This document shows, piece after piece, positions 1 to 64,000 of a stretch of 64,000 bases of DNA. Both the position numbers and the translations under genes were made by a program. Location of the stretch: positions 62,001-126,000 of the forward strand of contig JAQGJK010000012.1 in the NCBI GenBank assembly GCA_028290665.1, read 5' to 3'. Source of the DNA: Devosia sp. GTDB lineage: Bacteria; Pseudomonadota; Alphaproteobacteria; Rhizobiales; Devosiaceae. Each line of letters begins with the position of its first letter. The stretch's first letter is position 1. Below the pieces are notes generated by a model that worked only from the letters and a program-made list of their open reading frames with translations, searched no databases and was not told where the DNA came from.

Positions 1-1115
<1,115 letters not shown>

Positions 1116-1119
<4 letters not shown>

Positions 1120-1697
1120 TGCGGCATCGCATCCTTGGCCAGACGCCTGACATTGGAGAAGACATAAGCCTGAATCGCCACATGCGCGCCCACGGCTAGC
1201 GCGACGGCGACCATCTGCTGCGTAGAACTCACCGGCACCGTTCGAGTAATCTCTATCGCGCCAAAAATGCCCAGCGGAAGGAACAGCGCGACAGCGGTGA
1301 TCAGACCGGGATTGTAGGCGCGACTGACGGCGGCCTGAGCGATGTGGACGACAGCATTGGCAATCAGTGTGTAAAGCGCGATCAGACCCCAGCCCAGATC
1401 GAAGGTCGCAGCAGCAAAAGAAATCGCGTTGACGCCCCAAACTATCGGAATGTTGATAATGAAAATCGCGCCCGACGGCAGCACATTCCTCCCCTTACCG
1501 AAGACTTGATTGATCTTGCGATGGAAGCGATCGGCGTCGTGCTCCTCATACTGGTGCAGCATGTAGATCGGTAGGGCGAGGAACACCAGCGTCAAAGCCA
1601 GTGGCCAGCTGTGCGCTAATACAGGCGTGAGCCCGAGCAGCAGCAATCCGGCGAGAAAACCGCCATAGACCCAGTTGTCGATGAGGCGCCCCAACAT
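1116..1697 (-). CDS. HXXEE-domain multi-pass membrane protein located between pccB and pccA
   Basis: [17 protein letters not shown]...[20 protein letters not shown]...; HQYEEH motif; several hydrophobic segments; 4-nt overlap with pccA start. Confidence 0.7.
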
Positions 1698-1708
1698 TGT
1701 TTCCGGTC

Positions 1709-3241
<1,533 letters not shown>

Positions 3242-3360
3242 ACTGGTCCGCCCGGGCGCTATTTATTGCGCCTTCGAATTGTTTCGTCGTTTCGTTTGGC
3301 AAATTGCGGTGCGGACGCGAAAAATGCAAACGTTGTGCGCGGGATATCGGGGAGGATGAC

Positions 3361-3786
3361 ATGTTGAAGGTGGTGCTGGCATTGCTGGCGATCGGTTCAT
3401 GGGGCAATGCGGCCTTTGCCGAGGACCAATTGCAGGGCGTGGCCTTTGCACAGGCACCCGAGGCGGGACTGGGCGTATGCTTTGGCGTCGATGCAGCCGA
3501 GACGATGGACTGTGCGCAGCAGGCGTGCGTCGCCGAGAGCGGGCTCGGGGCGGAAGACTGCGTGGTCAGCGACTGGTGCTTTCCGGCACGGTGGAGCGGC
3601 GACGTGTTCGTGCAGCATGTCGAGGGGTTGCACTGGCACGATTTCGCTTGCGGTTGGGATACACGGGAGCAGTTGGAGGCGGCGATGGCAGTGGGCTGCG
3701 ACGCGGACTACATCGCCGAATGCGATACGGTGCGGGTTTGGGATGCGGCGGGCACTCAAATTGTGGGCGAGACCACCGGGCAGTGA
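3361..3786 (+). CDS. Small secreted Cys-containing hypothetical protein
   Basis: N-terminal signal peptide MLKVVLALLAIGSWGNAAFA followed by a Cys/Trp-rich mature region; start at 3361 within the longer ORF. Confidence 0.6.
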   Translation: MLKVVLALLAIGSWGNAAFAEDQLQGVAFAQAPEAGLGVCFGVDAAETMDCAQQACVAESGLGAEDCVVSDWCFPARWSGDVFVQHVEGLHWHDFACGWDTREQLEAAMAVGCDADYIAECDTVRVWDAAGTQIVGETTGQ

Positions 3787-3790
3787 GAGG

Positions 3791-4291
3791 TCAGCGCTTG
3801 CTGGCGTTGGCTTCGACCGCGGTATTGGTGCGGTTATCGGTAAAAACCCGCAGCGCGGCCAGCACGAGTACGGCAAACACAGCGACGGCGAGCGCAATGC
3901 CGTAATGGCCAAGCGCCACGGCAATACCGACGGCGCCAGCCAGCCACATGCCGGCGCCGGTGGTCAAACCGCGAATCGAGCCCCGCGACTGGAAGATCGC
4001 TCCGGCGCCGAGGAAGGCGATTCCGGCGGTGACGGCTTCAATGGCGCGGATCGGGTCGGAATTGGCGTCGGCGTGGACATCGGCGAGGTGGAAAATCTCG
4101 AAAGTCAGCGTGGTGAACAGCGCCGCGGCGGTAGCGATCAGGATGTGCGTCCGGAGACCAGCCTGGCCATTGGTGGTTTCGCGCTCCCAGCCGATAAGCG
4201 CGCCGAGGATGGCGGCGATCAACAGGCGGATCAGTATAATATGCTGAGGCGTATGGGTCTCGACGTATCCTAAGGTACCGGCCCAATCCAT
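3791..4291 (-). CDS. MgtC/SapB family membrane protein
   Basis: LLIAAILGALIGWERETTNGQAGLRTHILIATAAALFT ... AVTAGIAFLGAGAIFQSRGSIRGLTTGAGMWLAGAVGIAVALGHY, classic MgtC/SapB signature. Confidence 0.9.
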   Translation of the reverse strand: MDWAGTLGYVETHTPQHIILIRLLIAAILGALIGWERETTNGQAGLRTHILIATAAALFTTLTFEIFHLADVHADANSDPIRAIEAVTAGIAFLGAGAIFQSRGSIRGLTTGAGMWLAGAVGIAVALGHYGIALAVAVFAVLVLAALRVFTDNRTNTAVEANASKR

Positions 4292-4351
4292 CGGTGCTGC
4301 TCTCGAAAGTGACGCTGGTTTCGCAACGCGGACGCAGACGTGCAGTTCCGA

Positions 4352-4624
4352 TCAGCGGCGATGTGACGTAGCGCGCAGCACGAAGCCGATAACTTCGGCG
4401 ACGGCTTCGAACAGTTCGAGCGGAATGGTGTCATCGAGTTCAACGCCGCTCAGCGCCTCGGCGAGTTGCGGGTTGGTGTCGATGATCACGCCGGTTTCCG
4501 CCGCGATGGCGACGATGCGCTCGGCGACGAGGCCTCGCCCACGGGCGGTGACGCGCGGTGCCTCGCTTGTGCCGGTTTCATATTCGAGAGCAATGGCGAG
4601 ACGCGGCGGCGGACGGTCACTCAT
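4352..4624 (-). CDS. FlhB C-terminal-domain-like protein (EscU/YscU/HrcU cytoplasmic-domain family)
   Basis: 90 aa: LAIALEYETGTSEAPRVTARGRGLVAERIVAIAAETGVIIDTNPQLAEALSGVELDDTIPLELFEAVAEVIGFVLR, matching the FlhB cytoplasmic domain without the transmembrane part. Confidence 0.75.
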   Translation of the reverse strand: MSDRPPPRLAIALEYETGTSEAPRVTARGRGLVAERIVAIAAETGVIIDTNPQLAEALSGVELDDTIPLELFEAVAEVIGFVLRATSHRR

Positions 4625-7221
4625 CGAACGCTGTCCAGCACATTGCCGGGAGTGGTGGTGCCGGGCTCGGGCGCGCGGTCGCGCAGACGGATGGCGCCCG
4701 GTTTAAGGCCACGGGCAAAGAGCGAGCGGCCGAGTTCGGGCAGCATCTGGCGCAGGGTGTCGGCGGTTTCCGCAGTGTCGGCCCAAAGGGTGACGCTGGT
4801 CCGCTCACCGGCGAGGCCGATCTCGGCACCGACTTCGCCGATGGCCGAAAAGCTGACGGCGAAGCGGAGCCGCCAGGCGCGTTCGGCCTTGGCGCCCTTG
4901 GCGGCGCGGTCCCAATTGAGCTGGAAACGCGCCATAACCGTCTCCTGCCCGAGCACGAACGGCAGGTCGAAATCCCATTCGGCGGTACCGGCGACCTGCG
5001 ATGGGACGTCGGGAGTGGAGGCGTGCTGCATCAGGCGGATGCGCGATAGTGCCGCTTCGGTCTGGTGCAGCAGGGTGCGGCCTAGATCGTGCGGCGGGGT
5101 ATCGCTGGGCGGCGCTGGCCCGGCGAGGGGCGCCCGCGGGGTCTCGCCACGCAGCGGCGGGGGCGGCCGGCGCGATACCGGAGCAATGGGCGCGACGGTG
5201 CCGCCGAGCCAGTTTTGCAGGGCACTTCGCAGGGCCAGGAGTTGGGACTTGGCGTCCGTCAGCGGTTGGCCGGGGGCTGGATTGGCGAGGTTAGCCTCGA
5301 GGAAAATGCCCGATCGCAGCGCGGCCTGTTTGAGGGTGACGCCCGAGGGGAGTTCACGATCGAGCGGTAGCCGTGTTGCCAGCACCGGCGCCATGGCGGC
5401 AAGCACTGCGGCGGGAATACCGGGCGGGCGGGCGACAACCGAGGCGAGCGTATTGAGCAGCGGCGCGGCGGTGTCCTGCGTGGCGAAGGCCGCTTGCAGG
5501 ATCGGGGACAGGGTTACCGCTGCCGACGGGGTGGCGATTGGGGCGCGGTAGGCGGCGGTGACGGCCTGCGGGATGGGCTGCGCGGCGGTCGTCGGGGGTT
5601 GAAGGCCAGTGGGTGCGGGTAGCGCTGGGTTGGTGGCAATGGCCGTCGGGATGGTGGCCACCGGCGTCGATGCGATGGCGGTGGCAATGCCGGGCACTAA
5701 GGCTGGCGGTGATTGACTCGAAGGCGCGAGTGGCGCCGCGGTGGCAGGGGGCGAAATGGTCTGGCCAGCGGCTGGTGCGGTCGGCAGCGGGGCACCCGTC
5801 GCGACTATCGTGGACAGAGTTGCTGCCGGAATCGGTGCCGTAGCAGAGAGGATCGGAAGGGCTGGTGCAATCGACGCCGATGGAGGCAGGCCTGGGCCGG
5901 GGGCGGGCTGAGATGGATTTCGGGCGATGACAGGCGGGGTTGGCAGCGGAGCAATCGAGGGAGTTGCGCCGGGTAGTGTCATCGCCTGCGGAGCGGGAAC
6001 CGTGGTGGTTATTAGTGCGGACGTTGATGCCGCAATCGGGAGTTGGGACGGCGTGGACGCCGCGGGGATGGAAACGCCGGCCGCGGGCGTGGGTGCCGGT
6101 GTAGCCGGGGCCGATTGGGTCGAAGCTGCGATAGACTGCGGGGCGGTGGATTCGAGATTGCCAATCAGCGCTACGCCGGGTGTAGGAGGAAGTGCCACTG
6201 TTTGTGGGACAGATGTCAGGACCGTTGCTGACGGGACCGGACTGCTCGGGGCCGCAGGTGTCTGAGTTGCACCAACGCTTGGCGGGGTGGTGGTGGAGGA
6301 AAGTTGCGGCTGAGGCAGAGAGGGGGCCGGTGTCGTCAACATCGGTGTTGAACTGGTCGCGGGAACTGAGCCGGAGACGGGAACTGGGGTGGCCATCGTC
6401 GCCACTTGTGGTGATGGGATGGCGATACCGGGCGTCGCTGGCGAGGGCGGCGTCGATGGACTCGCCCCTGTTACCGCGACGGTGACAAATGGTGCGCGAC
6501 CGACAGAGGCTTCCGGCGACCTCGGGGCGTTGGCAACTGGCGGCTGGGCGCCTTTTGTCAGCGGCGGGGCAATTGCCGTGTCGATCTGCGGTGTCGGGGC
6601 GGTGACGGCGACTGGATTACCCGGGGCAACCGGGGCAGTTGCAATCGGGGGCGGCGGGGCCACTGAGGCTGCGACTGGTGCGAGCGTGGGTGTTGCGGCA
6701 ATCGTCTGCGCCGGAGCACCGGTGGGCAGCGGTGCAGATGTTGTCGCTGGCGCTGCCAGGGCTGGGGTCGTGACGGGCGGCACCGTTGGCGGTGCTGCCG
6801 CCGGCATTAACGGCTGAGGCGCAATCGATGGCGGCGCGACTGTTGTCGGCACAATCGACACGACGGGCAACGACGGTGCGTAGGGCGACACTACAGCTAA
6901 AGGCAGCGCTGCACTGGCAGCCGGAACTTGCGCGGCGATAGGCGGAGCGATGGCAGTCGGCGCGGCGCGGATGGAAACGGTCAGCTGGGCGGCATCCCCT
7001 GCCCCGCTGACGGAGAGTTGCACCGCCGTGCCGGGAGGCAATGGCGCCGACAGTGTAACCGCAACGCGCTGATTGCCGATGGCGAGGAGCGTGGTGCCTT
7101 GCGGGCCGGGACCGATCACCCGTGCGTCGAGTGTCTGGCCGGGCTTGAGGGCGAGGAGGTCGACCGGCCGCGCCACGCGGACCGGTGGCAGGGCCGCAAT
7201 CAACTGTTCGAGCGCACTCAT
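4621..7221 (-). CDS. FliK-like flagellar hook-length control protein with a very long Pro/Ala/Thr-rich linker
   Basis: 866 aa; compact N-domain, low-complexity P/A/T/V linker, C-terminal Flg_hook-like domain (WDFDLPFVLGQETVMARFQLNWD...GEVGAEIGLAGERTSVTLWADTAETADTLRQMLPELGRSLFARGLKPG); stop overlaps the start of the FlhB-C-like gene. Confidence 0.75.
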   Translation of the reverse strand: MSALEQLIAALPPVRVARPVDLLALKPGQTLDARVIGPGPQGTTLLAIGNQRVAVTLSAPLPPGTAVQLSVSGAGDAAQLTVSIRAAPTAIAPPIAAQVPAASAALPLAVVSPYAPSLPVVSIVPTTVAPPSIAPQPLMPAAAPPTVPPVTTPALAAPATTSAPLPTGAPAQTIAATPTLAPVAASVAPPPPIATAPVAPGNPVAVTAPTPQIDTAIAPPLTKGAQPPVANAPRSPEASVGRAPFVTVAVTGASPSTPPSPATPGIAIPSPQVATMATPVPVSGSVPATSSTPMLTTPAPSLPQPQLSSTTTPPSVGATQTPAAPSSPVPSATVLTSVPQTVALPPTPGVALIGNLESTAPQSIAASTQSAPATPAPTPAAGVSIPAASTPSQLPIAASTSALITTTVPAPQAMTLPGATPSIAPLPTPPVIARNPSQPAPGPGLPPSASIAPALPILSATAPIPAATLSTIVATGAPLPTAPAAGQTISPPATAAPLAPSSQSPPALVPGIATAIASTPVATIPTAIATNPALPAPTGLQPPTTAAQPIPQAVTAAYRAPIATPSAAVTLSPILQAAFATQDTAAPLLNTLASVVARPPGIPAAVLAAMAPVLATRLPLDRELPSGVTLKQAALRSGIFLEANLANPAPGQPLTDAKSQLLALRSALQNWLGGTVAPIAPVSRRPPPPLRGETPRAPLAGPAPPSDTPPHDLGRTLLHQTEAALSRIRLMQHASTPDVPSQVAGTAEWDFDLPFVLGQETVMARFQLNWDRAAKGAKAERAWRLRFAVSFSAIGEVGAEIGLAGERTSVTLWADTAETADTLRQMLPELGRSLFARGLKPGAIRLRDRAPEPGTTTPGNVLDSVR

Positions 7222-7355
7222 TCCGACCTCTCCATGGTCGGGATCATGCCGAAGGAAGCGTTAAGGAAGGTTAACGGGGCGTGACGTGCAGGCCGCCCCT
7301 GCCGCAACGATTTTTCGGGTCCGGTGTTCCTTACGCTGTCACTCGGGGATCGCGA

Positions 7356-7547
7356 ATGAACACAGACGGCTTATCGCCCGCCGAGCAGGAAAGCGTGCGA
7401 TTGACGGCCTATTTCCTCTGGGAACAGGACGGAAGGCCGGCTGATCGCGAGGTCGAGTATTGGGCGCGGGCGCTCGAACAGTTCGAGCGCCAGCGCGAGT
7501 ATGACCGGATGATCGCCGATGGCGATCCTGACCGGGACCGAAATTAG
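7356..7547 (+). CDS. DUF2934-type small protein
   Basis: 63 aa: LSPAEQESVRLTAYFLWEQDGRPADREVEYWARALEQ, matching the short DUF2934 pattern (AYxLWExxGRPxGxxxxxWxxA). Confidence 0.6.
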   Translation: MNTDGLSPAEQESVRLTAYFLWEQDGRPADREVEYWARALEQFERQREYDRMIADGDPDRDRN

Positions 7548-8296
7548 GGCCGCTTGAGCGGGTTGAGCTTGCGCCAGTCGTCGTACTCGCCCTGCGCATC
7601 AGGATGCAGCGGGTAGTAGCGGCGCAGCGACTCGCCAGCCATCAGCTTCTCGCGCGAGAACACTTCCCACTCGGAGTGCTTCTGGGCATCCTCGATGACT
7701 TTTTCGGCCATCGATTGCGGCAGCACCACGACGCCATCATCGTCGGCCATGATGATGTCGCCGGGGATCACCATCACACCGCCGCAGGCGATCGGGACAT
7801 TCACCGCGGACGGGAAAATCGACACCTGCACATGGTAGTTCGGGGTCCAGCCGCGCAGCCACAAAGCCAGGTCGAGCTTTTCGATATTCGGCCGGTCGCG
7901 CATGACGCCATCGATGATGATGCCGGCGCCGCCGCGGCCCTTGAAATAGGTGCTCATCATGTCGCCGAACACGCCGGAGCTCATGTCGCCGCGCGCATCG
8001 ACGACGACGACATCGCCGTCCTCGACTTCATACAGCACATGGCGGTGCAACTGCGCTTCTGGATCGACGTACTCGCCCTCGCTGAACAGGTCGGGACGCT
8101 GCGGCATGAACTGCAGGGTCAGCGCCGGGCCGACGATCGATTTCCCGGCGCGCTGGGTGACGGGGCCGATCATGTGGGGGTTGCGGAACCCCGCATGGCC
8201 GAGCGACCCGGCGACAGTTGCCGTGCCGATGTCTTTCAGGGCCGCAATGATGTCCTTTGACGGACGCTTGAACTCGGGGATTTTGGTCTGGATCAT
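7544..8296 (-). CDS. RraA-like / 4-hydroxy-4-methyl-2-oxoglutarate aldolase-type protein
   Basis: 250 aa: GDVVVVDARGDMSSGVFGDMMSTYFKGRGGAGIIIDGVMRDRPNIEKL and CGGVMVIPGDIIMADDDGVVVLP motifs. Confidence 0.85.
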   Translation of the reverse strand: MIQTKIPEFKRPSKDIIAALKDIGTATVAGSLGHAGFRNPHMIGPVTQRAGKSIVGPALTLQFMPQRPDLFSEGEYVDPEAQLHRHVLYEVEDGDVVVVDARGDMSSGVFGDMMSTYFKGRGGAGIIIDGVMRDRPNIEKLDLALWLRGWTPNYHVQVSIFPSAVNVPIACGGVMVIPGDIIMADDDGVVVLPQSMAEKVIEDAQKHSEWEVFSREKLMAGESLRRYYPLHPDAQGEYDDWRKLNPLKRP

Positions 8297-8324
8297 GCTG
8301 TGGTTCCTCAGGAATTGTTCGCGG

Positions 8325-9482
8325 CTACCAGTTGGTGACGGAGCCGTCGCGGCGCTTGAGATGCGGGGCTTCCCAGAAGCGGAAGCTGTCGGTGTCGAGC
8401 AGGGACTCGTTGATCTCGATGCCGAGGCCCGGGCCATCGGGCACGGTGAACACTGCGCCATCGAGCCGCGGCATCTGCGGGAACAGCTCGGCAGTCGGCG
8501 TGCCGTCATAGAGATCGCTGGCGTTGGCGCGGGTTTCGAGCCAGCTGAAATTGGGCACGGCGGCGGAGAAATGGATGGTCGCGGCGGTGCAAATCGGCCC
8601 AAGGGGGTTGTGCGGCATGAGGTCGACATAGTGCGCCTCGCTCCAGCCGGCGACTTTCATCGCCTCGGTGAAGCCGCCGACATTGCAGAGGTCGAGCCGG
8701 TTGTACTGGTGAATGCCGCGTTCGATGTAGGGCAGGAACTGCCATTTGCTGGCAAACTCCTCACCGATGGCGAACGGCACGTCGGTCAGTTTCCGCAGCG
8801 ACTCATAGGCCTCCGGGCTCTCGTCGCGGATCGGCTCCTCGAGGAAATCGAGCGTACCGGACGGCATTTTCTGGCAGAAACTGGCGGCCTCGGCGAGTGA
8901 CAGGCGGTGGTGGTAATCGATGCCGAGGACCACTTCGTCGCCAAGCGCTTCACGGGCTTTCACCAGCCATTTGGCGGTCAGGGCGATCGACTCGCGGGGC
9001 TCAAAGACTTGCGCCGCGTCGTTCCAGGCACCAGGGAAAAACCGGATGACGTTCCAGCCGCGCTCGATCAACGCCCGGGCGGCGTCGATGGTGGCTTCGC
9101 CGCTGATGTCGGGGGTCGAGGCAAAGGTCGGGATGGTGTCGCGATGCTTGCCGCCGAGCAGTTCGTAAACCGGCACGCCGAGCGCCTTGCCCTTGATATC
9201 GTGGAGGGCAATGTCGATTGCCGATTGCGCGGCGAGCAGTACGCGACCGCCCTCGAAATACTGGCTGCGATACAGCTCCTGCCACAGCGCGCCGATACGG
9301 AACGGGTCGCGGCCGATGAGGAATTCGCGATAATGCTGCAGCGCGCCGACGACGGCCTTTTCGCGGCCGGATAGCCCGCTCTCGCCCCAGCCGAACACCC
9401 CCTCATCGGTCTCGACCTTAACGATGAGCTGGTTCCGGTGCCCGACCCAGATCGGGTAGGGCTTGATGTCGGTGATCTTCAT
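8325..9482 (-). CDS. Mandelate racemase/muconate lactonizing enzyme family, galactonate dehydratase-like
   Basis: GIDYHHRLSLAEA (Asp/His pair), FLEEPI, GEEFASKW, DLMPHNPLGPICTAA motifs. Confidence 0.85.
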   Translation of the reverse strand: MKITDIKPYPIWVGHRNQLIVKVETDEGVFGWGESGLSGREKAVVGALQHYREFLIGRDPFRIGALWQELYRSQYFEGGRVLLAAQSAIDIALHDIKGKALGVPVYELLGGKHRDTIPTFASTPDISGEATIDAARALIERGWNVIRFFPGAWNDAAQVFEPRESIALTAKWLVKAREALGDEVVLGIDYHHRLSLAEAASFCQKMPSGTLDFLEEPIRDESPEAYESLRKLTDVPFAIGEEFASKWQFLPYIERGIHQYNRLDLCNVGGFTEAMKVAGWSEAHYVDLMPHNPLGPICTAATIHFSAAVPNFSWLETRANASDLYDGTPTAELFPQMPRLDGAVFTVPDGPGLGIEINESLLDTDSFRFWEAPHLKRRDGSVTNW

Positions 9483-10694
9483 TTACCAGCTCGTCATGCT
9501 GCCGTCTTCGAGCCGGGCGACCGGCAGGTAGGCGGGTTCATAGGGATATTTTTCGGCGAGCTTTTCATCGATATCGACACCGTGGCCCGGGACTTCGCCC
9601 GGCTGCAGATAGCCGCGATCATAGGACCAGGCGCACTGGAACATGGCGTGCGTCGCCTCGGTGTAGCCCGAGAACTCCTGGATGCCGAAGTTCGAGATCG
9701 CGGTATCGACGTGGATGTTGCAGCCCATGGCGATCGGCGACACATCCATCGGCCCGTGGCAGGCCGAACGAACGTGATAGATCGCGGCAAAATCGAAGAT
9801 TTTCTTCAGCCCAGTAACGCCGCCGGCATGCACCGAGGTGACGCGGGCATAATCGATCAGCTGCTCGGTGATCAGCGTGTGGGTATCATAGATCGAGTTG
9901 AACACTTCACCGACCGCGAGCGGCTGGGTGGTGTGCTGGCGGATGATGCGGAAACCTTCCTGCAGCTCGGCGGGAATGGCATCCTCGAGCCAGAACAGGC
10001 GGTAGGGCTCGAGATCCTTGCCGAGGCGGGCGGCTTCGATCGGGGTCAGGCGGTGATGCACGTCGTGCAGCAGGTGGACGTCCCAGCCGACGGCATCGCG
10101 TACCTTTTCGAACAGCTTGGGGACCAGCGGCAGGTATTTGTGGGTCGCCCAGACTTCCTCATTGGGCAGCGGATGGATCATGCCGCCTGACGATTGATCG
10201 GTCGACGGGCCGGTGCCGTAGATCGGCGGTAGGCCGGGGATGGCGACCTGGGCGCGGATGGCATCGAGCCCCTGCTCGCGCAGCGCCAGAACGCCCTCGA
10301 CGACTTCGGCGATATCCATGCCGCCGACGTGCTTATAGACCATCACCTTGTCGCGCGAGCGGCCACCGAGCAGCTGGTAGAGCGGCATGTTGGCGGCTTT
10401 CGCCTTGATGTCCCACAGCGCCATGTCGATGGCGGCGATGGCGGCCATGGTGATCGGACCGCGGCGCCAGTAAGCGCCTTTGTAGAGGTATTGCCAGATA
10501 TCCTCGGTTCGCATCGGGTCCTTGCCGATCAACGTCGGGATGATGTGGTCGGCGAGATAAGCGACGACCGCCCGCTCGCGCCCGTTCACCGTGCCATCGC
10601 CGACGCCATAGAGGCCGTCATCGGTGATGATCTTGACGGTGACGAAATTGCGCCCCGGCGAAGCGACGATGACTTTGATGTCCTTGATTTTCAT
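9483..10694 (-). CDS. Enolase-superfamily D-mannonate dehydratase-like protein (ManD family)
   Basis: [35 protein letters not shown]...[41 protein letters not shown]...[19 protein letters not shown]...[11 protein letters not shown]...[20 protein letters not shown]. Confidence 0.85.
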
Positions 10695-10708
10695 ATGGAG
10701 TCCGACTG

Positions 10709-10718
10709 TTGGTACCAA
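10709..10718. promoter_or_regulatory. Candidate operator palindrome TTGGTACCAA upstream of the ManD-like gene
   Basis: Perfect 10-bp palindrome 15 bp upstream of the ATG at 10694. Confidence 0.3.
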
Positions 10719-10885
10719 AGGCCCCGCCCGCCGCGGCCTTGCTTTGTCTCGCGCCTCAGGGGGTCGGCGAGAGCAGTGATTTCAGGTTCGCAATCAGGAG
10801 TGCATGGCGCGCGCCCTGGCAATCGAACATTGGTTTAGGCCGGACTGACCGCCTCTGGTCAGCACGCGCACGGCAGCAATTCCGA

Positions 10886-11983
10886 TCACGCCGGATTGAG
10901 GGCCAACTGGGTCTGGCCATCGAACAGGTGCATGCGATCCTGGTCGAATTCGAGCCACACCGGCTCATCGAGACGCAGCATCACCTGCGGCTCGACGCTG
11001 ACAACGACGATGGAGTCGCCGACAAAAACCTGGGCGAAAGTCACGTCGCCGGTTGGCTCGACGGTATAGACCTTGCCTGGCACGGCGCCTGGATGGGCCG
11101 TCTTGTGCACGGTAATGGTCGAATGCCGGGCGCCGAGGATGACCTTCTTGCCCGTCGAGGCGTTGGCCTTGCGGGAGTTGAGCTCGTTTAGCGGAAACGA
11201 CCAGCCTTCGGGGCTGCCGAGCGAAACTGAAGTTCCCGCACCGATGATTTCCAACGGAAACAGGCTCATGGCGGGGCTACCGACGAAGCTCGCGACGAAG
11301 GTGTTGCGGGGGTGATCGAAGACGTTCTTGGGGGTATCGTACTGCTGGAGATAGCCGCCATCCATCACCGCCATCTTGTCGGACATGGTGACGGCTTCGA
11401 GCTGGTCGTGTGTGACATAGACCACGGTGGCGTTGAGTTCATGGTGGAAGCGCTTGAGTTCGGAGCGCATCTGCACGCGCAGCTTGGCATCGAGGTTGGA
11501 CAATGGCTCGTCCATCAGGAAGGCGCGCGGATCGCGGACCAGCGCCCGGCCAAGCGCGACGCGCTGTTGCTGGCCGCCGGACAGTTCGCGGGGCTTCCGT
11601 TCAAGCAGGTGCGTGATGTCGAGCACCTTGGCGGCCGCCATCACCTTGCTGTCGATCACATCCTTGGACAGCTTCCGCATCTGTAGCGGAAACGCCAGGT
11701 TCTTGAACACGGTCTTGTTGGGATAGAGCGCGTAGTTCTGGAACACCATGGCGATGTCGCGATCCTTGGGATCGAGATCGTTGACCAGCTTGTCCCCGAT
11801 ATAGATGTCGCCCCCCGACATCGGGATCAGCCCGGCGATGAGGTTGAGAGTCGTCGTCTTGCCGCAACCCGAGGGGCCGACAAGGGCGACAAACTCACCA
11901 TCTGCGACAGTCAGCGAGACATGGTTGACAGCATAGATGCTGCCATAGGTCTTGACGACTTGGTTGAGAATGACCTCGGCCAT
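10886..11983 (-). CDS. Carbohydrate ABC transporter ATP-binding protein (UgpC/MalK type)
   Basis: GPSGCGKTTTLNLIAGL, LSGGQQQRVALGRALVRDP, DEPLSNLDAKLRVQMR, C-terminal TOBE-like regulatory domain. Confidence 0.95.
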   Translation of the reverse strand: MAEVILNQVVKTYGSIYAVNHVSLTVADGEFVALVGPSGCGKTTTLNLIAGLIPMSGGDIYIGDKLVNDLDPKDRDIAMVFQNYALYPNKTVFKNLAFPLQMRKLSKDVIDSKVMAAAKVLDITHLLERKPRELSGGQQQRVALGRALVRDPRAFLMDEPLSNLDAKLRVQMRSELKRFHHELNATVVYVTHDQLEAVTMSDKMAVMDGGYLQQYDTPKNVFDHPRNTFVASFVGSPAMSLFPLEIIGAGTSVSLGSPEGWSFPLNELNSRKANASTGKKVILGARHSTITVHKTAHPGAVPGKVYTVEPTGDVTFAQVFVGDSIVVVSVEPQVMLRLDEPVWLEFDQDRMHLFDGQTQLALNPA

Positions 11984-12031
11984 GTAACTTCCTTTACGGC
12001 GCTGCGCTCAGGCGAGCACGGCGAAACACAA

Positions 12032-12919
12032 TCACGACTTGACGGCGCCTTCAGTCAGCGCTCGGACGAAATACTTCTGCAGGACGAGGAACAGCACCAC
12101 GACCGGCACGCTCATCATGAAGGTGGCGGCCATCAGTCCCGGCCAATCGGTGGCGTTCTCCGAAAAGAAGCGCTGGATGCCGACCGGCAAGGTCATCTGA
12201 TCCTGACGGGTCAGGAAGGTGTAGGCGTAGATGTATTCATTCCACGCGCCGATGAACGAGTAGATTGCCGTCGCAATGATGCCCGGAGTGGACAGCGGCA
12301 TGACGATGAAAAAGAACGCCTGGAAGCGGGTCGCCCCATCGATCCGCGCGGCCTGCTCGAGCTGGATCGGGATGTTGTCGTAAAACCCCTTGAGCAGCCA
12401 GATGGCGAGCGGCAGGCCGAAGGTGAGGTAAGTCAGGATCAGCGAGCCATGCGTGTTCACCAGCCCGAGGACGCGCATGAGGATGAACAGCGGCACGAGG
12501 AAGACGACCGCCGGGAACATGTTTCGCATGAGCACGGCAAAGAACAGGAAGGTCCTGCCGGGGAAGCTGAAGCGCGAAAAGGCGTAGGCGGCGGGCACGG
12601 CGACTAGAATGGCGAGGATCGTCGTCAGCACCGACACATACATGCTGTTGAAAAAGTACCGTAGGAAATCCTGGCCAACGGAGTCGCGCGTATCGAGGAG
12701 CCTCGTATAGTTCTCGAGCGTCGGCGCAGCCGGCCACCACTGGGGCGGATACTGCATCGCTGCAAAACCGGTCTTGAGCGAGGTGATGAACATCCACGCG
12801 ATGGGCACGACGGTGAAGATAAGCAAAATTGCGAGGAAAATTCGCCCGGTCCAGCGCCAGCCATCGATTTGCCGGCGGCTGCGGACCGACAGCTGTTCCG
12901 TGTGAGTCATGCTGCTCAT
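12032..12919 (-). CDS. Carbohydrate ABC transporter permease (MalG-like)
   Basis: EQAARIDGATRFQAFFFIVMPLSTPGI permease EAA loop; hydrophobic segments. Confidence 0.93.
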   Translation of the reverse strand: MSSMTHTEQLSVRSRRQIDGWRWTGRIFLAILLIFTVVPIAWMFITSLKTGFAAMQYPPQWWPAAPTLENYTRLLDTRDSVGQDFLRYFFNSMYVSVLTTILAILVAVPAAYAFSRFSFPGRTFLFFAVLMRNMFPAVVFLVPLFILMRVLGLVNTHGSLILTYLTFGLPLAIWLLKGFYDNIPIQLEQAARIDGATRFQAFFFIVMPLSTPGIIATAIYSFIGAWNEYIYAYTFLTRQDQMTLPVGIQRFFSENATDWPGLMAATFMMSVPVVVLFLVLQKYFVRALTEGAVKS

Positions 12920-13875
12920 GTCCCGGCCCTCGTCGCATCACCGCGGGTGAGCGCCCGGACGTAGAAGATCCCGAGGATCATCATCAGAATGAACAGGATC
13001 ACGGCATAGGCAGCGCCCGCGCCCCAGTTCTGGCGCTGGAAGGCTATCTCGTAGATGTGCGTGATCCAGATATGGGTCGAACCGGCTGGGCCGCCGCCGG
13101 TCATAACGAACGGGATGATGAAGGAATTGAAATTCTGCACGACCAGCAGCAGGATCGTCACCATCGAAACGCCGGACAGATGCGGCCAAGTCACGTGCCA
13201 GAACCGCTGCCAGGCGTTGGCGCCGTCGACCTGCGCCGCCCGCAGCAGGCTTTCCGGCACGGTCTGTAGCCCTGCCATCAGCATGATCATGGCAAAGGAA
13301 AATTCCTTCCACACGTTCACGACGATGAGCGCGTAAAGCGAAGTCCGGGTGTTATCGATGAAGTTGATCGGTTCGTCGGTGACCCCGATCTGGACCATCA
13401 GGGCGCCGATGGCGCCGAAATCGGAATGATACAGCCACTTCCAGACATAGGAGGCGGCCACAGCGCTGATCACCCACGGGATCAGCAACAGGCCGCGCAT
13501 AAAAGCCCGACCGGCGAACTCGCGATGTAGCGACAGCGCCGCGCCAAGCCCGAGTCCGAAGGCAAAAATGGTTGAAAGGACCGTCCAGACGAGGGTCTGC
13601 CAAGTGACTTTCCAGAAGTTGGGCGAAGTCAGGATGGCAACGTAGTTCTGCAGGCCGACAAAGGTTTTGTCGCTGAGTTTAAGTGTCGTCGGCGTGCGGG
13701 AGAAGCTCAAGTCGATGGTGTAGTAGATCGGGTATCCGATAACGATCAACATCACGATGATCGCCGGCAGGACGTAGAGGTAGTCGGCACGCTGTTTCCA
13801 CATCCGTGAAAACAGGCCAGGCCGGCGCGGCGCAGTCCCCGGCCCGTCGGTAAATATAGCCTGGCCTGAGCTCAC
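12916..13875 (-). CDS. Carbohydrate ABC transporter permease (MalF-like)
   Basis: RAAQVDGANAWQRFWHVTWPHLSGV EAA loop; overlaps the next permease by 4 nt. Confidence 0.93.
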   Translation of the reverse strand: MSSGQAIFTDGPGTAPRRPGLFSRMWKQRADYLYVLPAIIVMLIVIGYPIYYTIDLSFSRTPTTLKLSDKTFVGLQNYVAILTSPNFWKVTWQTLVWTVLSTIFAFGLGLGAALSLHREFAGRAFMRGLLLIPWVISAVAASYVWKWLYHSDFGAIGALMVQIGVTDEPINFIDNTRTSLYALIVVNVWKEFSFAMIMLMAGLQTVPESLLRAAQVDGANAWQRFWHVTWPHLSGVSMVTILLLVVQNFNSFIIPFVMTGGGPAGSTHIWITHIYEIAFQRQNWGAGAAYAVILFILMMILGIFYVRALTRGDATRAGT

Positions 13876-13898
13876 GGTGTTTACACCTGTCGATTGTG

Positions 13899-13932
13899 AA
13901 AAAAAGGACTGGCGACGTGAAGCCGCCAGTCC
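13899..13932 (-). terminator. Intra-operon hairpin with U-tract (attenuator) between the SBP and permease genes
   Basis: Minus-strand RNA GGACTGGCG-gcttcacgt-CGCCAGTCC followed by UUUUUUU; 9-bp perfect stem. Confidence 0.8.
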
Positions 13933-13953
13933 GTCGTTGACGCGTGGCGTCGT

Positions 13954-15462
13954 CTAGATGCCGCCGCTGCTCAAAGCATCGACCTTGGCGGCCGCGTCTT
14001 CTGCGGCTTCATCCACGGTCATGGTGCCGGTGAGGACGTTCTGCATCATGTCCGGAACGATGATGTTCATGATCTCGGGCGCATAAGGCAGGACCGGGAA
14101 CGGAATACCGCTCGGCAGCATCGAAGTGGTGACGTCGAGGAACTTGATGGTGTCGAGACGTTCCTTCATCCATTCGGTCTTGAAGCCACCAAGGTTACCC
14201 GGGTTGGAGCCGACCCAGGCCAGCTTGGTCGACCACTCGGGGCTGGTCCACATGCAGATCAGCGCCTTGACGGCCTGCTCGTCAACCACGCCGCCTTCGA
14301 CGTATTCAGCCTTCACGACGTGGATGTTGGAGCCGCCGAACACGACGGCGCGACGAGCCGGGCCTTCGGGGATCAGGCCGTAGCGCATGTTCTCGACAAC
14401 GGCGTCGGCGACTTCCTTGTCGGCACCCGTTGCCTTGCTCGCGAGGTCGAGCATGCGAGCATATTCGGCCGGATGGGCGATCATCATGGCAAGCTGACCA
14501 CCGATGAAGGGGGCCTGATTTTCAGCCTGGGTGTTGGTCAATGCCGAGGTCGGAACCGAGCCATCGCGGACATACATGTCATAGATTGCCTGCAGCGCAG
14601 CCTTGGTGCCTTCGCTGTTGAGCTGGGCTTTTTCGTAAGTCGGATTTTCCGAAGCTTCGTCCAGCGCGCCACCGCCATAGGCCCAGATGGTGGGCATGAA
14701 GCGGAAGGGCGTGTTACCGGCGTTCTGCTTGGCAACGAGACCGTAGCCGGAGATGCCGAGCTTGTCGTGGATCTGCTTGGAATAGGCGACCACGTCGTCC
14801 CAGGTCGCCGGGGGCTTTTCGGGATCGAGGCCGGCATCAGCGAAGATCTTGGCGTTCCAGATGAAACCCATCGTTTCGTTATTGGTCGGGATGCCGTAGC
14901 CGACACCGTCCCAGGTGACGGATTTGAGGGCGCCCGGCCAGAAATCGGCGGTGGTGTAGCCCACATCTTCGGGCTTTAGTGGCTCGAGATAGCCCTTGGC
15001 CGCGAATTCGACACCGCCGAGAATCTGCAGGCGAATGACCATCGGCGCGGCATTGCCGAGCAGCGAGGTGCGGAACTTGTCGAGCAATTCATTGTAGGTG
15101 ATCGACTGAACGTCGGTCTCGATGTTGGGATAGGTTTTCTTGAACGCTTCCCAGAACGCGGCATCCTGCTCATGGGCGATTACCGGATCGGCCTCGAACG
15201 GACCAGTGTACCAATAGGACACCTTGCCGGCGTAGTCATTGGGAACAACTTTGCCGCAGGTGCCGGCGGTGTCGAACGTCTCGGTACCAGCGATGCTGCG
15301 GATGTATTCCGGCGACCATTTGGACAGATCGACGCTCTGCGCCATCGCGCTGGTGAAGCCGCCAGCCCAACCGGCGGCGACGATGGCCGCAACGGAGTAT
15401 TTCAGAAGTGTCCGGCGACGCATCGCCGCCAACGCGGATTCGCGGTATCGCGAAGTGGTCAT
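13954..15462 (-). CDS. ABC transporter extracellular sugar-binding protein with Tat-like signal
   Basis: MRRRTLLKYSVAAIVAAGWAGGFTSAMAQS N-terminus; bacterial solute-binding protein family 1 pattern; next to the permeases. Confidence 0.88.
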   Translation of the reverse strand: MTTSRYRESALAAMRRRTLLKYSVAAIVAAGWAGGFTSAMAQSVDLSKWSPEYIRSIAGTETFDTAGTCGKVVPNDYAGKVSYWYTGPFEADPVIAHEQDAAFWEAFKKTYPNIETDVQSITYNELLDKFRTSLLGNAAPMVIRLQILGGVEFAAKGYLEPLKPEDVGYTTADFWPGALKSVTWDGVGYGIPTNNETMGFIWNAKIFADAGLDPEKPPATWDDVVAYSKQIHDKLGISGYGLVAKQNAGNTPFRFMPTIWAYGGGALDEASENPTYEKAQLNSEGTKAALQAIYDMYVRDGSVPTSALTNTQAENQAPFIGGQLAMMIAHPAEYARMLDLASKATGADKEVADAVVENMRYGLIPEGPARRAVVFGGSNIHVVKAEYVEGGVVDEQAVKALICMWTSPEWSTKLAWVGSNPGNLGGFKTEWMKERLDTIKFLDVTTSMLPSGIPFPVLPYAPEIMNIIVPDMMQNVLTGTMTVDEAAEDAAAKVDALSSGGI

Positions 15463-15563
15463 GGATAGTCCTCCCTTGTGGTAGCTCCCGCACTTTGTGC
15501 GGATTATTCGTCAGCTGCCGGCTCGAACGCTACCCCCGTTCAGCGCGGGGTGTCAACAAACTG

Positions 15564-15579
15564 CCGCAACATGTTGCGG
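15564..15579. promoter_or_regulatory. Candidate operator: 16-bp perfect palindrome CCGCAACATGTTGCGG
   Basis: Exact palindrome in the divergent intergenic region between the SBP gene (start 15462) and the GntR regulator gene. Confidence 0.5.
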
Positions 15580-15673
15580 TGAGTGTTAGCTTGTTAGGTT
15601 CCGCTGGCTCTCCCGCCCGCTGTGACGCCAACCATCCTCCAATGGCAGACGTACAGATCATGCTTGTGAGCAG

Positions 15674-16429
15674 ATGTTCGCGATCATACACTATTTGTCA
15701 ACGCCGATGTACGAAGCGACAGTGACCATGACCGAAACCGCTTACCTCGACGCCAGCCCTCAAGCGTTCGACATACTGCCAACTCTTGGTGCTTCGGGCG
15801 TCTACGAATTGCTGCGCCAGGACATTCTCACAGGTCAGTTGGCGGTCAACGACCGGTTGAAAGTGTCGGCCCTCGCCCGCCGCTACAGCACCAGCACCAA
15901 CCCGGTGCGCGAAGCGCTGCAGCAATTGCGCGGCGAAGGGCTGGTGGTGATCTCGCACAATCGCGGCGCGCGAGTCCGGAACATCGACGAGAACTTCGTC
16001 CGCGACATCTTCGAGATGGAAGTGCTGATCGAGCCGTATCTGACGCGGTGGTTCGTCGGGATCGCCACCGATGCCGAAATCGCCCGACTCGAAGCCATCC
16101 AGGATGAAATCGAGGCGCTGAATTTTGCCGATCTCGGGCGGCATTCGCTGCTCGACACCCAGTTCCACCGTGTCGCCTATGACCGGCATTATAACCGTCA
16201 CGCCGTCGATCTGTGGTGGCGGCACCGCGAGATCCTCGGGACCATCAACCGCGATCACCCCATGGCGCTAAGCCGGCGGACGGCGGTGCTGCGGGAACAC
16301 CGGGGGTTGATCGCCGCCGTTCGGGCGCATGACGCCGACGGCGCGGCCGAACTCGTGGCCAGCCACGTGCGGGGATCGGGGCAGCACATCGTCGAACAGA
16401 TGCGGCTGATGCGGCAGGACGGCGCCTAA
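15674..16429 (+). CDS. GntR (FadR subfamily) transcriptional regulator; start may be 15728
   Basis: wHTH LKVSALARRYSTSTNPVREALQQLRGEGLVVISHNRGARV plus an FCD-like C-terminal domain. Confidence 0.9.
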   Translation: MFAIIHYLSTPMYEATVTMTETAYLDASPQAFDILPTLGASGVYELLRQDILTGQLAVNDRLKVSALARRYSTSTNPVREALQQLRGEGLVVISHNRGARVRNIDENFVRDIFEMEVLIEPYLTRWFVGIATDAEIARLEAIQDEIEALNFADLGRHSLLDTQFHRVAYDRHYNRHAVDLWWRHREILGTINRDHPMALSRRTAVLREHRGLIAAVRAHDADGAAELVASHVRGSGQHIVEQMRLMRQDGA

Positions 16430-17193
16430 AGCTTTGGTATGGCGCTGGTGAGTTCGGCTGCTGCGGCGATGATCCCGGCCTTCATCCGGTCGCGCTCGGC
16501 GGCGTCCTTGCCGACGAGAAACGGAATGCTGACGGCGGCGAGAAATTTGCCCGCGCCGTCGAACACCGGCGCGGCCATGGCGTGCACGGTGATGTTGTGC
16601 TCGCCGAGGTCCTGAGCAAAATTCTGCCGGCGGATGCGGGCGAGATCGGCCCGCAACCGGTCGGGTTCGATAAGGGTCTTGGGGGTATAGCGAGTGAGCG
16701 GCGCAGCCAACTGGGCTTCGAGTTCGGCTTGTGGCAGATAGGCGAGGATCATCTTGCTGGCCGCCCCGGCGTGCAGCGGATAGCTGGTGCCGGTCGAGGG
16801 CGACAGGCTGTATTCGTGCCGGCCGAGCACGGCGGCGATGACCCGGGCGCGATCGCCATCGCGAACCGAGAGCTTGGCCGGCTCGCCGGTGACGTCGCGG
16901 AGCCGATTGAGCACCGGCAGTGCCAGTTCGGCCAGATCGTAGCCCGTGTCGGTGCGCACCCGGGAGGCCAGCGAGGCGATGCGGGGCCCAAGCGAAAACA
17001 CCCCATCGGCAGTGCGGCGGACGTAGTTGTGGGCGAGCAGCGTGTTGAGGATCCGGTAGACGGTACTGCGCGGCAGGCCGAGTTCGGCAATCAGCTCGCG
17101 GATGCTGGTGCCGTCAGGCTGGCGTTCGAGCACCGCGAGCATGGCGAGCGTCTGTTCGAGAATTGGTACGCCGTTACGGACTGTCGATGCCAT
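16426..17193 (-). CDS. IclR family transcriptional regulator
   Basis: TLAMLAVLERQPDGTSIRELIAELGLPRSTVYRILNTLLAHNYVRR HTH and an IclR effector domain. Confidence 0.9.
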   Translation of the reverse strand: MASTVRNGVPILEQTLAMLAVLERQPDGTSIRELIAELGLPRSTVYRILNTLLAHNYVRRTADGVFSLGPRIASLASRVRTDTGYDLAELALPVLNRLRDVTGEPAKLSVRDGDRARVIAAVLGRHEYSLSPSTGTSYPLHAGAASKMILAYLPQAELEAQLAAPLTRYTPKTLIEPDRLRADLARIRRQNFAQDLGEHNITVHAMAAPVFDGAGKFLAAVSIPFLVGKDAAERDRMKAGIIAAAAELTSAIPKL

Positions 17194-17202
17194 GCCTTGA
17201 GC

Positions 17203-18234
17203 CTAGGCCGCCCGCTCGCCGCGCAGGATGCGAGCGACCCATAGCGGCTCGGAAGCGGCCGCGGTCGATTCGCGGCGGACGATTTCGGCAACCAGTGCAA
17301 TCCGCTGCGGGGCGCCAAGACCGCGTGTCTGGTTGGCCAGCCGATCGGCGATGCAGCGCACCATGGCGCCACCCATTTCGACCTGCGGCGTGCGCACCGT
17401 AGTCAACCGGGGCGAGACCTGGATGGCGGCGGCAAAATCGTTGAAACCGACGACCGAAATATCCTCCGGGACGCGCAGGCCGAGGCGCGACAGTTCGGAC
17501 ACGGCGTTCACCGCGATCCCGTCATGGGCGCAGAACAGCGCCGTCGGCAGATTGCCGGCCTCGAGGAAGCCAAGGAACGCGCCCCGAAATCCGGCGACTT
17601 CGTCGAACACCAGATCCTCGACTATGGCGCCGGGGGTTTCGAGCATGCCGTCGCGGAAGCCGCGCCAGCGTTCGGCGCGGCCGAGCGGCAGGGTGCTGAC
17701 ATGGACGAAGGCAGTGGCGCGATGGCCAAGGCCGGTCAACATCCGCGCGACCGCGACGCCCGCCTCCCAATCGGCCCCGACGACCTGATCGACGCGCGAC
17801 AGCGGCGAGACATAGCTGGCGCAAACGATGGGTAAACCGGTGCGCGTCGCATAGTCGAGCACGTCGCCGGGCCGCGGCACGGCGAGAATCATCCCGACGA
17901 CGGCCGGGTCGAGTGCCGCGGCATCGACGAGGTAGCGGGCCTGCCGCGGTACGATGGCAAAACCGAGCCGCTCGGCCTCCTCCTCGGCGCCATGCAGCAT
18001 ATTGAGCCAGAGTTCGCTCGACACCGGATCGATTTCCTGGCGGACGAACAGGATCTGCCCGAGACTGCGGCCACCCTCGCTGCGCAGGCGGTAGCCCATG
18101 ACGTGGGCGGCGCGCAGCACCCGGGCGCGCGTCGCCTCGGCGACCCCGGATTTGCCTGACAGCGCCCGGGACACCGAAAACTTGGACAGTCCAAGCTTGG
18201 CGGCCAGATCCTCGATGGTCACACGGCCAGACAC
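17203..18234 (-). CDS. LacI family transcriptional regulator (GTG start)
   Basis: VTIEDLAAKLGLSKFSVSRALSGKSGVAEATRARVLRAAHVMGYR LacI HTH; periplasmic-binding-like C-terminus. ORF-track start upstream is too long. Confidence 0.88.
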   Translation of the reverse strand: MSGRVTIEDLAAKLGLSKFSVSRALSGKSGVAEATRARVLRAAHVMGYRLRSEGGRSLGQILFVRQEIDPVSSELWLNMLHGAEEEAERLGFAIVPRQARYLVDAAALDPAVVGMILAVPRPGDVLDYATRTGLPIVCASYVSPLSRVDQVVGADWEAGVAVARMLTGLGHRATAFVHVSTLPLGRAERWRGFRDGMLETPGAIVEDLVFDEVAGFRGAFLGFLEAGNLPTALFCAHDGIAVNAVSELSRLGLRVPEDISVVGFNDFAAAIQVSPRLTTVRTPQVEMGGAMVRCIADRLANQTRGLGAPQRIALVAEIVRRESTAAASEPLWVARILRGERAA

Positions 18235-18412
18235 AGCGCCCCTGTTCTCATTTGAGACGGCATTTGGCGCTTCTGCACGAATATCGTCAAGTTGCGCCCG
18301 AGTTCGCCAAAAATTCTTGCTCGCGTCGTTTGGTGAATGTAGCAGATAAGCTAACGCGAACCAAACAAGCAGTCGCCCCCGGGCAGGCTGCGTGGTGCAG
18401 AGGGAGGCTATT

Positions 18413-19783
18413 ATGACCATCGCCATGGGTAACGATTCGACGACCGCCGGGATCGAGGACGCGATCAACACCAATTCGCGGCCGAGCGACCTCCGGATCA
18501 CCGACATCAGGGTTGCCGAGATCGTCGGGGCGCCGTTCGTTTCCGCGCTGATCAAGGTATACACCAACCAGGGCATCGTCGGTTTGGGCGAAGTGCGGGA
18601 CGGGGCCAGCGCAACCTTTGCGCTGATGCTCAAGAGCCGGCTGCTTGGCGAAAATCCCTGCGATGTCGACCGGCTGTTCCGGCGCATCAAGCAGTTCGGC
18701 GGCCATGGGCGGCAGGGCGGCGGCGTGTCTGGGCTCGAGATCGCGCTGTGGGACCTCGCCGGCAAGGCTTATGGCGTGCCGATCTATCAGATGCTCGGCG
18801 GCAAATTCCGCGACAAGGTGCGGATCTATTGCGACACCGACGCGGAGAAGCCGAGCGGCACCGAGACCGGCAAGCGGCTCAAAGAGCGCATGGACCGCGG
18901 CTTCACTTTCCTCAAGATGGACCTCGGGCTGATGCAGATCGTCGATATGCCGGGCGCTGTCGTGGCGCCGGCCGGTTCGCTCGAAGGCTATCGCGTGCAT
19001 CCGAGCCGCGGCTCGATCAAGACGGTCGAAGACCGGCGCGCCCGCAACGCCGTCTATGACATTCACAATGTCCGCCACCCATTCAGCGGGCTGCATTTCA
19101 CCGACAAGGGCCTCGACCTGCTGGAGCAATATATCTCCGAGGTTCGCGACGTCATCGGCTACGAGATTCCGCTGGCCATCGATCATGTCGGCCACATCTC
19201 GCTGCAGAACGGCATCAGGCTGGCCCGGCGGATCGAGAAATACGTGCCGGCCTGGCTCGAGGACGTGATCCCCTGGCAGTATGCCGACCAGTATCGCCAG
19301 CTGCAGGAAGCGACGACGGTGCCGATCTGCACCGGCGAAGACATCTACCTCAAGGAGGGGTTCGAGCCGCTGCTCAAATCCGGCATCTCGATCATCCATC
19401 CGGATCTGCTGACCTCGGGCGGCATCCTCGAAACCAAGAAAATCGGCGACGCCGCGCAGGAACACGGCATCGCCATGGCCATCCACATGGCCGAAAGCCC
19501 AATCGCCGCCATGGCCGCGGCGCATGTCGCGGTAGCGACGGAAAACTTCATGGCGCTGGAATATCACAGCGCCGATGTGACCTGGTGGGACGACATCGTG
19601 ACCGGGCTGCCAAAGCCGCTGGTCAAGGACGGGTTCATCACCATGACGGACAAGCCGGGCCTCGGCATCGACGACGTGGTCGACGAGGTGATCAGCCAGC
19701 ACCTGCAGGAGGGCGTCACCGGCATCTGGCAATCGACCGAGCAGTGGGACGACGAATATTCCTGGGACCGCACCTGGAGCTGA
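18413..19783 (+). CDS. Mandelate racemase/muconate lactonizing enzyme family protein
   Basis: [31 protein letters not shown]...[32 protein letters not shown]...GEDIYL; RBS agggagg upstream of 18413. Confidence 0.88.
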
Positions 19784-19841
19784 CGCGCCAGCGCTGCGCG
19801 ACGTGTAACTTTACCCGCCGGACCCGGGGCCGGCCGACTCT

Positions 19842-21053
19842 TTGAAGGCAAAAAAGATGAAAATCACCGACCTCCGCTGTGCCATCATCGGCCGGCATCC
19901 CATCGTTCGCATCGTCACCGATGAAGGGCTCTATGGCCTCGGCGAAGTGGAATACACCAAGCCGTACCTCAAGCCCTGGGTGCTGCATTTTCGCGATGCG
20001 CTGATCGGCGAGGACCCGACCGATGTCGAGCGGGTGATGCTGAAAATTCGTCAGCGCGGCAGCTTCAAGCCCTACGGGGCGGCGGTCAGCGCCATCGAGC
20101 ACGCGCTATGGGATATCGCTGGCAAGGCGGCGAATGTGCCGGTGTACAAGCTGCTCGGCGGCAAGGTGCGCGACAAGGTGCGGGTGTATAACGGCTCGGT
20201 GCGCCAGAAGCGCGCCGGCGACCGGCCCGAGGATTTTGCCGCCGACGTCAAATGGATGGCCGACCAGCCCCAGAACTTCTTCATGGTCAAGCAGGGCATC
20301 AGCTTCCATTCGAGCATGAAATCGAGTCAGCCCGATTTCCACTACGGCGTGCAGCAGCCGCCGACCTATCACGGCGCCATGGACCAGGGGCAGATCAGCG
20401 AGCACGGCTTCAACTACATGCTCGACTGCGTCATCGCGATGAAGGAAGCGCTCGGCGATAAGGTGTCGCTGGCGCTCGATTGCGGCCCGGGCTGGTTCCT
20501 CAACGACGCCATCAAGTTCGCCCGCGCCGTCGAAAAATACAATCTGATGTGGCTCGAGGACATGCTGACCGGCGACTACGTGCCGTGGGTCAATCCGCAG
20601 GCTTACCGCGAACTCACCACCTCGACGACGACGCCGATCCATACCGGCGAGCAGATCTACCTCCGCCACAACTTCAAGGAACTGATCGAAACCCAGGCGG
20701 TGCGGGTCATCGGTCCCGATCCTGCGGATATCGGCGGCATCGCCGAACTCAAATGGGTCGCCGAGCATGCCTACATGCACTCGATCATGATGGCCCCGCA
20801 CGGCACCGCCAACGGGCTGCTTGGGCTTGGGGCGCTGATCAACGTCTGCGCGACGCTGCCGGCCAACTACATCGCCTTCGAATATCCGAGCGCGTCTGAC
20901 CCGTGGTGGACCGATATCGTCATCGGGCTGCCGGAAACGATCGTGACGGATTCGCATGTCGACCTGCTCGAAGCCCCGGGCCTCGGGCTCGACATCGACG
21001 CCGAGGGCGCGAAAAAATACCTCAAGGAAGAGGATGCGGGCTTCTTCGACTGA
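19842..21053 (+). CDS. Mandelate racemase/muconate lactonizing enzyme family protein
   Basis: MKITDLRCAIIGRHPIVRIVTDEGLYGLGEV...HALWDIAGKAANVPVYKLLGGKVRDKVR...GEQIYL...MMAPHGTANG. Confidence 0.88.
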   Translation: MKAKKMKITDLRCAIIGRHPIVRIVTDEGLYGLGEVEYTKPYLKPWVLHFRDALIGEDPTDVERVMLKIRQRGSFKPYGAAVSAIEHALWDIAGKAANVPVYKLLGGKVRDKVRVYNGSVRQKRAGDRPEDFAADVKWMADQPQNFFMVKQGISFHSSMKSSQPDFHYGVQQPPTYHGAMDQGQISEHGFNYMLDCVIAMKEALGDKVSLALDCGPGWFLNDAIKFARAVEKYNLMWLEDMLTGDYVPWVNPQAYRELTTSTTTPIHTGEQIYLRHNFKELIETQAVRVIGPDPADIGGIAELKWVAEHAYMHSIMMAPHGTANGLLGLGALINVCATLPANYIAFEYPSASDPWWTDIVIGLPETIVTDSHVDLLEAPGLGLDIDAEGAKKYLKEEDAGFFD

Positions 21054-21072
21054 GGCCTGCTGCTAAATTAGT

Positions 21073-21095
21073 GGGGCGCGGTCTGGCCGCGCCCC
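21073..21095. terminator. GC-rich hairpin between convergent genes
   Basis: GGGGCGCGG-tctgg-CCGCGCCCC 9-bp perfect stem between the ends of the 19842..21053(+) and 21120..22211(-) genes; no clear U-tract. Confidence 0.5.
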
Positions 21096-21119
21096 ATGAT
21101 CTCACATCGACTTCGTGCC

Positions 21120-22211
21120 CTACCCCAGGCGGGGCACATCGAGCCAGACGCCGCCTTGCCGGGCGGATTCGTGGGCAATGATGCCGGGGATGGTGAAGTC
21201 GGAGGCGCGGACGGCGCCGATCGGCGATTTGGTGCCGCCGTCCAGCGCCGTGACGAAATCGCGGACCAGATAATATTCCGAGGTACCGTGGCCACCGGTC
21301 CTGGCTTCGGCGGGCGACTCGGGATCGACGGTGTCGCACAGCAGCGATTGCGCGCCCGGATCGGTCGGCATGGTGCGGTTGGAAAAGAACAGCCCGTCCG
21401 AGGCGTTGCCGTAACCGGCAGTGCGACCGTTCTCGATGAAGCCATTGGTACCATGGAGGCAATACCACACCAGATCAGGCCAGCGCGGCGCCACCTGGCT
21501 GCGCAGGATCTTGATGACCCGACCCTTTTCGGTCTGGAACAACGCCACTTCCATATCGAGAAAGCCCTCGCCCTCCTCATCGGGAAACCGCTTCTTGCCA
21601 GATGAAACGCCGGTGGCGCGGACGACGCGATCGTCCATCAGGGTCAGCAACGGGCCGAGCGTGTGAGCGCAATAGTGGATCGGCGGGCGGGTGTACCGCC
21701 ACTGCCGCTTGCCGGTGACCGGGTCGATCAGCCGGTCGACGATGTCGTGGAGATATTCGGCCTCGGCATAGAACACGTCGCCGATCTCGCCAGCATCGAT
21801 GCGCCGCTTCCACTCGGTGATGTAGTGAAAATAGGTGTAGTTCTCGGCCATCATGTAGAGCTTGCCCGAGCGCTTCTCGGCCGCGACGATGGCCTCGCAA
21901 TCGGCGACGGTATAGGCCTGCGTCTGCTCGCACAGCACATGCTTGCCGGCATCAAGAGCCGAGATGGTTTGCGCGGCGTGCTGCTCGATGGGGGTGGCGA
22001 TGGTGATGACATCGACGTCGCTGGCGACCAGATCGTCATAAGACAGGAAGCGGCGTGCTTCGGGGACGCCGAAATCGGCGCCGATGTCGTGGAGCACCTT
22101 CGGATCGATGTCGCAGACAGCACTGATTTCGAGCCGGGGGTGCGTTGCGAGTGCATTGACCAGCCCGTGGCCGCGCTGCAAACCGACAATACCGACTTTG
22201 TGTTTTTCCAT
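21120..22211 (-). CDS. Gfo/Idh/MocA family oxidoreductase
   Basis: VGIVGLQRGHGLVNALATHPRLEISAVCDID...DVDVITIATPIEQHAAQTISALDAGKHVLCEQTQAYTVADCEAIV. Confidence 0.9.
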   Translation of the reverse strand: MEKHKVGIVGLQRGHGLVNALATHPRLEISAVCDIDPKVLHDIGADFGVPEARRFLSYDDLVASDVDVITIATPIEQHAAQTISALDAGKHVLCEQTQAYTVADCEAIVAAEKRSGKLYMMAENYTYFHYITEWKRRIDAGEIGDVFYAEAEYLHDIVDRLIDPVTGKRQWRYTRPPIHYCAHTLGPLLTLMDDRVVRATGVSSGKKRFPDEEGEGFLDMEVALFQTEKGRVIKILRSQVAPRWPDLVWYCLHGTNGFIENGRTAGYGNASDGLFFSNRTMPTDPGAQSLLCDTVDPESPAEARTGGHGTSEYYLVRDFVTALDGGTKSPIGAVRASDFTIPGIIAHESARQGGVWLDVPRLG

Positions 22212-22293
22212 TTTTCTGCCTTTCAGCGGAGTGTTGAAGCGCCGTCACGAAACTGTGGCGATGGCGAGGAATGAATAAGCGAGACGGATTCTG

Positions 22294-23124
22294 TTACTGC
22301 AGGGCGCCTTGCAGCACGCCGCGTACCAACTGCCGCTGGAACACCAGATAGAAGGCGATGATCGGCACCGAGACGATCAGCGCCGCCGCCGAGAGACCGA
22401 CGACATCGGTGAGCCGCTGGCCCGAAAAGGCCGCGAGGCTGAGCGGGGCGGTCTGCAGGCGCGGGCTGTTGGCGAGCATCACCAGCGGCAGCAGGAAATC
22501 ATTCCATGACCACATGAATACCAGCACCGCGAGGGTGAGCAGCGCGGGGCGCACCAGCGGCAACAGGATCGAGCGGAAAATCTCCACACTGCCAGCGCCG
22601 TCGAGCCGGGCGGCCTCGGTCATTTCCGAGGGGATGGCGGCGAAGGCAGTGCGCATCCAGAACACGCCGAAGGCGAGGAACTTGCCGATCTGGGGCAAGG
22701 CGATGGTGCCGTAATTGCCGCGGAGGAATGGGAAGAACTCCCGGATATCGTAGTAGAGCGGCACGATCATCGCCTCCCCCGGCACCACGAGGCCGATGAG
22801 GAACAGGACGAAGATGACGTTCTTGCCGCGGAAGCGCAGCACCGCGAAGGCGTAGCCGGCGAGCGCCGACAGCACCGTGGTGCCGACAACCACGATCAGC
22901 GCGATGGCAGCGCTGTTCCACAGCGTCTGGCCGAATTTGCCCTTTGCCCAGGCGCGGTAGAAATTCTCGAGCGTCCACAGGGATGGGATTTCGATGCCCG
23001 ATATCGGCCGGCCCGAACCGTTGAAGGCGGCGAAGGCGAGTCCGAGGATGGGGAGCACAGCCAGCACTGACAGGGTGATGAGGATCAGGTGCGAGACCAG
23101 CTTTTCGGTGGTCGAGGTCTGCAT
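22294..23124 (-). CDS. Carbohydrate ABC transporter permease (MalG-like)
   Basis: EAARLDGAGSVEIFRSILLPLVRPALLTLAVLVFMWSWNDFLLPLVML. Confidence 0.93.
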   Translation of the reverse strand: MQTSTTEKLVSHLILITLSVLAVLPILGLAFAAFNGSGRPISGIEIPSLWTLENFYRAWAKGKFGQTLWNSAAIALIVVVGTTVLSALAGYAFAVLRFRGKNVIFVLFLIGLVVPGEAMIVPLYYDIREFFPFLRGNYGTIALPQIGKFLAFGVFWMRTAFAAIPSEMTEAARLDGAGSVEIFRSILLPLVRPALLTLAVLVFMWSWNDFLLPLVMLANSPRLQTAPLSLAAFSGQRLTDVVGLSAAALIVSVPIIAFYLVFQRQLVRGVLQGALQ

Positions 23125-24068
23125 CAGCTCTCCCTCCGCTCGCGGGTGACGCGGCCAAGCAGCACAACCAGCGCCAGAACGATGGCGGCGATCACTGTAC
23201 CGACCGCGGCGGCCGAGCCGGCATCGGCATAGGCGAAGGCCCGGCGGTAGACTTCGAGCGCCGGCACGGTGGTCGAGGTGCCGGGGCCGCCCCGCGTCGT
23301 CGTATAGATGAGGTCGAAGCTGGATATCGCGGCGATGGTGGCGAGCATCACGGCGAGCACCAGTTCCTGGCGCAGGCCGGGGAGCGTCACCGAGAAGAAC
23401 TCCTGCACCGGCCCTGCCCCGTCGAGCCGTGCGGCTTCATACAGCGATGGCGAAATCTTCTGCACCCCGGCGATGAACATCAGCATGAACAGCCCGTAGA
23501 GTTGCCAGGCCCCGACCAGTCCGAGTGCGATCAGCGCCGTATCGAAATCGGCGAGCCAGGAGCGGGTAAGGAACCCGAGGCCCAACCGATCGAGCAGGGA
23601 GTTGAGCAGCCCCTCGGGAGCCAGAATCCAGCGCCAGGAGATGCCGACGACGACAGTCGGCACCACCTGGGGGAGGAACAGCAGGGTGCGATAAAGCCCC
23701 GAGGCGCCAAGCGCGCTGCGCGAGATCGCGGCAACCACGAGGAGGGCCAACCCGATGGCGACGCCGGCGTAGAGCAGGATCAGGACCGCGCTGTGGAGGA
23801 ATGCGCCGGCCAATTGAGCATTGGTGACGATCTCGAGGTAATTATCGAGACCGATGAACTTCTGTTCGCTGACGCCATCCCATTCGAACAGCGACAGCCA
23901 GATGGTGTGGAGCAGCGGCAGCAGCACGAACAGGCCATATGCGAACAATGCCGGCGCGAGGAACAGGGAGGAAACGAGCGTCTCGTTGCCTCCCGCTCCG
24001 GACCCGGTCGCTACATCGGCCCGGGCACGGGGGAGACCGAGCGGGGCAAGGCGGGTGGCGGCGCGCAT
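23124..24068 (-). CDS. Carbohydrate ABC transporter permease (MalF-like)
   Basis: EAARLDGAGPVQEFFSVTLPGLRQELVLAVMLATIAAISSFDLIYTTTRGGPGTSTTV. Confidence 0.93.
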   Translation of the reverse strand: MRAATRLAPLGLPRARADVATGSGAGGNETLVSSLFLAPALFAYGLFVLLPLLHTIWLSLFEWDGVSEQKFIGLDNYLEIVTNAQLAGAFLHSAVLILLYAGVAIGLALLVVAAISRSALGASGLYRTLLFLPQVVPTVVVGISWRWILAPEGLLNSLLDRLGLGFLTRSWLADFDTALIALGLVGAWQLYGLFMLMFIAGVQKISPSLYEAARLDGAGPVQEFFSVTLPGLRQELVLAVMLATIAAISSFDLIYTTTRGGPGTSTTVPALEVYRRAFAYADAGSAAAVGTVIAAIVLALVVLLGRVTRERRES

Positions 24069-24101
24069 GATTGTGGTGTTCCCCGATGGCGCCGCCGCCG
24101 C

Positions 24102-25433
24102 TTACTGCTTGTAGGCCGCTTCGACCGTGTCAGCGAACTGCTCGGGAGTGACCCGACCGGCCATCAGTTCCTGGATCGCGGCGAAGAACTTATCGCCAAA
24201 GCCCGACACCGCCACGTCCTCGAACGGCACGGTGCCGTCCTCGGCGAGCAGGATGTCTTTCGCGGCCAGAATGTCCTTGACCACTGGCGAAGCGGTGTCG
24301 GGCAGCTTGGCCGAGCCGGCGGGCAAATCGTCGAACTGGGCGAGCACCGTCGCCGATTCCGGTGAGACGAGGTGGTTGAGATAAGCCGCCGCGACATCGG
24401 GCTGCGGGCAGCTGGCGCTGATATGGAGGGGCTTCGATACGCCGCCGGTGGCGACGTGGGTATTGCCGGCCTTGGGCGGAATGGCCATGAAGCCAACATT
24501 GTCGCCCATCGCTTCGGCAACGAAGCTGGCGCTCCAATTGCCGTCGATCAGGAACACTCCATCTCCATTGACGAACTGCGCCGCCGCGTCGTCATTGCTG
24601 ATGCCGTCATAGCCGGGGGTGATGTAGCCGGCATTTACCAGATCCTGCAATTCCTTTGCCGCCTGGATATTCTCGGGCGTAACGAAGGTAGCGCCTTCCG
24701 CACCGAACACGAAATCGCGGACGGCCTGGGCACTGACGATCTGGTTTTGCACCATCTCGTAGATGAACGAGCCGGGATACTGGTTGGCGTTGCCAAAGCC
24801 AAGGCCGACTTCGCCAGCGGCCTTCGCGGCTTCGAACACGGCGAGCAGTTCTTCCCAGGTGGTCGGGACTTCGAGCCCGAGGGCGGCCAGCTTTTCGCGG
24901 TTATAATACAGGCCGATCATCTGGTACCACGGCGAGACGCTGTAGGTTTCGCCCGCGCCCCAGATGGCGCCGCCTTCGGACCATTGCGAGGTCGGGTCGA
25001 TGGCCCAGCCATATGCCTCGGCATAATCGCCGAGCGGGCGGACCAGACCGGCGCTGATCAGGACGCCATCGGTGTCGCGACCCTGATCGGCCATGACGAT
25101 ACACGGCGCATCGGGCTCGGAGAGCACGAGGCGGACGCTGGCGATCAACTCCTCATAGGATTTCTCGATCCGCTCGATGGTGATGTTCGGATATTTCTCG
25201 GTGAACGCCGCATCGAGGGCGTCAAGCGCCGCGAGCCGCGTATCCGGCTCGTTGATATAGATCGTCAGGGTGAAATCGCCGGCGGCGGTCACCGCTGCGT
25301 CGCCGGTGGCAATGGCATCCTGGCCAAAGCTTGCCAACGGGGCGAGCGCGGTGGAGCCAACAAGAGCAGCAAGAAGCGCGGTGCGCAGCGGCCGCCTGAT
25401 CTGCGAGTGCATGTAAACCAACTTGATCCCCAT
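24102..25433 (-). CDS. ABC transporter extracellular solute-binding protein; start may be 25412
   Basis: Signal-like N-terminus; family 1 SBP pattern (GVSKPLHISASCPQPDVAAAYLNHLVSPESATV); next to permeases. Confidence 0.88.
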   Translation of the reverse strand: MGIKLVYMHSQIRRPLRTALLAALVGSTALAPLASFGQDAIATGDAAVTAAGDFTLTIYINEPDTRLAALDALDAAFTEKYPNITIERIEKSYEELIASVRLVLSEPDAPCIVMADQGRDTDGVLISAGLVRPLGDYAEAYGWAIDPTSQWSEGGAIWGAGETYSVSPWYQMIGLYYNREKLAALGLEVPTTWEELLAVFEAAKAAGEVGLGFGNANQYPGSFIYEMVQNQIVSAQAVRDFVFGAEGATFVTPENIQAAKELQDLVNAGYITPGYDGISNDDAAAQFVNGDGVFLIDGNWSASFVAEAMGDNVGFMAIPPKAGNTHVATGGVSKPLHISASCPQPDVAAAYLNHLVSPESATVLAQFDDLPAGSAKLPDTASPVVKDILAAKDILLAEDGTVPFEDVAVSGFGDKFFAAIQELMAGRVTPEQFADTVEAAYKQ

Positions 25434-25566
25434 TTCTGTCTGGAAGAATAGTGTCAGAATGCGTTACGTCGTCAGACTATCGCCATTTAGCGACAGTATC
25501 ATTCAGATCACCGCTCGCGCGACTTGCGATTGATAGGCAAAGTTCATCGCAGGGCCGGGCATGAGT

Positions 25567-25896
25567 CTACAGCTCCAAGTTTCGTGTGGCGGAATTCATG
25601 ACGCTTTCGTGGAACTGTCGCACGGAAATCAGTGGCGAATGGTTCGGCATATCGACGCGGTATGCAGCCCAGTTGTGGAGCGATTTCGAGCGCGGCAGCG
25701 CGAACTGCCACCAGCGTTCTTCGATGACGCCGGCATCATGCTCGGACGAGACGAACCAGGCGCCGCGTTCGGTCTTGACGGCATCCTGCACGCCGCGCGG
25801 CGTGTGGCCGAGCAGCATAGCGCCCATGCCGCAATAGTAATCGATCAGCCTGTTGCCATCGACATCGAATAGATATGCACTGAGGAGACCAAGCAA
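25567..25896 (-). pseudogene. Remnant of a class-III (GSA-type) aminotransferase N-terminus joined to unrelated coding-like sequence
   Basis: AYLFDVDGNRLIDYYCGMGAMLLGHTPRGVQDAV matches the PLP class-III N-terminal consensus, but the ORF continues into unrelated sequence and stops at 110 aa without a Lys site. Confidence 0.5.
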
Positions 25897-25971
25897 GTGG
25901 CGAAGGTAAAGTCCATTGCGTTTCGCGAGGCGGGATTAGGAGCGCGGATTATGAAACAGGCGGGCTGAACC

Positions 25972-26754
25972 ATGGCGGTACCAAGCCGGAATCCCTACCT
26001 CGTGCTGCCAGTGATGAAAGCCCTCAAGGTGCTCGAATTCGTCGCCGAGCGAGGGCATGACGTATCGCTGACGGCGGTGTCGACGGCGCTGAAAATCCCC
26101 AAGACCACGACCTTTCGTTATCTGCAGACGCTCGCCGAAGTCGGCTTCCTCAGCCATGATGTAGTGAACGACCGCTATGCCATCGGCACGCGGTTCCGGA
26201 TGATCGCCAAGGCGGATACCAGCCTTCACACGCTGCGGCAGCTGGCGCGCGCGCCGATGATCGACCTGCAGCACGAGTTCAACGAAACCATCAACCTCGC
26301 GATCGAGGACGATGGTTCGGTGGTCTATATCGACATCGTCGAGGCGCGGCGGGCGCTGCGGTTCCAGGCGCGGATCGGTGATCGCAATCCGATGCACTCC
26401 ACCGCGCTCGGCAAGGCGATCCTCGCAGCGCTGCCGGAGGCCGAGCGCAAGGCTCGGCTCGAACGACCGCTGGCCGAGATGGCCAGCCGAACGCTGCTCG
26501 AGCGCCAGACCATCGAGCGCCAGCTCCGCCAGGTGACGAAACTCGGCTATGCGACGGAAACCGAGGAGAACGAGGACGGCGCCTTCTGCGTCGGAGCGCC
26601 GATTCTCGACGCGCGGCAGTATCCGATCGCCGCGATCAGCCTCTCGGCACCGCTGCAGCGCATCACCAAAGAGATGGCGCAGCAAGCCGGCAATCGGGTG
26701 CGCGACGCAGCGGCGGAGATTTCGCGCCTGCTGGTGCACGAACAGGGCGGCTGA
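25972..26754 (+). CDS. IclR family transcriptional regulator
   Basis: VMKALKVLEFVAERGHDVSLTAVSTALKIPKTTTFRYLQTLAEVGFLSHD HTH plus IclR effector domain. Confidence 0.9.
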   Translation: MAVPSRNPYLVLPVMKALKVLEFVAERGHDVSLTAVSTALKIPKTTTFRYLQTLAEVGFLSHDVVNDRYAIGTRFRMIAKADTSLHTLRQLARAPMIDLQHEFNETINLAIEDDGSVVYIDIVEARRALRFQARIGDRNPMHSTALGKAILAALPEAERKARLERPLAEMASRTLLERQTIERQLRQVTKLGYATETEENEDGAFCVGAPILDARQYPIAAISLSAPLQRITKEMAQQAGNRVRDAAAEISRLLVHEQGG

Positions 26755-26863
26755 GGGCTAGGGCGGCCAGAGCAAGCCGCGCGGGATGGTGAAGTGGTCG
26801 CCGCCAGCCGCATGCCGTTGGCGAGCGGGATGAACACCGGGTCGAGCGTGACGGTCCCCCGCA

Positions 26864-28525
26864 TCAGCCCAGCCGGATATGCGGGATGGCTTTCTTCTCG
26901 ATCTCGTCGAGCGAGTCTGCGTAGCCGGCATCGGCATAGCGCATGACGCCGAGCGAGGTGTCGTTGGTCAGCGAAAGGTTCAGCCGCTCATCAGCGGCCG
27001 CCGTGCCATCGGCAACGAGGGTGACGCCGGCCGAGGTCATGTAGCCGGCATAGCCGCCGCCGCCCGAATGGATGACGACGAGATCGGCCTGCGATGAACA
27101 CAGCAGCATGGCGTCGAGCAACGGCCAGTCGGCGATCGCATCCGAACCGTCGGCCATGTTCTCGGTCATGATGTTGGGATGCGCCATGGCGCCGGCGTCG
27201 AGGTGGTCGCGGCTGAACGCCACGGGGCCGGCGAGTTCGCCGTTGCGCACCATATCGTTGACCTTGAGCGCCAGCGCGGTGCGTTCGCCGTGACCGAGCC
27301 AGGCGATCCGCGCCGGCAGGCCCTCGAACGGGACGTATTGCTTGGCGAGTTTGATCCAGTTGGTGACGATGGCGTTGTCGGGGAACATCTCCAGCACAGC
27401 GTCGTCGATCCGGCCGATATCGGCGGGCTCGCCCGAGAGCGCCATCCAGCGGAACGGGCCGATGGCCCGCGCGAACAGCGGGCGGAGATAGGCGGCGGTA
27501 AAAATTGGAATATCGAACGCCGTGTCGACGCCGCCATCCCGCGCCTGCGTGCGGATAAGGTTGCCATTGTCGAACACTTCGGCGCCGGCCGCCTGGAAGG
27601 CCAGCATGGCGCGGACGTGGTCGACGATCGAGGCGCGGCTCGCGGCCATCAACTGCCCCTGCCCGTCGACGCGCAGGCGTTTGACCTCGGCGAGGCTCAT
27701 GCCCTTGGGGATATAGCCATGGACGAGGTCGTGCGCGCTGGTCTGGTCGGTGACGATATCGGGCACGATGCCGCGCCGGACGATTTCGGGGTAAATCTCG
27801 GCAGCGTTGCCGACGAGGCCGATAGAGGTGGCGCGTTTTTCGCGCACCGCAGCATCGATCATGGCGAGAGCGGCGTCGAGGTCGGGGGCGATGGCTTCGA
27901 GGTAGCCGATTTCCTGCCGTTTCCGCGCCCGCTCGGCATCGACATCGATGCAGAGGATCGCCGCGCCCGCCATGCGACCGGCCAGCGGCTGCGCGCCACC
28001 CATGCCGCCGAGCCCGGCAGTCAGGATGAAGCGGCCGGCGAGCGAGCCACCAAAGCGCCGCTCGGCGATGCGCATGAAAATCTCGTAGGTGCCCTGGATG
28101 ACGCCCTGGCTGCCGATATATTGCCAGGCCCCCGCCGTCAGCCCGCCCCAGCAGATCAGGCCCTTTTTCTCGAGTTCGTAGAAAATCTTGGCCTTGGCCC
28201 ATTGGCCGACGATGTTGCAATTAGCCATGATGACCAGCGGCGCCTTGTCATGCGTCTTCAGCAGCCCGATCGGCTTGCCCGACTGGATGATGAGCGTCTG
28301 GTCCTCGTCCATGGTCTTGAGTGCGTTGACGATCGCCGCATGCGCCTGCCAGTTGCGAGCCGCCTTCCCGAGCGCCGCATAGACGATCAGCTGATCCGGG
28401 TTTTCACCGACGGCAAGGACGTTCTCCAGCAGCCGCAGCAACGCCTCCTGCCGCCAGCCCTTGGCCCTGAGTTCGGGCCCACCGGGGATCGGGAAGTTGG
28501 GATGGCGCGGGTTGGGGGTTGGCAT
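26864..28525 (-). CDS. Urocanase-family hydratase; predicted thiourocanate hydratase (not canonical HutU)
   Basis: 553 aa with urocanase fold signatures (LTAGAWQYIGSQGVIQGTYEIF, GRFILTAGLGGMGGAQPLAGRMAGA, DIVTDQTSAHD), but ICWVGLG is replaced by IAWLGHG and HHGGGVGxG by HSGGGGYAG; sits with hydantoinase/carbamoylase genes. Confidence 0.8.
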   Translation of the reverse strand: MPTPNPRHPNFPIPGGPELRAKGWRQEALLRLLENVLAVGENPDQLIVYAALGKAARNWQAHAAIVNALKTMDEDQTLIIQSGKPIGLLKTHDKAPLVIMANCNIVGQWAKAKIFYELEKKGLICWGGLTAGAWQYIGSQGVIQGTYEIFMRIAERRFGGSLAGRFILTAGLGGMGGAQPLAGRMAGAAILCIDVDAERARKRQEIGYLEAIAPDLDAALAMIDAAVREKRATSIGLVGNAAEIYPEIVRRGIVPDIVTDQTSAHDLVHGYIPKGMSLAEVKRLRVDGQGQLMAASRASIVDHVRAMLAFQAAGAEVFDNGNLIRTQARDGGVDTAFDIPIFTAAYLRPLFARAIGPFRWMALSGEPADIGRIDDAVLEMFPDNAIVTNWIKLAKQYVPFEGLPARIAWLGHGERTALALKVNDMVRNGELAGPVAFSRDHLDAGAMAHPNIMTENMADGSDAIADWPLLDAMLLCSSQADLVVIHSGGGGYAGYMTSAGVTLVADGTAAADERLNLSLTNDTSLGVMRYADAGYADSLDEIEKKAIPHIRLG

Positions 28526-28578
28526 GATGTTGGGGTCCTAGGCGCGGCGCAAACGGGGCTGGTGTACTTGGCGGTAAG

Positions 28579-28670
28579 GGAGATTCCCGCGTTCGCGGGA
28601 ATGACAGTGTATGCGAGAGTCACCGGGTTTGACCTCGGGCTCAGTCATTCCCGCGAACGCGGGAATCTCC
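28579..28670. repeat. REPIN-like element: two identical 27-bp hairpin-forming repeats in inverted orientation
   Basis: 28579-28605 GGAGATTCCCGCGTTCGCGGGAATGAC and 28644-28670 GTCATTCCCGCGAACGCGGGAATCTCC are exact reverse complements; each contains the palindrome ATTCCCGCG-tt-CGCGGGAAT. Confidence 0.85.
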
Positions 28671-28682
28671 GTGGCTTTCTTT

Positions 28683-29780
28683 TCACGTCCCGCCGTCGAG
28701 GGCGTAGCGGGCGATTTCGATGCCCATGGCCTTCTCGACCGAGGGATACACTGACGGATCGAGCACGCTCGACGCCAGGGGGATGACGGTCTTGCTGACG
28801 TGGAGGACGTGGAGCGTCATGCCGATTTCGATCTGGCCGACGCTGAGCGGCAGGCCTTCGGGGTCGAGCGTGGTGATGACGTCCGGGAAGGTGGCGAGGC
28901 GAGTGCCGCCGGCATCGTCGACGGCCATGAATTCGTTCATGACGTGGAGGGTCATCGCCCGGTCGCCCGTGCCAATGGTGATGGTGCCGATGTCGAAGGC
29001 TTCCTTGGTATAGACCACGGCCTTGGCCGTCACCTTGCCACTGGCGAGGATGCTGCCGCCGGTGGCTTTGGCGATGGCGTCGATTACCGCCGCGCCGCCC
29101 TGCTTCTCCGCCGCGATAATGGCTTCGCCAAGAGTCAGCGCCAGCGTGATGCCACCCAGTGCAGCGTTCTTTTTCACATAGGACGCGCGCAGCGGATTGC
29201 GGCAGGAGGCGATAAAACCTCCGGACTGGTCGGCGGCAGTGCGCAGGATCGGCGACACCTTGGCCGTGGCGCCGCGGACCACCAGTTCGATGTAACGATT
29301 GTCGGCCCGATTGCCGCCGACCGCCGTCTGAATCATCGGTTCTGGCGAGCCGGCCATGCCGATCGAGCCCATGTCGCCGGTCGGGTGGGCGCGGACGTCG
29401 CCGACGGCATCGAGCACCTTCATGCCGAGCATGGCGGCGGGGAGCCAGCCATTGAGCGTCGAGGATTTGCCGTTCTGGCCGACCATCAGCGCCGCGACCG
29501 TTTCGCCCAGCGCCTCCAGCAGCAATTGCACCGCCTTGATGTAGTCGATGCCCTGCATTTCCCACGGCGTGGTCGAAGCTGGGGCGCCGATGGCGGCAGC
29601 GGTCGCGACCCAATCGTTGGGGTCGAGTTCATCGACCGAGACCAATTCAGGCTTGCCGACCCCGACCGCAGCATAGCCGAGCATGCGCCCATGATCGGCC
29701 CAGCCGCCGCCGCCGGAGGCATAGACGGAGCCGCCCTTGACCGCCGGTTCGACGTCCTTGTCGGTGAGGATGCGTCCCAT
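28683..29780 (-). CDS. DUF917 family protein; candidate thiohydantoin desulfurase of the ergothioneine cluster
   Basis: GGSVYASGGGGWADHGRMLGY...GIDYIKAVQLLLEALGETVAALMVGQNGKSSTLNGWLPAAMLGMKVLDAVGDVRAHPTGDMGSIG; DUF917 pattern. The function is inferred from cluster context. Confidence 0.75.
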   Translation of the reverse strand: MGRILTDKDVEPAVKGGSVYASGGGGWADHGRMLGYAAVGVGKPELVSVDELDPNDWVATAAAIGAPASTTPWEMQGIDYIKAVQLLLEALGETVAALMVGQNGKSSTLNGWLPAAMLGMKVLDAVGDVRAHPTGDMGSIGMAGSPEPMIQTAVGGNRADNRYIELVVRGATAKVSPILRTAADQSGGFIASCRNPLRASYVKKNAALGGITLALTLGEAIIAAEKQGGAAVIDAIAKATGGSILASGKVTAKAVVYTKEAFDIGTITIGTGDRAMTLHVMNEFMAVDDAGGTRLATFPDVITTLDPEGLPLSVGQIEIGMTLHVLHVSKTVIPLASSVLDPSVYPSVEKAMGIEIARYALDGGT

Positions 29781-29790
29781 TTGTATAATC

Positions 29791-31032
29791 CTAAAGTGTC
29801 TGGTCGAGCCGTAGCACGGCTTGCAGCAGAACCGCTGCACCGAGCGCAATGTCCTCGGTTTCGGCGAATTCCTCGGGCGCATGGCTGCGACCACCGCGGC
29901 AGGGTATGAAGATCATGCCTGCCTTGGTGATCCGCGCCATCCAGGCGGTATCGTGCCCGGCGCCCGAAGCCATGCGGCGATATTTCGCGCCGACGCTGTC
30001 GCAGGCGGCGTCGAGGCAGGATTGGACATCGACATCGCAGGGCGTCGGTGGATTGTCCGAGATCAGTTTCGGCGGACTGATCGTGGCGTCGGTTTCGGCA
30101 GCCACCCAGTTGACGCTTTCGCCGATGAGTTCGATGAAGCGTTCCATGTCGGCGCGATTTTCGGCGCGGGCATCGATCAGCAGCCGCACCCGGCTCGGCA
30201 CGACGTTCGCGGCATTCGGCTCCATAGTGAACTCGCCGACGGTGGCGGCGAAGTGCGCCGCCCCTTGCGCAAATTCCCGACCGAGATGCTCGATGTCGAG
30301 CACCAGCCGCGCGGCAGCGGTCAGTGCATCGATGCGCGTCGCCATCGGGGTGGTGCCGGCATGATCGGCGCGGCCTTCGACGATGATCTCGATCCGGGTG
30401 ATCCCGGCGATGGCGGTGACCACGCCGATGTCGAAGTCCCCGGTTTCGAGCACCGGTCCCTGCTCGATGTGAAGTTCGAGGAATGCCTTGATATCGGTCC
30501 GGATGCTGGCGACATCCGGATGGCCGCCGGCCTCGGTGATCCCCTCGTAGAGCGTCATCCCATTGGCTTCGCGCGTCAGCCACTCGTCCGGGCGCTGGCC
30601 GATCAGGCCGCGGCTGCCGATGCAGGAGACGCAGAAGATCGAAACTTCCTCCGCGAGGAAATCGACGATTTCGAGATCGTGGGCGAGTTCGATGTTCTGG
30701 TCCTTCAGCGCCCGGGCGACTTCAAGGGCGGCGGAGATACCGGCGATGCCGTCAAAGCGTCCGCCATCCGGTACGGTATCGGAATGGGAGCCGAGCATGA
30801 TGGTGCCACGCCCTGCCCCGGTCCCCGACCGCAAACCGATCAAATTGCCAGAAACGTCGACGCGCGTCGTCAGTCCCGCGGCGGCAAAGCGATTGGTCAG
30901 CCACTCACGGCCCTTGAGGAACATCGGCGAAAACGCCCGCCGGGTCCATGGCCGGTCGGGCTCGGTGATCGCGGCGAGGGCGTCGATATCCTCGGCGATC
31001 CGATCGGCGTCGACCTGCAGGTTGGAAATCAA
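29791..31032 (-). CDS. Zn-dependent N-carbamoyl-amino acid amidohydrolase (allantoate amidohydrolase family); predicted N-carbamoyl-glutamate hydrolase
   Basis: LGSHSDTVPDGGRFDGIAG, DFLAEEVSIFCVSCIGSRGLIG, LELHIEQGPVLE, ASGAGHDTAWMA motifs; probable TTG start overlapping the upstream stop. Confidence 0.85.
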   Translation of the reverse strand: MISNLQVDADRIAEDIDALAAITEPDRPWTRRAFSPMFLKGREWLTNRFAAAGLTTRVDVSGNLIGLRSGTGAGRGTIMLGSHSDTVPDGGRFDGIAGISAALEVARALKDQNIELAHDLEIVDFLAEEVSIFCVSCIGSRGLIGQRPDEWLTREANGMTLYEGITEAGGHPDVASIRTDIKAFLELHIEQGPVLETGDFDIGVVTAIAGITRIEIIVEGRADHAGTTPMATRIDALTAAARLVLDIEHLGREFAQGAAHFAATVGEFTMEPNAANVVPSRVRLLIDARAENRADMERFIELIGESVNWVAAETDATISPPKLISDNPPTPCDVDVQSCLDAACDSVGAKYRRMASGAGHDTAWMARITKAGMIFIPCRGGRSHAPEEFAETEDIALGAAVLLQAVLRLDQTL

Positions 31033-32390
31033 CGGCGCGGCTCCGGGCGAACGAAATTGCCGGAGCCGGGTTCGGCCAGCACCGTCGTGCCGTCGAACAC
31101 CTGCCGGCCCCGCAGCCAGGTGCCGCTGACGGTCCACGGCAGTTCGATGCCGTTATAGGGCGACCAGCCGACGACGTTGTTGCCGCTTGCCGCCGCGTCA
31201 TAAATCTTCGCGCGCGGTTCGAGGACGACGATATCGGCATCCTTGCCAACTTCGAGCGCACCCTTGCGATGGTCGAGGCGGAAATGTTTCGCGGGGTTTT
31301 GGCTCATCAGCCTTGCGGCCCAGGTCAGCGGGACGCCGCGCTCCAGCGCGCCTTTGACGAACAGCGGCACCATGACTTCGAGGCCCGGCACACCTGAGGC
31401 ATTTTTCAGCATCTCGGGATCGGTCTTGCGGTTTTCGGACCAGCTGACATGGTCGGTCGACACCAGCGTGACATTGCCGGCGGCGACTTGCTCCCAGAGC
31501 TTTTCGACTTCGGCGCGCGGGCGGATCGGCGGGTTGATCTTGGCCTTGCCACCGAGGCGGCGGACGTCGGTTTCCTCGTCGAGGACCAGATAGTGGATGC
31601 AGCACTCGATGGTCGCGGCAAAGCCCTGGTCGCGATAGCTCCGCGCGATGTCGTAGCCGCGGCCGAGCGAGCAATGCACCACATGTGCCGGGCAGCCAGT
31701 GGCAACGCCGGTTTCATAGATCTGCAAGGTCGCGAGGAGTTCGGTCAGCGGCGGCCGGCTCATCGCATGGGCGCGCCAGTCGGTGATGCCAGCGGCCTTG
31801 ACCGCCTCGATCGCGGCGCGGACATATTCATCGTCCTCGTTGTGGACCCCGGCGGTCAGGCCGGTCGGCGCGATGGCGGCAAAGCACGCTTCGAGCAGTG
31901 CCGGCGGGATGCGCGGGAAGCGGATCGGGTCGGTGCCGAAGGTCGAAAACTTGAAGGCGGCGACGCCGGCTTCGACCATCTCGGGAATGCGGCTGGCGCC
32001 CTCCTCCGGGTTTACCGTGCCATACAGCGCGAAATCGACGCGGGTTTCGGCTCCGGCATCACGGATTTTGATCCGCACGGCCTCGGCGGAATTGACGACG
32101 TTGCCCTCGTCATAGGGCATGTCGACGATGGTGGTGACGCCCCCGGCGGCGGCAGATTTCGTCGACCAGGCAAAGCCTTCCTGATTCTTCTGGCTCAGCG
32201 AATGCACCTGCGCGTCGATGGCGCCGGGCAGGATCAGCGCCGGCCCCAGATCATGGCGCTCGGCACCGGCCGGGGCGACGCCTGCACCCACAAGCGCAAT
32301 CTTGCCGCCGCTTACTGCCACATAGCCGTTCTCGATGACGCGGTCGGGCAGGACGACGGTGCCGGCGAGGACGAGATCGAAATCAGCCAT
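31029..32390 (-). CDS. Dihydropyrimidinase/allantoinase-type amidohydrolase; predicted hydantoin-5-propionate amidohydrolase
   Basis: LPGAIDAQVHSLSQ...AAAGGVTTIVDMPYDEG...HVVHCSLGRGYDIARSYRDQG...LVSTDHVSW...MSQNPAKHFRLDHRKGALEVGKDADIVVLEP. Confidence 0.85.
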   Translation of the reverse strand: MADFDLVLAGTVVLPDRVIENGYVAVSGGKIALVGAGVAPAGAERHDLGPALILPGAIDAQVHSLSQKNQEGFAWSTKSAAAGGVTTIVDMPYDEGNVVNSAEAVRIKIRDAGAETRVDFALYGTVNPEEGASRIPEMVEAGVAAFKFSTFGTDPIRFPRIPPALLEACFAAIAPTGLTAGVHNEDDEYVRAAIEAVKAAGITDWRAHAMSRPPLTELLATLQIYETGVATGCPAHVVHCSLGRGYDIARSYRDQGFAATIECCIHYLVLDEETDVRRLGGKAKINPPIRPRAEVEKLWEQVAAGNVTLVSTDHVSWSENRKTDPEMLKNASGVPGLEVMVPLFVKGALERGVPLTWAARLMSQNPAKHFRLDHRKGALEVGKDADIVVLEPRAKIYDAAASGNNVVGWSPYNGIELPWTVSGTWLRGRQVFDGTTVLAEPGSGNFVRPEPRR

Positions 32391-32402
32391 GTTTCCAACT
32401 TT

Positions 32403-33155
32403 TCATGCCGTTGCACGCTGGGCGAGGCCGCTGCGGGCGACCAGAAATTTCTCGATACCGGCAATGCCGTCATGCACCAGCACCGCCAGCACCCCGACGA
32501 TCAGGCCGCCCTGCAGCACGAAGGCGGTGTTGTTGGTAGTGAGGCCGGCGATGATGATTTCCCCGAGCGTCCGCGCCGCGACCGTCGAGCCGATGGTGGC
32601 GGTCGAAAGCGAGATCACCGTCGCGACCCGGATCCCGGCGAGGATGATCGGGAACGCCAGCGGCAATTCCACCTGCACCAGCCGCTGCCAGCCGGTCATC
32701 CCCATGCCGCGCGCCGCATCGGTGACGCTCGGCGGCAGGTTGGTCAGGCCGGTCAGCGAGTTCTCAAAAATCGGCAGCAGGCCGTAAAGGAACAGCGCGA
32801 CCAGCGTCGGCGCCGTGCCAAAACCGAGCACCGGCACGGCCAACGCCAGAACGGCGACGGGCGGGAAGGTCTGCCCGACATTTGCGAGGCTGCGCGACAG
32901 CGACAGGAACTCGGCGCCGAACGGCCGGGTGACGATGATGGCGAGGCCTACCGCGACGATGGTCGAGGCGATGGTCGCCAAGGCGGTGATCATCAGATGG
33001 TTGAGCGTCAGTTCCAGCAGGCTGGTCTGCAGGTAGATCGGCGGCGCGTCGAAGCGGGTCAACGGCTCGAACAGGAAAGCGAAGCTCTCGGGGGTGATGA
33101 GGAACGCCAGCAGCACCAGCAGCACGACAAGGCGGACGATGGTGCCAGTGGTCAT
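32403..33155 (-). CDS. Quaternary-amine/betaine-type ABC transporter permease (OpuC/YehW-like)
   Basis: GQTFPPVAVLALAVPVLGFGTAPTLVALFLYGLLPIFENSLTGLTNLPPSVTDAARGMGMTGWQRLVQVELPLAFPIILAGIR. Confidence 0.9.
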   Translation of the reverse strand: MTTGTIVRLVVLLVLLAFLITPESFAFLFEPLTRFDAPPIYLQTSLLELTLNHLMITALATIASTIVAVGLAIIVTRPFGAEFLSLSRSLANVGQTFPPVAVLALAVPVLGFGTAPTLVALFLYGLLPIFENSLTGLTNLPPSVTDAARGMGMTGWQRLVQVELPLAFPIILAGIRVATVISLSTATIGSTVAARTLGEIIIAGLTTNNTAFVLQGGLIVGVLAVLVHDGIAGIEKFLVARSGLAQRATA

Positions 33156-34099
33156 GCCACTGCATCCACCGGGCGGGCGGCGAGGCGCGACAGGGCAGCA
33201 AGCGTCACCCGGCCGATCGGCTTGCCGTCCTGCACCACCGGCAGGGCGTCGCGGCCCGACCACAGGCATTCGGCATAGGCATCGCGGAGCGAGATGTGGC
33301 AATCGACCGGCGCGCCGGGGGCTTCGCCCGGTTCGACGGCGGTCAGCACGATATCGAGCGACAGCAACCGAAACGGCCGGTCGCCGGTGCCGATCAACTG
33401 ATCGACGAAATCGGTCGCCGGACGCGCGATGATCTGGGCGGGGGCGGCGTATTGGAGCAATTGCCCCTGATCCATAACCGCGATCTTGCTCCCGAGGTGG
33501 ATGGCCTCCTCCATGTCGTGGGTCACCAGCACGATGGTGGTGCCGAACCGTTTCTGAATGGCGATGAGGTCGTCCTGCGCCTTGGCGCGGATGATCGGAT
33601 CGAGCGCCCCGAACGGCTCATCCATCAGCAGGATCTGCGGCTCGGCGGCAAGCGCCCGGGCAACGCCGACGCGCTGCTGCTGGCCACCCGATAGCTCCGA
33701 CGGCAGCCGGTCGCGATACTGGGCCGGATCGAGCTGGAACAGGCTCAGCAGTTCATCGACGCGGGCCGCGACACGCGGCCCGTCCCAGCCGAGCAGTTTT
33801 GGCACCGTGGCGATGTTTTGACCGACGGTGCGGTGGGGGAAAAGCCCGTGGCCCTGGATGGCGTAGCCGATCTGGCGGCGCAGTTCGTGGGCGACGAATT
33901 CGCGCGTGTCCTTGCCGTCGATCCGCACGGAGCCCGAGGTCGGCTCGACAAGGCGATTGATCATCCGCAGCAGCGTCGTCTTGCCCGAACCGGAGGTGCC
34001 GACGATGACGCATATGTCACCCTCATCGATCGTCATCGACACATCATCGACGACCGTCAGGTCATTGTAGGTCTTAGTCAGGCCGTCGATTTCGATCAT
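33152..34099 (-). CDS. Betaine-type ABC transporter ATP-binding protein (OpuCA/YehX-like)
   Basis: GTSGSGKTTLLRMINRLVEPTSG, LSGGQQQRVGVARALAAEP, DEPFGALDPIIRAKAQDDL; C-terminal CBS-like tail. Confidence 0.92.
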   Translation of the reverse strand: MIEIDGLTKTYNDLTVVDDVSMTIDEGDICVIVGTSGSGKTTLLRMINRLVEPTSGSVRIDGKDTREFVAHELRRQIGYAIQGHGLFPHRTVGQNIATVPKLLGWDGPRVAARVDELLSLFQLDPAQYRDRLPSELSGGQQQRVGVARALAAEPQILLMDEPFGALDPIIRAKAQDDLIAIQKRFGTTIVLVTHDMEEAIHLGSKIAVMDQGQLLQYAAPAQIIARPATDFVDQLIGTGDRPFRLLSLDIVLTAVEPGEAPGAPVDCHISLRDAYAECLWSGRDALPVVQDGKPIGRVTLAALSRLAARPVDAVA

Positions 34100-35295
34100 G
34101 CGCGGCTTCCCCTGCGGGCCGAGACCAGTTCGACCGCGGCATCAAGCACGACGGCGGCGACGAACGACAGCGCCACCGTCGGCACGGCGCCGAGCAGCAC
34201 CAGATCCATCGCCGTCTGCCCGATCCCCTGGAACACAAACACCCCGAAACCACCGCCACCGATCAGCGCGGCAATAGTGGCGAGGCCGATGTTTTGCACC
34301 AGCACGATCCGGATGCCGGTGAGGATCACCGGAAACGCCAGCGGCAGTTCGACGGCATACAGCACCTGCCGCTCGGTCATCCCCATGCCCTTGGCCGCAT
34401 CCTTGACGGCAAATTGCACGCCGACCAGCCCGATTACCGTGTTGGCGACGATGGGCAGCAGCGAATAGCCAAACAGGGCGACGATGGCCGGGGCAAAGCC
34501 GATACCGGAAATCCCGATTTCGGAGGCGCCTGGAATGGTCGCGGCGATCCACGCCAGCGGCGCGATCAGCAGCCCGAACAGGGCAATCGAGGGGATGGTC
34601 TGGACGATGTTGAGGACATTGAGAATGGTCGCCCGGACCCCGACGCGCTGGTAGCACAGCACGCCGAGCGGCACGCCGATAATGGTCGCGGCGATGAGCG
34701 AGCCGAAAGCCAGCGAGACATGGGTCCGGGCCTCGCGCCAGAACGCCTCGGCGCGGTTGGAGTATTCCTTGAGGATCGACAAATCGTCCCAGACACCGCT
34801 CCAGAGGATCAGCGCGACTGCCGCGATCACGGCCAGCAGCACCCCGACGCGCGGGAGTGGCCCGAGGCGCAGCCGGATCAGCGCATCCGCGGCGACGAGG
34901 GCAAAGGCGAATAGCAGCACCCACATCCCGGCCCCGGGCGAGACGCGCGCGAAAGTATCGCCGACGGGGGTCAGGAACGTCGCCGAACGCCCGACGAAAA
35001 TGGCGAGTGCCGCAACGACGACGAGGCTCACAAGCAGGCGCAACAGGCTCTTGGAGCGCAGCAACGCCACAACGGTGCCCGCACCGATCAGCAGATACAA
35101 TAGTGCCGCTTCAAGCAGCGGCAGTGACTGCCCGATCATCAGCCCCTCGCCCACGACGATGCGATTGGGACGGACGATGACGAACGGCAGGACGATGCCG
35201 ACGATGGCCAGCAGCAGGATAATTACGCCGAGCTTGTCCGCTTTGGGGACTGCAAAGGCGGCACGTCGGTTGGGGCTGATGGCGTCGGTCGACAT
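34096..35295 (-). CDS. Betaine-type ABC transporter permease with N-terminal extension (YehY-like)
   Basis: NIVQTIPSIALFGLLIAPLAWIA...ALFGYSLLPIVANTVIGLVGVQFAVKDAAKGMGMTERQVLYAVELPLAFPVILTGIRI; 399 aa with extra N-terminal TM segments. Confidence 0.9.
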   Translation of the reverse strand: MSTDAISPNRRAAFAVPKADKLGVIILLLAIVGIVLPFVIVRPNRIVVGEGLMIGQSLPLLEAALLYLLIGAGTVVALLRSKSLLRLLVSLVVVAALAIFVGRSATFLTPVGDTFARVSPGAGMWVLLFAFALVAADALIRLRLGPLPRVGVLLAVIAAVALILWSGVWDDLSILKEYSNRAEAFWREARTHVSLAFGSLIAATIIGVPLGVLCYQRVGVRATILNVLNIVQTIPSIALFGLLIAPLAWIAATIPGASEIGISGIGFAPAIVALFGYSLLPIVANTVIGLVGVQFAVKDAAKGMGMTERQVLYAVELPLAFPVILTGIRIVLVQNIGLATIAALIGGGGFGVFVFQGIGQTAMDLVLLGAVPTVALSFVAAVVLDAAVELVSARRGSRA

Positions 35296-35303
35296 GGAGA
35301 AAT

Positions 35304-35329
35304 GGGGCGGCTCGCTGAGCGGCCGCCCC
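35304..35329. terminator. GC-rich hairpin between SBP and permease genes (possible mRNA-processing or attenuation element)
   Basis: GGGGCGGC-tcgctgagcg-GCCGCCCC; no U-tract, so a differential-expression hairpin is more likely than a strong terminator. Confidence 0.45.
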
Positions 35330-35337
35330 GGTTCGGC

Positions 35338-36249
35338 TTAGTTGAGGAAGCCGTTGGTGGTCAGCCAGTCGGTTGCGACGGCTGAGGCCGTTTCGCCGCC
35401 GACCTGGATGCGGCCATTGAGCGTCTGCAGGGTGACGAGGTCGAGCTTCTCGAACACCGGCTTCAGCAGATCGGCGATCTGCGGGTATTCATTCAGCACG
35501 GCCTCACGGATGATCGGCGCGGGCTCGTAGACGGGCTGCACGCCCTTGTCGTCTTCGAGCACGACGAGACCGGCGGGGGCAATACCGCCATCGGTGCCAT
35601 AGACCATGGCGGCGTTGGCGCCGCTGGTCTGCTGGGCCGCGGCGGCGATGGTCGCGGCGGTGTCACCACCCGACAGCACGATCAGCTGATCGGGCGACAG
35701 GGTGAAGCCATAGGTTTCCTGGAACGCCGGCAGGGCGCTGGCCGAGCTGACGAATTCGGAGGAGGCGACGAGCTTGATGTCGCCGCCGCCGGCTACGTAT
35801 TTGCCAAAATCGGAGAAGGTAACGATGTTGTTCGACGTCGCGATATCGGAGCGCAGCGCCACGGCCCAAGTGTTATTGGCGGGCGCCGGGGTCAGCCAGA
35901 CGATCTTGGCATTATCGTAGTCGAGTTTCTTCGCCATTTCATAAGCCGTCGCGGCGGTCTTCCACGCCGGATCGTCGGCGAGATTGTAGAAGAAGCCGGC
36001 GTTGGAGGTGTACTCCGGGTAGATGTCGATTTCGCCGGCAGCGATGGCGGCGCGGACGATCGGGGTAGCGCCAAGCTGGATCTTGTCGGTGACCGGGATG
36101 TCGTTGGCCTGCAGCACCTGCAGGATGATGTTGCCGAGCAGCCCGCCTTCGGTGTCGATCTTGGACGAGACGACGACCTGCGCCTGCGCTGCCGTCGCCA
36201 TCAAAGCGAGGCCGGCTACCGCGCCGAGCAGCTTTTTGACTAGTTGCAT
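35338..36249 (-). CDS. OsmF/YehZ-like (OpuAC-type) substrate-binding protein; predicted ergothioneine/betaine binder
   Basis: Signal MQLVKKLLGAVAGLALMATAAQA; VVVSSKIDTEGGLLGNIILQVLQANDIPVTDKIQLGATPIVRAAIAAGEIDIYPEYTSNAGFF. Confidence 0.88.
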   Translation of the reverse strand: MQLVKKLLGAVAGLALMATAAQAQVVVSSKIDTEGGLLGNIILQVLQANDIPVTDKIQLGATPIVRAAIAAGEIDIYPEYTSNAGFFYNLADDPAWKTAATAYEMAKKLDYDNAKIVWLTPAPANNTWAVALRSDIATSNNIVTFSDFGKYVAGGGDIKLVASSEFVSSASALPAFQETYGFTLSPDQLIVLSGGDTAATIAAAAQQTSGANAAMVYGTDGGIAPAGLVVLEDDKGVQPVYEPAPIIREAVLNEYPQIADLLKPVFEKLDLVTLQTLNGRIQVGGETASAVATDWLTTNGFLN

Positions 36250-36487
36250 GATGCACTCCTGTTGAGCCCCGGCTTGGTCGCCGCGGCGTGTTATGATCGT
36301 CACCCTAACCCGGCAGGACCGCGAAGGAACCGTCCGGGCAGCGAAAATTGATCCAAGACTTCGGGCGCCGCGACAATAATCGAGCGCAGAGGCTGGTTTC
36401 GACGTATCTTAGGGCGGCAAGCGCTTGAAGTTCAACATGTCTCTCGCTTGGCTGGCCCCTGCATGGACGTCGTGCGCCAGCAGTCGA

Positions 36488-38029
36488 TCAGCGCGTCGGC
36501 CCGAGCGCAAAGAAGGCGTCGACTTCGTCGAGCGTCGACAGGCCAAGCAGTTCGGCAAGCAGCTCCTGGGACTCCAGCGCGGCCTCGATCGCCTCGATAT
36601 CCATCGAGAGCGGGCGGTCGATCCGGTAGAACGGCGATACCCGGCGAACGAGCTGGTAGATCAAGCCGGGCACGTTGTCCGGCTTGTCGCCCGAGATATC
36701 CATCGCCTGTGCGGCTAGCAGCGCCTCGATCGCGGCCATGCGGCGCAATGCCTGCACTTGCCGCTCGAACCGCTCGACCACCAGCGGCAGGAACGCCGCT
36801 TCGTCTTCGAGCCCATCGGCGACGACCAGTGCCTGCGGCGAGATCGGGTTGGTGAGCGACAGCACCCGCACGAACAGGTCGCCGGACAGCTTGATCAGCG
36901 GCCCGAACCCGGTGGCGATGGCACCGGGAGCCACGAGATTGACCGGCAGGCCACGCCGCCCGCCATTGCCGAGCAGCACGCAGCGATTAAACGAATTGCG
37001 CGCCACATGGGCGAGGCCCAGTTGCGCCGCCTGCAGGAACACCGTGACATCGAGCGGCAGCGAACCGCCGGAGGTCAGCACCTGCCCGCCCGCCACTACC
37101 GGATTATCGTCGGTCCGCCCGGTGGCGGCGAGAATGGTACTCGCGGCGATGGTCAGGCTCTCGATGGCCGTCGCAAAGACCTGGCTCATCATGCGCAGCG
37201 ACAATGGATCCTGCACGTTGGTCGCATCGGGCCAGTCCCAGCCCTTGGCGTTGAAGTACAGCCAGGCGCCGATCGCCGCCTCGCGCTTGGTGCCGACATG
37301 GGCGACGGCTTTCCACGGATCGCGCGAGGCGCCGAGCGCGCCAGCGGTGGTGAGCCCGGTGGCGAGCAGCACCCGAATGGCATGAGCCGCCTCGCGGACC
37401 GCATTGGCCGCAGCGGCGAAGGCGACCGAGTTGGTCGACACCGCCGCCAGACTGTCCCGCGCCGCCAGCCGGACTGGATGCAGCCCGGCTTCGGCAAGCG
37501 CTTCGCTGGCCGACAGGCGGCGGCCATTGTGCATAGCCTCACCAACGCCGGTCAGGACGGCGCCGATCTGGCCCATCAGCCCGATATCGGCGCAGCCGAT
37601 CGAACCGGTGCGCCGCACGACGGGAACCACGTCCTTCGCGAGCAGTGCCAAAAACGCCTCGACCAGCGCCACGGTGCACCCGACCCGCCCAGTCAGTGCC
37701 ATGTTGGTGCGGATGGCGATGGCCGAGCGAATGACTTCGTTGGGGAACGGCTCGCCGGTGCCGAAATGGTGGGCACGGACCAGACCCATATTGAAAGTCT
37801 CGAGTTCCTCAGGCGTCCACGACACGTCTTTCATCGCGCCGACACCGGTGTTCGAGCCATAGACCGGCTGGCCCGACGCGATCGCCTCCTCGACCACTTC
37901 GCGCGCCGCCTGCACCCGTACCAGCGCTGCGGCATCGGCGAAAATCGGCGTGGCCTTACGCGCCACCCGGGTGAGGGTGGCAAAGCTCAGCGCAGTCCCA
38001 TCGAGGACCACGGGATCGATGGAAATCAT
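36488..38029 (-). CDS. Aromatic amino acid ammonia-lyase family protein lacking the MIO triad; predicted ergothionase (trimethylamine lyase)
   Basis: 513 aa HAL/PAL fold (YGSNTGVGAMKD, LVRAHHFGTGEP, VPVVRRTGSIGCADIGLMGQIG, GRTDDNPVV), but canonical GS(V/I)GASGDL is GSIGCADIGL. Confidence 0.82.
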   Translation of the reverse strand: MISIDPVVLDGTALSFATLTRVARKATPIFADAAALVRVQAAREVVEEAIASGQPVYGSNTGVGAMKDVSWTPEELETFNMGLVRAHHFGTGEPFPNEVIRSAIAIRTNMALTGRVGCTVALVEAFLALLAKDVVPVVRRTGSIGCADIGLMGQIGAVLTGVGEAMHNGRRLSASEALAEAGLHPVRLAARDSLAAVSTNSVAFAAAANAVREAAHAIRVLLATGLTTAGALGASRDPWKAVAHVGTKREAAIGAWLYFNAKGWDWPDATNVQDPLSLRMMSQVFATAIESLTIAASTILAATGRTDDNPVVAGGQVLTSGGSLPLDVTVFLQAAQLGLAHVARNSFNRCVLLGNGGRRGLPVNLVAPGAIATGFGPLIKLSGDLFVRVLSLTNPISPQALVVADGLEDEAAFLPLVVERFERQVQALRRMAAIEALLAAQAMDISGDKPDNVPGLIYQLVRRVSPFYRIDRPLSMDIEAIEAALESQELLAELLGLSTLDEVDAFFALGPTR

Positions 38030-38099
38030 GAGCTTGACCGCAGGATGTGACGCATGCGGCCAATCTGCCCTAACGGGCCGGAGAAATCGACTAGCTGCG

Positions 38100-39194
38100 T
38101 TACTTCTGTCGCGGTCGGCTTAGCGTCGCCCCGGGGGATACCCAGTTGCCGGCGCGCTTGGCCTTGACCGCCTCGGCGAGCGTCGCCGCAGCATTGCGCA
38201 CTTCGCCATGCATTGGAATATCCTTGTCGAAGGCATCGTGACTGGTCGCATACGGCTCCCAATAACCGATGTAGCGATCGACTTCAGCCTTGTTTCCAGC
38301 TGCCTCGAGGCCCATGAACCGCAGCCAGTCGGCAATCGAGCGCCGGACGTTTTCGGTGCCCTCGACATCGCCGTGAACGACGACGGAGAACTGTCGTCCG
38401 GCAAGATGCTGGGGATATTGCCAACCGCCAAGCTCCATCTCCTTGGCGCCTTGCACATCCTTTTTGCCCTCGGTCGAGGTCGGATCGACATTGCCGCCAT
38501 CGGCACAAACGAGGCGATCCATCAGGGCCTTGAGCGGCGAGGTCACCTGGTACCAGTTCACCGGCGAAACGATCATCACCCCGTCGGCGGCAGCGAACAT
38601 CGGGTAGATGTCGTTCATCCAGTCCTGGGTTTGCCCGAGCGAATAGTTCGGATAACAGGAGCACGGATAGTGGCAGAGCGGCGCGGCGGTGGAAAAGCAG
38701 GTCTTGCATGGCAGGATGTTCCGTCCGTACTCCGATGAGGTGCGGGACAGGTCGAGAAACTCGACGGCGATGCCGGCGCCTTCCAGCACCTCCTCGGCCA
38801 TCTTGGCCATACGAAAGCTTTTCGAGGTTTCGCCCGGGCAAGTATGCTCGCTGCGCGATGCCGCGTTGATCATCAGCACCCGGGCCTGCCGATACGGGTC
38901 TTTGTAGCGTTGCTCGGCAGCGACGATGGCGGCGCGCGCCGAAATCCAGTCGATGGAGAGATCATAGTCCGGATCGGCATAGCCGGGGCCGGCCTTCTGG
39001 GTGATCGGAGACTTACGGGATTCGATGTAGGCATCCCACGCGGTATCAGCGACGCGGTCGAGTTCGGATTTGAGCTGTTCGAACGCCGGATCGATGTACT
39101 GGCTGAGGAACCGCTTCTTGAACTCGGCCTCGTCGAGCTTGACCGGGGGCATTTCCTTACGCGGTTCGGTGGCCTCGGCCAGCACAGCACTCAT
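38100..39194 (-). CDS. Flavodoxin-fold NAD(P)H-dependent FMN oxidoreductase
   Basis: QARVLMINAASRSEHTCPGETSKSFRMAKMAEEVLEGAGIAVEFLDLSR...ILPCKTCFSTAAPLCHYPCSCYPNY...DGVMIVSPVNWYQVTSPLKALMDRL. Confidence 0.82.
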   Translation of the reverse strand: MSAVLAEATEPRKEMPPVKLDEAEFKKRFLSQYIDPAFEQLKSELDRVADTAWDAYIESRKSPITQKAGPGYADPDYDLSIDWISARAAIVAAEQRYKDPYRQARVLMINAASRSEHTCPGETSKSFRMAKMAEEVLEGAGIAVEFLDLSRTSSEYGRNILPCKTCFSTAAPLCHYPCSCYPNYSLGQTQDWMNDIYPMFAAADGVMIVSPVNWYQVTSPLKALMDRLVCADGGNVDPTSTEGKKDVQGAKEMELGGWQYPQHLAGRQFSVVVHGDVEGTENVRRSIADWLRFMGLEAAGNKAEVDRYIGYWEPYATSHDAFDKDIPMHGEVRNAAATLAEAVKAKRAGNWVSPGATLSRPRQK

Positions 39195-39235
39195 CGATCT
39201 CTCCAGTTGATCGAGGAGAACCCAGCCGGCGGAGA

Positions 39236-40717
39236 TTACGTTCCGGCCGGGCGAGGCGAGCGGCGCTCGAGCGTGGTCCAGGCGATAATTCCCGAAAGCA
39301 GCGACAGCGCTGCGGTAACATAGGCGATGGCAGCAAAGGCGTGATCGGTCGCGGCGATGCGCGCGGTTTCGAGGGCTGCGTCGGGTGCTCCGGTCGGCGG
39401 CATGCCGAAAGACAGGTCGCCCGGTTGACCACCGAGCGAGGCCGCGAACACCAGCGCACCGAGCCCGCCCATGGTCGCTACGGCAAACAGGCCGGCGACA
39501 CGGGCAACGGCGTTGTTGACGCCGGACGCCGTGCCGGTATCGCGATCGGCTACCGAAGTCATCACCGCCGTCGACAGCGGCGAAACGACAAGGCTCATGC
39601 CAATGCCGAACACGATCATCAGCGGCAGTACGACAAACCAGAGATTATGCGTGCCGATCAGCAACCCCAGCAGCAGGAACGCCAGCGCCACCAGCGTCGC
39701 GCCGGCGGCAATCATCGGCCCCGGTCCCAACCGATCGGCAAACCGGCCGCTGAACGGGGACAGCACCGTCAGCAGGATACCGAGCGGCAGCAGCACGACG
39801 GAAACCTCCGCCGGAGTGACGCCCCAGCCGGAGATCAGCGTCATCGGCAGATAGAAGGTGATCGCCGCGAGCGAGAAATACAGCGCGAAGGTCAGCCCTT
39901 GGGCGCCGGAAAAGGCACGGTCACGGAACAGGCCGAGCGGCAGCATTGGCATTTTGGTCCGGCTTTCCCACCAGAGAAACACGCCGGCCAGCACGATCCC
40001 GCCCGCACCGAGCAGCAGCCGCGTCGTCGGCGCGGTATCCTCGCCGGTCAGCGCCAGTGCCAGCAGCAGCAGCGACGCCGTGCCGAACACCGCCCCGCCC
40101 CAGTCGAGCCGACGATCGGGATCGGGCTGATCGGCGGGAACCTTGAGGAACAGCAAGGCCAGCGCCACGCCGCCGAGCGGCAGATTGATGGCGAATATCA
40201 GCCGCCAGCTCCAGTCGCCAAGGCCAGTCAGCAGCAGGCCACCGATCACCGGTCCGGCGATGGTAAAAAACGATGACGCTGACGACCAGATGCCGATCGC
40301 CGCGCCGCGCTCGGCCTTTGGATAGGCGCGAGCGATGATGGCGAGGCTCGACGGGACCATGAACGCGGCCCCCAGCCCCTGCACGGCGCGCGCCGCGATC
40401 AACCAACCGGCGCTCGGGGCAATGGCCGAAGCCATCGAGGCGACGACGAACAGCACGATGCCGCCGGCGAAGACGTTGCGGATGCCAAAGCGGTCACCCA
40501 CCGCGCCGCCGAGCAGCAGGACCGAGGCGAGCATCAGCAGATAGGCATTCGACACCCACTGCGCTTCGGCAAGACTGGCGCCGAGATTGTCGCGGATCGC
40601 CGGCGTCGCGATTGAAATCACCGAGCCATCGATGAACCCCATCGAGGAGGCGAGGATCGCGGCGACCAGCACATAAATCCGTCGGTCGGGCGGACAAAAG
40701 GACGCTTCGGTGTTCAT
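39236..40717 (-). CDS. MFS transporter, DHA2/14-TMS drug-export type
   Basis: GFIDGSVISIATPAIRDNLGASLAEAQWVSNAYLLMLASVLLLGGAVGDRFG; multiple TM segments. Confidence 0.9.
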   Translation of the reverse strand: MNTEASFCPPDRRIYVLVAAILASSMGFIDGSVISIATPAIRDNLGASLAEAQWVSNAYLLMLASVLLLGGAVGDRFGIRNVFAGGIVLFVVASMASAIAPSAGWLIAARAVQGLGAAFMVPSSLAIIARAYPKAERGAAIGIWSSASSFFTIAGPVIGGLLLTGLGDWSWRLIFAINLPLGGVALALLFLKVPADQPDPDRRLDWGGAVFGTASLLLLALALTGEDTAPTTRLLLGAGGIVLAGVFLWWESRTKMPMLPLGLFRDRAFSGAQGLTFALYFSLAAITFYLPMTLISGWGVTPAEVSVVLLPLGILLTVLSPFSGRFADRLGPGPMIAAGATLVALAFLLLGLLIGTHNLWFVVLPLMIVFGIGMSLVVSPLSTAVMTSVADRDTGTASGVNNAVARVAGLFAVATMGGLGALVFAASLGGQPGDLSFGMPPTGAPDAALETARIAATDHAFAAIAYVTAALSLLSGIIAWTTLERRSPRPAGT

Positions 40718-40750
40718 GGTCGCGACGCTATGCCGAAACCGGGCCGACGG

Positions 40751-41131
40751 CTACATGCCTTCGACGAAACCGAGAATGTTGCCTTCGCTATCCTTGGCCC
40801 AGGCGTTTTTGACGGGCCCGAAACTCGCGAGCCCGTTCTCGGTCTTCAAACCCGGCATGTCGTAGTCGAGAAACACCACGCCCCTGGCCCGCAGCGCGGC
40901 CATGTCGGCGACGAGATCAGTGCAGTCAAAGGACAGAATGGTATGCTCCGCCGTCCCCGCCAGCGGCGTCGGATAGAGGAATACCTTGAGCCCGCCGCCA
41001 AGCGTATAGCCGGCGCCCATCTCGCCCATGTCACTCGATGGCTCGAGCCCGAGCTTTTCCGCATACCAGCGCCGGGCGCGCGCAGGATCCTTGGCCGGTA
41101 GCATGGCAGTTGCAGTGCGATTGGCAAACAT
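40751..41131 (-). CDS. VOC (glyoxalase/bleomycin resistance) family protein
   Basis: AMLPAKDPARARRWYAEKLGLEPSSD...GLASFGPVKNAWAKDSEGNILGFVEGM. Confidence 0.85.
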   Translation of the reverse strand: MFANRTATAMLPAKDPARARRWYAEKLGLEPSSDMGEMGAGYTLGGGLKVFLYPTPLAGTAEHTILSFDCTDLVADMAALRARGVVFLDYDMPGLKTENGLASFGPVKNAWAKDSEGNILGFVEGM

Positions 41132-41149
41132 CGAAAGTCCTCCACAGTT

Positions 41150-41465
41150 GCTATTGGATAATGCGCCGAGCCTGCCGTTTGCTCCAGCCGGGTGCGGTCA
41201 GGCCCGAATACTGCGCCGGCTTATTGGTCGACGCCTTGCATGCAGACGGATCCGTGTTCCTGAGCGCCTTCGTGGAAAACGGCGTGCCCGACGAAACCGA
41301 AAACCCGCCCGAGTATCTTGCCCCGTCGTCGGGCCGCTGCACCGGGTGCGCCTCGATCGCCGGGCATTCGAACTGAGGATCCACCAGGCCGGCCTGTCGG
41401 TTGCCAAAGTCACGCATCGAGCAGTTGAAGGAACGTCGGTCTACATCTTGCGTCGGTCAATTTAA
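41150..41465 (+). pseudogene. Frameshifted C-terminal remnant of a class-I SAM-dependent methyltransferase
   Basis: One frame reads LVDALHADGSVFLSAFVENGVPDETENPPEY, then the reading shifts to HRVRLDRRAFELRIHQAGLSVAKVTHRAVEGTSVYILRRSI; together they resemble a methyltransferase C-terminus with no intact N-terminus. Confidence 0.5.
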
Positions 41466-41533
41466 ACGCACCGAGAACCCGGATCCATCTGCCACGACCG
41501 GTTTCTGGTCACGGCGAAAGCTCACGGAAAGAT

Positions 41534-41610
41534 TGGCGCGCCCTAAGAGATTCGAACTCCTGACCCCCAGATTCGTAGTCTGGTGCTCTATCCAGCTGAG
41601 CTAAGGGCGC
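41534..41610 (-). tRNA. tRNA-Arg(ACG), CCA encoded
   Basis: GCGCCCTTAGCTCAGCTGGATAGAGCACCAGACTACGAATCTGGGGGTCAGGAGTTCGAATCTCTTAGGGCGCGCCA; cloverleaf stems pair; anticodon ACG. Confidence 0.95.
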
Positions 41611-41697
41611 GCGGGCTTCCGGCGGCGTTGCGGCGGCGGGAAGCGCCCTCCCATTATAGGAGGCGTTCCGGCTTGGCAAGCAGCGGTCGACGGCAAA

Positions 41698-43131
41698 CTA
41701 GCTGACCCGCAGCGAGCGCGGGAGCGCGATGTCGAAGCGGGTGCCCTGTCCCGGATCGACGTAGCTCAGCGTGCCGCCGTGTGCCTCGGTCAGTTCGCGG
41801 GCGATGGCGAGGCCGAGGCCGGTGCCGCCGGCTCGGGCGGAGCCTTCGAAGGCGACGAACAGATTCTTTTTGGCCCGCGGCGGCAGGCCGGGACCGTTGT
41901 CGGCGACCGACAGCACGAGGCCGGTCGTGGACTCGGTGACCGACACGGCGATCTCCGGCGCCTCATTTCCCCCGGCTACCGATTCCAGGGCCTCGCGGGC
42001 ATTCTTGATGAGATTGGCGAGTACGCGGGCGAACTGGATGGCGTCGAGCCTGAGGACGATGTCAGCCGGCACGGCGTTGCGAAAGCTGATCTCGGGATAG
42101 CCGGCGAGCCCGGCATCAAAGCTCGCCTCGTCGACCAGTGCGCGCAGGCCCACCGGAGCGAGCCGCGGCGGCGTTACCGACTGGCGACCGTAGTCCAGCA
42201 CCGACTGGGCAAAACCGATGGCCTTGTCGAGCGTCGTGACGAGGCGCGGGGCGAGGCGCTGCACCTTGGGGTCGTCGAGGGTCGCCACCTGGTCAGAGAG
42301 CAATTGCGCGTTGGTCAGCGTGTTGCGCAGATCGTGGTTGATCTTGGCGACGGCGAGCCCGAGATCGGCGAGGTGCCGGCGCTGCCGGAGCATCGAGAAC
42401 AGATCGGTCTCCATCGCCGAAAGCTCGCGCTGGGCGACGCCGATCTCGTCATTGCGATTAGCTGGGGAAATGATCAGCGAGGCGTTTTCCGGCGCGCCGC
42501 GGAAGGCGACCATGTTGGCGGTCAGCCGCCGGATCGGGCGGATGAAGGTCAGCGCCACGAAGATATACAGCACCAGCGAGGTCGCCAGCGCGATCACCAG
42601 CGACACGAAAAAGATGTTGCGCGAGTATTCGAACAAGTCTTCGCGCAGCGGGGTTTCGGGCATCAGCACTTCGACGAGGCTATCCTCGGCGGCGTCGGCA
42701 TTGCCGATGATGCGCAGCGTCCGCCCACCGCCACCCATCGCCATGGTCTCCATGGCGCCGGCAATCAGCGTCAGCGGGTCACGCTGGCGCATGTCGGCGG
42801 TCACCGCGACCAGCGGCATGGGATTGTCCTGCACCTCAATCAGCTGGCTCTGGCCGGCGCGGCGATAGACGATGGCGGTGGCCCCGGCGGAGTTCAGGAG
42901 CCGGTCGGTGAGGCTGCGCGGCAGCGCCATCACATCGGGCACCGCGTCGAGCACGCGCGCCGCAACGATGCCGACGCGCAGCCGGTCGTCGAGCCAGCTG
43001 GCGCGATAATTGGCCACCGAGGGGAGGTAAATGGCGATCTCGACCGTCAGGATCACCACGACGATGGTGGCGATCAGTTTTACCGATAGCCCGGTGAACG
43101 GGCCCGGCATGGCACTTTTCGGAGCGGTCAT
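41698..43131 (-). CDS. Sensor histidine kinase with periplasmic sensor region and HAMP-like linker
   Basis: H-box KINHDLRNTLTNAQLL, N-box NLIKNAREAL, G-box VADNGPGLPP...GTGLGLAIARELTEAHGG. Confidence 0.9.
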   Translation of the reverse strand: MTAPKSAMPGPFTGLSVKLIATIVVVILTVEIAIYLPSVANYRASWLDDRLRVGIVAARVLDAVPDVMALPRSLTDRLLNSAGATAIVYRRAGQSQLIEVQDNPMPLVAVTADMRQRDPLTLIAGAMETMAMGGGGRTLRIIGNADAAEDSLVEVLMPETPLREDLFEYSRNIFFVSLVIALATSLVLYIFVALTFIRPIRRLTANMVAFRGAPENASLIISPANRNDEIGVAQRELSAMETDLFSMLRQRRHLADLGLAVAKINHDLRNTLTNAQLLSDQVATLDDPKVQRLAPRLVTTLDKAIGFAQSVLDYGRQSVTPPRLAPVGLRALVDEASFDAGLAGYPEISFRNAVPADIVLRLDAIQFARVLANLIKNAREALESVAGGNEAPEIAVSVTESTTGLVLSVADNGPGLPPRAKKNLFVAFEGSARAGGTGLGLAIARELTEAHGGTLSYVDPGQGTRFDIALPRSLRVS

Positions 43132-43159
43132 TGCCCCAAGAATTAGCCTTGTGCGCCGA

Positions 43160-44590
43160 TTACCGCAACATGCGGCTTAAGCCAAAACGCGGGCGCGGCG
43201 TCGATTGTGGCGTCGTATCCCGCAGATAGGCGTCGCCGAGCCGCGCAATGACCTCGGAAAACGTCGGATACGCCAGCGGCAGTGTCGCTAGATCCCCAGC
43301 CTTGAGGCCACCGGCCATCGCCGCCGAGATAATGCCGATGAGTTCGCCTGCGCCCCGGCCGACAATCCCGGCGCCGAGGATTTTCCCAGCCGGATCGAGG
43401 ATCAGCTTCGCTACCCCTTGGGTTTCGCGACGGGCGCGGGCACGGGCGGTTTCGGCATAGCTGGCGCGGACGACGCGGAAATTGTCCTTGAGCCTGATGC
43501 GGGCCATCGGCTCCGACAGACCGATTTCGGCAAGTTCGGGGTCGAGATAAACCACTTGCGGAAGCAGGCTGTGGTCGAGCTTTCCGGAGCGCCGCGACAG
43601 CGCGCGATCGACGGCCGCATTGGCTTCGTGGAGTGCCGAGGAATTGTTCGAAACTCCGCCCAGCGCATCGCCGATCACCAGTACGCGCGGATTGGTGGTT
43701 CGGACGCTGTCGGGCAGGGTCACTTTGCCGTCCTTGTCCTGGCGGAGCCGGGCCTTGTCGAGATCGAGGCCATCGAGGTTCGGGATCCGGCCAGTAGCGA
43801 CGAAAATGTGCGACACATCGAGCGCTTCGGCCGCCTCGACCTCGCCGAGCGTGACGCCAATACCCATGCTGCGCAGCTGGATAGCGGTGATCGCGACATT
43901 GGGACGGACCCGCACGCCTTCTGAGATCAGCTGGCGGAGCGCGATATCGACCAGCTCAGGGTCACTGCCGGACAGCGGCGTGGCCGTATCGATGACAGTG
44001 ACTTCGGACCCGAGCCGGCGATAAGCCTGGGCGTATTCGAGCCCGGCTGCCCCGGCGCCGACGATCAGCAGATGCGTCAGTTTCCGGATATTTTCGGCGA
44101 TTGTGTCGGTGGTAAAGAACGGCACCGTATCAAGGCCGGGAATGACGGGAATGGCCGGGCGTGAGCCGGTCGCGACGATGAAGTTCCTGGCCTTGATCGT
44201 GACATCGCCCGCCTTGACCACATTGGGAGCGATGAATTTGGCGTCGCCGGGCACCAGATTGACCCCGAGCGCGACGATGTTCTCGATCGAATCGCCGGCG
44301 GCAAAGCCGTCCATCACGTCGCGCACGTGATCGTGTACCTGCCGTGCGACGGGTCGTGGCTCTTCGCTGGCGATGCCGAAACGGCCGGCGGTGCGCATCG
44401 CATGGGCATGATCGGCGGCGGCAATCAGTGCACCAGCCGGGAGGGAGCCGGTGTTCAGCCGGGCCCCACCCATGCGGTCGCGCTCGATCAGCACGACCTC
44501 TGCCCCAAGGCGCCGGGCGCGACGGGCGGCGGCGAGCCCACCGGCGCCAGCGCCGATGATGCAGATGTCGGGTGTCAGAATTTCCGCCAT
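43160..44590 (-). CDS. Pyridine nucleotide-disulfide oxidoreductase family flavoprotein lacking the redox-active CxxxxC
   Basis: Two Rossmann motifs (DICIIGAGAGGLAAARRARRLGAEVVLIE; LLIVGAGAAGLEYAQAYRRLGSEVTVID) and dimerisation domain, but GGTCLNxGCxPSK is GGARLNTGSLPAG. Confidence 0.88.
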   Translation of the reverse strand: MAEILTPDICIIGAGAGGLAAARRARRLGAEVVLIERDRMGGARLNTGSLPAGALIAAADHAHAMRTAGRFGIASEEPRPVARQVHDHVRDVMDGFAAGDSIENIVALGVNLVPGDAKFIAPNVVKAGDVTIKARNFIVATGSRPAIPVIPGLDTVPFFTTDTIAENIRKLTHLLIVGAGAAGLEYAQAYRRLGSEVTVIDTATPLSGSDPELVDIALRQLISEGVRVRPNVAITAIQLRSMGIGVTLGEVEAAEALDVSHIFVATGRIPNLDGLDLDKARLRQDKDGKVTLPDSVRTTNPRVLVIGDALGGVSNNSSALHEANAAVDRALSRRSGKLDHSLLPQVVYLDPELAEIGLSEPMARIRLKDNFRVVRASYAETARARARRETQGVAKLILDPAGKILGAGIVGRGAGELIGIISAAMAGGLKAGDLATLPLAYPTFSEVIARLGDAYLRDTTPQSTPRPRFGLSRMLR

Positions 44591-44808
44591 GGTGCCATAC
44601 TACCGGGACTGCGCGACGTTATCGGGCGCCATGTCGGCCGTGGCAACTACCAATGTTATCGGCCTTGGCGTCACCCCCTCGCGTTGACTTCAAACCAGCA
44701 ATTGGGTAATAGCCCGCGCAACCTGCCAACTGCCCGGAATTTGCGGGACGGGTTGGCTTTTTCGCGCATGTCCAGCAAGAGGAACCGCGCCCGGCGTGGT
44801 CGAACCCT

Positions 44809-44943
44809 ATGAAACGTACTTATCAGCCGAGTGTGCTGGTGCGTAAGCACCGTCATGGTTTCCGGGCTCGCATGGCGACCAAAAATGGCCGCAAGATTCT
44901 CAATCTCCGCCGCGCGGCCGGGCGCAGCAAGCTTTCGGCTTAA
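44809..44943 (+). CDS. rpmH: 50S ribosomal protein L34 (44 aa; below the ORF-track length cutoff)
   Basis: Direct translation [44 protein letters not shown]; immediately upstream of rnpA. Confidence 0.97.
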
Positions 44944-44955
44944 GGCTACGGCCGG

Positions 44956-45345
44956 ATGACGGCCCCTGCCCCGCGGCCGCTGCGCCGCCTCGTCAAGCGC
45001 TCGCAGTTCCTTAGAGCCGCCCGGGGCAGTCGCGCCGGGCGTCCGGCTTTCGGACTGCAGGCGGTCGGGACCGACCTCGACGATGCCGGCATCGGCTTCA
45101 CCGTAACGAAAAAAGTCGGCAACTCGCCTGAACGCAGCCGGATCAAGCGGCGGCTGCGCGCCGTTGCCACAGCTTGCGCCGCGGACTTTCATACCCATTT
45201 CGAGTATGTGCTGGTTGGTCGTCGCGAGGCACTTGCGGCGCCGTTCAGTGCGATGATCGCCGATCTCGGCACGCTTCTGACCAAAGTCCATGCCAATACG
45301 GCAACCGGGGTCCCTCCCGTGCGCCAGCGGAACGCCAAACCATGA
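44956..45345 (+). CDS. rnpA: Ribonuclease P protein component
   Basis: LVKRSQFLRAARG...GIGFTVTKKVGNSPERSRIKRRLRA; between rpmH and yidC. Confidence 0.95.
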   Translation: MTAPAPRPLRRLVKRSQFLRAARGSRAGRPAFGLQAVGTDLDDAGIGFTVTKKVGNSPERSRIKRRLRAVATACAADFHTHFEYVLVGRREALAAPFSAMIADLGTLLTKVHANTATGVPPVRQRNAKP

Positions 45346-47165
45346 CCGAGAATAACCGCAACATCATCATCGCGATCGTGCTCAGCATGCTCGTGCTGGT
45401 CGGTTGGCAATTTCTCGTCGCCGGGCCGCAGATGGAGCGGTCGCGCCAGGCCGCCATCATCGCCGCCGAGCAGCAGGCGGGCGCCAACACCGGTCTGTCG
45501 ACGCCGATCGTCGCTACCGATGGCAGCATCCCGGCGGATGCCGCGCCGACGGTGTTTGAAACCCGGGATGCGGCCATTGCCGCGACTGCCCGTGTCACGG
45601 TCGATACCGCTGAGTTGATGGGATCAATCAACCTGACCGGTGCCCGGCTGGACGATCTGCACCTGAAGAATTATCGCGAGACCGTCGAGGACGACAGTCC
45701 GATCATCACCCTGCTGTCGCCGGTCACCACGGCGGGTGGCTACTATATCGAGCAGGGCTGGGTCACCGAGAATGGCGAAACCGCAGTCCCGACAGACGCT
45801 GTGTGGACCATCGAAGGCGTCAACCAGATGCTGCGGGAGGGCAACCCCGTTACCCTCGCCTGGGACAATGGCGCCGGCCTGATTTTCCGCCGCACCTTCG
45901 AGGTGGACGAGCATTATCTGTTCACCGTCACACAGGCCGTCGAGAATACCGGCACCGCCGCCGTGACGCTGATGCCATTTTCGCGCGTCGTGCGCGTTGG
46001 CACTCCGCATGTGGCGAATTTTTTCATTATGCATGAAGGCCCGCTGGGCGTTCTTGGCGCCAACAATCTTGTCGGCCGTAAATATGCCGATCTCGCCAAG
46101 GAGCAGCGCATCGACCTGACGTCGAACGGCGGCTGGCTTGGCTTTACCGACAAATACTGGGCGACGGCCGTGCTGCCCGAGCCGCAAACGCCGATCAGCA
46201 CGCGGATGAGCTGGCGCAAGCCGGCCGGGCTCGACATCTACGAAACCAGCTATGTCGGCACGCAGACCGTCGTCGTCGCGCCGGGCACTACGGCCAACAA
46301 CAAGAGCTATGTGTTCGCCGGTGCCAAGGTCGAGGCCGTCATCGCCAATTATGGGCAGGTCTACGGGTTCGATCGGCTCGATCTGCTGATCGACTGGGGT
46401 TGGTTCCACTTCCTGACTTGGCCGCTGTTCCTGCTGCTCCGCGCGCTTTACGGCATCCTCGGTAATTTCGGGCTCGCCATCCTGACGGTGACTATTCTGG
46501 TCAAGGCGGTGTTCTTCCCGCTCGCTAGCCGGTCCTACGCCTCGATGGCCGCAATGCGCCGCGTACAGCCCGAAATGAAGGCCATCCAGGAGCGCCACAA
46601 GGAAGATCGTCCGGCCCAACAGACCGCGATGATGGAGCTGTACAAGAAGGAAAAGATCAATCCGCTCAGCGGCTGCTGGCCGCTGCTGATCCAGATTCCG
46701 GTGTTCTTTTCGCTCTACACCATCATCTTCATCTCGCTCGAGATGCGGCACGCGCCGTTCTTCGGATGGATCCAGGATCTCGCAGCGCCTGATCCGACCA
46801 ACATTTTCACGCTGTTCGGGCTGATCCCGTGGACGCCGACGGCGCTGCCGCTGATCGGAAACTTCCTGCATCTCGGCGTCTGGCCGGTGATCATGGGCAT
46901 TACCATGTGGGTGCAGATGAAGCTCAACCCGCCGCCCACCGATGCGACGCAGGCGATGATCTTTGCCTGGATGCCGGTGATTTTCACCTTCATGCTCGGC
47001 ACCTTCCCCGCTGGTCTGGTGATCTACTGGGCCTGGAACAACACCCTGTCGGTGACGCAGCAATGGTTCATCATGCGGCGCCATGGCGTCGAGGTGAATT
47101 TGCTCGGCAACATCCTGTCGACGTTCAAGCGCAAGCCCAAGCCTGCAGTCGCCGACAAGGCGTGA
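45342..47165 (+). CDS. yidC: Membrane protein insertase YidC
   Basis: [25 protein letters not shown]...[31 protein letters not shown] overlap with rnpA. Confidence 0.97.
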
Positions 47166-47806
47166 GCACCATCGCCTATTCCGATGAACTGATCGAGGCC
47201 GGGCGGCTGTTGTTTGCCCGGCCGTTCCTGTTCATCAAGGGCTGCGTGTCGATCGCCGACCTGCCCGAGCCCGACCGGATCGAGATCGCCTTCGCTGGCC
47301 GGTCAAATGTCGGAAAATCATCGCTGATCAATGCTTTGACCAATACCCATAATCTGGCCCGGACCTCCAACACGCCGGGGCGGACGCAGGAATTGAACAT
47401 CTTCGAATCCGCTTACCAGCAGCTGCGCATCGTCGATATGCCCGGCTACGGCTTCGCCGAGGCGCCCGAGGACAAAGTCAAAAAGTGGACGCGGCTGATC
47501 CGGTCATACCTCACCGGGCGCTCGACGCTGCGGCGGGTATATGTACTGATCGATGGCCGGCACGGGCCAAAAGCCAATGACATCAACATCATGGATCAGC
47601 TCGACAAGTCGGCGGTGAGCTATCAGGTGGTGCTGACGAAGGCGGACAAGCCGCGCGGCGACGGGCTGCAGGCGGTGATTGAGGCGACCGAGGCGTTCAT
47701 CCGCAAGCGCCCGGCGGCGCACCCGCAGGTGTTGGTGACATCATCGGAAAAAGGTGACGGCATGGCCGAACTCCGCGCCGAGATCGCGGCCCTGCTGGTT
47801 ACCTGA
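47162..47806 (+). CDS. engB: Ribosome biogenesis GTP-binding protein YihA/YsxC/EngB (GTG start)
   Basis: [40 protein letters not shown]...[13 protein letters not shown]...VLTKADK; GTGA overlap with yidC stop. Confidence 0.95.
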
Positions 47807-48509
47807 CGCCACGCAGGAAAGCGCCGAGATAGCCGGCCACCATCGTGCTGTCCGAGGCGATCTGAACCGATTCCAACGCCAGATCGATAACCTCCTGCGG
47901 CGCCTTGCCGGTCCGCAACCGGGCAAGCGCCAGCGTGTAATCATCATCGAATTCGGGATGCGACTGCAGCGAGATGGCGGCGCCATTGCGATAGTTCAGC
48001 CCGGCATTCGGAGTGAATGCCGAGGCGAGAAAAGTCTCGGCTTCCGGCGGCGCGACGATCACCTGATCCTGGTGCGAGCAGGCGACCGAGAGGCTCGCCG
48101 GTGCGGCTGTCATGTAGTTGGGACGCGCGATGACTCCATAGGTGTGGCGGCCAAGACCCCAGCCCTTTTCAGATTTGCGCACGTCGCCGCCGAGTGCGTC
48201 GGCCATGATCTGGTGGCCAAAACAGATGCCGAGCATCGGGGTGTTGCCGGCATAGGCCGTGCGGATGAAGTGCCGCAGCGGCTCGAGCCATGGCAGATCG
48301 TCATAGACACCGGCCGCCGAACCTGGGACCAGCACCGCGTCCAAGGTAGCAGGATCGGGGAATGGCGCGCCCTCATTGATGGCCACCACATCATAGCTGA
48401 AGGTCTCGCCGACGCGGGCGAACATGCGCTCGAACATCAGCGGATAGGGACCGAACTCCGCACGCAAAGGCACGGGAACATTGCCGGTCAGGAGGATAGT
48501 CAGTTTCAT
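47799..48509 (-). CDS. Class I glutamine amidotransferase (GMP synthase glutaminase-domain-like)
   Basis: [51 protein letters not shown]...LQSHPEFD. Confidence 0.88.
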
Positions 48510-48588
48510 GCAGCGTCGGGCCCCGGATAGCAAACGGCCCATCGCATGACTACGACGGGCCAGCAAGTCTCGGCTGAGCCGGGAACCC

Positions 48589-49092
48589 TTAGGCGGACTT
48601 CGGCTCGAACTTCAGCGACACGCCATTGATGCAATAGCGCAGGCCGGTCGGCTGCGGGCCGTCATCGAACACGTGGCCCTGATGGCCGCCGCAGCGCGAG
48701 CAATGCACTTCGGTGCGGCTCATCCCGAGGGTAGTGTCGGCGCTGTCGCCAATGCCCCCATCGATGAAGGTGTAAAAGCTCGGCCAGCCGGTGCCACTGT
48801 CATATTTGGTTTCGCTGGCAAACAGCGGCAGGTCACAGCCCGCACACACGAAAGTCCCTTCACGGTGCTCGTCGAGCAGTGGCGAGGTAAACGGTCGTTC
48901 GGTGCCTTCCTGGCGGAGGACTGCGAATTGCTCGGGCGTTAGTTTCGCTTGCCATTCGGCATCGGTCATCGTGACTTCGAAAGTGCCTTCAGCAGCACGG
49001 GTCGTGCCCATCGGGCGAAGAGCGAACGCTGCGGCGCCGAGGGCGAGCACGGCGGTGCCGCCAACGAGAAAGGTACGACGATCGGTGGTCAT
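48589..49092 (-). CDS. msrB: Peptide-methionine (R)-S-oxide reductase MsrB with Tat signal peptide
   Basis: [24 protein letters not shown] (RRxFL Tat motif); [25 protein letters not shown]...[30 protein letters not shown]. Confidence 0.93.
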
Positions 49093-49112
49093 GGCTCATC
49101 CTCCAGAGATGC

Positions 49113-49159
49113 GCCCCGTTTCTCACCGCCACCGGAGGGACAGGCGGGAGAAACGGGGC
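49113..49159 (-). promoter_or_regulatory. Long hairpin in the msrB 5' leader
   Basis: GCCCCGTTTCTC (49113-49124) and GAGAAACGGGGC (49148-49159) are exact reverse complements, extended by CCGCC/GGCGG with one bulged base (about 17 bp total); ends about 20 nt before the msrB start. Confidence 0.6.
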
Positions 49160-49236
49160 GAGTTAAGTGTAGTCTATATCCGTGCGATCAGCGACCGCAC
49201 GTCACTATATGGTGAGGCTTTTGCCTCTCCACATAA

Positions 49237-49800
49237 TTAGGACTTCGGGGTCAGCACTGCGTCGATGACGTGGATGACGCCGTTCGACTGCTTCACGTCG
49301 GCGATGGTAACATTGGCAACGGTGCCATTCTCATCGGTAACAGTGACCTTGCCATCGGCGGTCTTGAGGGTCAGCTTGCAGCCGCCAACGGTGTCGACGA
49401 CATGTTCACCGCCATCGGCCTCGACCATCGACATGATGTCGGTGGACATCGCTGCGGCCGGGATCACGTGACAGGCCAGGATCTTGGCCAGCATTTCTTT
49501 GTTTTCCGGCTTCAGCAGGGTGTCGACAGTGCCGGCCGGCAGAGCGTCAAACGCGGCATTGGTCGGGGCGAGGACGGTGAACGGGCCGGGGCCCGACAGC
49601 GTCTCGACGAGGCCGGCAGCTTTGACAGCGGCAACCAGCGTCGTGTGATCGGCAGAATTGACGGCATTTTCGATGATGTTCTTGTCGGCAAACATTGCCG
49701 CGCCGCCAACCATCGGGTTTTCCTGGGCAAAAGCAGCGCCCGAAAGCGAAGCAACACCGAGCATGGCAGAGAGGGCGAAAGCGCGCAGAGTGATATTCAT
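49237..49800 (-). CDS. Secreted fasciclin (FAS1) domain protein
   Basis: Signal peptide; VETLSGPGPFTVLAPTNAAFDALPAGTVDTLLKPENKEMLAKILACHVIPA...NGVIHVIDAVLTPK. Confidence 0.93.
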   Translation of the reverse strand: MNITLRAFALSAMLGVASLSGAAFAQENPMVGGAAMFADKNIIENAVNSADHTTLVAAVKAAGLVETLSGPGPFTVLAPTNAAFDALPAGTVDTLLKPENKEMLAKILACHVIPAAAMSTDIMSMVEADGGEHVVDTVGGCKLTLKTADGKVTVTDENGTVANVTIADVKQSNGVIHVIDAVLTPKS

Positions 49801-49979
49801 TTGACGAATTTCCTTCCTTTGGGTGTCCGCTGTTCCGTTCGGGACACTGCAGATACGGGCGAGAAAGGGGGAAGTTTCATTTCAGTATGACGAATATTAC
49901 TGAAATCTTCAGTGATCCATCAGACCACATTTCGCGTATGGCCTCGGGATCATCCGGGCCAACGCGGTGACGCCGACGT

Positions 49980-50714
49980 CTAGATTGCCACGGCCTGACC
50001 AGCGGCGACGATCATGCCGGTGGGGGCACCGGTGGGCGAGCCGCCCTTGGGCTCGAGGGTGATGGCGAGCACGGTACCGTCCTCGAACTTGATCTGGGCC
50101 TCGCGCGGCAACGGCACTTCCGTACGCCCTGACACTGGAATGACGCCCATCGACACCGGCGCATCGGTGTCGTCGATGTACCAGAGTTCAAGATCGCGAT
50201 CGGCGACGGCTTCACCCGAAACCGCAGTCAGGCGCACCGATCCAGTGGCGCCATCATAGAGGGCGAGGAATTTGGTGGCGCTACCCTCCTGTTCGAGCGC
50301 GGCGACCAGCTGCACGGCAACGGCCGACGGATCGAGCGGTGCCGGGCGAGTGAGGCCAAAGCCGAGCGCGATCACCGCAACCGCGGCGGCGCCAGCGGTC
50401 AGCGCGCGCCACAGCGCCAGATTATTCCACCAGTTGGCCAGGCCAGTGGCCTTGGGCGCGTCACCAAACGCCCGCGCTTCGATTGCAGCCAGCAACCGCG
50501 ACGGCGGTGCCACGACGTCGAATTCCGCATCGAGGCCGGAGAACCGCGACTGCCAAAGCCGGGCTTCGGCGGCGAGCGCAGGTTCGCTGTCGAGGCGGCG
50601 GCCGGTAGCCGCCCGATCGGCAGGCGATAACAGGCCGAGGACGTATTCGGCGGCAAGCGCCCGGTCCCCGTCCATTCCGCCGATCTCCTCGTCAACGCTC
50701 ATGCGCTCAGACAC
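49980..50714 (-). CDS. Anti-sigma factor (RskA-type C-terminal domain)
   Basis: LAAEYVLGLLSPADRAATGRRLDSEPALAAEARLWQSRFSGL N-terminal anti-sigma domain; LWYIDDTDAPVSMGVIPVSGRTEVPLP...AITLEPKGGSPTGAPTGMIVAAGQ RskA-like C-terminus. Confidence 0.88.
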   Translation of the reverse strand: MSERMSVDEEIGGMDGDRALAAEYVLGLLSPADRAATGRRLDSEPALAAEARLWQSRFSGLDAEFDVVAPPSRLLAAIEARAFGDAPKATGLANWWNNLALWRALTAGAAAVAVIALGFGLTRPAPLDPSAVAVQLVAALEQEGSATKFLALYDGATGSVRLTAVSGEAVADRDLELWYIDDTDAPVSMGVIPVSGRTEVPLPREAQIKFEDGTVLAITLEPKGGSPTGAPTGMIVAAGQAVAI

Positions 50715-51244
50715 TCCCGGAGGCGGATCAGGCTGCGGCGCAGCCAGGTTCGCATCGTGTTGAGCGGCACATCGTAGCGTGCCGCCAGTTCCTCGTAGGA
50801 ATACCCATCGAGGTAGGCGCCCCGTACCGCTTCGGCCTTCTGCGTCTCGAGTTCCCCGAGGCAGCGGTCGATGCGGGATTTCTCGCCGCTGGCGACAGCC
50901 GCCTGTTCGGGGTTGAGCCCGCTGTCGGCAATGTCGAGAGCGACGTCGATGTCGTCGGCTTGAGGCTTGCGCGCCCGCAGGACATCGAGCGCGTGGTTTC
51001 GGGCCACGGCGACGAGCCAGCTGATCGGCGAATAGCCCCCCGGAACATAACGATCGGCGCGCTGCCAGATCTTGACGTAGACTTCCTGCAGCGCTTCTTC
51101 CGCTTCGGTCCGGTCTTTAAGAATACGAAGGGTTACGCCAAATAGTTTCGCGCTGGTGCGTTCATACAGCGTCCGGAAGGCGGCGCGGTCACGCAATACG
51201 CAGCGGGAAATCAGCTCGGAAATATCGGCGGTCGCGGGCGTCAT
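50699..51244 (-). CDS. ECF sigma-70 family RNA polymerase sigma factor (SigK-like context)
   Basis: TEAEEALQEVYVKIWQRADRY...PISWLVAVARNHALDVLRARK...YLDGYSYEELAARYDVPLNTMRTWLRRSLIRLRECL. Confidence 0.93.
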   Translation of the reverse strand: MTPATADISELISRCVLRDRAAFRTLYERTSAKLFGVTLRILKDRTEAEEALQEVYVKIWQRADRYVPGGYSPISWLVAVARNHALDVLRARKPQADDIDVALDIADSGLNPEQAAVASGEKSRIDRCLGELETQKAEAVRGAYLDGYSYEELAARYDVPLNTMRTWLRRSLIRLRECLSA

Positions 51245-51367
51245 GAGTTCCTTTTAACCGCTGGCGCGGTGACTGCCTATCCCCACGGCGCCGATGGAAA
51301 CAGCTAAATCGGCACAATGGTGTCACCGGGCAATGACAAGCTCCGCCAATCGCGTTAGAGCGTTTTC

Positions 51368-52279
51368 ATGATCGAGACAAAAAGAGCCATGCCCGATACC
51401 GAGAGCTTCTCGCGCGACGCCGCGATCCTGTCGCAGGCGCTGCCGTTCATGCAGCGCTACGAGGGCAAGACCGTCGTGGTGAAGTACGGCGGACACGCCA
51501 TGGGCGACGCAGCGCTCGGCCAGGGCTTTGCCCGCGACATCGCCTTGCTCAAGCAATCCAAGGTCAATCCGATCGTCGTGCATGGCGGCGGGCCGCAGAT
51601 CGCGGCGATGCTGAAAAGTCTCGGCATCGAATCAAAGTTCGAAGGCGGCCTGCGCGTTACCGATCAGCGCACCATGGACGTGGTCGAAATGGTGCTCGCC
51701 GGCTCGATCAACAAAGAGATCGTGGCGCTGATCAATGCCGAAGGCGAGTGGGCCATCGGGTTGTGCGGCAAGGACGGCAACATGGTGTTCGCCAAAAAGG
51801 CCAACAAGCTGTGGAAGGATCCGGGATCGAATATCGAGCGGGTGCTCGATCTTGGTTTCGTCGGCGAACCGGTGGAAATTGATCGCACGCTGCTTGATCT
51901 ATTGGCGCGCTCCGAGATGATTCCGGTAATCGCCCCGGTCGCCCCCGGGCGCGACGGCAAGACCTACAATATCAACGCCGACACCTTCGCCGGCGCCATT
52001 GCCGGTTCGCTCGGCGCCAAGCGGCTGCTGTTCCTCACCGATGTCGATGGCGTGCTCGATGCCAACAAGCAGCTGATGCCCGAACTGACGGTGCGCGAAG
52101 CCAAGGCGCTGATCGCCGACGGTACCATTTCGGGTGGCATGATTCCCAAGGTCGAGACCTGTCTCGAGGCCCTCGAAAATGGGGTCGAAGGCGTCGTCAT
52201 CCTCAACGGCAAGACCCCGCATGTGGTGTTGGTGGAGTTGTTCACCGAACACGGCGCCGGCACGCTGATCGTCAGGTAG
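51368..52279 (+). CDS. argB: Acetylglutamate kinase
   Basis: [56 protein letters not shown]...[18 protein letters not shown]...[25 protein letters not shown]. Confidence 0.97.
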
Positions 52280-52307
52280 TTGGCAGGGCGGTCGCGCCCT
52301 GCCCCTG

Positions 52308-53150
52308 CTAGCGTGCCTCGGCAAGAATCGCCACGCTGCGGAGCGATCCGCTGATCAGGCTGGCGATGTAATTGCGGCGCCTCTCACTGAAATCGGCCCC
52401 GAGGACAACTTCGTTGACCGCCACCAGGGCGGGCGGCGGCGCGGCACCGGCGGCTTGCGCGCGCGCCGCGACTTCGAGGTGCGCGGCGGTCTCGTCGACG
52501 ACGTCGAGACAATTGAAACCAGCGGCCATAAAGCCGTCGCGGAGGTCTTCCTCGGAACCGACGTGGCTCCGTTCCGGATCGACAGCCCAGGGCAACGGAA
52601 ACTTCGGCGCGCCGGTGCCGGCGACAACTTCGGTCCACAGCAGGCGCCCACCAGGCCTCAACACCCGACGAATTTCCCGCAGCACCGCCGGTTTGTCGGC
52701 AAGGTTCATGCCGACGTAAAAACAGATCGCCGCATCGAATTTCGCGTCCTCGAAGGGCAGTGTTGCCGCGTTGCCGAGCACGAAATCGACGGTGTCGGCA
52801 AGACCGACAAGTGCCGTCAACTCAGTCGCGGCGACAACGAAGTGCGGCGTCAGATCGATGCCGGTGACCCTGGCGCCGGTCGTCGCAGCGATATACCGGG
52901 CCGGCCCACCGACGCCACTGCCAATATCAAGCACATGGCTGACCGGCCCCGGCGCGAGGCGGGCGACATGATCGCGCGTCGCCGCCAGTTCGCGACCATG
53001 CAGTTGATCGTAGGGATAAAGCTGTTCCGCCGTAACGCCAGCCGCGATATCACCCCGCTCTGCCAGCGCCCCGAGAATGCGCGCGGTGATGGCCGAACTG
53101 GAATAGTGCGCAACGATGGCGTGGTCGGCGTCTGGTCCGGTGTCCGGCAT
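52308..53150 (-). CDS. Class I SAM-dependent methyltransferase
   Basis: GPVSHVLDIGSGVGGPARYIAATTGARVTGIDLTPHFVVAATELTALVGL...AAICFYVGMNLADKPAVLREIRRVLRPGGRLLWTEVV. Confidence 0.9.
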   Translation of the reverse strand: MPDTGPDADHAIVAHYSSSAITARILGALAERGDIAAGVTAEQLYPYDQLHGRELAATRDHVARLAPGPVSHVLDIGSGVGGPARYIAATTGARVTGIDLTPHFVVAATELTALVGLADTVDFVLGNAATLPFEDAKFDAAICFYVGMNLADKPAVLREIRRVLRPGGRLLWTEVVAGTGAPKFPLPWAVDPERSHVGSEEDLRDGFMAAGFNCLDVVDETAAHLEVAARAQAAGAAPPPALVAVNEVVLGADFSERRRNYIASLISGSLRSVAILAEAR

Positions 53151-53240
53151 GGCAATCTCCCTCCGGCCAAAGCCTAGGCCGTCCCGTCGCGAAAGGCGAC
53201 TGGCTGTCGGGAATGCTGAAACTGCGGATACCGGGCGCAC

Positions 53241-53268
53241 AAAAAGGGGGCACCTCGCGGCGCCCCTT
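53241..53268 (-). terminator. Rho-independent terminator of the MFS gene
   Basis: Minus-strand RNA GGGGCGCC-gcga-GGTGCCCC followed by CUUUUU just after the stop of 53291..54784. Confidence 0.7.
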
Positions 53269-53290
53269 CTCACTGTTCAATGGCGAGAAT

Positions 53291-54784
53291 TCACGCCTCG
53301 ACCAACACCGGCTCAGCAGCCGCCCGCTGTCCCGGCTGACTGCCGCCGCGCTTGAAGAAGCCGGCGAGCAGCAGGACCAGGGCGAACGAGCCGATGACGT
53401 ACCAGAGCGCCAGGGCCGAGGCCGAGGCGAAGGCCGCCTGCGGCGTGCTGCCAGTGGCGAAGGTGTTGCCGAGATTGGTGAAGAAGATCTGCCCGATCAG
53501 CGCCACGCCGAGTGCGCCGCCCACCTGCTGGAAGGCCTGCAACGCCCCTGAACCGGCACCCGCGTCGCGGGGCGGTACGTTCGAAAGCACCAGTTGGAAC
53601 AGCGACGAGAAACCGAGGCCGAGACCGATGCCGGCGATCAGCAGCGGCGGCAGGAAAGCCCAATGGTCGATCGTGTCGGTCACACCGGCGATATAGAAAT
53701 GCAGCCAGCCAATGCCGAGAACCAGCAACGCGCCCGATGTCGCCAGCCGGGTGCGCAGGTAGTTGGAGCCGAAGCGTGCGGCGATGCCCGAGGCAAGCAG
53801 CACGCCAACGGAGAATGGCGTGTTGGTCAGGCCAGAGTTGAGCGGAGTGAACGCGAAACCGCCCTGCAGCAGCAGCGAGATCACCATGAACATGCCCGGA
53901 ATGCCCGAGGCGAAAATGGTGGTGACGAAGGCGCCGAACATGAACTGCTTGTTGGTGATGAGGTCATAGTTCAGCAATTGCGGCTCGCCACGAGCGGCAC
54001 GGCCACGCGTCCACATGACGAACAGCCCGAGGATCACGACGCCGGCGGCGATCATGCCGAAGGCCCACAGCGGCCAGCCATAAGTCCGCCCTTCTACGAT
54101 GGGGAACACCACGGCGAAGATGCCGAGACCGAACAGGCCGATGCCGACATAATCATTCTTGAGGCCTGGATGGCCCGGTAGGCGCGGGATCAGGAAATAG
54201 CCGGCGATGACGGCGGCGATGCCGATCGGGATATTCACGAGGAAAATCGGCTGCCAGTCGAGGCCGAACAGATTGGCCGAAACCAGCACGCCGCCGAGGA
54301 TCGGGCCGCAGACCGAGGCAAGGCCCGCCGACAGGCCGAACAGCGAAAACGCCTGGCCGCGTTCTTCGGGCGGGAAGGTGACGGTGGCGATGGCCAGCAC
54401 CTGCGGCGTCATCATCGCGCCGGCAAGCCCCTGAATGACGCGGGCAAAGATCAAAAATTCGATGTTGGGCGACAGCCCGCATAGCGCCGAAGCGGCGGTA
54501 AAAGCCCCGACGCCCCAGAGAAACAGTTTGGTGCGGCCGAGAATGTCACCCAGCCGGCCGAACGGCAGCAGTCCAAGCGCAAAGGCCAGGATGTAGGCGG
54601 CAATTACCCATTCGATCTGGGTCGCGGAGGCCTTGAGCCCGGTCTGCATGCTGGGCAGCGCGACGTTGACGATGGTCACGTCGATGAGATTCATGAAATT
54701 GGCGATGAGCAGCACGAACAGCGCCAGCCAGCGGCGCGGATCGGCGGTTTCGGCGGTGACGGCCGCAAAGGGTGGCGATGACAT
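53291..54784 (-). CDS. MFS transporter, DHA2 family
   Basis: NFMNLIDVTIVNVALPSMQTGLKASATQIEWVIAAYILAFALGLLPFGRLGDILGRTKLF; about 14 TM segments. Confidence 0.93.
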   Translation of the reverse strand: MSSPPFAAVTAETADPRRWLALFVLLIANFMNLIDVTIVNVALPSMQTGLKASATQIEWVIAAYILAFALGLLPFGRLGDILGRTKLFLWGVGAFTAASALCGLSPNIEFLIFARVIQGLAGAMMTPQVLAIATVTFPPEERGQAFSLFGLSAGLASVCGPILGGVLVSANLFGLDWQPIFLVNIPIGIAAVIAGYFLIPRLPGHPGLKNDYVGIGLFGLGIFAVVFPIVEGRTYGWPLWAFGMIAAGVVILGLFVMWTRGRAARGEPQLLNYDLITNKQFMFGAFVTTIFASGIPGMFMVISLLLQGGFAFTPLNSGLTNTPFSVGVLLASGIAARFGSNYLRTRLATSGALLVLGIGWLHFYIAGVTDTIDHWAFLPPLLIAGIGLGLGFSSLFQLVLSNVPPRDAGAGSGALQAFQQVGGALGVALIGQIFFTNLGNTFATGSTPQAAFASASALALWYVIGSFALVLLLAGFFKRGGSQPGQRAAAEPVLVEA

Positions 54785-54792
54785 GGTTTAGG

Positions 54793-55410
54793 CTATCCTT
54801 GGAGTGCGATTGGCGGTGTAAAAGCGTGTTCGAGTTGAGTAAAAACGGCGTCGATGCTGGCGCTGAAATCTGTCCAGGCGCGCCAGAAATCGGACAGCGT
54901 GCCAGTCACGATCAGCGCCGCCGCATGCGGATCGACATCGGGGCGGAACGAGCCGTCGCGAATGCCGAGGCGGAAGATGTCGACGAACTGGTTGCGCCAG
55001 AAATCATAGAGCGGCAGCATGATTTCGCCGATCACCGGATCGCGGCGACCGCGTTCGACCAGTTCGGTCAGGATGATGATCAGTTCGGGGGTCTCGGTGA
55101 CGATCTCGCGGAATTCCTCAAATTCGAGGCGCAGGACTTCGAGACCGGTCTTGCCGTCGCGCGGCCGGCGCATTGCCTGCGCCCTGAAATCATGGCGAAT
55201 GGTTTCGGCGACCAGCGCGATCAGCGCTTCCTTGGTCGGCACATGATAATGCAGCGTCGCGATATTGATGCCGACGCGCTCGGCGATGTCGCGGGTGCGA
55301 AGGCCCTCGACGCCTTTTTCAATGATCAGGGCGCGCGCCGCCAGACCGATGGCGACACGCCGCTCGGCAGTGGACTCTCGTCTTGGGAGGTTGGGCGGGC
55401 AAGCATGCAT
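54793..55410 (-). CDS. TetR family transcriptional regulator
   Basis: AIGLAARALIIEKGVEGLRTRDIAERVGINIATLHYHVPTKEALIALVAETI HTH; directly upstream of the MFS gene. Confidence 0.9.
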   Translation of the reverse strand: MHACPPNLPRRESTAERRVAIGLAARALIIEKGVEGLRTRDIAERVGINIATLHYHVPTKEALIALVAETIRHDFRAQAMRRPRDGKTGLEVLRLEFEEFREIVTETPELIIILTELVERGRRDPVIGEIMLPLYDFWRNQFVDIFRLGIRDGSFRPDVDPHAAALIVTGTLSDFWRAWTDFSASIDAVFTQLEHAFTPPIALQG

Positions 55411-55510
55411 CGGCGGGGGATACGCCTTGCCCGAGAATCAATCAATCACTTGATTGAGAAAGTCTGCCATGCGGAATGGTTGACGCACGAAGCGCGCAAG
55501 GCAACGTCAA

Positions 55511-56257
55511 TCAGCGCGGTTCGCGGACCCGGTGCAGGTAGATATCGTCGAACTCCGCCAGTTTCCGCAACGCCTCGCGATCGAGCAATTTGACCGTACT
55601 GCCCTGCCAGGACAACAGCGCGCGGGACCGCAGCTCCTGCAGGACGCGATTGGTGTGGACCGGCGACAAGCCAAGCATGTCGCCGAGATCCTGCTGGGTA
55701 ATCGGCAGGTCGATGGTGTCGTTACCGTCGCGGCCAATTGCCTCCAGGCGCACGTGAATTTCGCAGAACAGATGCGCCATCCGCACAATTGCCGAGCGGC
55801 GGCCGAGCCCCACGGCCCATTCCCGGGTAATCGCGGCGTCGATCAAAGTCAGCAGCCACAGCATTCGCGTCAGATGCGGGAATTGCTCGGTAATCGCGAT
55901 CAACGCAGCGTGCGGCATCTTGGCGATGACCACCCGGGTCAGGGCCCCGACCGAATGGTCCATTTCTTTCAGCGGAAAGCTGTGCAGATCGACAAAATCT
56001 CCGGCAATGTGCAGTGCTACGATCTGGCGCGCGCCGTTTTGCAGCAGCCGATACCGAAACGCCAAGCCGTCGAGCAGCAGGGTACTGACACCCGGGCGAT
56101 CGCCTTCGTTGACGAGATCGCTGCCTTCCGGCAGTATTTCACTCGGCAGCAAGGCGGCCTCCAAGGCAGCGCGCTCCTCTGGCATGATCCTGTCGTGTTG
56201 CTCCAGCCGCAGAAAAAACGCGTCGAGCAGAGGCCAGTGTCGATCGTTGCGCTGCAT
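55511..56257 (-). CDS. Crp/Fnr family transcriptional regulator
   Basis: ILPEGSDLVNEGDRPGVSTLLLDGLAFRYRLLQNGARQIVALHIAGDFVDLHSF...LPITQQDLGDMLGLSPVHTNRVLQELRSRALLSWQGSTVKLLD. Confidence 0.9.
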   Translation of the reverse strand: MQRNDRHWPLLDAFFLRLEQHDRIMPEERAALEAALLPSEILPEGSDLVNEGDRPGVSTLLLDGLAFRYRLLQNGARQIVALHIAGDFVDLHSFPLKEMDHSVGALTRVVIAKMPHAALIAITEQFPHLTRMLWLLTLIDAAITREWAVGLGRRSAIVRMAHLFCEIHVRLEAIGRDGNDTIDLPITQQDLGDMLGLSPVHTNRVLQELRSRALLSWQGSTVKLLDREALRKLAEFDDIYLHRVREPR

Positions 56258-56378
56258 GGAAACCCCGTCCGGCACGCATAACGCCAAGGCTGAATGCAGG
56301 TTGCGAATGGCGTTTGTGGACGCGCAACTGGTTCCACTGTCGAGCATTGTAATTCGACGAACGGTTCCGGTGCCGGCG

Positions 56379-56663
56379 ATGCCACGCTTCTTCTTTGATT
56401 ATCGAGCGGGCGACGCTTTCTATCGTGATGATGTCGGGCTCGAATTCGAAACTGTCGGACAGGCAGTACGAGAAGCCAAGCAGGCCATTGGCGAGGCTAC
56501 GGCAGATGCCCTCAAAAGTGCGGATTCGCTATCGCTGATCATCGACATCCGGAGTGAAACCGGTGAAGTCGTGCATTCGTTGGTTAGCGTGGCCACAGTA
56601 CTGCCGACGATCGTGTCGTCAACCACGCCGACTGGCGATCTACCAGCCAAGGCCGCTGGCTAG
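56379..56663 (+). CDS. DUF6894-like small protein
   Basis: 94 aa: MPRFFFDYRAGDAFYRDDVGLEFETVGQAVREAKQAIGEATADAL...IDIRSETGEVVHSL. Confidence 0.65.
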   Translation: MPRFFFDYRAGDAFYRDDVGLEFETVGQAVREAKQAIGEATADALKSADSLSLIIDIRSETGEVVHSLVSVATVLPTIVSSTTPTGDLPAKAAG

Positions 56664-56748
56664 TAGTGCTGCACCCCGCTCAGCCCACCATTCACCCCGC
56701 GTTCACCGACCAACTGGGATAGGGCGGGGGTAATCACGGGGCATTCCG

Positions 56749-58254
56749 ATGCGGCAATATCTGAGCGGGCTGGTGGCGTTGTGCGTGGCATTGCCACTGG
56801 CCCATGGATCGGCGCTGGCAGCGGGCAATGCGGCGGAGCTGATCGCGCAATGCGATGTGCTGACCGGTTCCCCCTATGACGAATTGCTGCCCGAAGACTT
56901 TTCGCCGGTGCCGTTCGCCTTCATCGATGCTGACGCAGCAAACCTCGCCTGCGCCGCCGCGGCGGCGACCGGTGAGGCGCCGTTGCGGACACAGTACGGC
57001 TGGGGCCGGGCGCTCGATGCGGCGGGCGATTTCGTCGGCGCCTACAATGCCTACCGCATTGCGGCGGACGGGGGCTACCCGATGGCGATGCGGGCGCTCG
57101 GCGTCCTGCTCGCCGAGGGCACTGGTGTCGCGGAGGCCGATGCCGCGGCGTTCGACTGGTTCCAGCGCGCCGCTGCCGCCGGCTCGGTCGTGGCTTTGTC
57201 AGATCTCGGTTATGCTTACGCCAATGGCGAGGGGGTCGAGGTCGACGATGCGGTTGCGCTCGACTACTTCGAACGCGCCGCGGCGGCCGGCATCGACTCG
57301 GCACTGACCTATCTCGGCTATATGTACACCGGCGGCATTGGCGTCGGCCGCGACGATGCCAAAGGCGTTGCCTATTACGAGGCGGCGGCGGACCTCGAGG
57401 ATGCCGAAGCACTGCTGGCGCTCGGCCTCATGCACTACAGCGGCACCAGTGGACTTGCCGTCGACAGCGACCTTGCCCGTTCGTTGCTGCAGCGTGCCGT
57501 CGACCAGGGCAGCACCGACGCCATGGAAGTCCTCGGAGCGATGTACCTGCCGAGCAGGGGGCTCGAACCCGACGCCGACCTCGCCGCCTTCTGGTTCGAC
57601 CGCGCCGTCGAGGGCCGCGACGCCTACCAGATCATCGAAAGCGGCAACCGCTTTGAATATGCCAATGCCGGCTACCCGCGCGACGAATATGCCGCGGCAG
57701 AACTCTATCGCCGCGCCGCGGCGCTCGGCGGTGGCGAGGGCTATTACCAACTCGGCCGGATGCTGTACGACTACCCGCAACTCGACCCGGACCCGTTCGC
57801 CTCCGAGGGGTATTTCGAACGGGCGTTCCAGTTCGGCGATTTGAGCTACGCCTACCAAGTCGGCACCTTTTACGAAACCGTCGGGCTGCGTGACGAGGCC
57901 TTGCGCTGGTATGAACGGGGCGCCGGCGCCGGCGATGTCGGAGCTATCCTCCGGCTGGCACTGTCCTATCATTTCGGTCTCGCCGTCGATGCCCAGCCAG
58001 CGAAGGCCGCGGGTCTCTACGAACAGGCGGCGGTGCTTGGCGGCGGGGAGGCCATGCTGCACATCGCTTACGATTATTATTTCGGCACCGATGAGCTCGA
58101 CGATTACGAGCCCGATCTTGAAATGGCGCTCAGCTGGTTCAAGCGCGCCGAAGCAGCGGGGCAAACCGACGCCGTGCGCTATGTGGAAGTGATCAGTTCG
58201 GCGCTTTATGGCTTTACCGAGCAGCGCCGGGCCGACAAGACGCAACTGAACTGA
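56749..58254 (+). CDS. Secreted SEL1-like repeat (TPR) protein
   Basis: Signal peptide; repeated A-x-x-x-Y-x-x-A-A-x-x-G motifs (YYEAAADLEDAEALLALGLMHYSGTSG, WFDRAVEGRDAY..., LYEQAAVLGGGEAMLHIAYDYYFG). Confidence 0.88.
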   Translation: MRQYLSGLVALCVALPLAHGSALAAGNAAELIAQCDVLTGSPYDELLPEDFSPVPFAFIDADAANLACAAAAATGEAPLRTQYGWGRALDAAGDFVGAYNAYRIAADGGYPMAMRALGVLLAEGTGVAEADAAAFDWFQRAAAAGSVVALSDLGYAYANGEGVEVDDAVALDYFERAAAAGIDSALTYLGYMYTGGIGVGRDDAKGVAYYEAAADLEDAEALLALGLMHYSGTSGLAVDSDLARSLLQRAVDQGSTDAMEVLGAMYLPSRGLEPDADLAAFWFDRAVEGRDAYQIIESGNRFEYANAGYPRDEYAAAELYRRAAALGGGEGYYQLGRMLYDYPQLDPDPFASEGYFERAFQFGDLSYAYQVGTFYETVGLRDEALRWYERGAGAGDVGAILRLALSYHFGLAVDAQPAKAAGLYEQAAVLGGGEAMLHIAYDYYFGTDELDDYEPDLEMALSWFKRAEAAGQTDAVRYVEVISSALYGFTEQRRADKTQLN

Positions 58255-58353
58255 AAACAGTCACAATACTGCAGCAATTTCCGGCTTGAGCTTAGCGCCT
58301 CGTTCGTGTCGCTCAGGCACTTAGAAGTCACCCCGTTACCTCAAAGGATCAAG

Positions 58354-59673
58354 ATGACGCCCGCCCGACTGCTTACCGTCTCGCTGCTGACTTCGGTGGC
58401 GCTGTTGCCACTGCCCGCTATTGCCCAAGATGCTGGGGATGCCGACGCGTTCCTCGATCGCGTCGCCGCGACCTTCGAGGTCCTCGGCTACACTATCGAT
58501 TTCGGCGATGCGACGATGGCTGGCGACACCATCACCGTCAAAGGTTTTTCCGCCTCGCTGGCCGCCATGCCCGATGCCGACCCGTTCACCACCGATGTCG
58601 AACTGACCTTCGAGGGCGTCGCCGAGACCGAGGATGGCGGCTATTCCGCCGAGGCGCTGACCGTCCCGACCATCGAGGGTGGCGATGACGATTTCGCGTA
58701 CAGCCTCGCCGGCATTGCGCTGTCGGACCTGTATTTCCCGGGCGGCGAAGCGACGATGCTCGACGGCATCGAGATGGTCGGCGGCGCCGAGGCGGGCCCG
58801 TTCGCCTTTTCGAACAAGGGCACCGACCTGATCACCATCGATTCGATTACCGCCGATTCCGAATTCGGCTTCGCCGACGACGATGCTGAAATCTCGAGCA
58901 TTACCTCGACAGTGGCGGTCGAGGGCATCACCCTCAACCTCGCTGACGCTCCCGACACCGAACCCGCGGTCATCGAGGCGTTCGGCGACGTCGTCACCGG
59001 CTCGATCCATCAGCAATCCAGCTGGGACTTAACCACCGGCGATCTCGCCATCAGCAATTTTGATATCACCGCCGACAATCTCGCGACGCTGTCGGGCGAT
59101 CTGTCGATCACCGGCTATACGCTGGCCGTGCTCGAAACCATGTCGAAAATGCAGGAAGAATCGGCCGGCATGACCCCCGAGCAGATGCAGCAGCAGCAGG
59201 CCACCGCCGGCATGGCGCTGCTGGCCCAACTTGGGCTCGGCGGCATTTCGCTGCGCCTCGACGATGCCTCGCTGACCAACAAGGTGCTGACCCTGATCAG
59301 CGACATGCAGGGAGCCAAGGTCGACGACTTCACGGCCGGTCTCGAAGGCATGCTCGCCGCAGTACTGCCGCCGGCGCTGGGCGACGAGTTCAATGGCGAG
59401 ATCAAGGACGCCGTCGCGACGTTCCTCGCCGATCCCCAGAGCCTCTACGTGGCGATTGCACCCGCAACGCCGGTCAACTTCGCCGTGCTGATGATGTCCG
59501 CCGGTCAGCCGCAGATGCTGATCGACATGCTCAACGTCACCATCAGCGCCAACGATACCGACATGGGCGTCGATGCCCCGGATGCGATGAGTGCTGACGA
59601 GGCACCCGTCGACGACGCGGCTGCTGCCGACGAAGAATCGACCGATCGCAGCAAGGACAAGGTCGGCAACTGA
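58354..59673 (+). CDS. Secreted acidic hypothetical protein
   Basis: 439 aa; signal peptide MTPARLLTVSLLTSVALLPLPAIAQDAGDAD; no recognised catalytic motif. Confidence 0.7.
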   Translation: MTPARLLTVSLLTSVALLPLPAIAQDAGDADAFLDRVAATFEVLGYTIDFGDATMAGDTITVKGFSASLAAMPDADPFTTDVELTFEGVAETEDGGYSAEALTVPTIEGGDDDFAYSLAGIALSDLYFPGGEATMLDGIEMVGGAEAGPFAFSNKGTDLITIDSITADSEFGFADDDAEISSITSTVAVEGITLNLADAPDTEPAVIEAFGDVVTGSIHQQSSWDLTTGDLAISNFDITADNLATLSGDLSITGYTLAVLETMSKMQEESAGMTPEQMQQQQATAGMALLAQLGLGGISLRLDDASLTNKVLTLISDMQGAKVDDFTAGLEGMLAAVLPPALGDEFNGEIKDAVATFLADPQSLYVAIAPATPVNFAVLMMSAGQPQMLIDMLNVTISANDTDMGVDAPDAMSADEAPVDDAAAADEESTDRSKDKVGN

Positions 59674-59780
59674 TCGCCGATCGTTCGTTGAACTGATCAA
59701 CAGCACCTCGCCGGGGCGTGATGCCGCCCCGGCGAACCGTGCTGATGCTCTTGCGCCGCGGTCATGCTAAACTCGACCCT

Positions 59781-60488
59781 ATGGACATCCCCGCACCCCT
59801 GCCCGTCCGCTCGCTCGCCCATGTCACCGACTGGGTGTTCGATCTCGACAACACGCTCTATCCGCGCACCTGCAATCTGTTCGCGCAGATCGACAGCCTG
59901 ATCACCGCCTATGTGATGGACGTCACCCAGCTCGAATTCGACGCCGCGCGGCTGTTGCAGAAATCCTATTACCGCAATTTCGGCACCACGCTGAACGGGC
60001 TGATGCAGCTTCACGAGGTCGATCCCGACCATTTCCTCAACACCGTGCACCGGATCGATTATTCACCCGTCGATCCGCACCCCGAACTCGCCGCGGCCAT
60101 CTCGGCGCTGCCGGGCCGCAAGTTCATCCTGACCAATGGCGATGTCGGCCATGCCCATGCCGTGCTCGGCCGGCTGGGTTCGCTCGGCGAGGTGTTCACC
60201 GACGTGTTCGACATCCGCGCCATGGCCTACAGGCCAAAACCCCTGCCCGAGGCCTATTCGGTGTTCCTCGCCAAGCACGGCATCGATGCGAACCGCTCGG
60301 CGATGTTCGACGACCTCGAAAAGAACCTCAAAGTCCCGCACGACACCGGCATGGTGACGGTCCAGGTGATCGCCGCCGACGATTTCGCGCACGCGCAGGT
60401 CGAGAGCTGGGAACTCGAACGCAGCGGCGCGGCGCATGTGCACCACACCACCGCCGACCTCGCCGGCTTCCTCCGCGCGCTGCCGTAA
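59781..60488 (+). CDS. Pyrimidine 5'-nucleotidase (HAD superfamily)
   Basis: WVFDLDNTLYPRTCNLFAQIDSLITAYV...FILTNGDVGHAHAVLGRLG...MAYRPKPLPEAYSVF...AMFDDLEKNLKVPHDTGMVTV. Confidence 0.92.
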   Translation: MDIPAPLPVRSLAHVTDWVFDLDNTLYPRTCNLFAQIDSLITAYVMDVTQLEFDAARLLQKSYYRNFGTTLNGLMQLHEVDPDHFLNTVHRIDYSPVDPHPELAAAISALPGRKFILTNGDVGHAHAVLGRLGSLGEVFTDVFDIRAMAYRPKPLPEAYSVFLAKHGIDANRSAMFDDLEKNLKVPHDTGMVTVQVIAADDFAHAQVESWELERSGAAHVHHTTADLAGFLRALP

Positions 60489-60527
60489 CCATTTCCACCG
60501 GATCGCCTCGACAGCCCGCCTGCGTAA

Positions 60528-60944
60528 ATGGTTAGTGCCGGGTTAACCACCGGCACCCGAGGAGCCATCTTGCGCAACGTCCTGCAACTGTTCACCGCGC
60601 TTGCCATCCTGCTCTCGGCGTATGCCTTCGCCGCACCGAGCGCCCGTGCCGAAACGCTGACCTTCGTCATCGAAAGCCAGGTCGACGATGTCTTGCGCCT
60701 CGAATTCTCCTCGACCTCGCGCCAGGTCTTCTGGCCCGCCGGCAACAAAAGCTGGGTGCTCGACGACTATGACGCCCACAGCTACAAACTGAGCTGCAAC
60801 CGCGGCGAGCAGGTCTGCTACGGCGCCTGGCAAACCGACGGCACCCTCCGCTGGGGCCGCGGCTACCGCGCCGACACCGCCTGTAAAACCTGCTGCTACA
60901 CCTGCAACGGCAGCACCACCAAGGTCATCCGCCTGACGTATTGA
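60528..60944 (+). CDS. Small secreted Cys-rich hypothetical protein
   Basis: Signal-like FTALAILLSAYAFAAPSARA; mature domain with CNRGEQVCYGAW and CKTCCYTCNG cysteine clusters; exact start uncertain. Confidence 0.6.
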   Translation: MVSAGLTTGTRGAILRNVLQLFTALAILLSAYAFAAPSARAETLTFVIESQVDDVLRLEFSSTSRQVFWPAGNKSWVLDDYDAHSYKLSCNRGEQVCYGAWQTDGTLRWGRGYRADTACKTCCYTCNGSTTKVIRLTY

Positions 60945-60965
60945 GGGCTGCGGGTTGGCGCCATG

Positions 60966-61119
60966 CCCTCGTGGTTCGAGAGTCGCTGCCGCTTCCACCT
61001 CACCATGAGGGCTGAGGGGGTGGCCGTCGTTAAGAAGCTGTAGATCGTCTCCTTCAACGACGCTCACTCTCACCCTCATGGTGAGGTGCGAGGCAAAGCC
61101 GAGCCTCGAACCACGAGGG
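60966..61119. repeat. Nested intergenic inverted repeat (palindromic element)
   Basis: Outer arms CCCTCGTGGTTCGAG (60966-60980)/CTCGAACCACGAGGG (61105-61119), inner arms CCTCACCATGAGGG (about 60998-61011)/CCCTCATGGTGAGG (61073-61086); both pairs are exact reverse complements. Confidence 0.8.
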
Positions 61120-61160
61120 TGAGCCACGGCGGTGACCCCGTGCTGCCCCCGCTATGCCCC

Positions 61161-62009
61161 CTAACCCAACTCCACCACCGGCAGCCCATAAAACTCCCGC
61201 ACCACTTCCCATCCATCCGCCGCATCGTCCACCACGCTGAACAGCTTGGTATCATCCGGCCCGATGGTCCCCGCTTCCGCCAGCGCGTCGAAGTTGATGA
61301 TCTTTCGCCAGAACTCCGTGCCGAACAGCAGCACCGGGATGCGCTTCATGCGGCCGGTCTGGATCAGCGTGATGGTCTCGAAAAACTCGTCGAGCGTGCC
61401 GAAACCGCCCGGAAAGATCGCCACGGCCTTGGCGCGCAGCAGGAAATGAATCTTCCGCGTCGCGAAATAGTGGAAATTGAAGCACAGCTCCGGCGTCACA
61501 TAGGCGTTGGGTGCCTGCTCGTGCGGCAACACGATGTTGAGCCCGATCGAGGGCGCGCCGACTTCCGAAGCACCGCGATTGCCGGCTTCCATCACCCCCG
61601 GTCCGCCGCCGGTGACGACGACATATTCCTTGAACGCCAGCGCCTTGGCGGTCAGCGAGGCGTATTGCGCGAACAGCCGCGCCTCGGTGTAGTAGCGGCT
61701 GGCGATCTCTAGGTTGCGCTTCTGCGTCTCGTTGCGCGCCGCCCAGGCATCCTTGCCGGGCTCCGGGATGCGGGCGCCGCCGAACAGCACCACGGTCGAG
61801 TTGATCCCCGCCTCGCGCAGCCGAAACTCCGGCTTCAGGTATTCGAGCTGGAAGCGCACGCCACGGATATCTTCCGAGGTCATGAACTCCTCGTCCGAGA
61901 ACGCCAGCTTGAAGGTCGAGGAGGCGGTTTGCGGCGTGTGCGGCGCCGCCTTGATCGCCTTGACGTCTTCGAGCGAGGTGCGCAGCGGCGTCTGCCGGCG
62001 TTTGGCCAT
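61161..62009 (-). CDS. TIGR00730/LOG family Rossmann-fold protein
   Basis: YVVVTGGGPGVMEAGNRGASEVGAPSIGLNIVLPHEQ...AIFPGGFGTLDEFFETITLIQTGRMKRIPVLLFG (GGGPGxMExxxxGA, PGGxGTxxE). Confidence 0.92.
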   Translation of the reverse strand: MAKRRQTPLRTSLEDVKAIKAAPHTPQTASSTFKLAFSDEEFMTSEDIRGVRFQLEYLKPEFRLREAGINSTVVLFGGARIPEPGKDAWAARNETQKRNLEIASRYYTEARLFAQYASLTAKALAFKEYVVVTGGGPGVMEAGNRGASEVGAPSIGLNIVLPHEQAPNAYVTPELCFNFHYFATRKIHFLLRAKAVAIFPGGFGTLDEFFETITLIQTGRMKRIPVLLFGTEFWRKIINFDALAEAGTIGPDDTKLFSVVDDAADGWEVVREFYGLPVVELG

Positions 62010-62112
62010 GCTGGTATTCCCGAACCTGTTTGCTGCCGAGACTATTAGCACTCGGTTAAGGATGCATGCGCCGCCACAATTCGGCACCGCATCATTGCGT
62101 CCTGTCGCTGCC

Positions 62113-63045
62113 ATGTCGGCGTCACCCCACAGCATTGCAACCGCGCGCGAGTTCACTTCGGTGGAAGCGCGGATCGATGCCGTGGCGCATGGGGTGCTGA
62201 GGCGCCTGCCGCGTCACGGCCTGTCGGGCGCCGCAGTCGAATTCCTGGTGTTCGGGTTAAAGCAGGGCTGGGCCTGCCTGTTCGGCGGCATGATGCTCGG
62301 GCTGATCATCGTCACCCGCTATGCCTGGCCCGAAGCGGCGCCGTTCGCGCGCTATGATTTCCTCGTCGTCGCCGGGCTGCTGATTCAAATCGGCATGATC
62401 GCCTTCCGGCTCGAAACCCTCAACGAAGCCAAGGTCATTTTCCTCTTCCACCTCGTCGGCACCGGGATGGAGTTGTTCAAGACCGCAGCGGGCTCGTGGA
62501 TTTATCCCGAGCCGAGCCTGCTCAAGCTCGGCAATGTGCCGCTATTCTCGGGTTTCATGTATGCCTGCGTCGGCAGTTACTTGGCCCGTATCCAGCGCAT
62601 CTTCGATATCCGCTTCGTCCGCTATCCGCCGCTATGGGCGACGGCGCCGGTGGCGGGGCTGATCTACCTCAACTTTTTCACCCACCACTACATTTACGAT
62701 TTCCGCTGGGTGCTGCTCGCCGCCGTGGTGATCCTGTGGTTGCCGAGCGTGATGCACTACCGGGTGTTCCGCTTCCGGCACCGCATGCCACTGCTGTTGG
62801 CATTTTTCCTCGTCGCCATCTTCATCTGGCTCGCCGAAAACATCGGTACCTTCTCGCGCGCCTGGCTCTATCCCGGGCAGGAGGCTGGCTGGACCCTGGT
62901 GTCGATCGACAAGCTCGGCTCATGGTACTTGCTGATGATCATCTCGGTGGTGCTGGTGAACTGGATACACCCCCCAAAGCCTTATGAGGCCGCCGTTGAC
63001 AGCGGGGGGAGCAAAGCTATGGTCGCGCCCGCACCAACTGCCTGA
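62113..63045 (+). CDS. DUF817 family membrane protein
   Basis: [25 protein letters not shown]...[44 protein letters not shown]...[12 protein letters not shown]...VLVNWIHPP. Confidence 0.85.
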
Positions 63046-63065
63046 CCCCTTGTTCCGGAACCGCC

Positions 63066-63908
<843 letters not shown>

Positions 63909-64000
63909 GTTCACTCGGGACTGCCTCGCTTTTAAGGTATTTTCTGTAACTTACTTATTATTGCACAAATCCATTTGATTTATTTATGCCACAGAATATA

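Follow-up and report, generated by a model that had tools for sequence, protein, structure and literature searches.

The lyase gene lies on the minus strand at 36488..38029 of the window, by which we mean the whole 64-kb stretch of Devosia DNA that was analysed. Its open reading frame is intact over 513 codons, and the 513-residue product has a single full match to PF00221 (Pfam Lyase_aromatic, 288 bits) covering nearly its whole length. We predict that this protein, which lacks the MIO electrophile, is an ergothioneine trimethylamine-lyase (ergothionase). Tightly packed or overlapping genes follow 3′ of the lyase on the same strand, beginning with an ABC transporter composed of an OsmF-type betaine substrate-binding protein (35338..36303; PF04069; NF049931, score 484 over a cut-off of 400), a ProW-like permease (34096..35295; PF00528), a ProV-like ATPase (33152..34099; PF00005; TIGR01186, 276 bits, below the cut-off of 327) and a second permease (32403..33302; PF00528). 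Synteny also entered into the assignment of the binding protein and both permeases. Next in order are genes for ErtD, a hydantoin-5-propionate amidohydrolase (31029..32390; NF058538, 783 over 600); ErtE, an N-carbamoyl-L-glutamate amidohydrolase (29791..31137, with the start probably further in; NF058540, 592 over 520); a thiohydantoin desulfurase of the DUF917 type (28683..29894; NF058529, 590 over 440); and a thiourocanate hydratase of the urocanase family (26864..28525; NF058530, 1037 over 930). Searched against the PDB, the hydratase matches 7ned best (798 bits); we take this entry to be a thiourocanate hydratase. A promoter scan gave no signal above chance. Directly upstream of the lyase is an FMN-reductase/flavodoxin-like gene (38100..39194, minus strand; PF03358), whose membership of the pathway is not supported, as it has no match in 34 related loci; it is perhaps co-transcribed with the lyase here, outside the operon core. 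Elsewhere in the window, positions 13954-25433 resemble a region for sugar-acid catabolism with no connection to the lyase operon; it has genes for sugar ABC transport, two dehydratase-like genes of the enolase superfamily, an oxidoreductase gene and regulators of the GntR, IclR and LacI types.

At the site where MIO forms in ammonia-lyases, the minus strand from 37609 to 37574 reads ACC GGT TCG ATC GGC TGC GCC GAT ATC GGG CTG ATG. These are exactly the twelve codons quoted in the original prediction, although the interval given with them, 37583-37606, spans only GSIGCADI, and the full set occupies 37574-37609. The codons for C146, A147 and D148 were correctly placed at 37586..37594 (minus strand, with C146 at the 37594 end). 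The prediction had read the change as ASG becoming CAD, and here alignment leads to a different description: the motif is GSIG-CA-DI in the Devosia lyase, SSIG-EG-DI in the Treponema denticola ergothionase and GSVG-ASG-DL in Pseudomonas putida HutH. D148 falls on the conserved Asp just after ASG, and the change is a one-residue deletion in which the three residues A-S-G are reduced to the two residues C-A. This alignment had been proposed as a check, and it finds the same one-residue deletion in the ergothionase. The ASG triad is absent, and the claim that MIO cannot form stands. All 34 homologues from other genomes (mostly Devosia, plus Pelagibacterium and an Azospirillaceae bin) share the shortened motif, with C-A at 26 loci and T-A at 8, which argues that it is neither an error nor the product of chance; in remoter homologues (39-70% identity) the two residues are C-A or C-G. 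Sequencing error, named at the outset as what could overturn the prediction, is ruled out, as is a frameshift at the motif, since the motif is kept in 34 other genomes.

The genes around the lyase bear on its substrate. Ergothionase lacks MIO, and its products are trimethylamine and thiourocanic acid (PMC13405746). The four downstream enzymes exceed NCBIfam equivalog cut-offs for ergothioneine use, and in this the Devosia hydratase, desulfurase, ErtD and ErtE resemble the bacterial ergothioneine catabolic pathway that those models describe; for the lyase step, no NCBIfam equivalog gave a match. The operon context calls for an enzyme that forms thiourocanate from a betaine brought in by the importer and, combined with a lyase of the ergothionase type, this points to ergothioneine, an antioxidant that contains sulfur, as the substrate. 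The operon differs from the described pathway in also carrying the OsmF-type ABC importer. Its binding protein shares a betaine-type ABC substrate-binding domain with EgtUC of the EgtU-type ergothioneine importer (9egi; match 4.7e-22), but it belongs to a separate OsmF type that is far nearer to 4nd9/5teu (1.9e-138). The transporter probably imports ergothioneine, with the OsmF-type protein as a likely component of the importer.

A lyase without MIO could in principle take any histidine betaine, and lyases with the deletion have other neighbors elsewhere, namely hut genes with a betaine transporter or, in rhizobia, ornithine-cyclodeaminase-like genes. The enzyme might therefore be a trimethylamine-lyase whose natural substrate is S-methyl-ergothioneine, ergothioneine sulfonate or hercynine. 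We consider this unlikely, since the hydratase and desulfurase encoded alongside score above cut-off with the models for unmethylated thio compounds and below it with the S-methyl ones (NF058531, 739 against 880; NF058532, 290 against 450). An S-methyl-ergothioneine pathway was rejected on these scores, and in a hercynine pathway the desulfurase and the hydantoin enzymes would be superfluous. These arguments bear on S-methyl-ergothioneine and hercynine, not on ergothioneine sulfonate.

Comparison with characterised proteins also places the lyase nearer to ergothionase, which favors ergothioneine trimethylamine-lyase activity. In a phmmer search of the PDB the best match was the T. denticola ergothionase 6s7j (178 bits, 2.3e-51), against 142 bits and 2.2e-40 for HutH, although overall identity to ergothionase, at 28%, is no higher than the 28% to HutH. 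Both Leu276 (37202..37204, minus strand), which replaces the catalytic Tyr280 of HutH and is Leu in ergothionase too, and Lys380 (36890..36892, minus strand) are among ten positions that the lyase has in common with ergothionase and that differ from three ASG-bearing lyases. The position of Lys380 is Lys in the T. denticola enzyme and in all deletion lyases that group with it, and it is Val, Thr or Cys in ASG-bearing lyases. Tyr57, His87, Lys380 and Glu408 align with identical residues in 6s7j. The two enzymes (PDB 6s7j and 6s7q for ergothionase) share the PF00221 fold, the deletion at the MIO site, the Leu in place of HutH Tyr280 and, in the C-terminal part, a Lys and a Glu; they differ in their low identity, in E-G where the Devosia lyase has C-A, and in the loop at positions 322-326, which is unlike both ergothionase and HutH. 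Among the 46 lyases compared, the deletion, the Leu and the Lys always occur together, apart from four very divergent paralogues at locus L101 that have a shorter motif and neither Leu nor Lys. Modelling of the protein, another check suggested with the original prediction, recovered the family fold (pLDDT 73) but did not tell the two enzymes apart, with TM about 0.8 to both.

The same fold, and the retention of the HutH active-site residues Tyr57, His87, Asn200, Arg279 and Glu408, would also suit a divergent ammonia-lyase for histidine or aromatic amino acids, one that does without MIO or makes its electrophile from other residues, and the homologue on a related plasmid is in fact annotated as an aromatic amino acid ammonia-lyase. 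For the Devosia protein this is very improbable. Compared with P. putida HutH (1gkj), with which it shares the fold and several active-site residues, its ASG is shortened, the catalytic Tyr280 has become Leu and Lys380 has been gained. The genome has a separate ASG-bearing PF00221 lyase on contig C17, and the operon contains sulfur-specific enzymes. The HutH model TIGR01225 gives 218 bits against a cut-off of 539, which together with the absent ASG rules out classical HutH and agrees with the earlier statement that the protein is no classical histidine ammonia-lyase.

A tree of the lyases is consistent with the ergothionase assignment. Those with the deletion, the Lys and the Leu share one side of a branch with ergothionase, supported at 94/92, rising to 100/99 after the divergent L101 set is taken out. 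Long branches are present, and a tree grouping the Devosia lyase clade with ASG lyases was not rejected by an AU test (p 0.18). From these sequences it is likely that the deletion-signature lyases descend from a single ancestor without MIO.

The association between the lyase and its partner genes is conserved. Within the 10 kb of DNA fetched per locus, 25 of the 34 loci contain the full run, lyase through hydratase, and most of the others are interrupted by contig ends; one locus not cut in this way (L012) has the lyase and transporter only, and another (L009) has no transporter. The lyase occurs with the same enzyme set in other alphaproteobacterial families, at lyase identities down to 39%, and on megaplasmids of Ochrobactrum, Rhizobium and Shinella. 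Of 399 genomes sampled from the phylum, six have a thiourocanate hydratase above cut-off, and five of these have a lyase of this clade; none of the remaining 393 genomes does (Fisher p 7e-11, from genomes that are not independent of each other). No thiohydantoin desulfurase was found in 369 genomes from the class of genome G663, another class of the same phylum, and for this reason no Burkholderia-type locus enters the comparison. EgtD, of ergothioneine biosynthesis, was not found in the Devosia genome, whose assembly is 61% complete. That the lyase is catalytically dead, as a decaying or structural paralogue that has lost its defining cofactor triad, is scarcely credible given an intact open reading frame, strong conservation of the motif and the active-site residues in 35 genomes and a fixed position in the operon.

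We propose, with a probability of about 0.86, that the lyase is an ergothionase and catalyses the opening step of an operon-encoded route by which ergothioneine is taken up and broken down to glutamate. This reading draws on the best PDB match, the shared Lys380 and Leu276, the placement on the MIO-less side of the tree and the operon enzymes above their cut-offs. The same evidence from sequence and context favors the suggestion in the original prediction that the enzyme removes trimethylamine from ergothioneine. HutH needs an electrophile to expel ammonia, and the trimethylammonium group of ergothioneine is already a good leaving group. Because this quaternary ammonium leaves readily by itself, the Devosia lyase would need no electrophile for activation and could eliminate trimethylamine from ergothioneine independently of MIO, yielding thiourocanate. 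The conservation of Tyr57, Lys380 and Glu408 suggests that they are the likely acid/base and substrate-activating residues. Thiourocanate would then be hydrated and desulfurised with release of sulfide to give hydantoin-5-propionate, which ErtD and ErtE would open to N-carbamoylglutamate and then glutamate. Overall, the predicted five-step route would convert ergothioneine to trimethylamine, sulfide, ammonia, carbon dioxide and glutamate.

Ergothionase and its pathway are already known in kind, and the Devosia lyase is a further case, one that is easily mislabelled as an aromatic ammonia-lyase. A 2026 survey reported that ergothionase has been definitively identified in few genera only, found that its BLAST search returned ammonia-lyases only and advised caution on divergent homologues (PMC13405746). 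Genes of this sort are catalogued under histidine or aromatic ammonia-lyases, and ergothioneine breakdown is under-counted as a result. The signature described here, one residue short at ASG with Lys380 and Leu276, tells ergothionase from ammonia-lyase in a single alignment. It extends predicted ergothioneine catabolism, with a candidate importer, to Devosia, Pelagibacterium and other Alphaproteobacteria, and this bears on the release of trimethylamine from ergothioneine in soils. Our literature search found no paper linking Devosia with ergothioneine. More tentatively, the deletion, Lys380 and Leu276 might define a large branch of lyases that release trimethylamine from betaines, in which ergothionase is one of several, the rhizobial pairs and a hut-side lyase described below acting on other substrates, and the OsmF-type importer might at the same time be a dedicated class of ergothioneine transporter distinct from EgtU; we hold this combined proposal to be possible, if somewhat doubtful.

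Related lyase loci show several other arrangements. On contig C17 of the same genome (L149:6846-11170), the ASG-bearing lyase comes right after ErtD-like (730 over 600) and ErtE-like (537 over 520) genes in a cluster that also holds a LysR-like gene and an ABC transporter of the dipeptide type. The association of lyase, ErtD and ErtE is seen again in L171, L172 and L173, and clusters of this type are possibly an ammonia-lyase route for histidine or thiohistidine into the same pathway. At L097:8090-12606, an ASG-bearing HutH-like lyase stands where one without MIO would be expected, directly before a thiohydantoin desulfurase and a thiourocanate hydratase that each exceed their NCBIfam cut-off. 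L106:7590-11812 contains ErtD, the desulfurase, thiourocanate hydratase and an amino-acid-type ABC transporter, with no recognisable lyase or ErtE nearby. The four very divergent PF00221 paralogues of L101 (13082-19000) are in tandem, have motifs such as GPGEI and GSGEI with no ASG and no Lys380, and neighbor an S-methyl thiourocanate hydratase (891 over 880) and an S-methyl-type desulfurase (409, below 450).

At L147:9510-18428, a lyase without MIO (GSLGAADL, with the Lys and Leu signature) lies among hut-type genes (urocanase and imidazolonepropionase-like) together with a betaine ABC transporter and is a candidate trimethylamine-lyase for hercynine; another HutH-like protein at this locus has GSVGYLTHM, likewise with ASG absent. 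In one rhizobial genus (L140, L142 and relatives), each genome has two different lyases without MIO, one with GSIGAGDL and one with GSIGAADL. Both are remote from ergothioneine genes, and one of the two adjoins an ornithine-cyclodeaminase-like gene.
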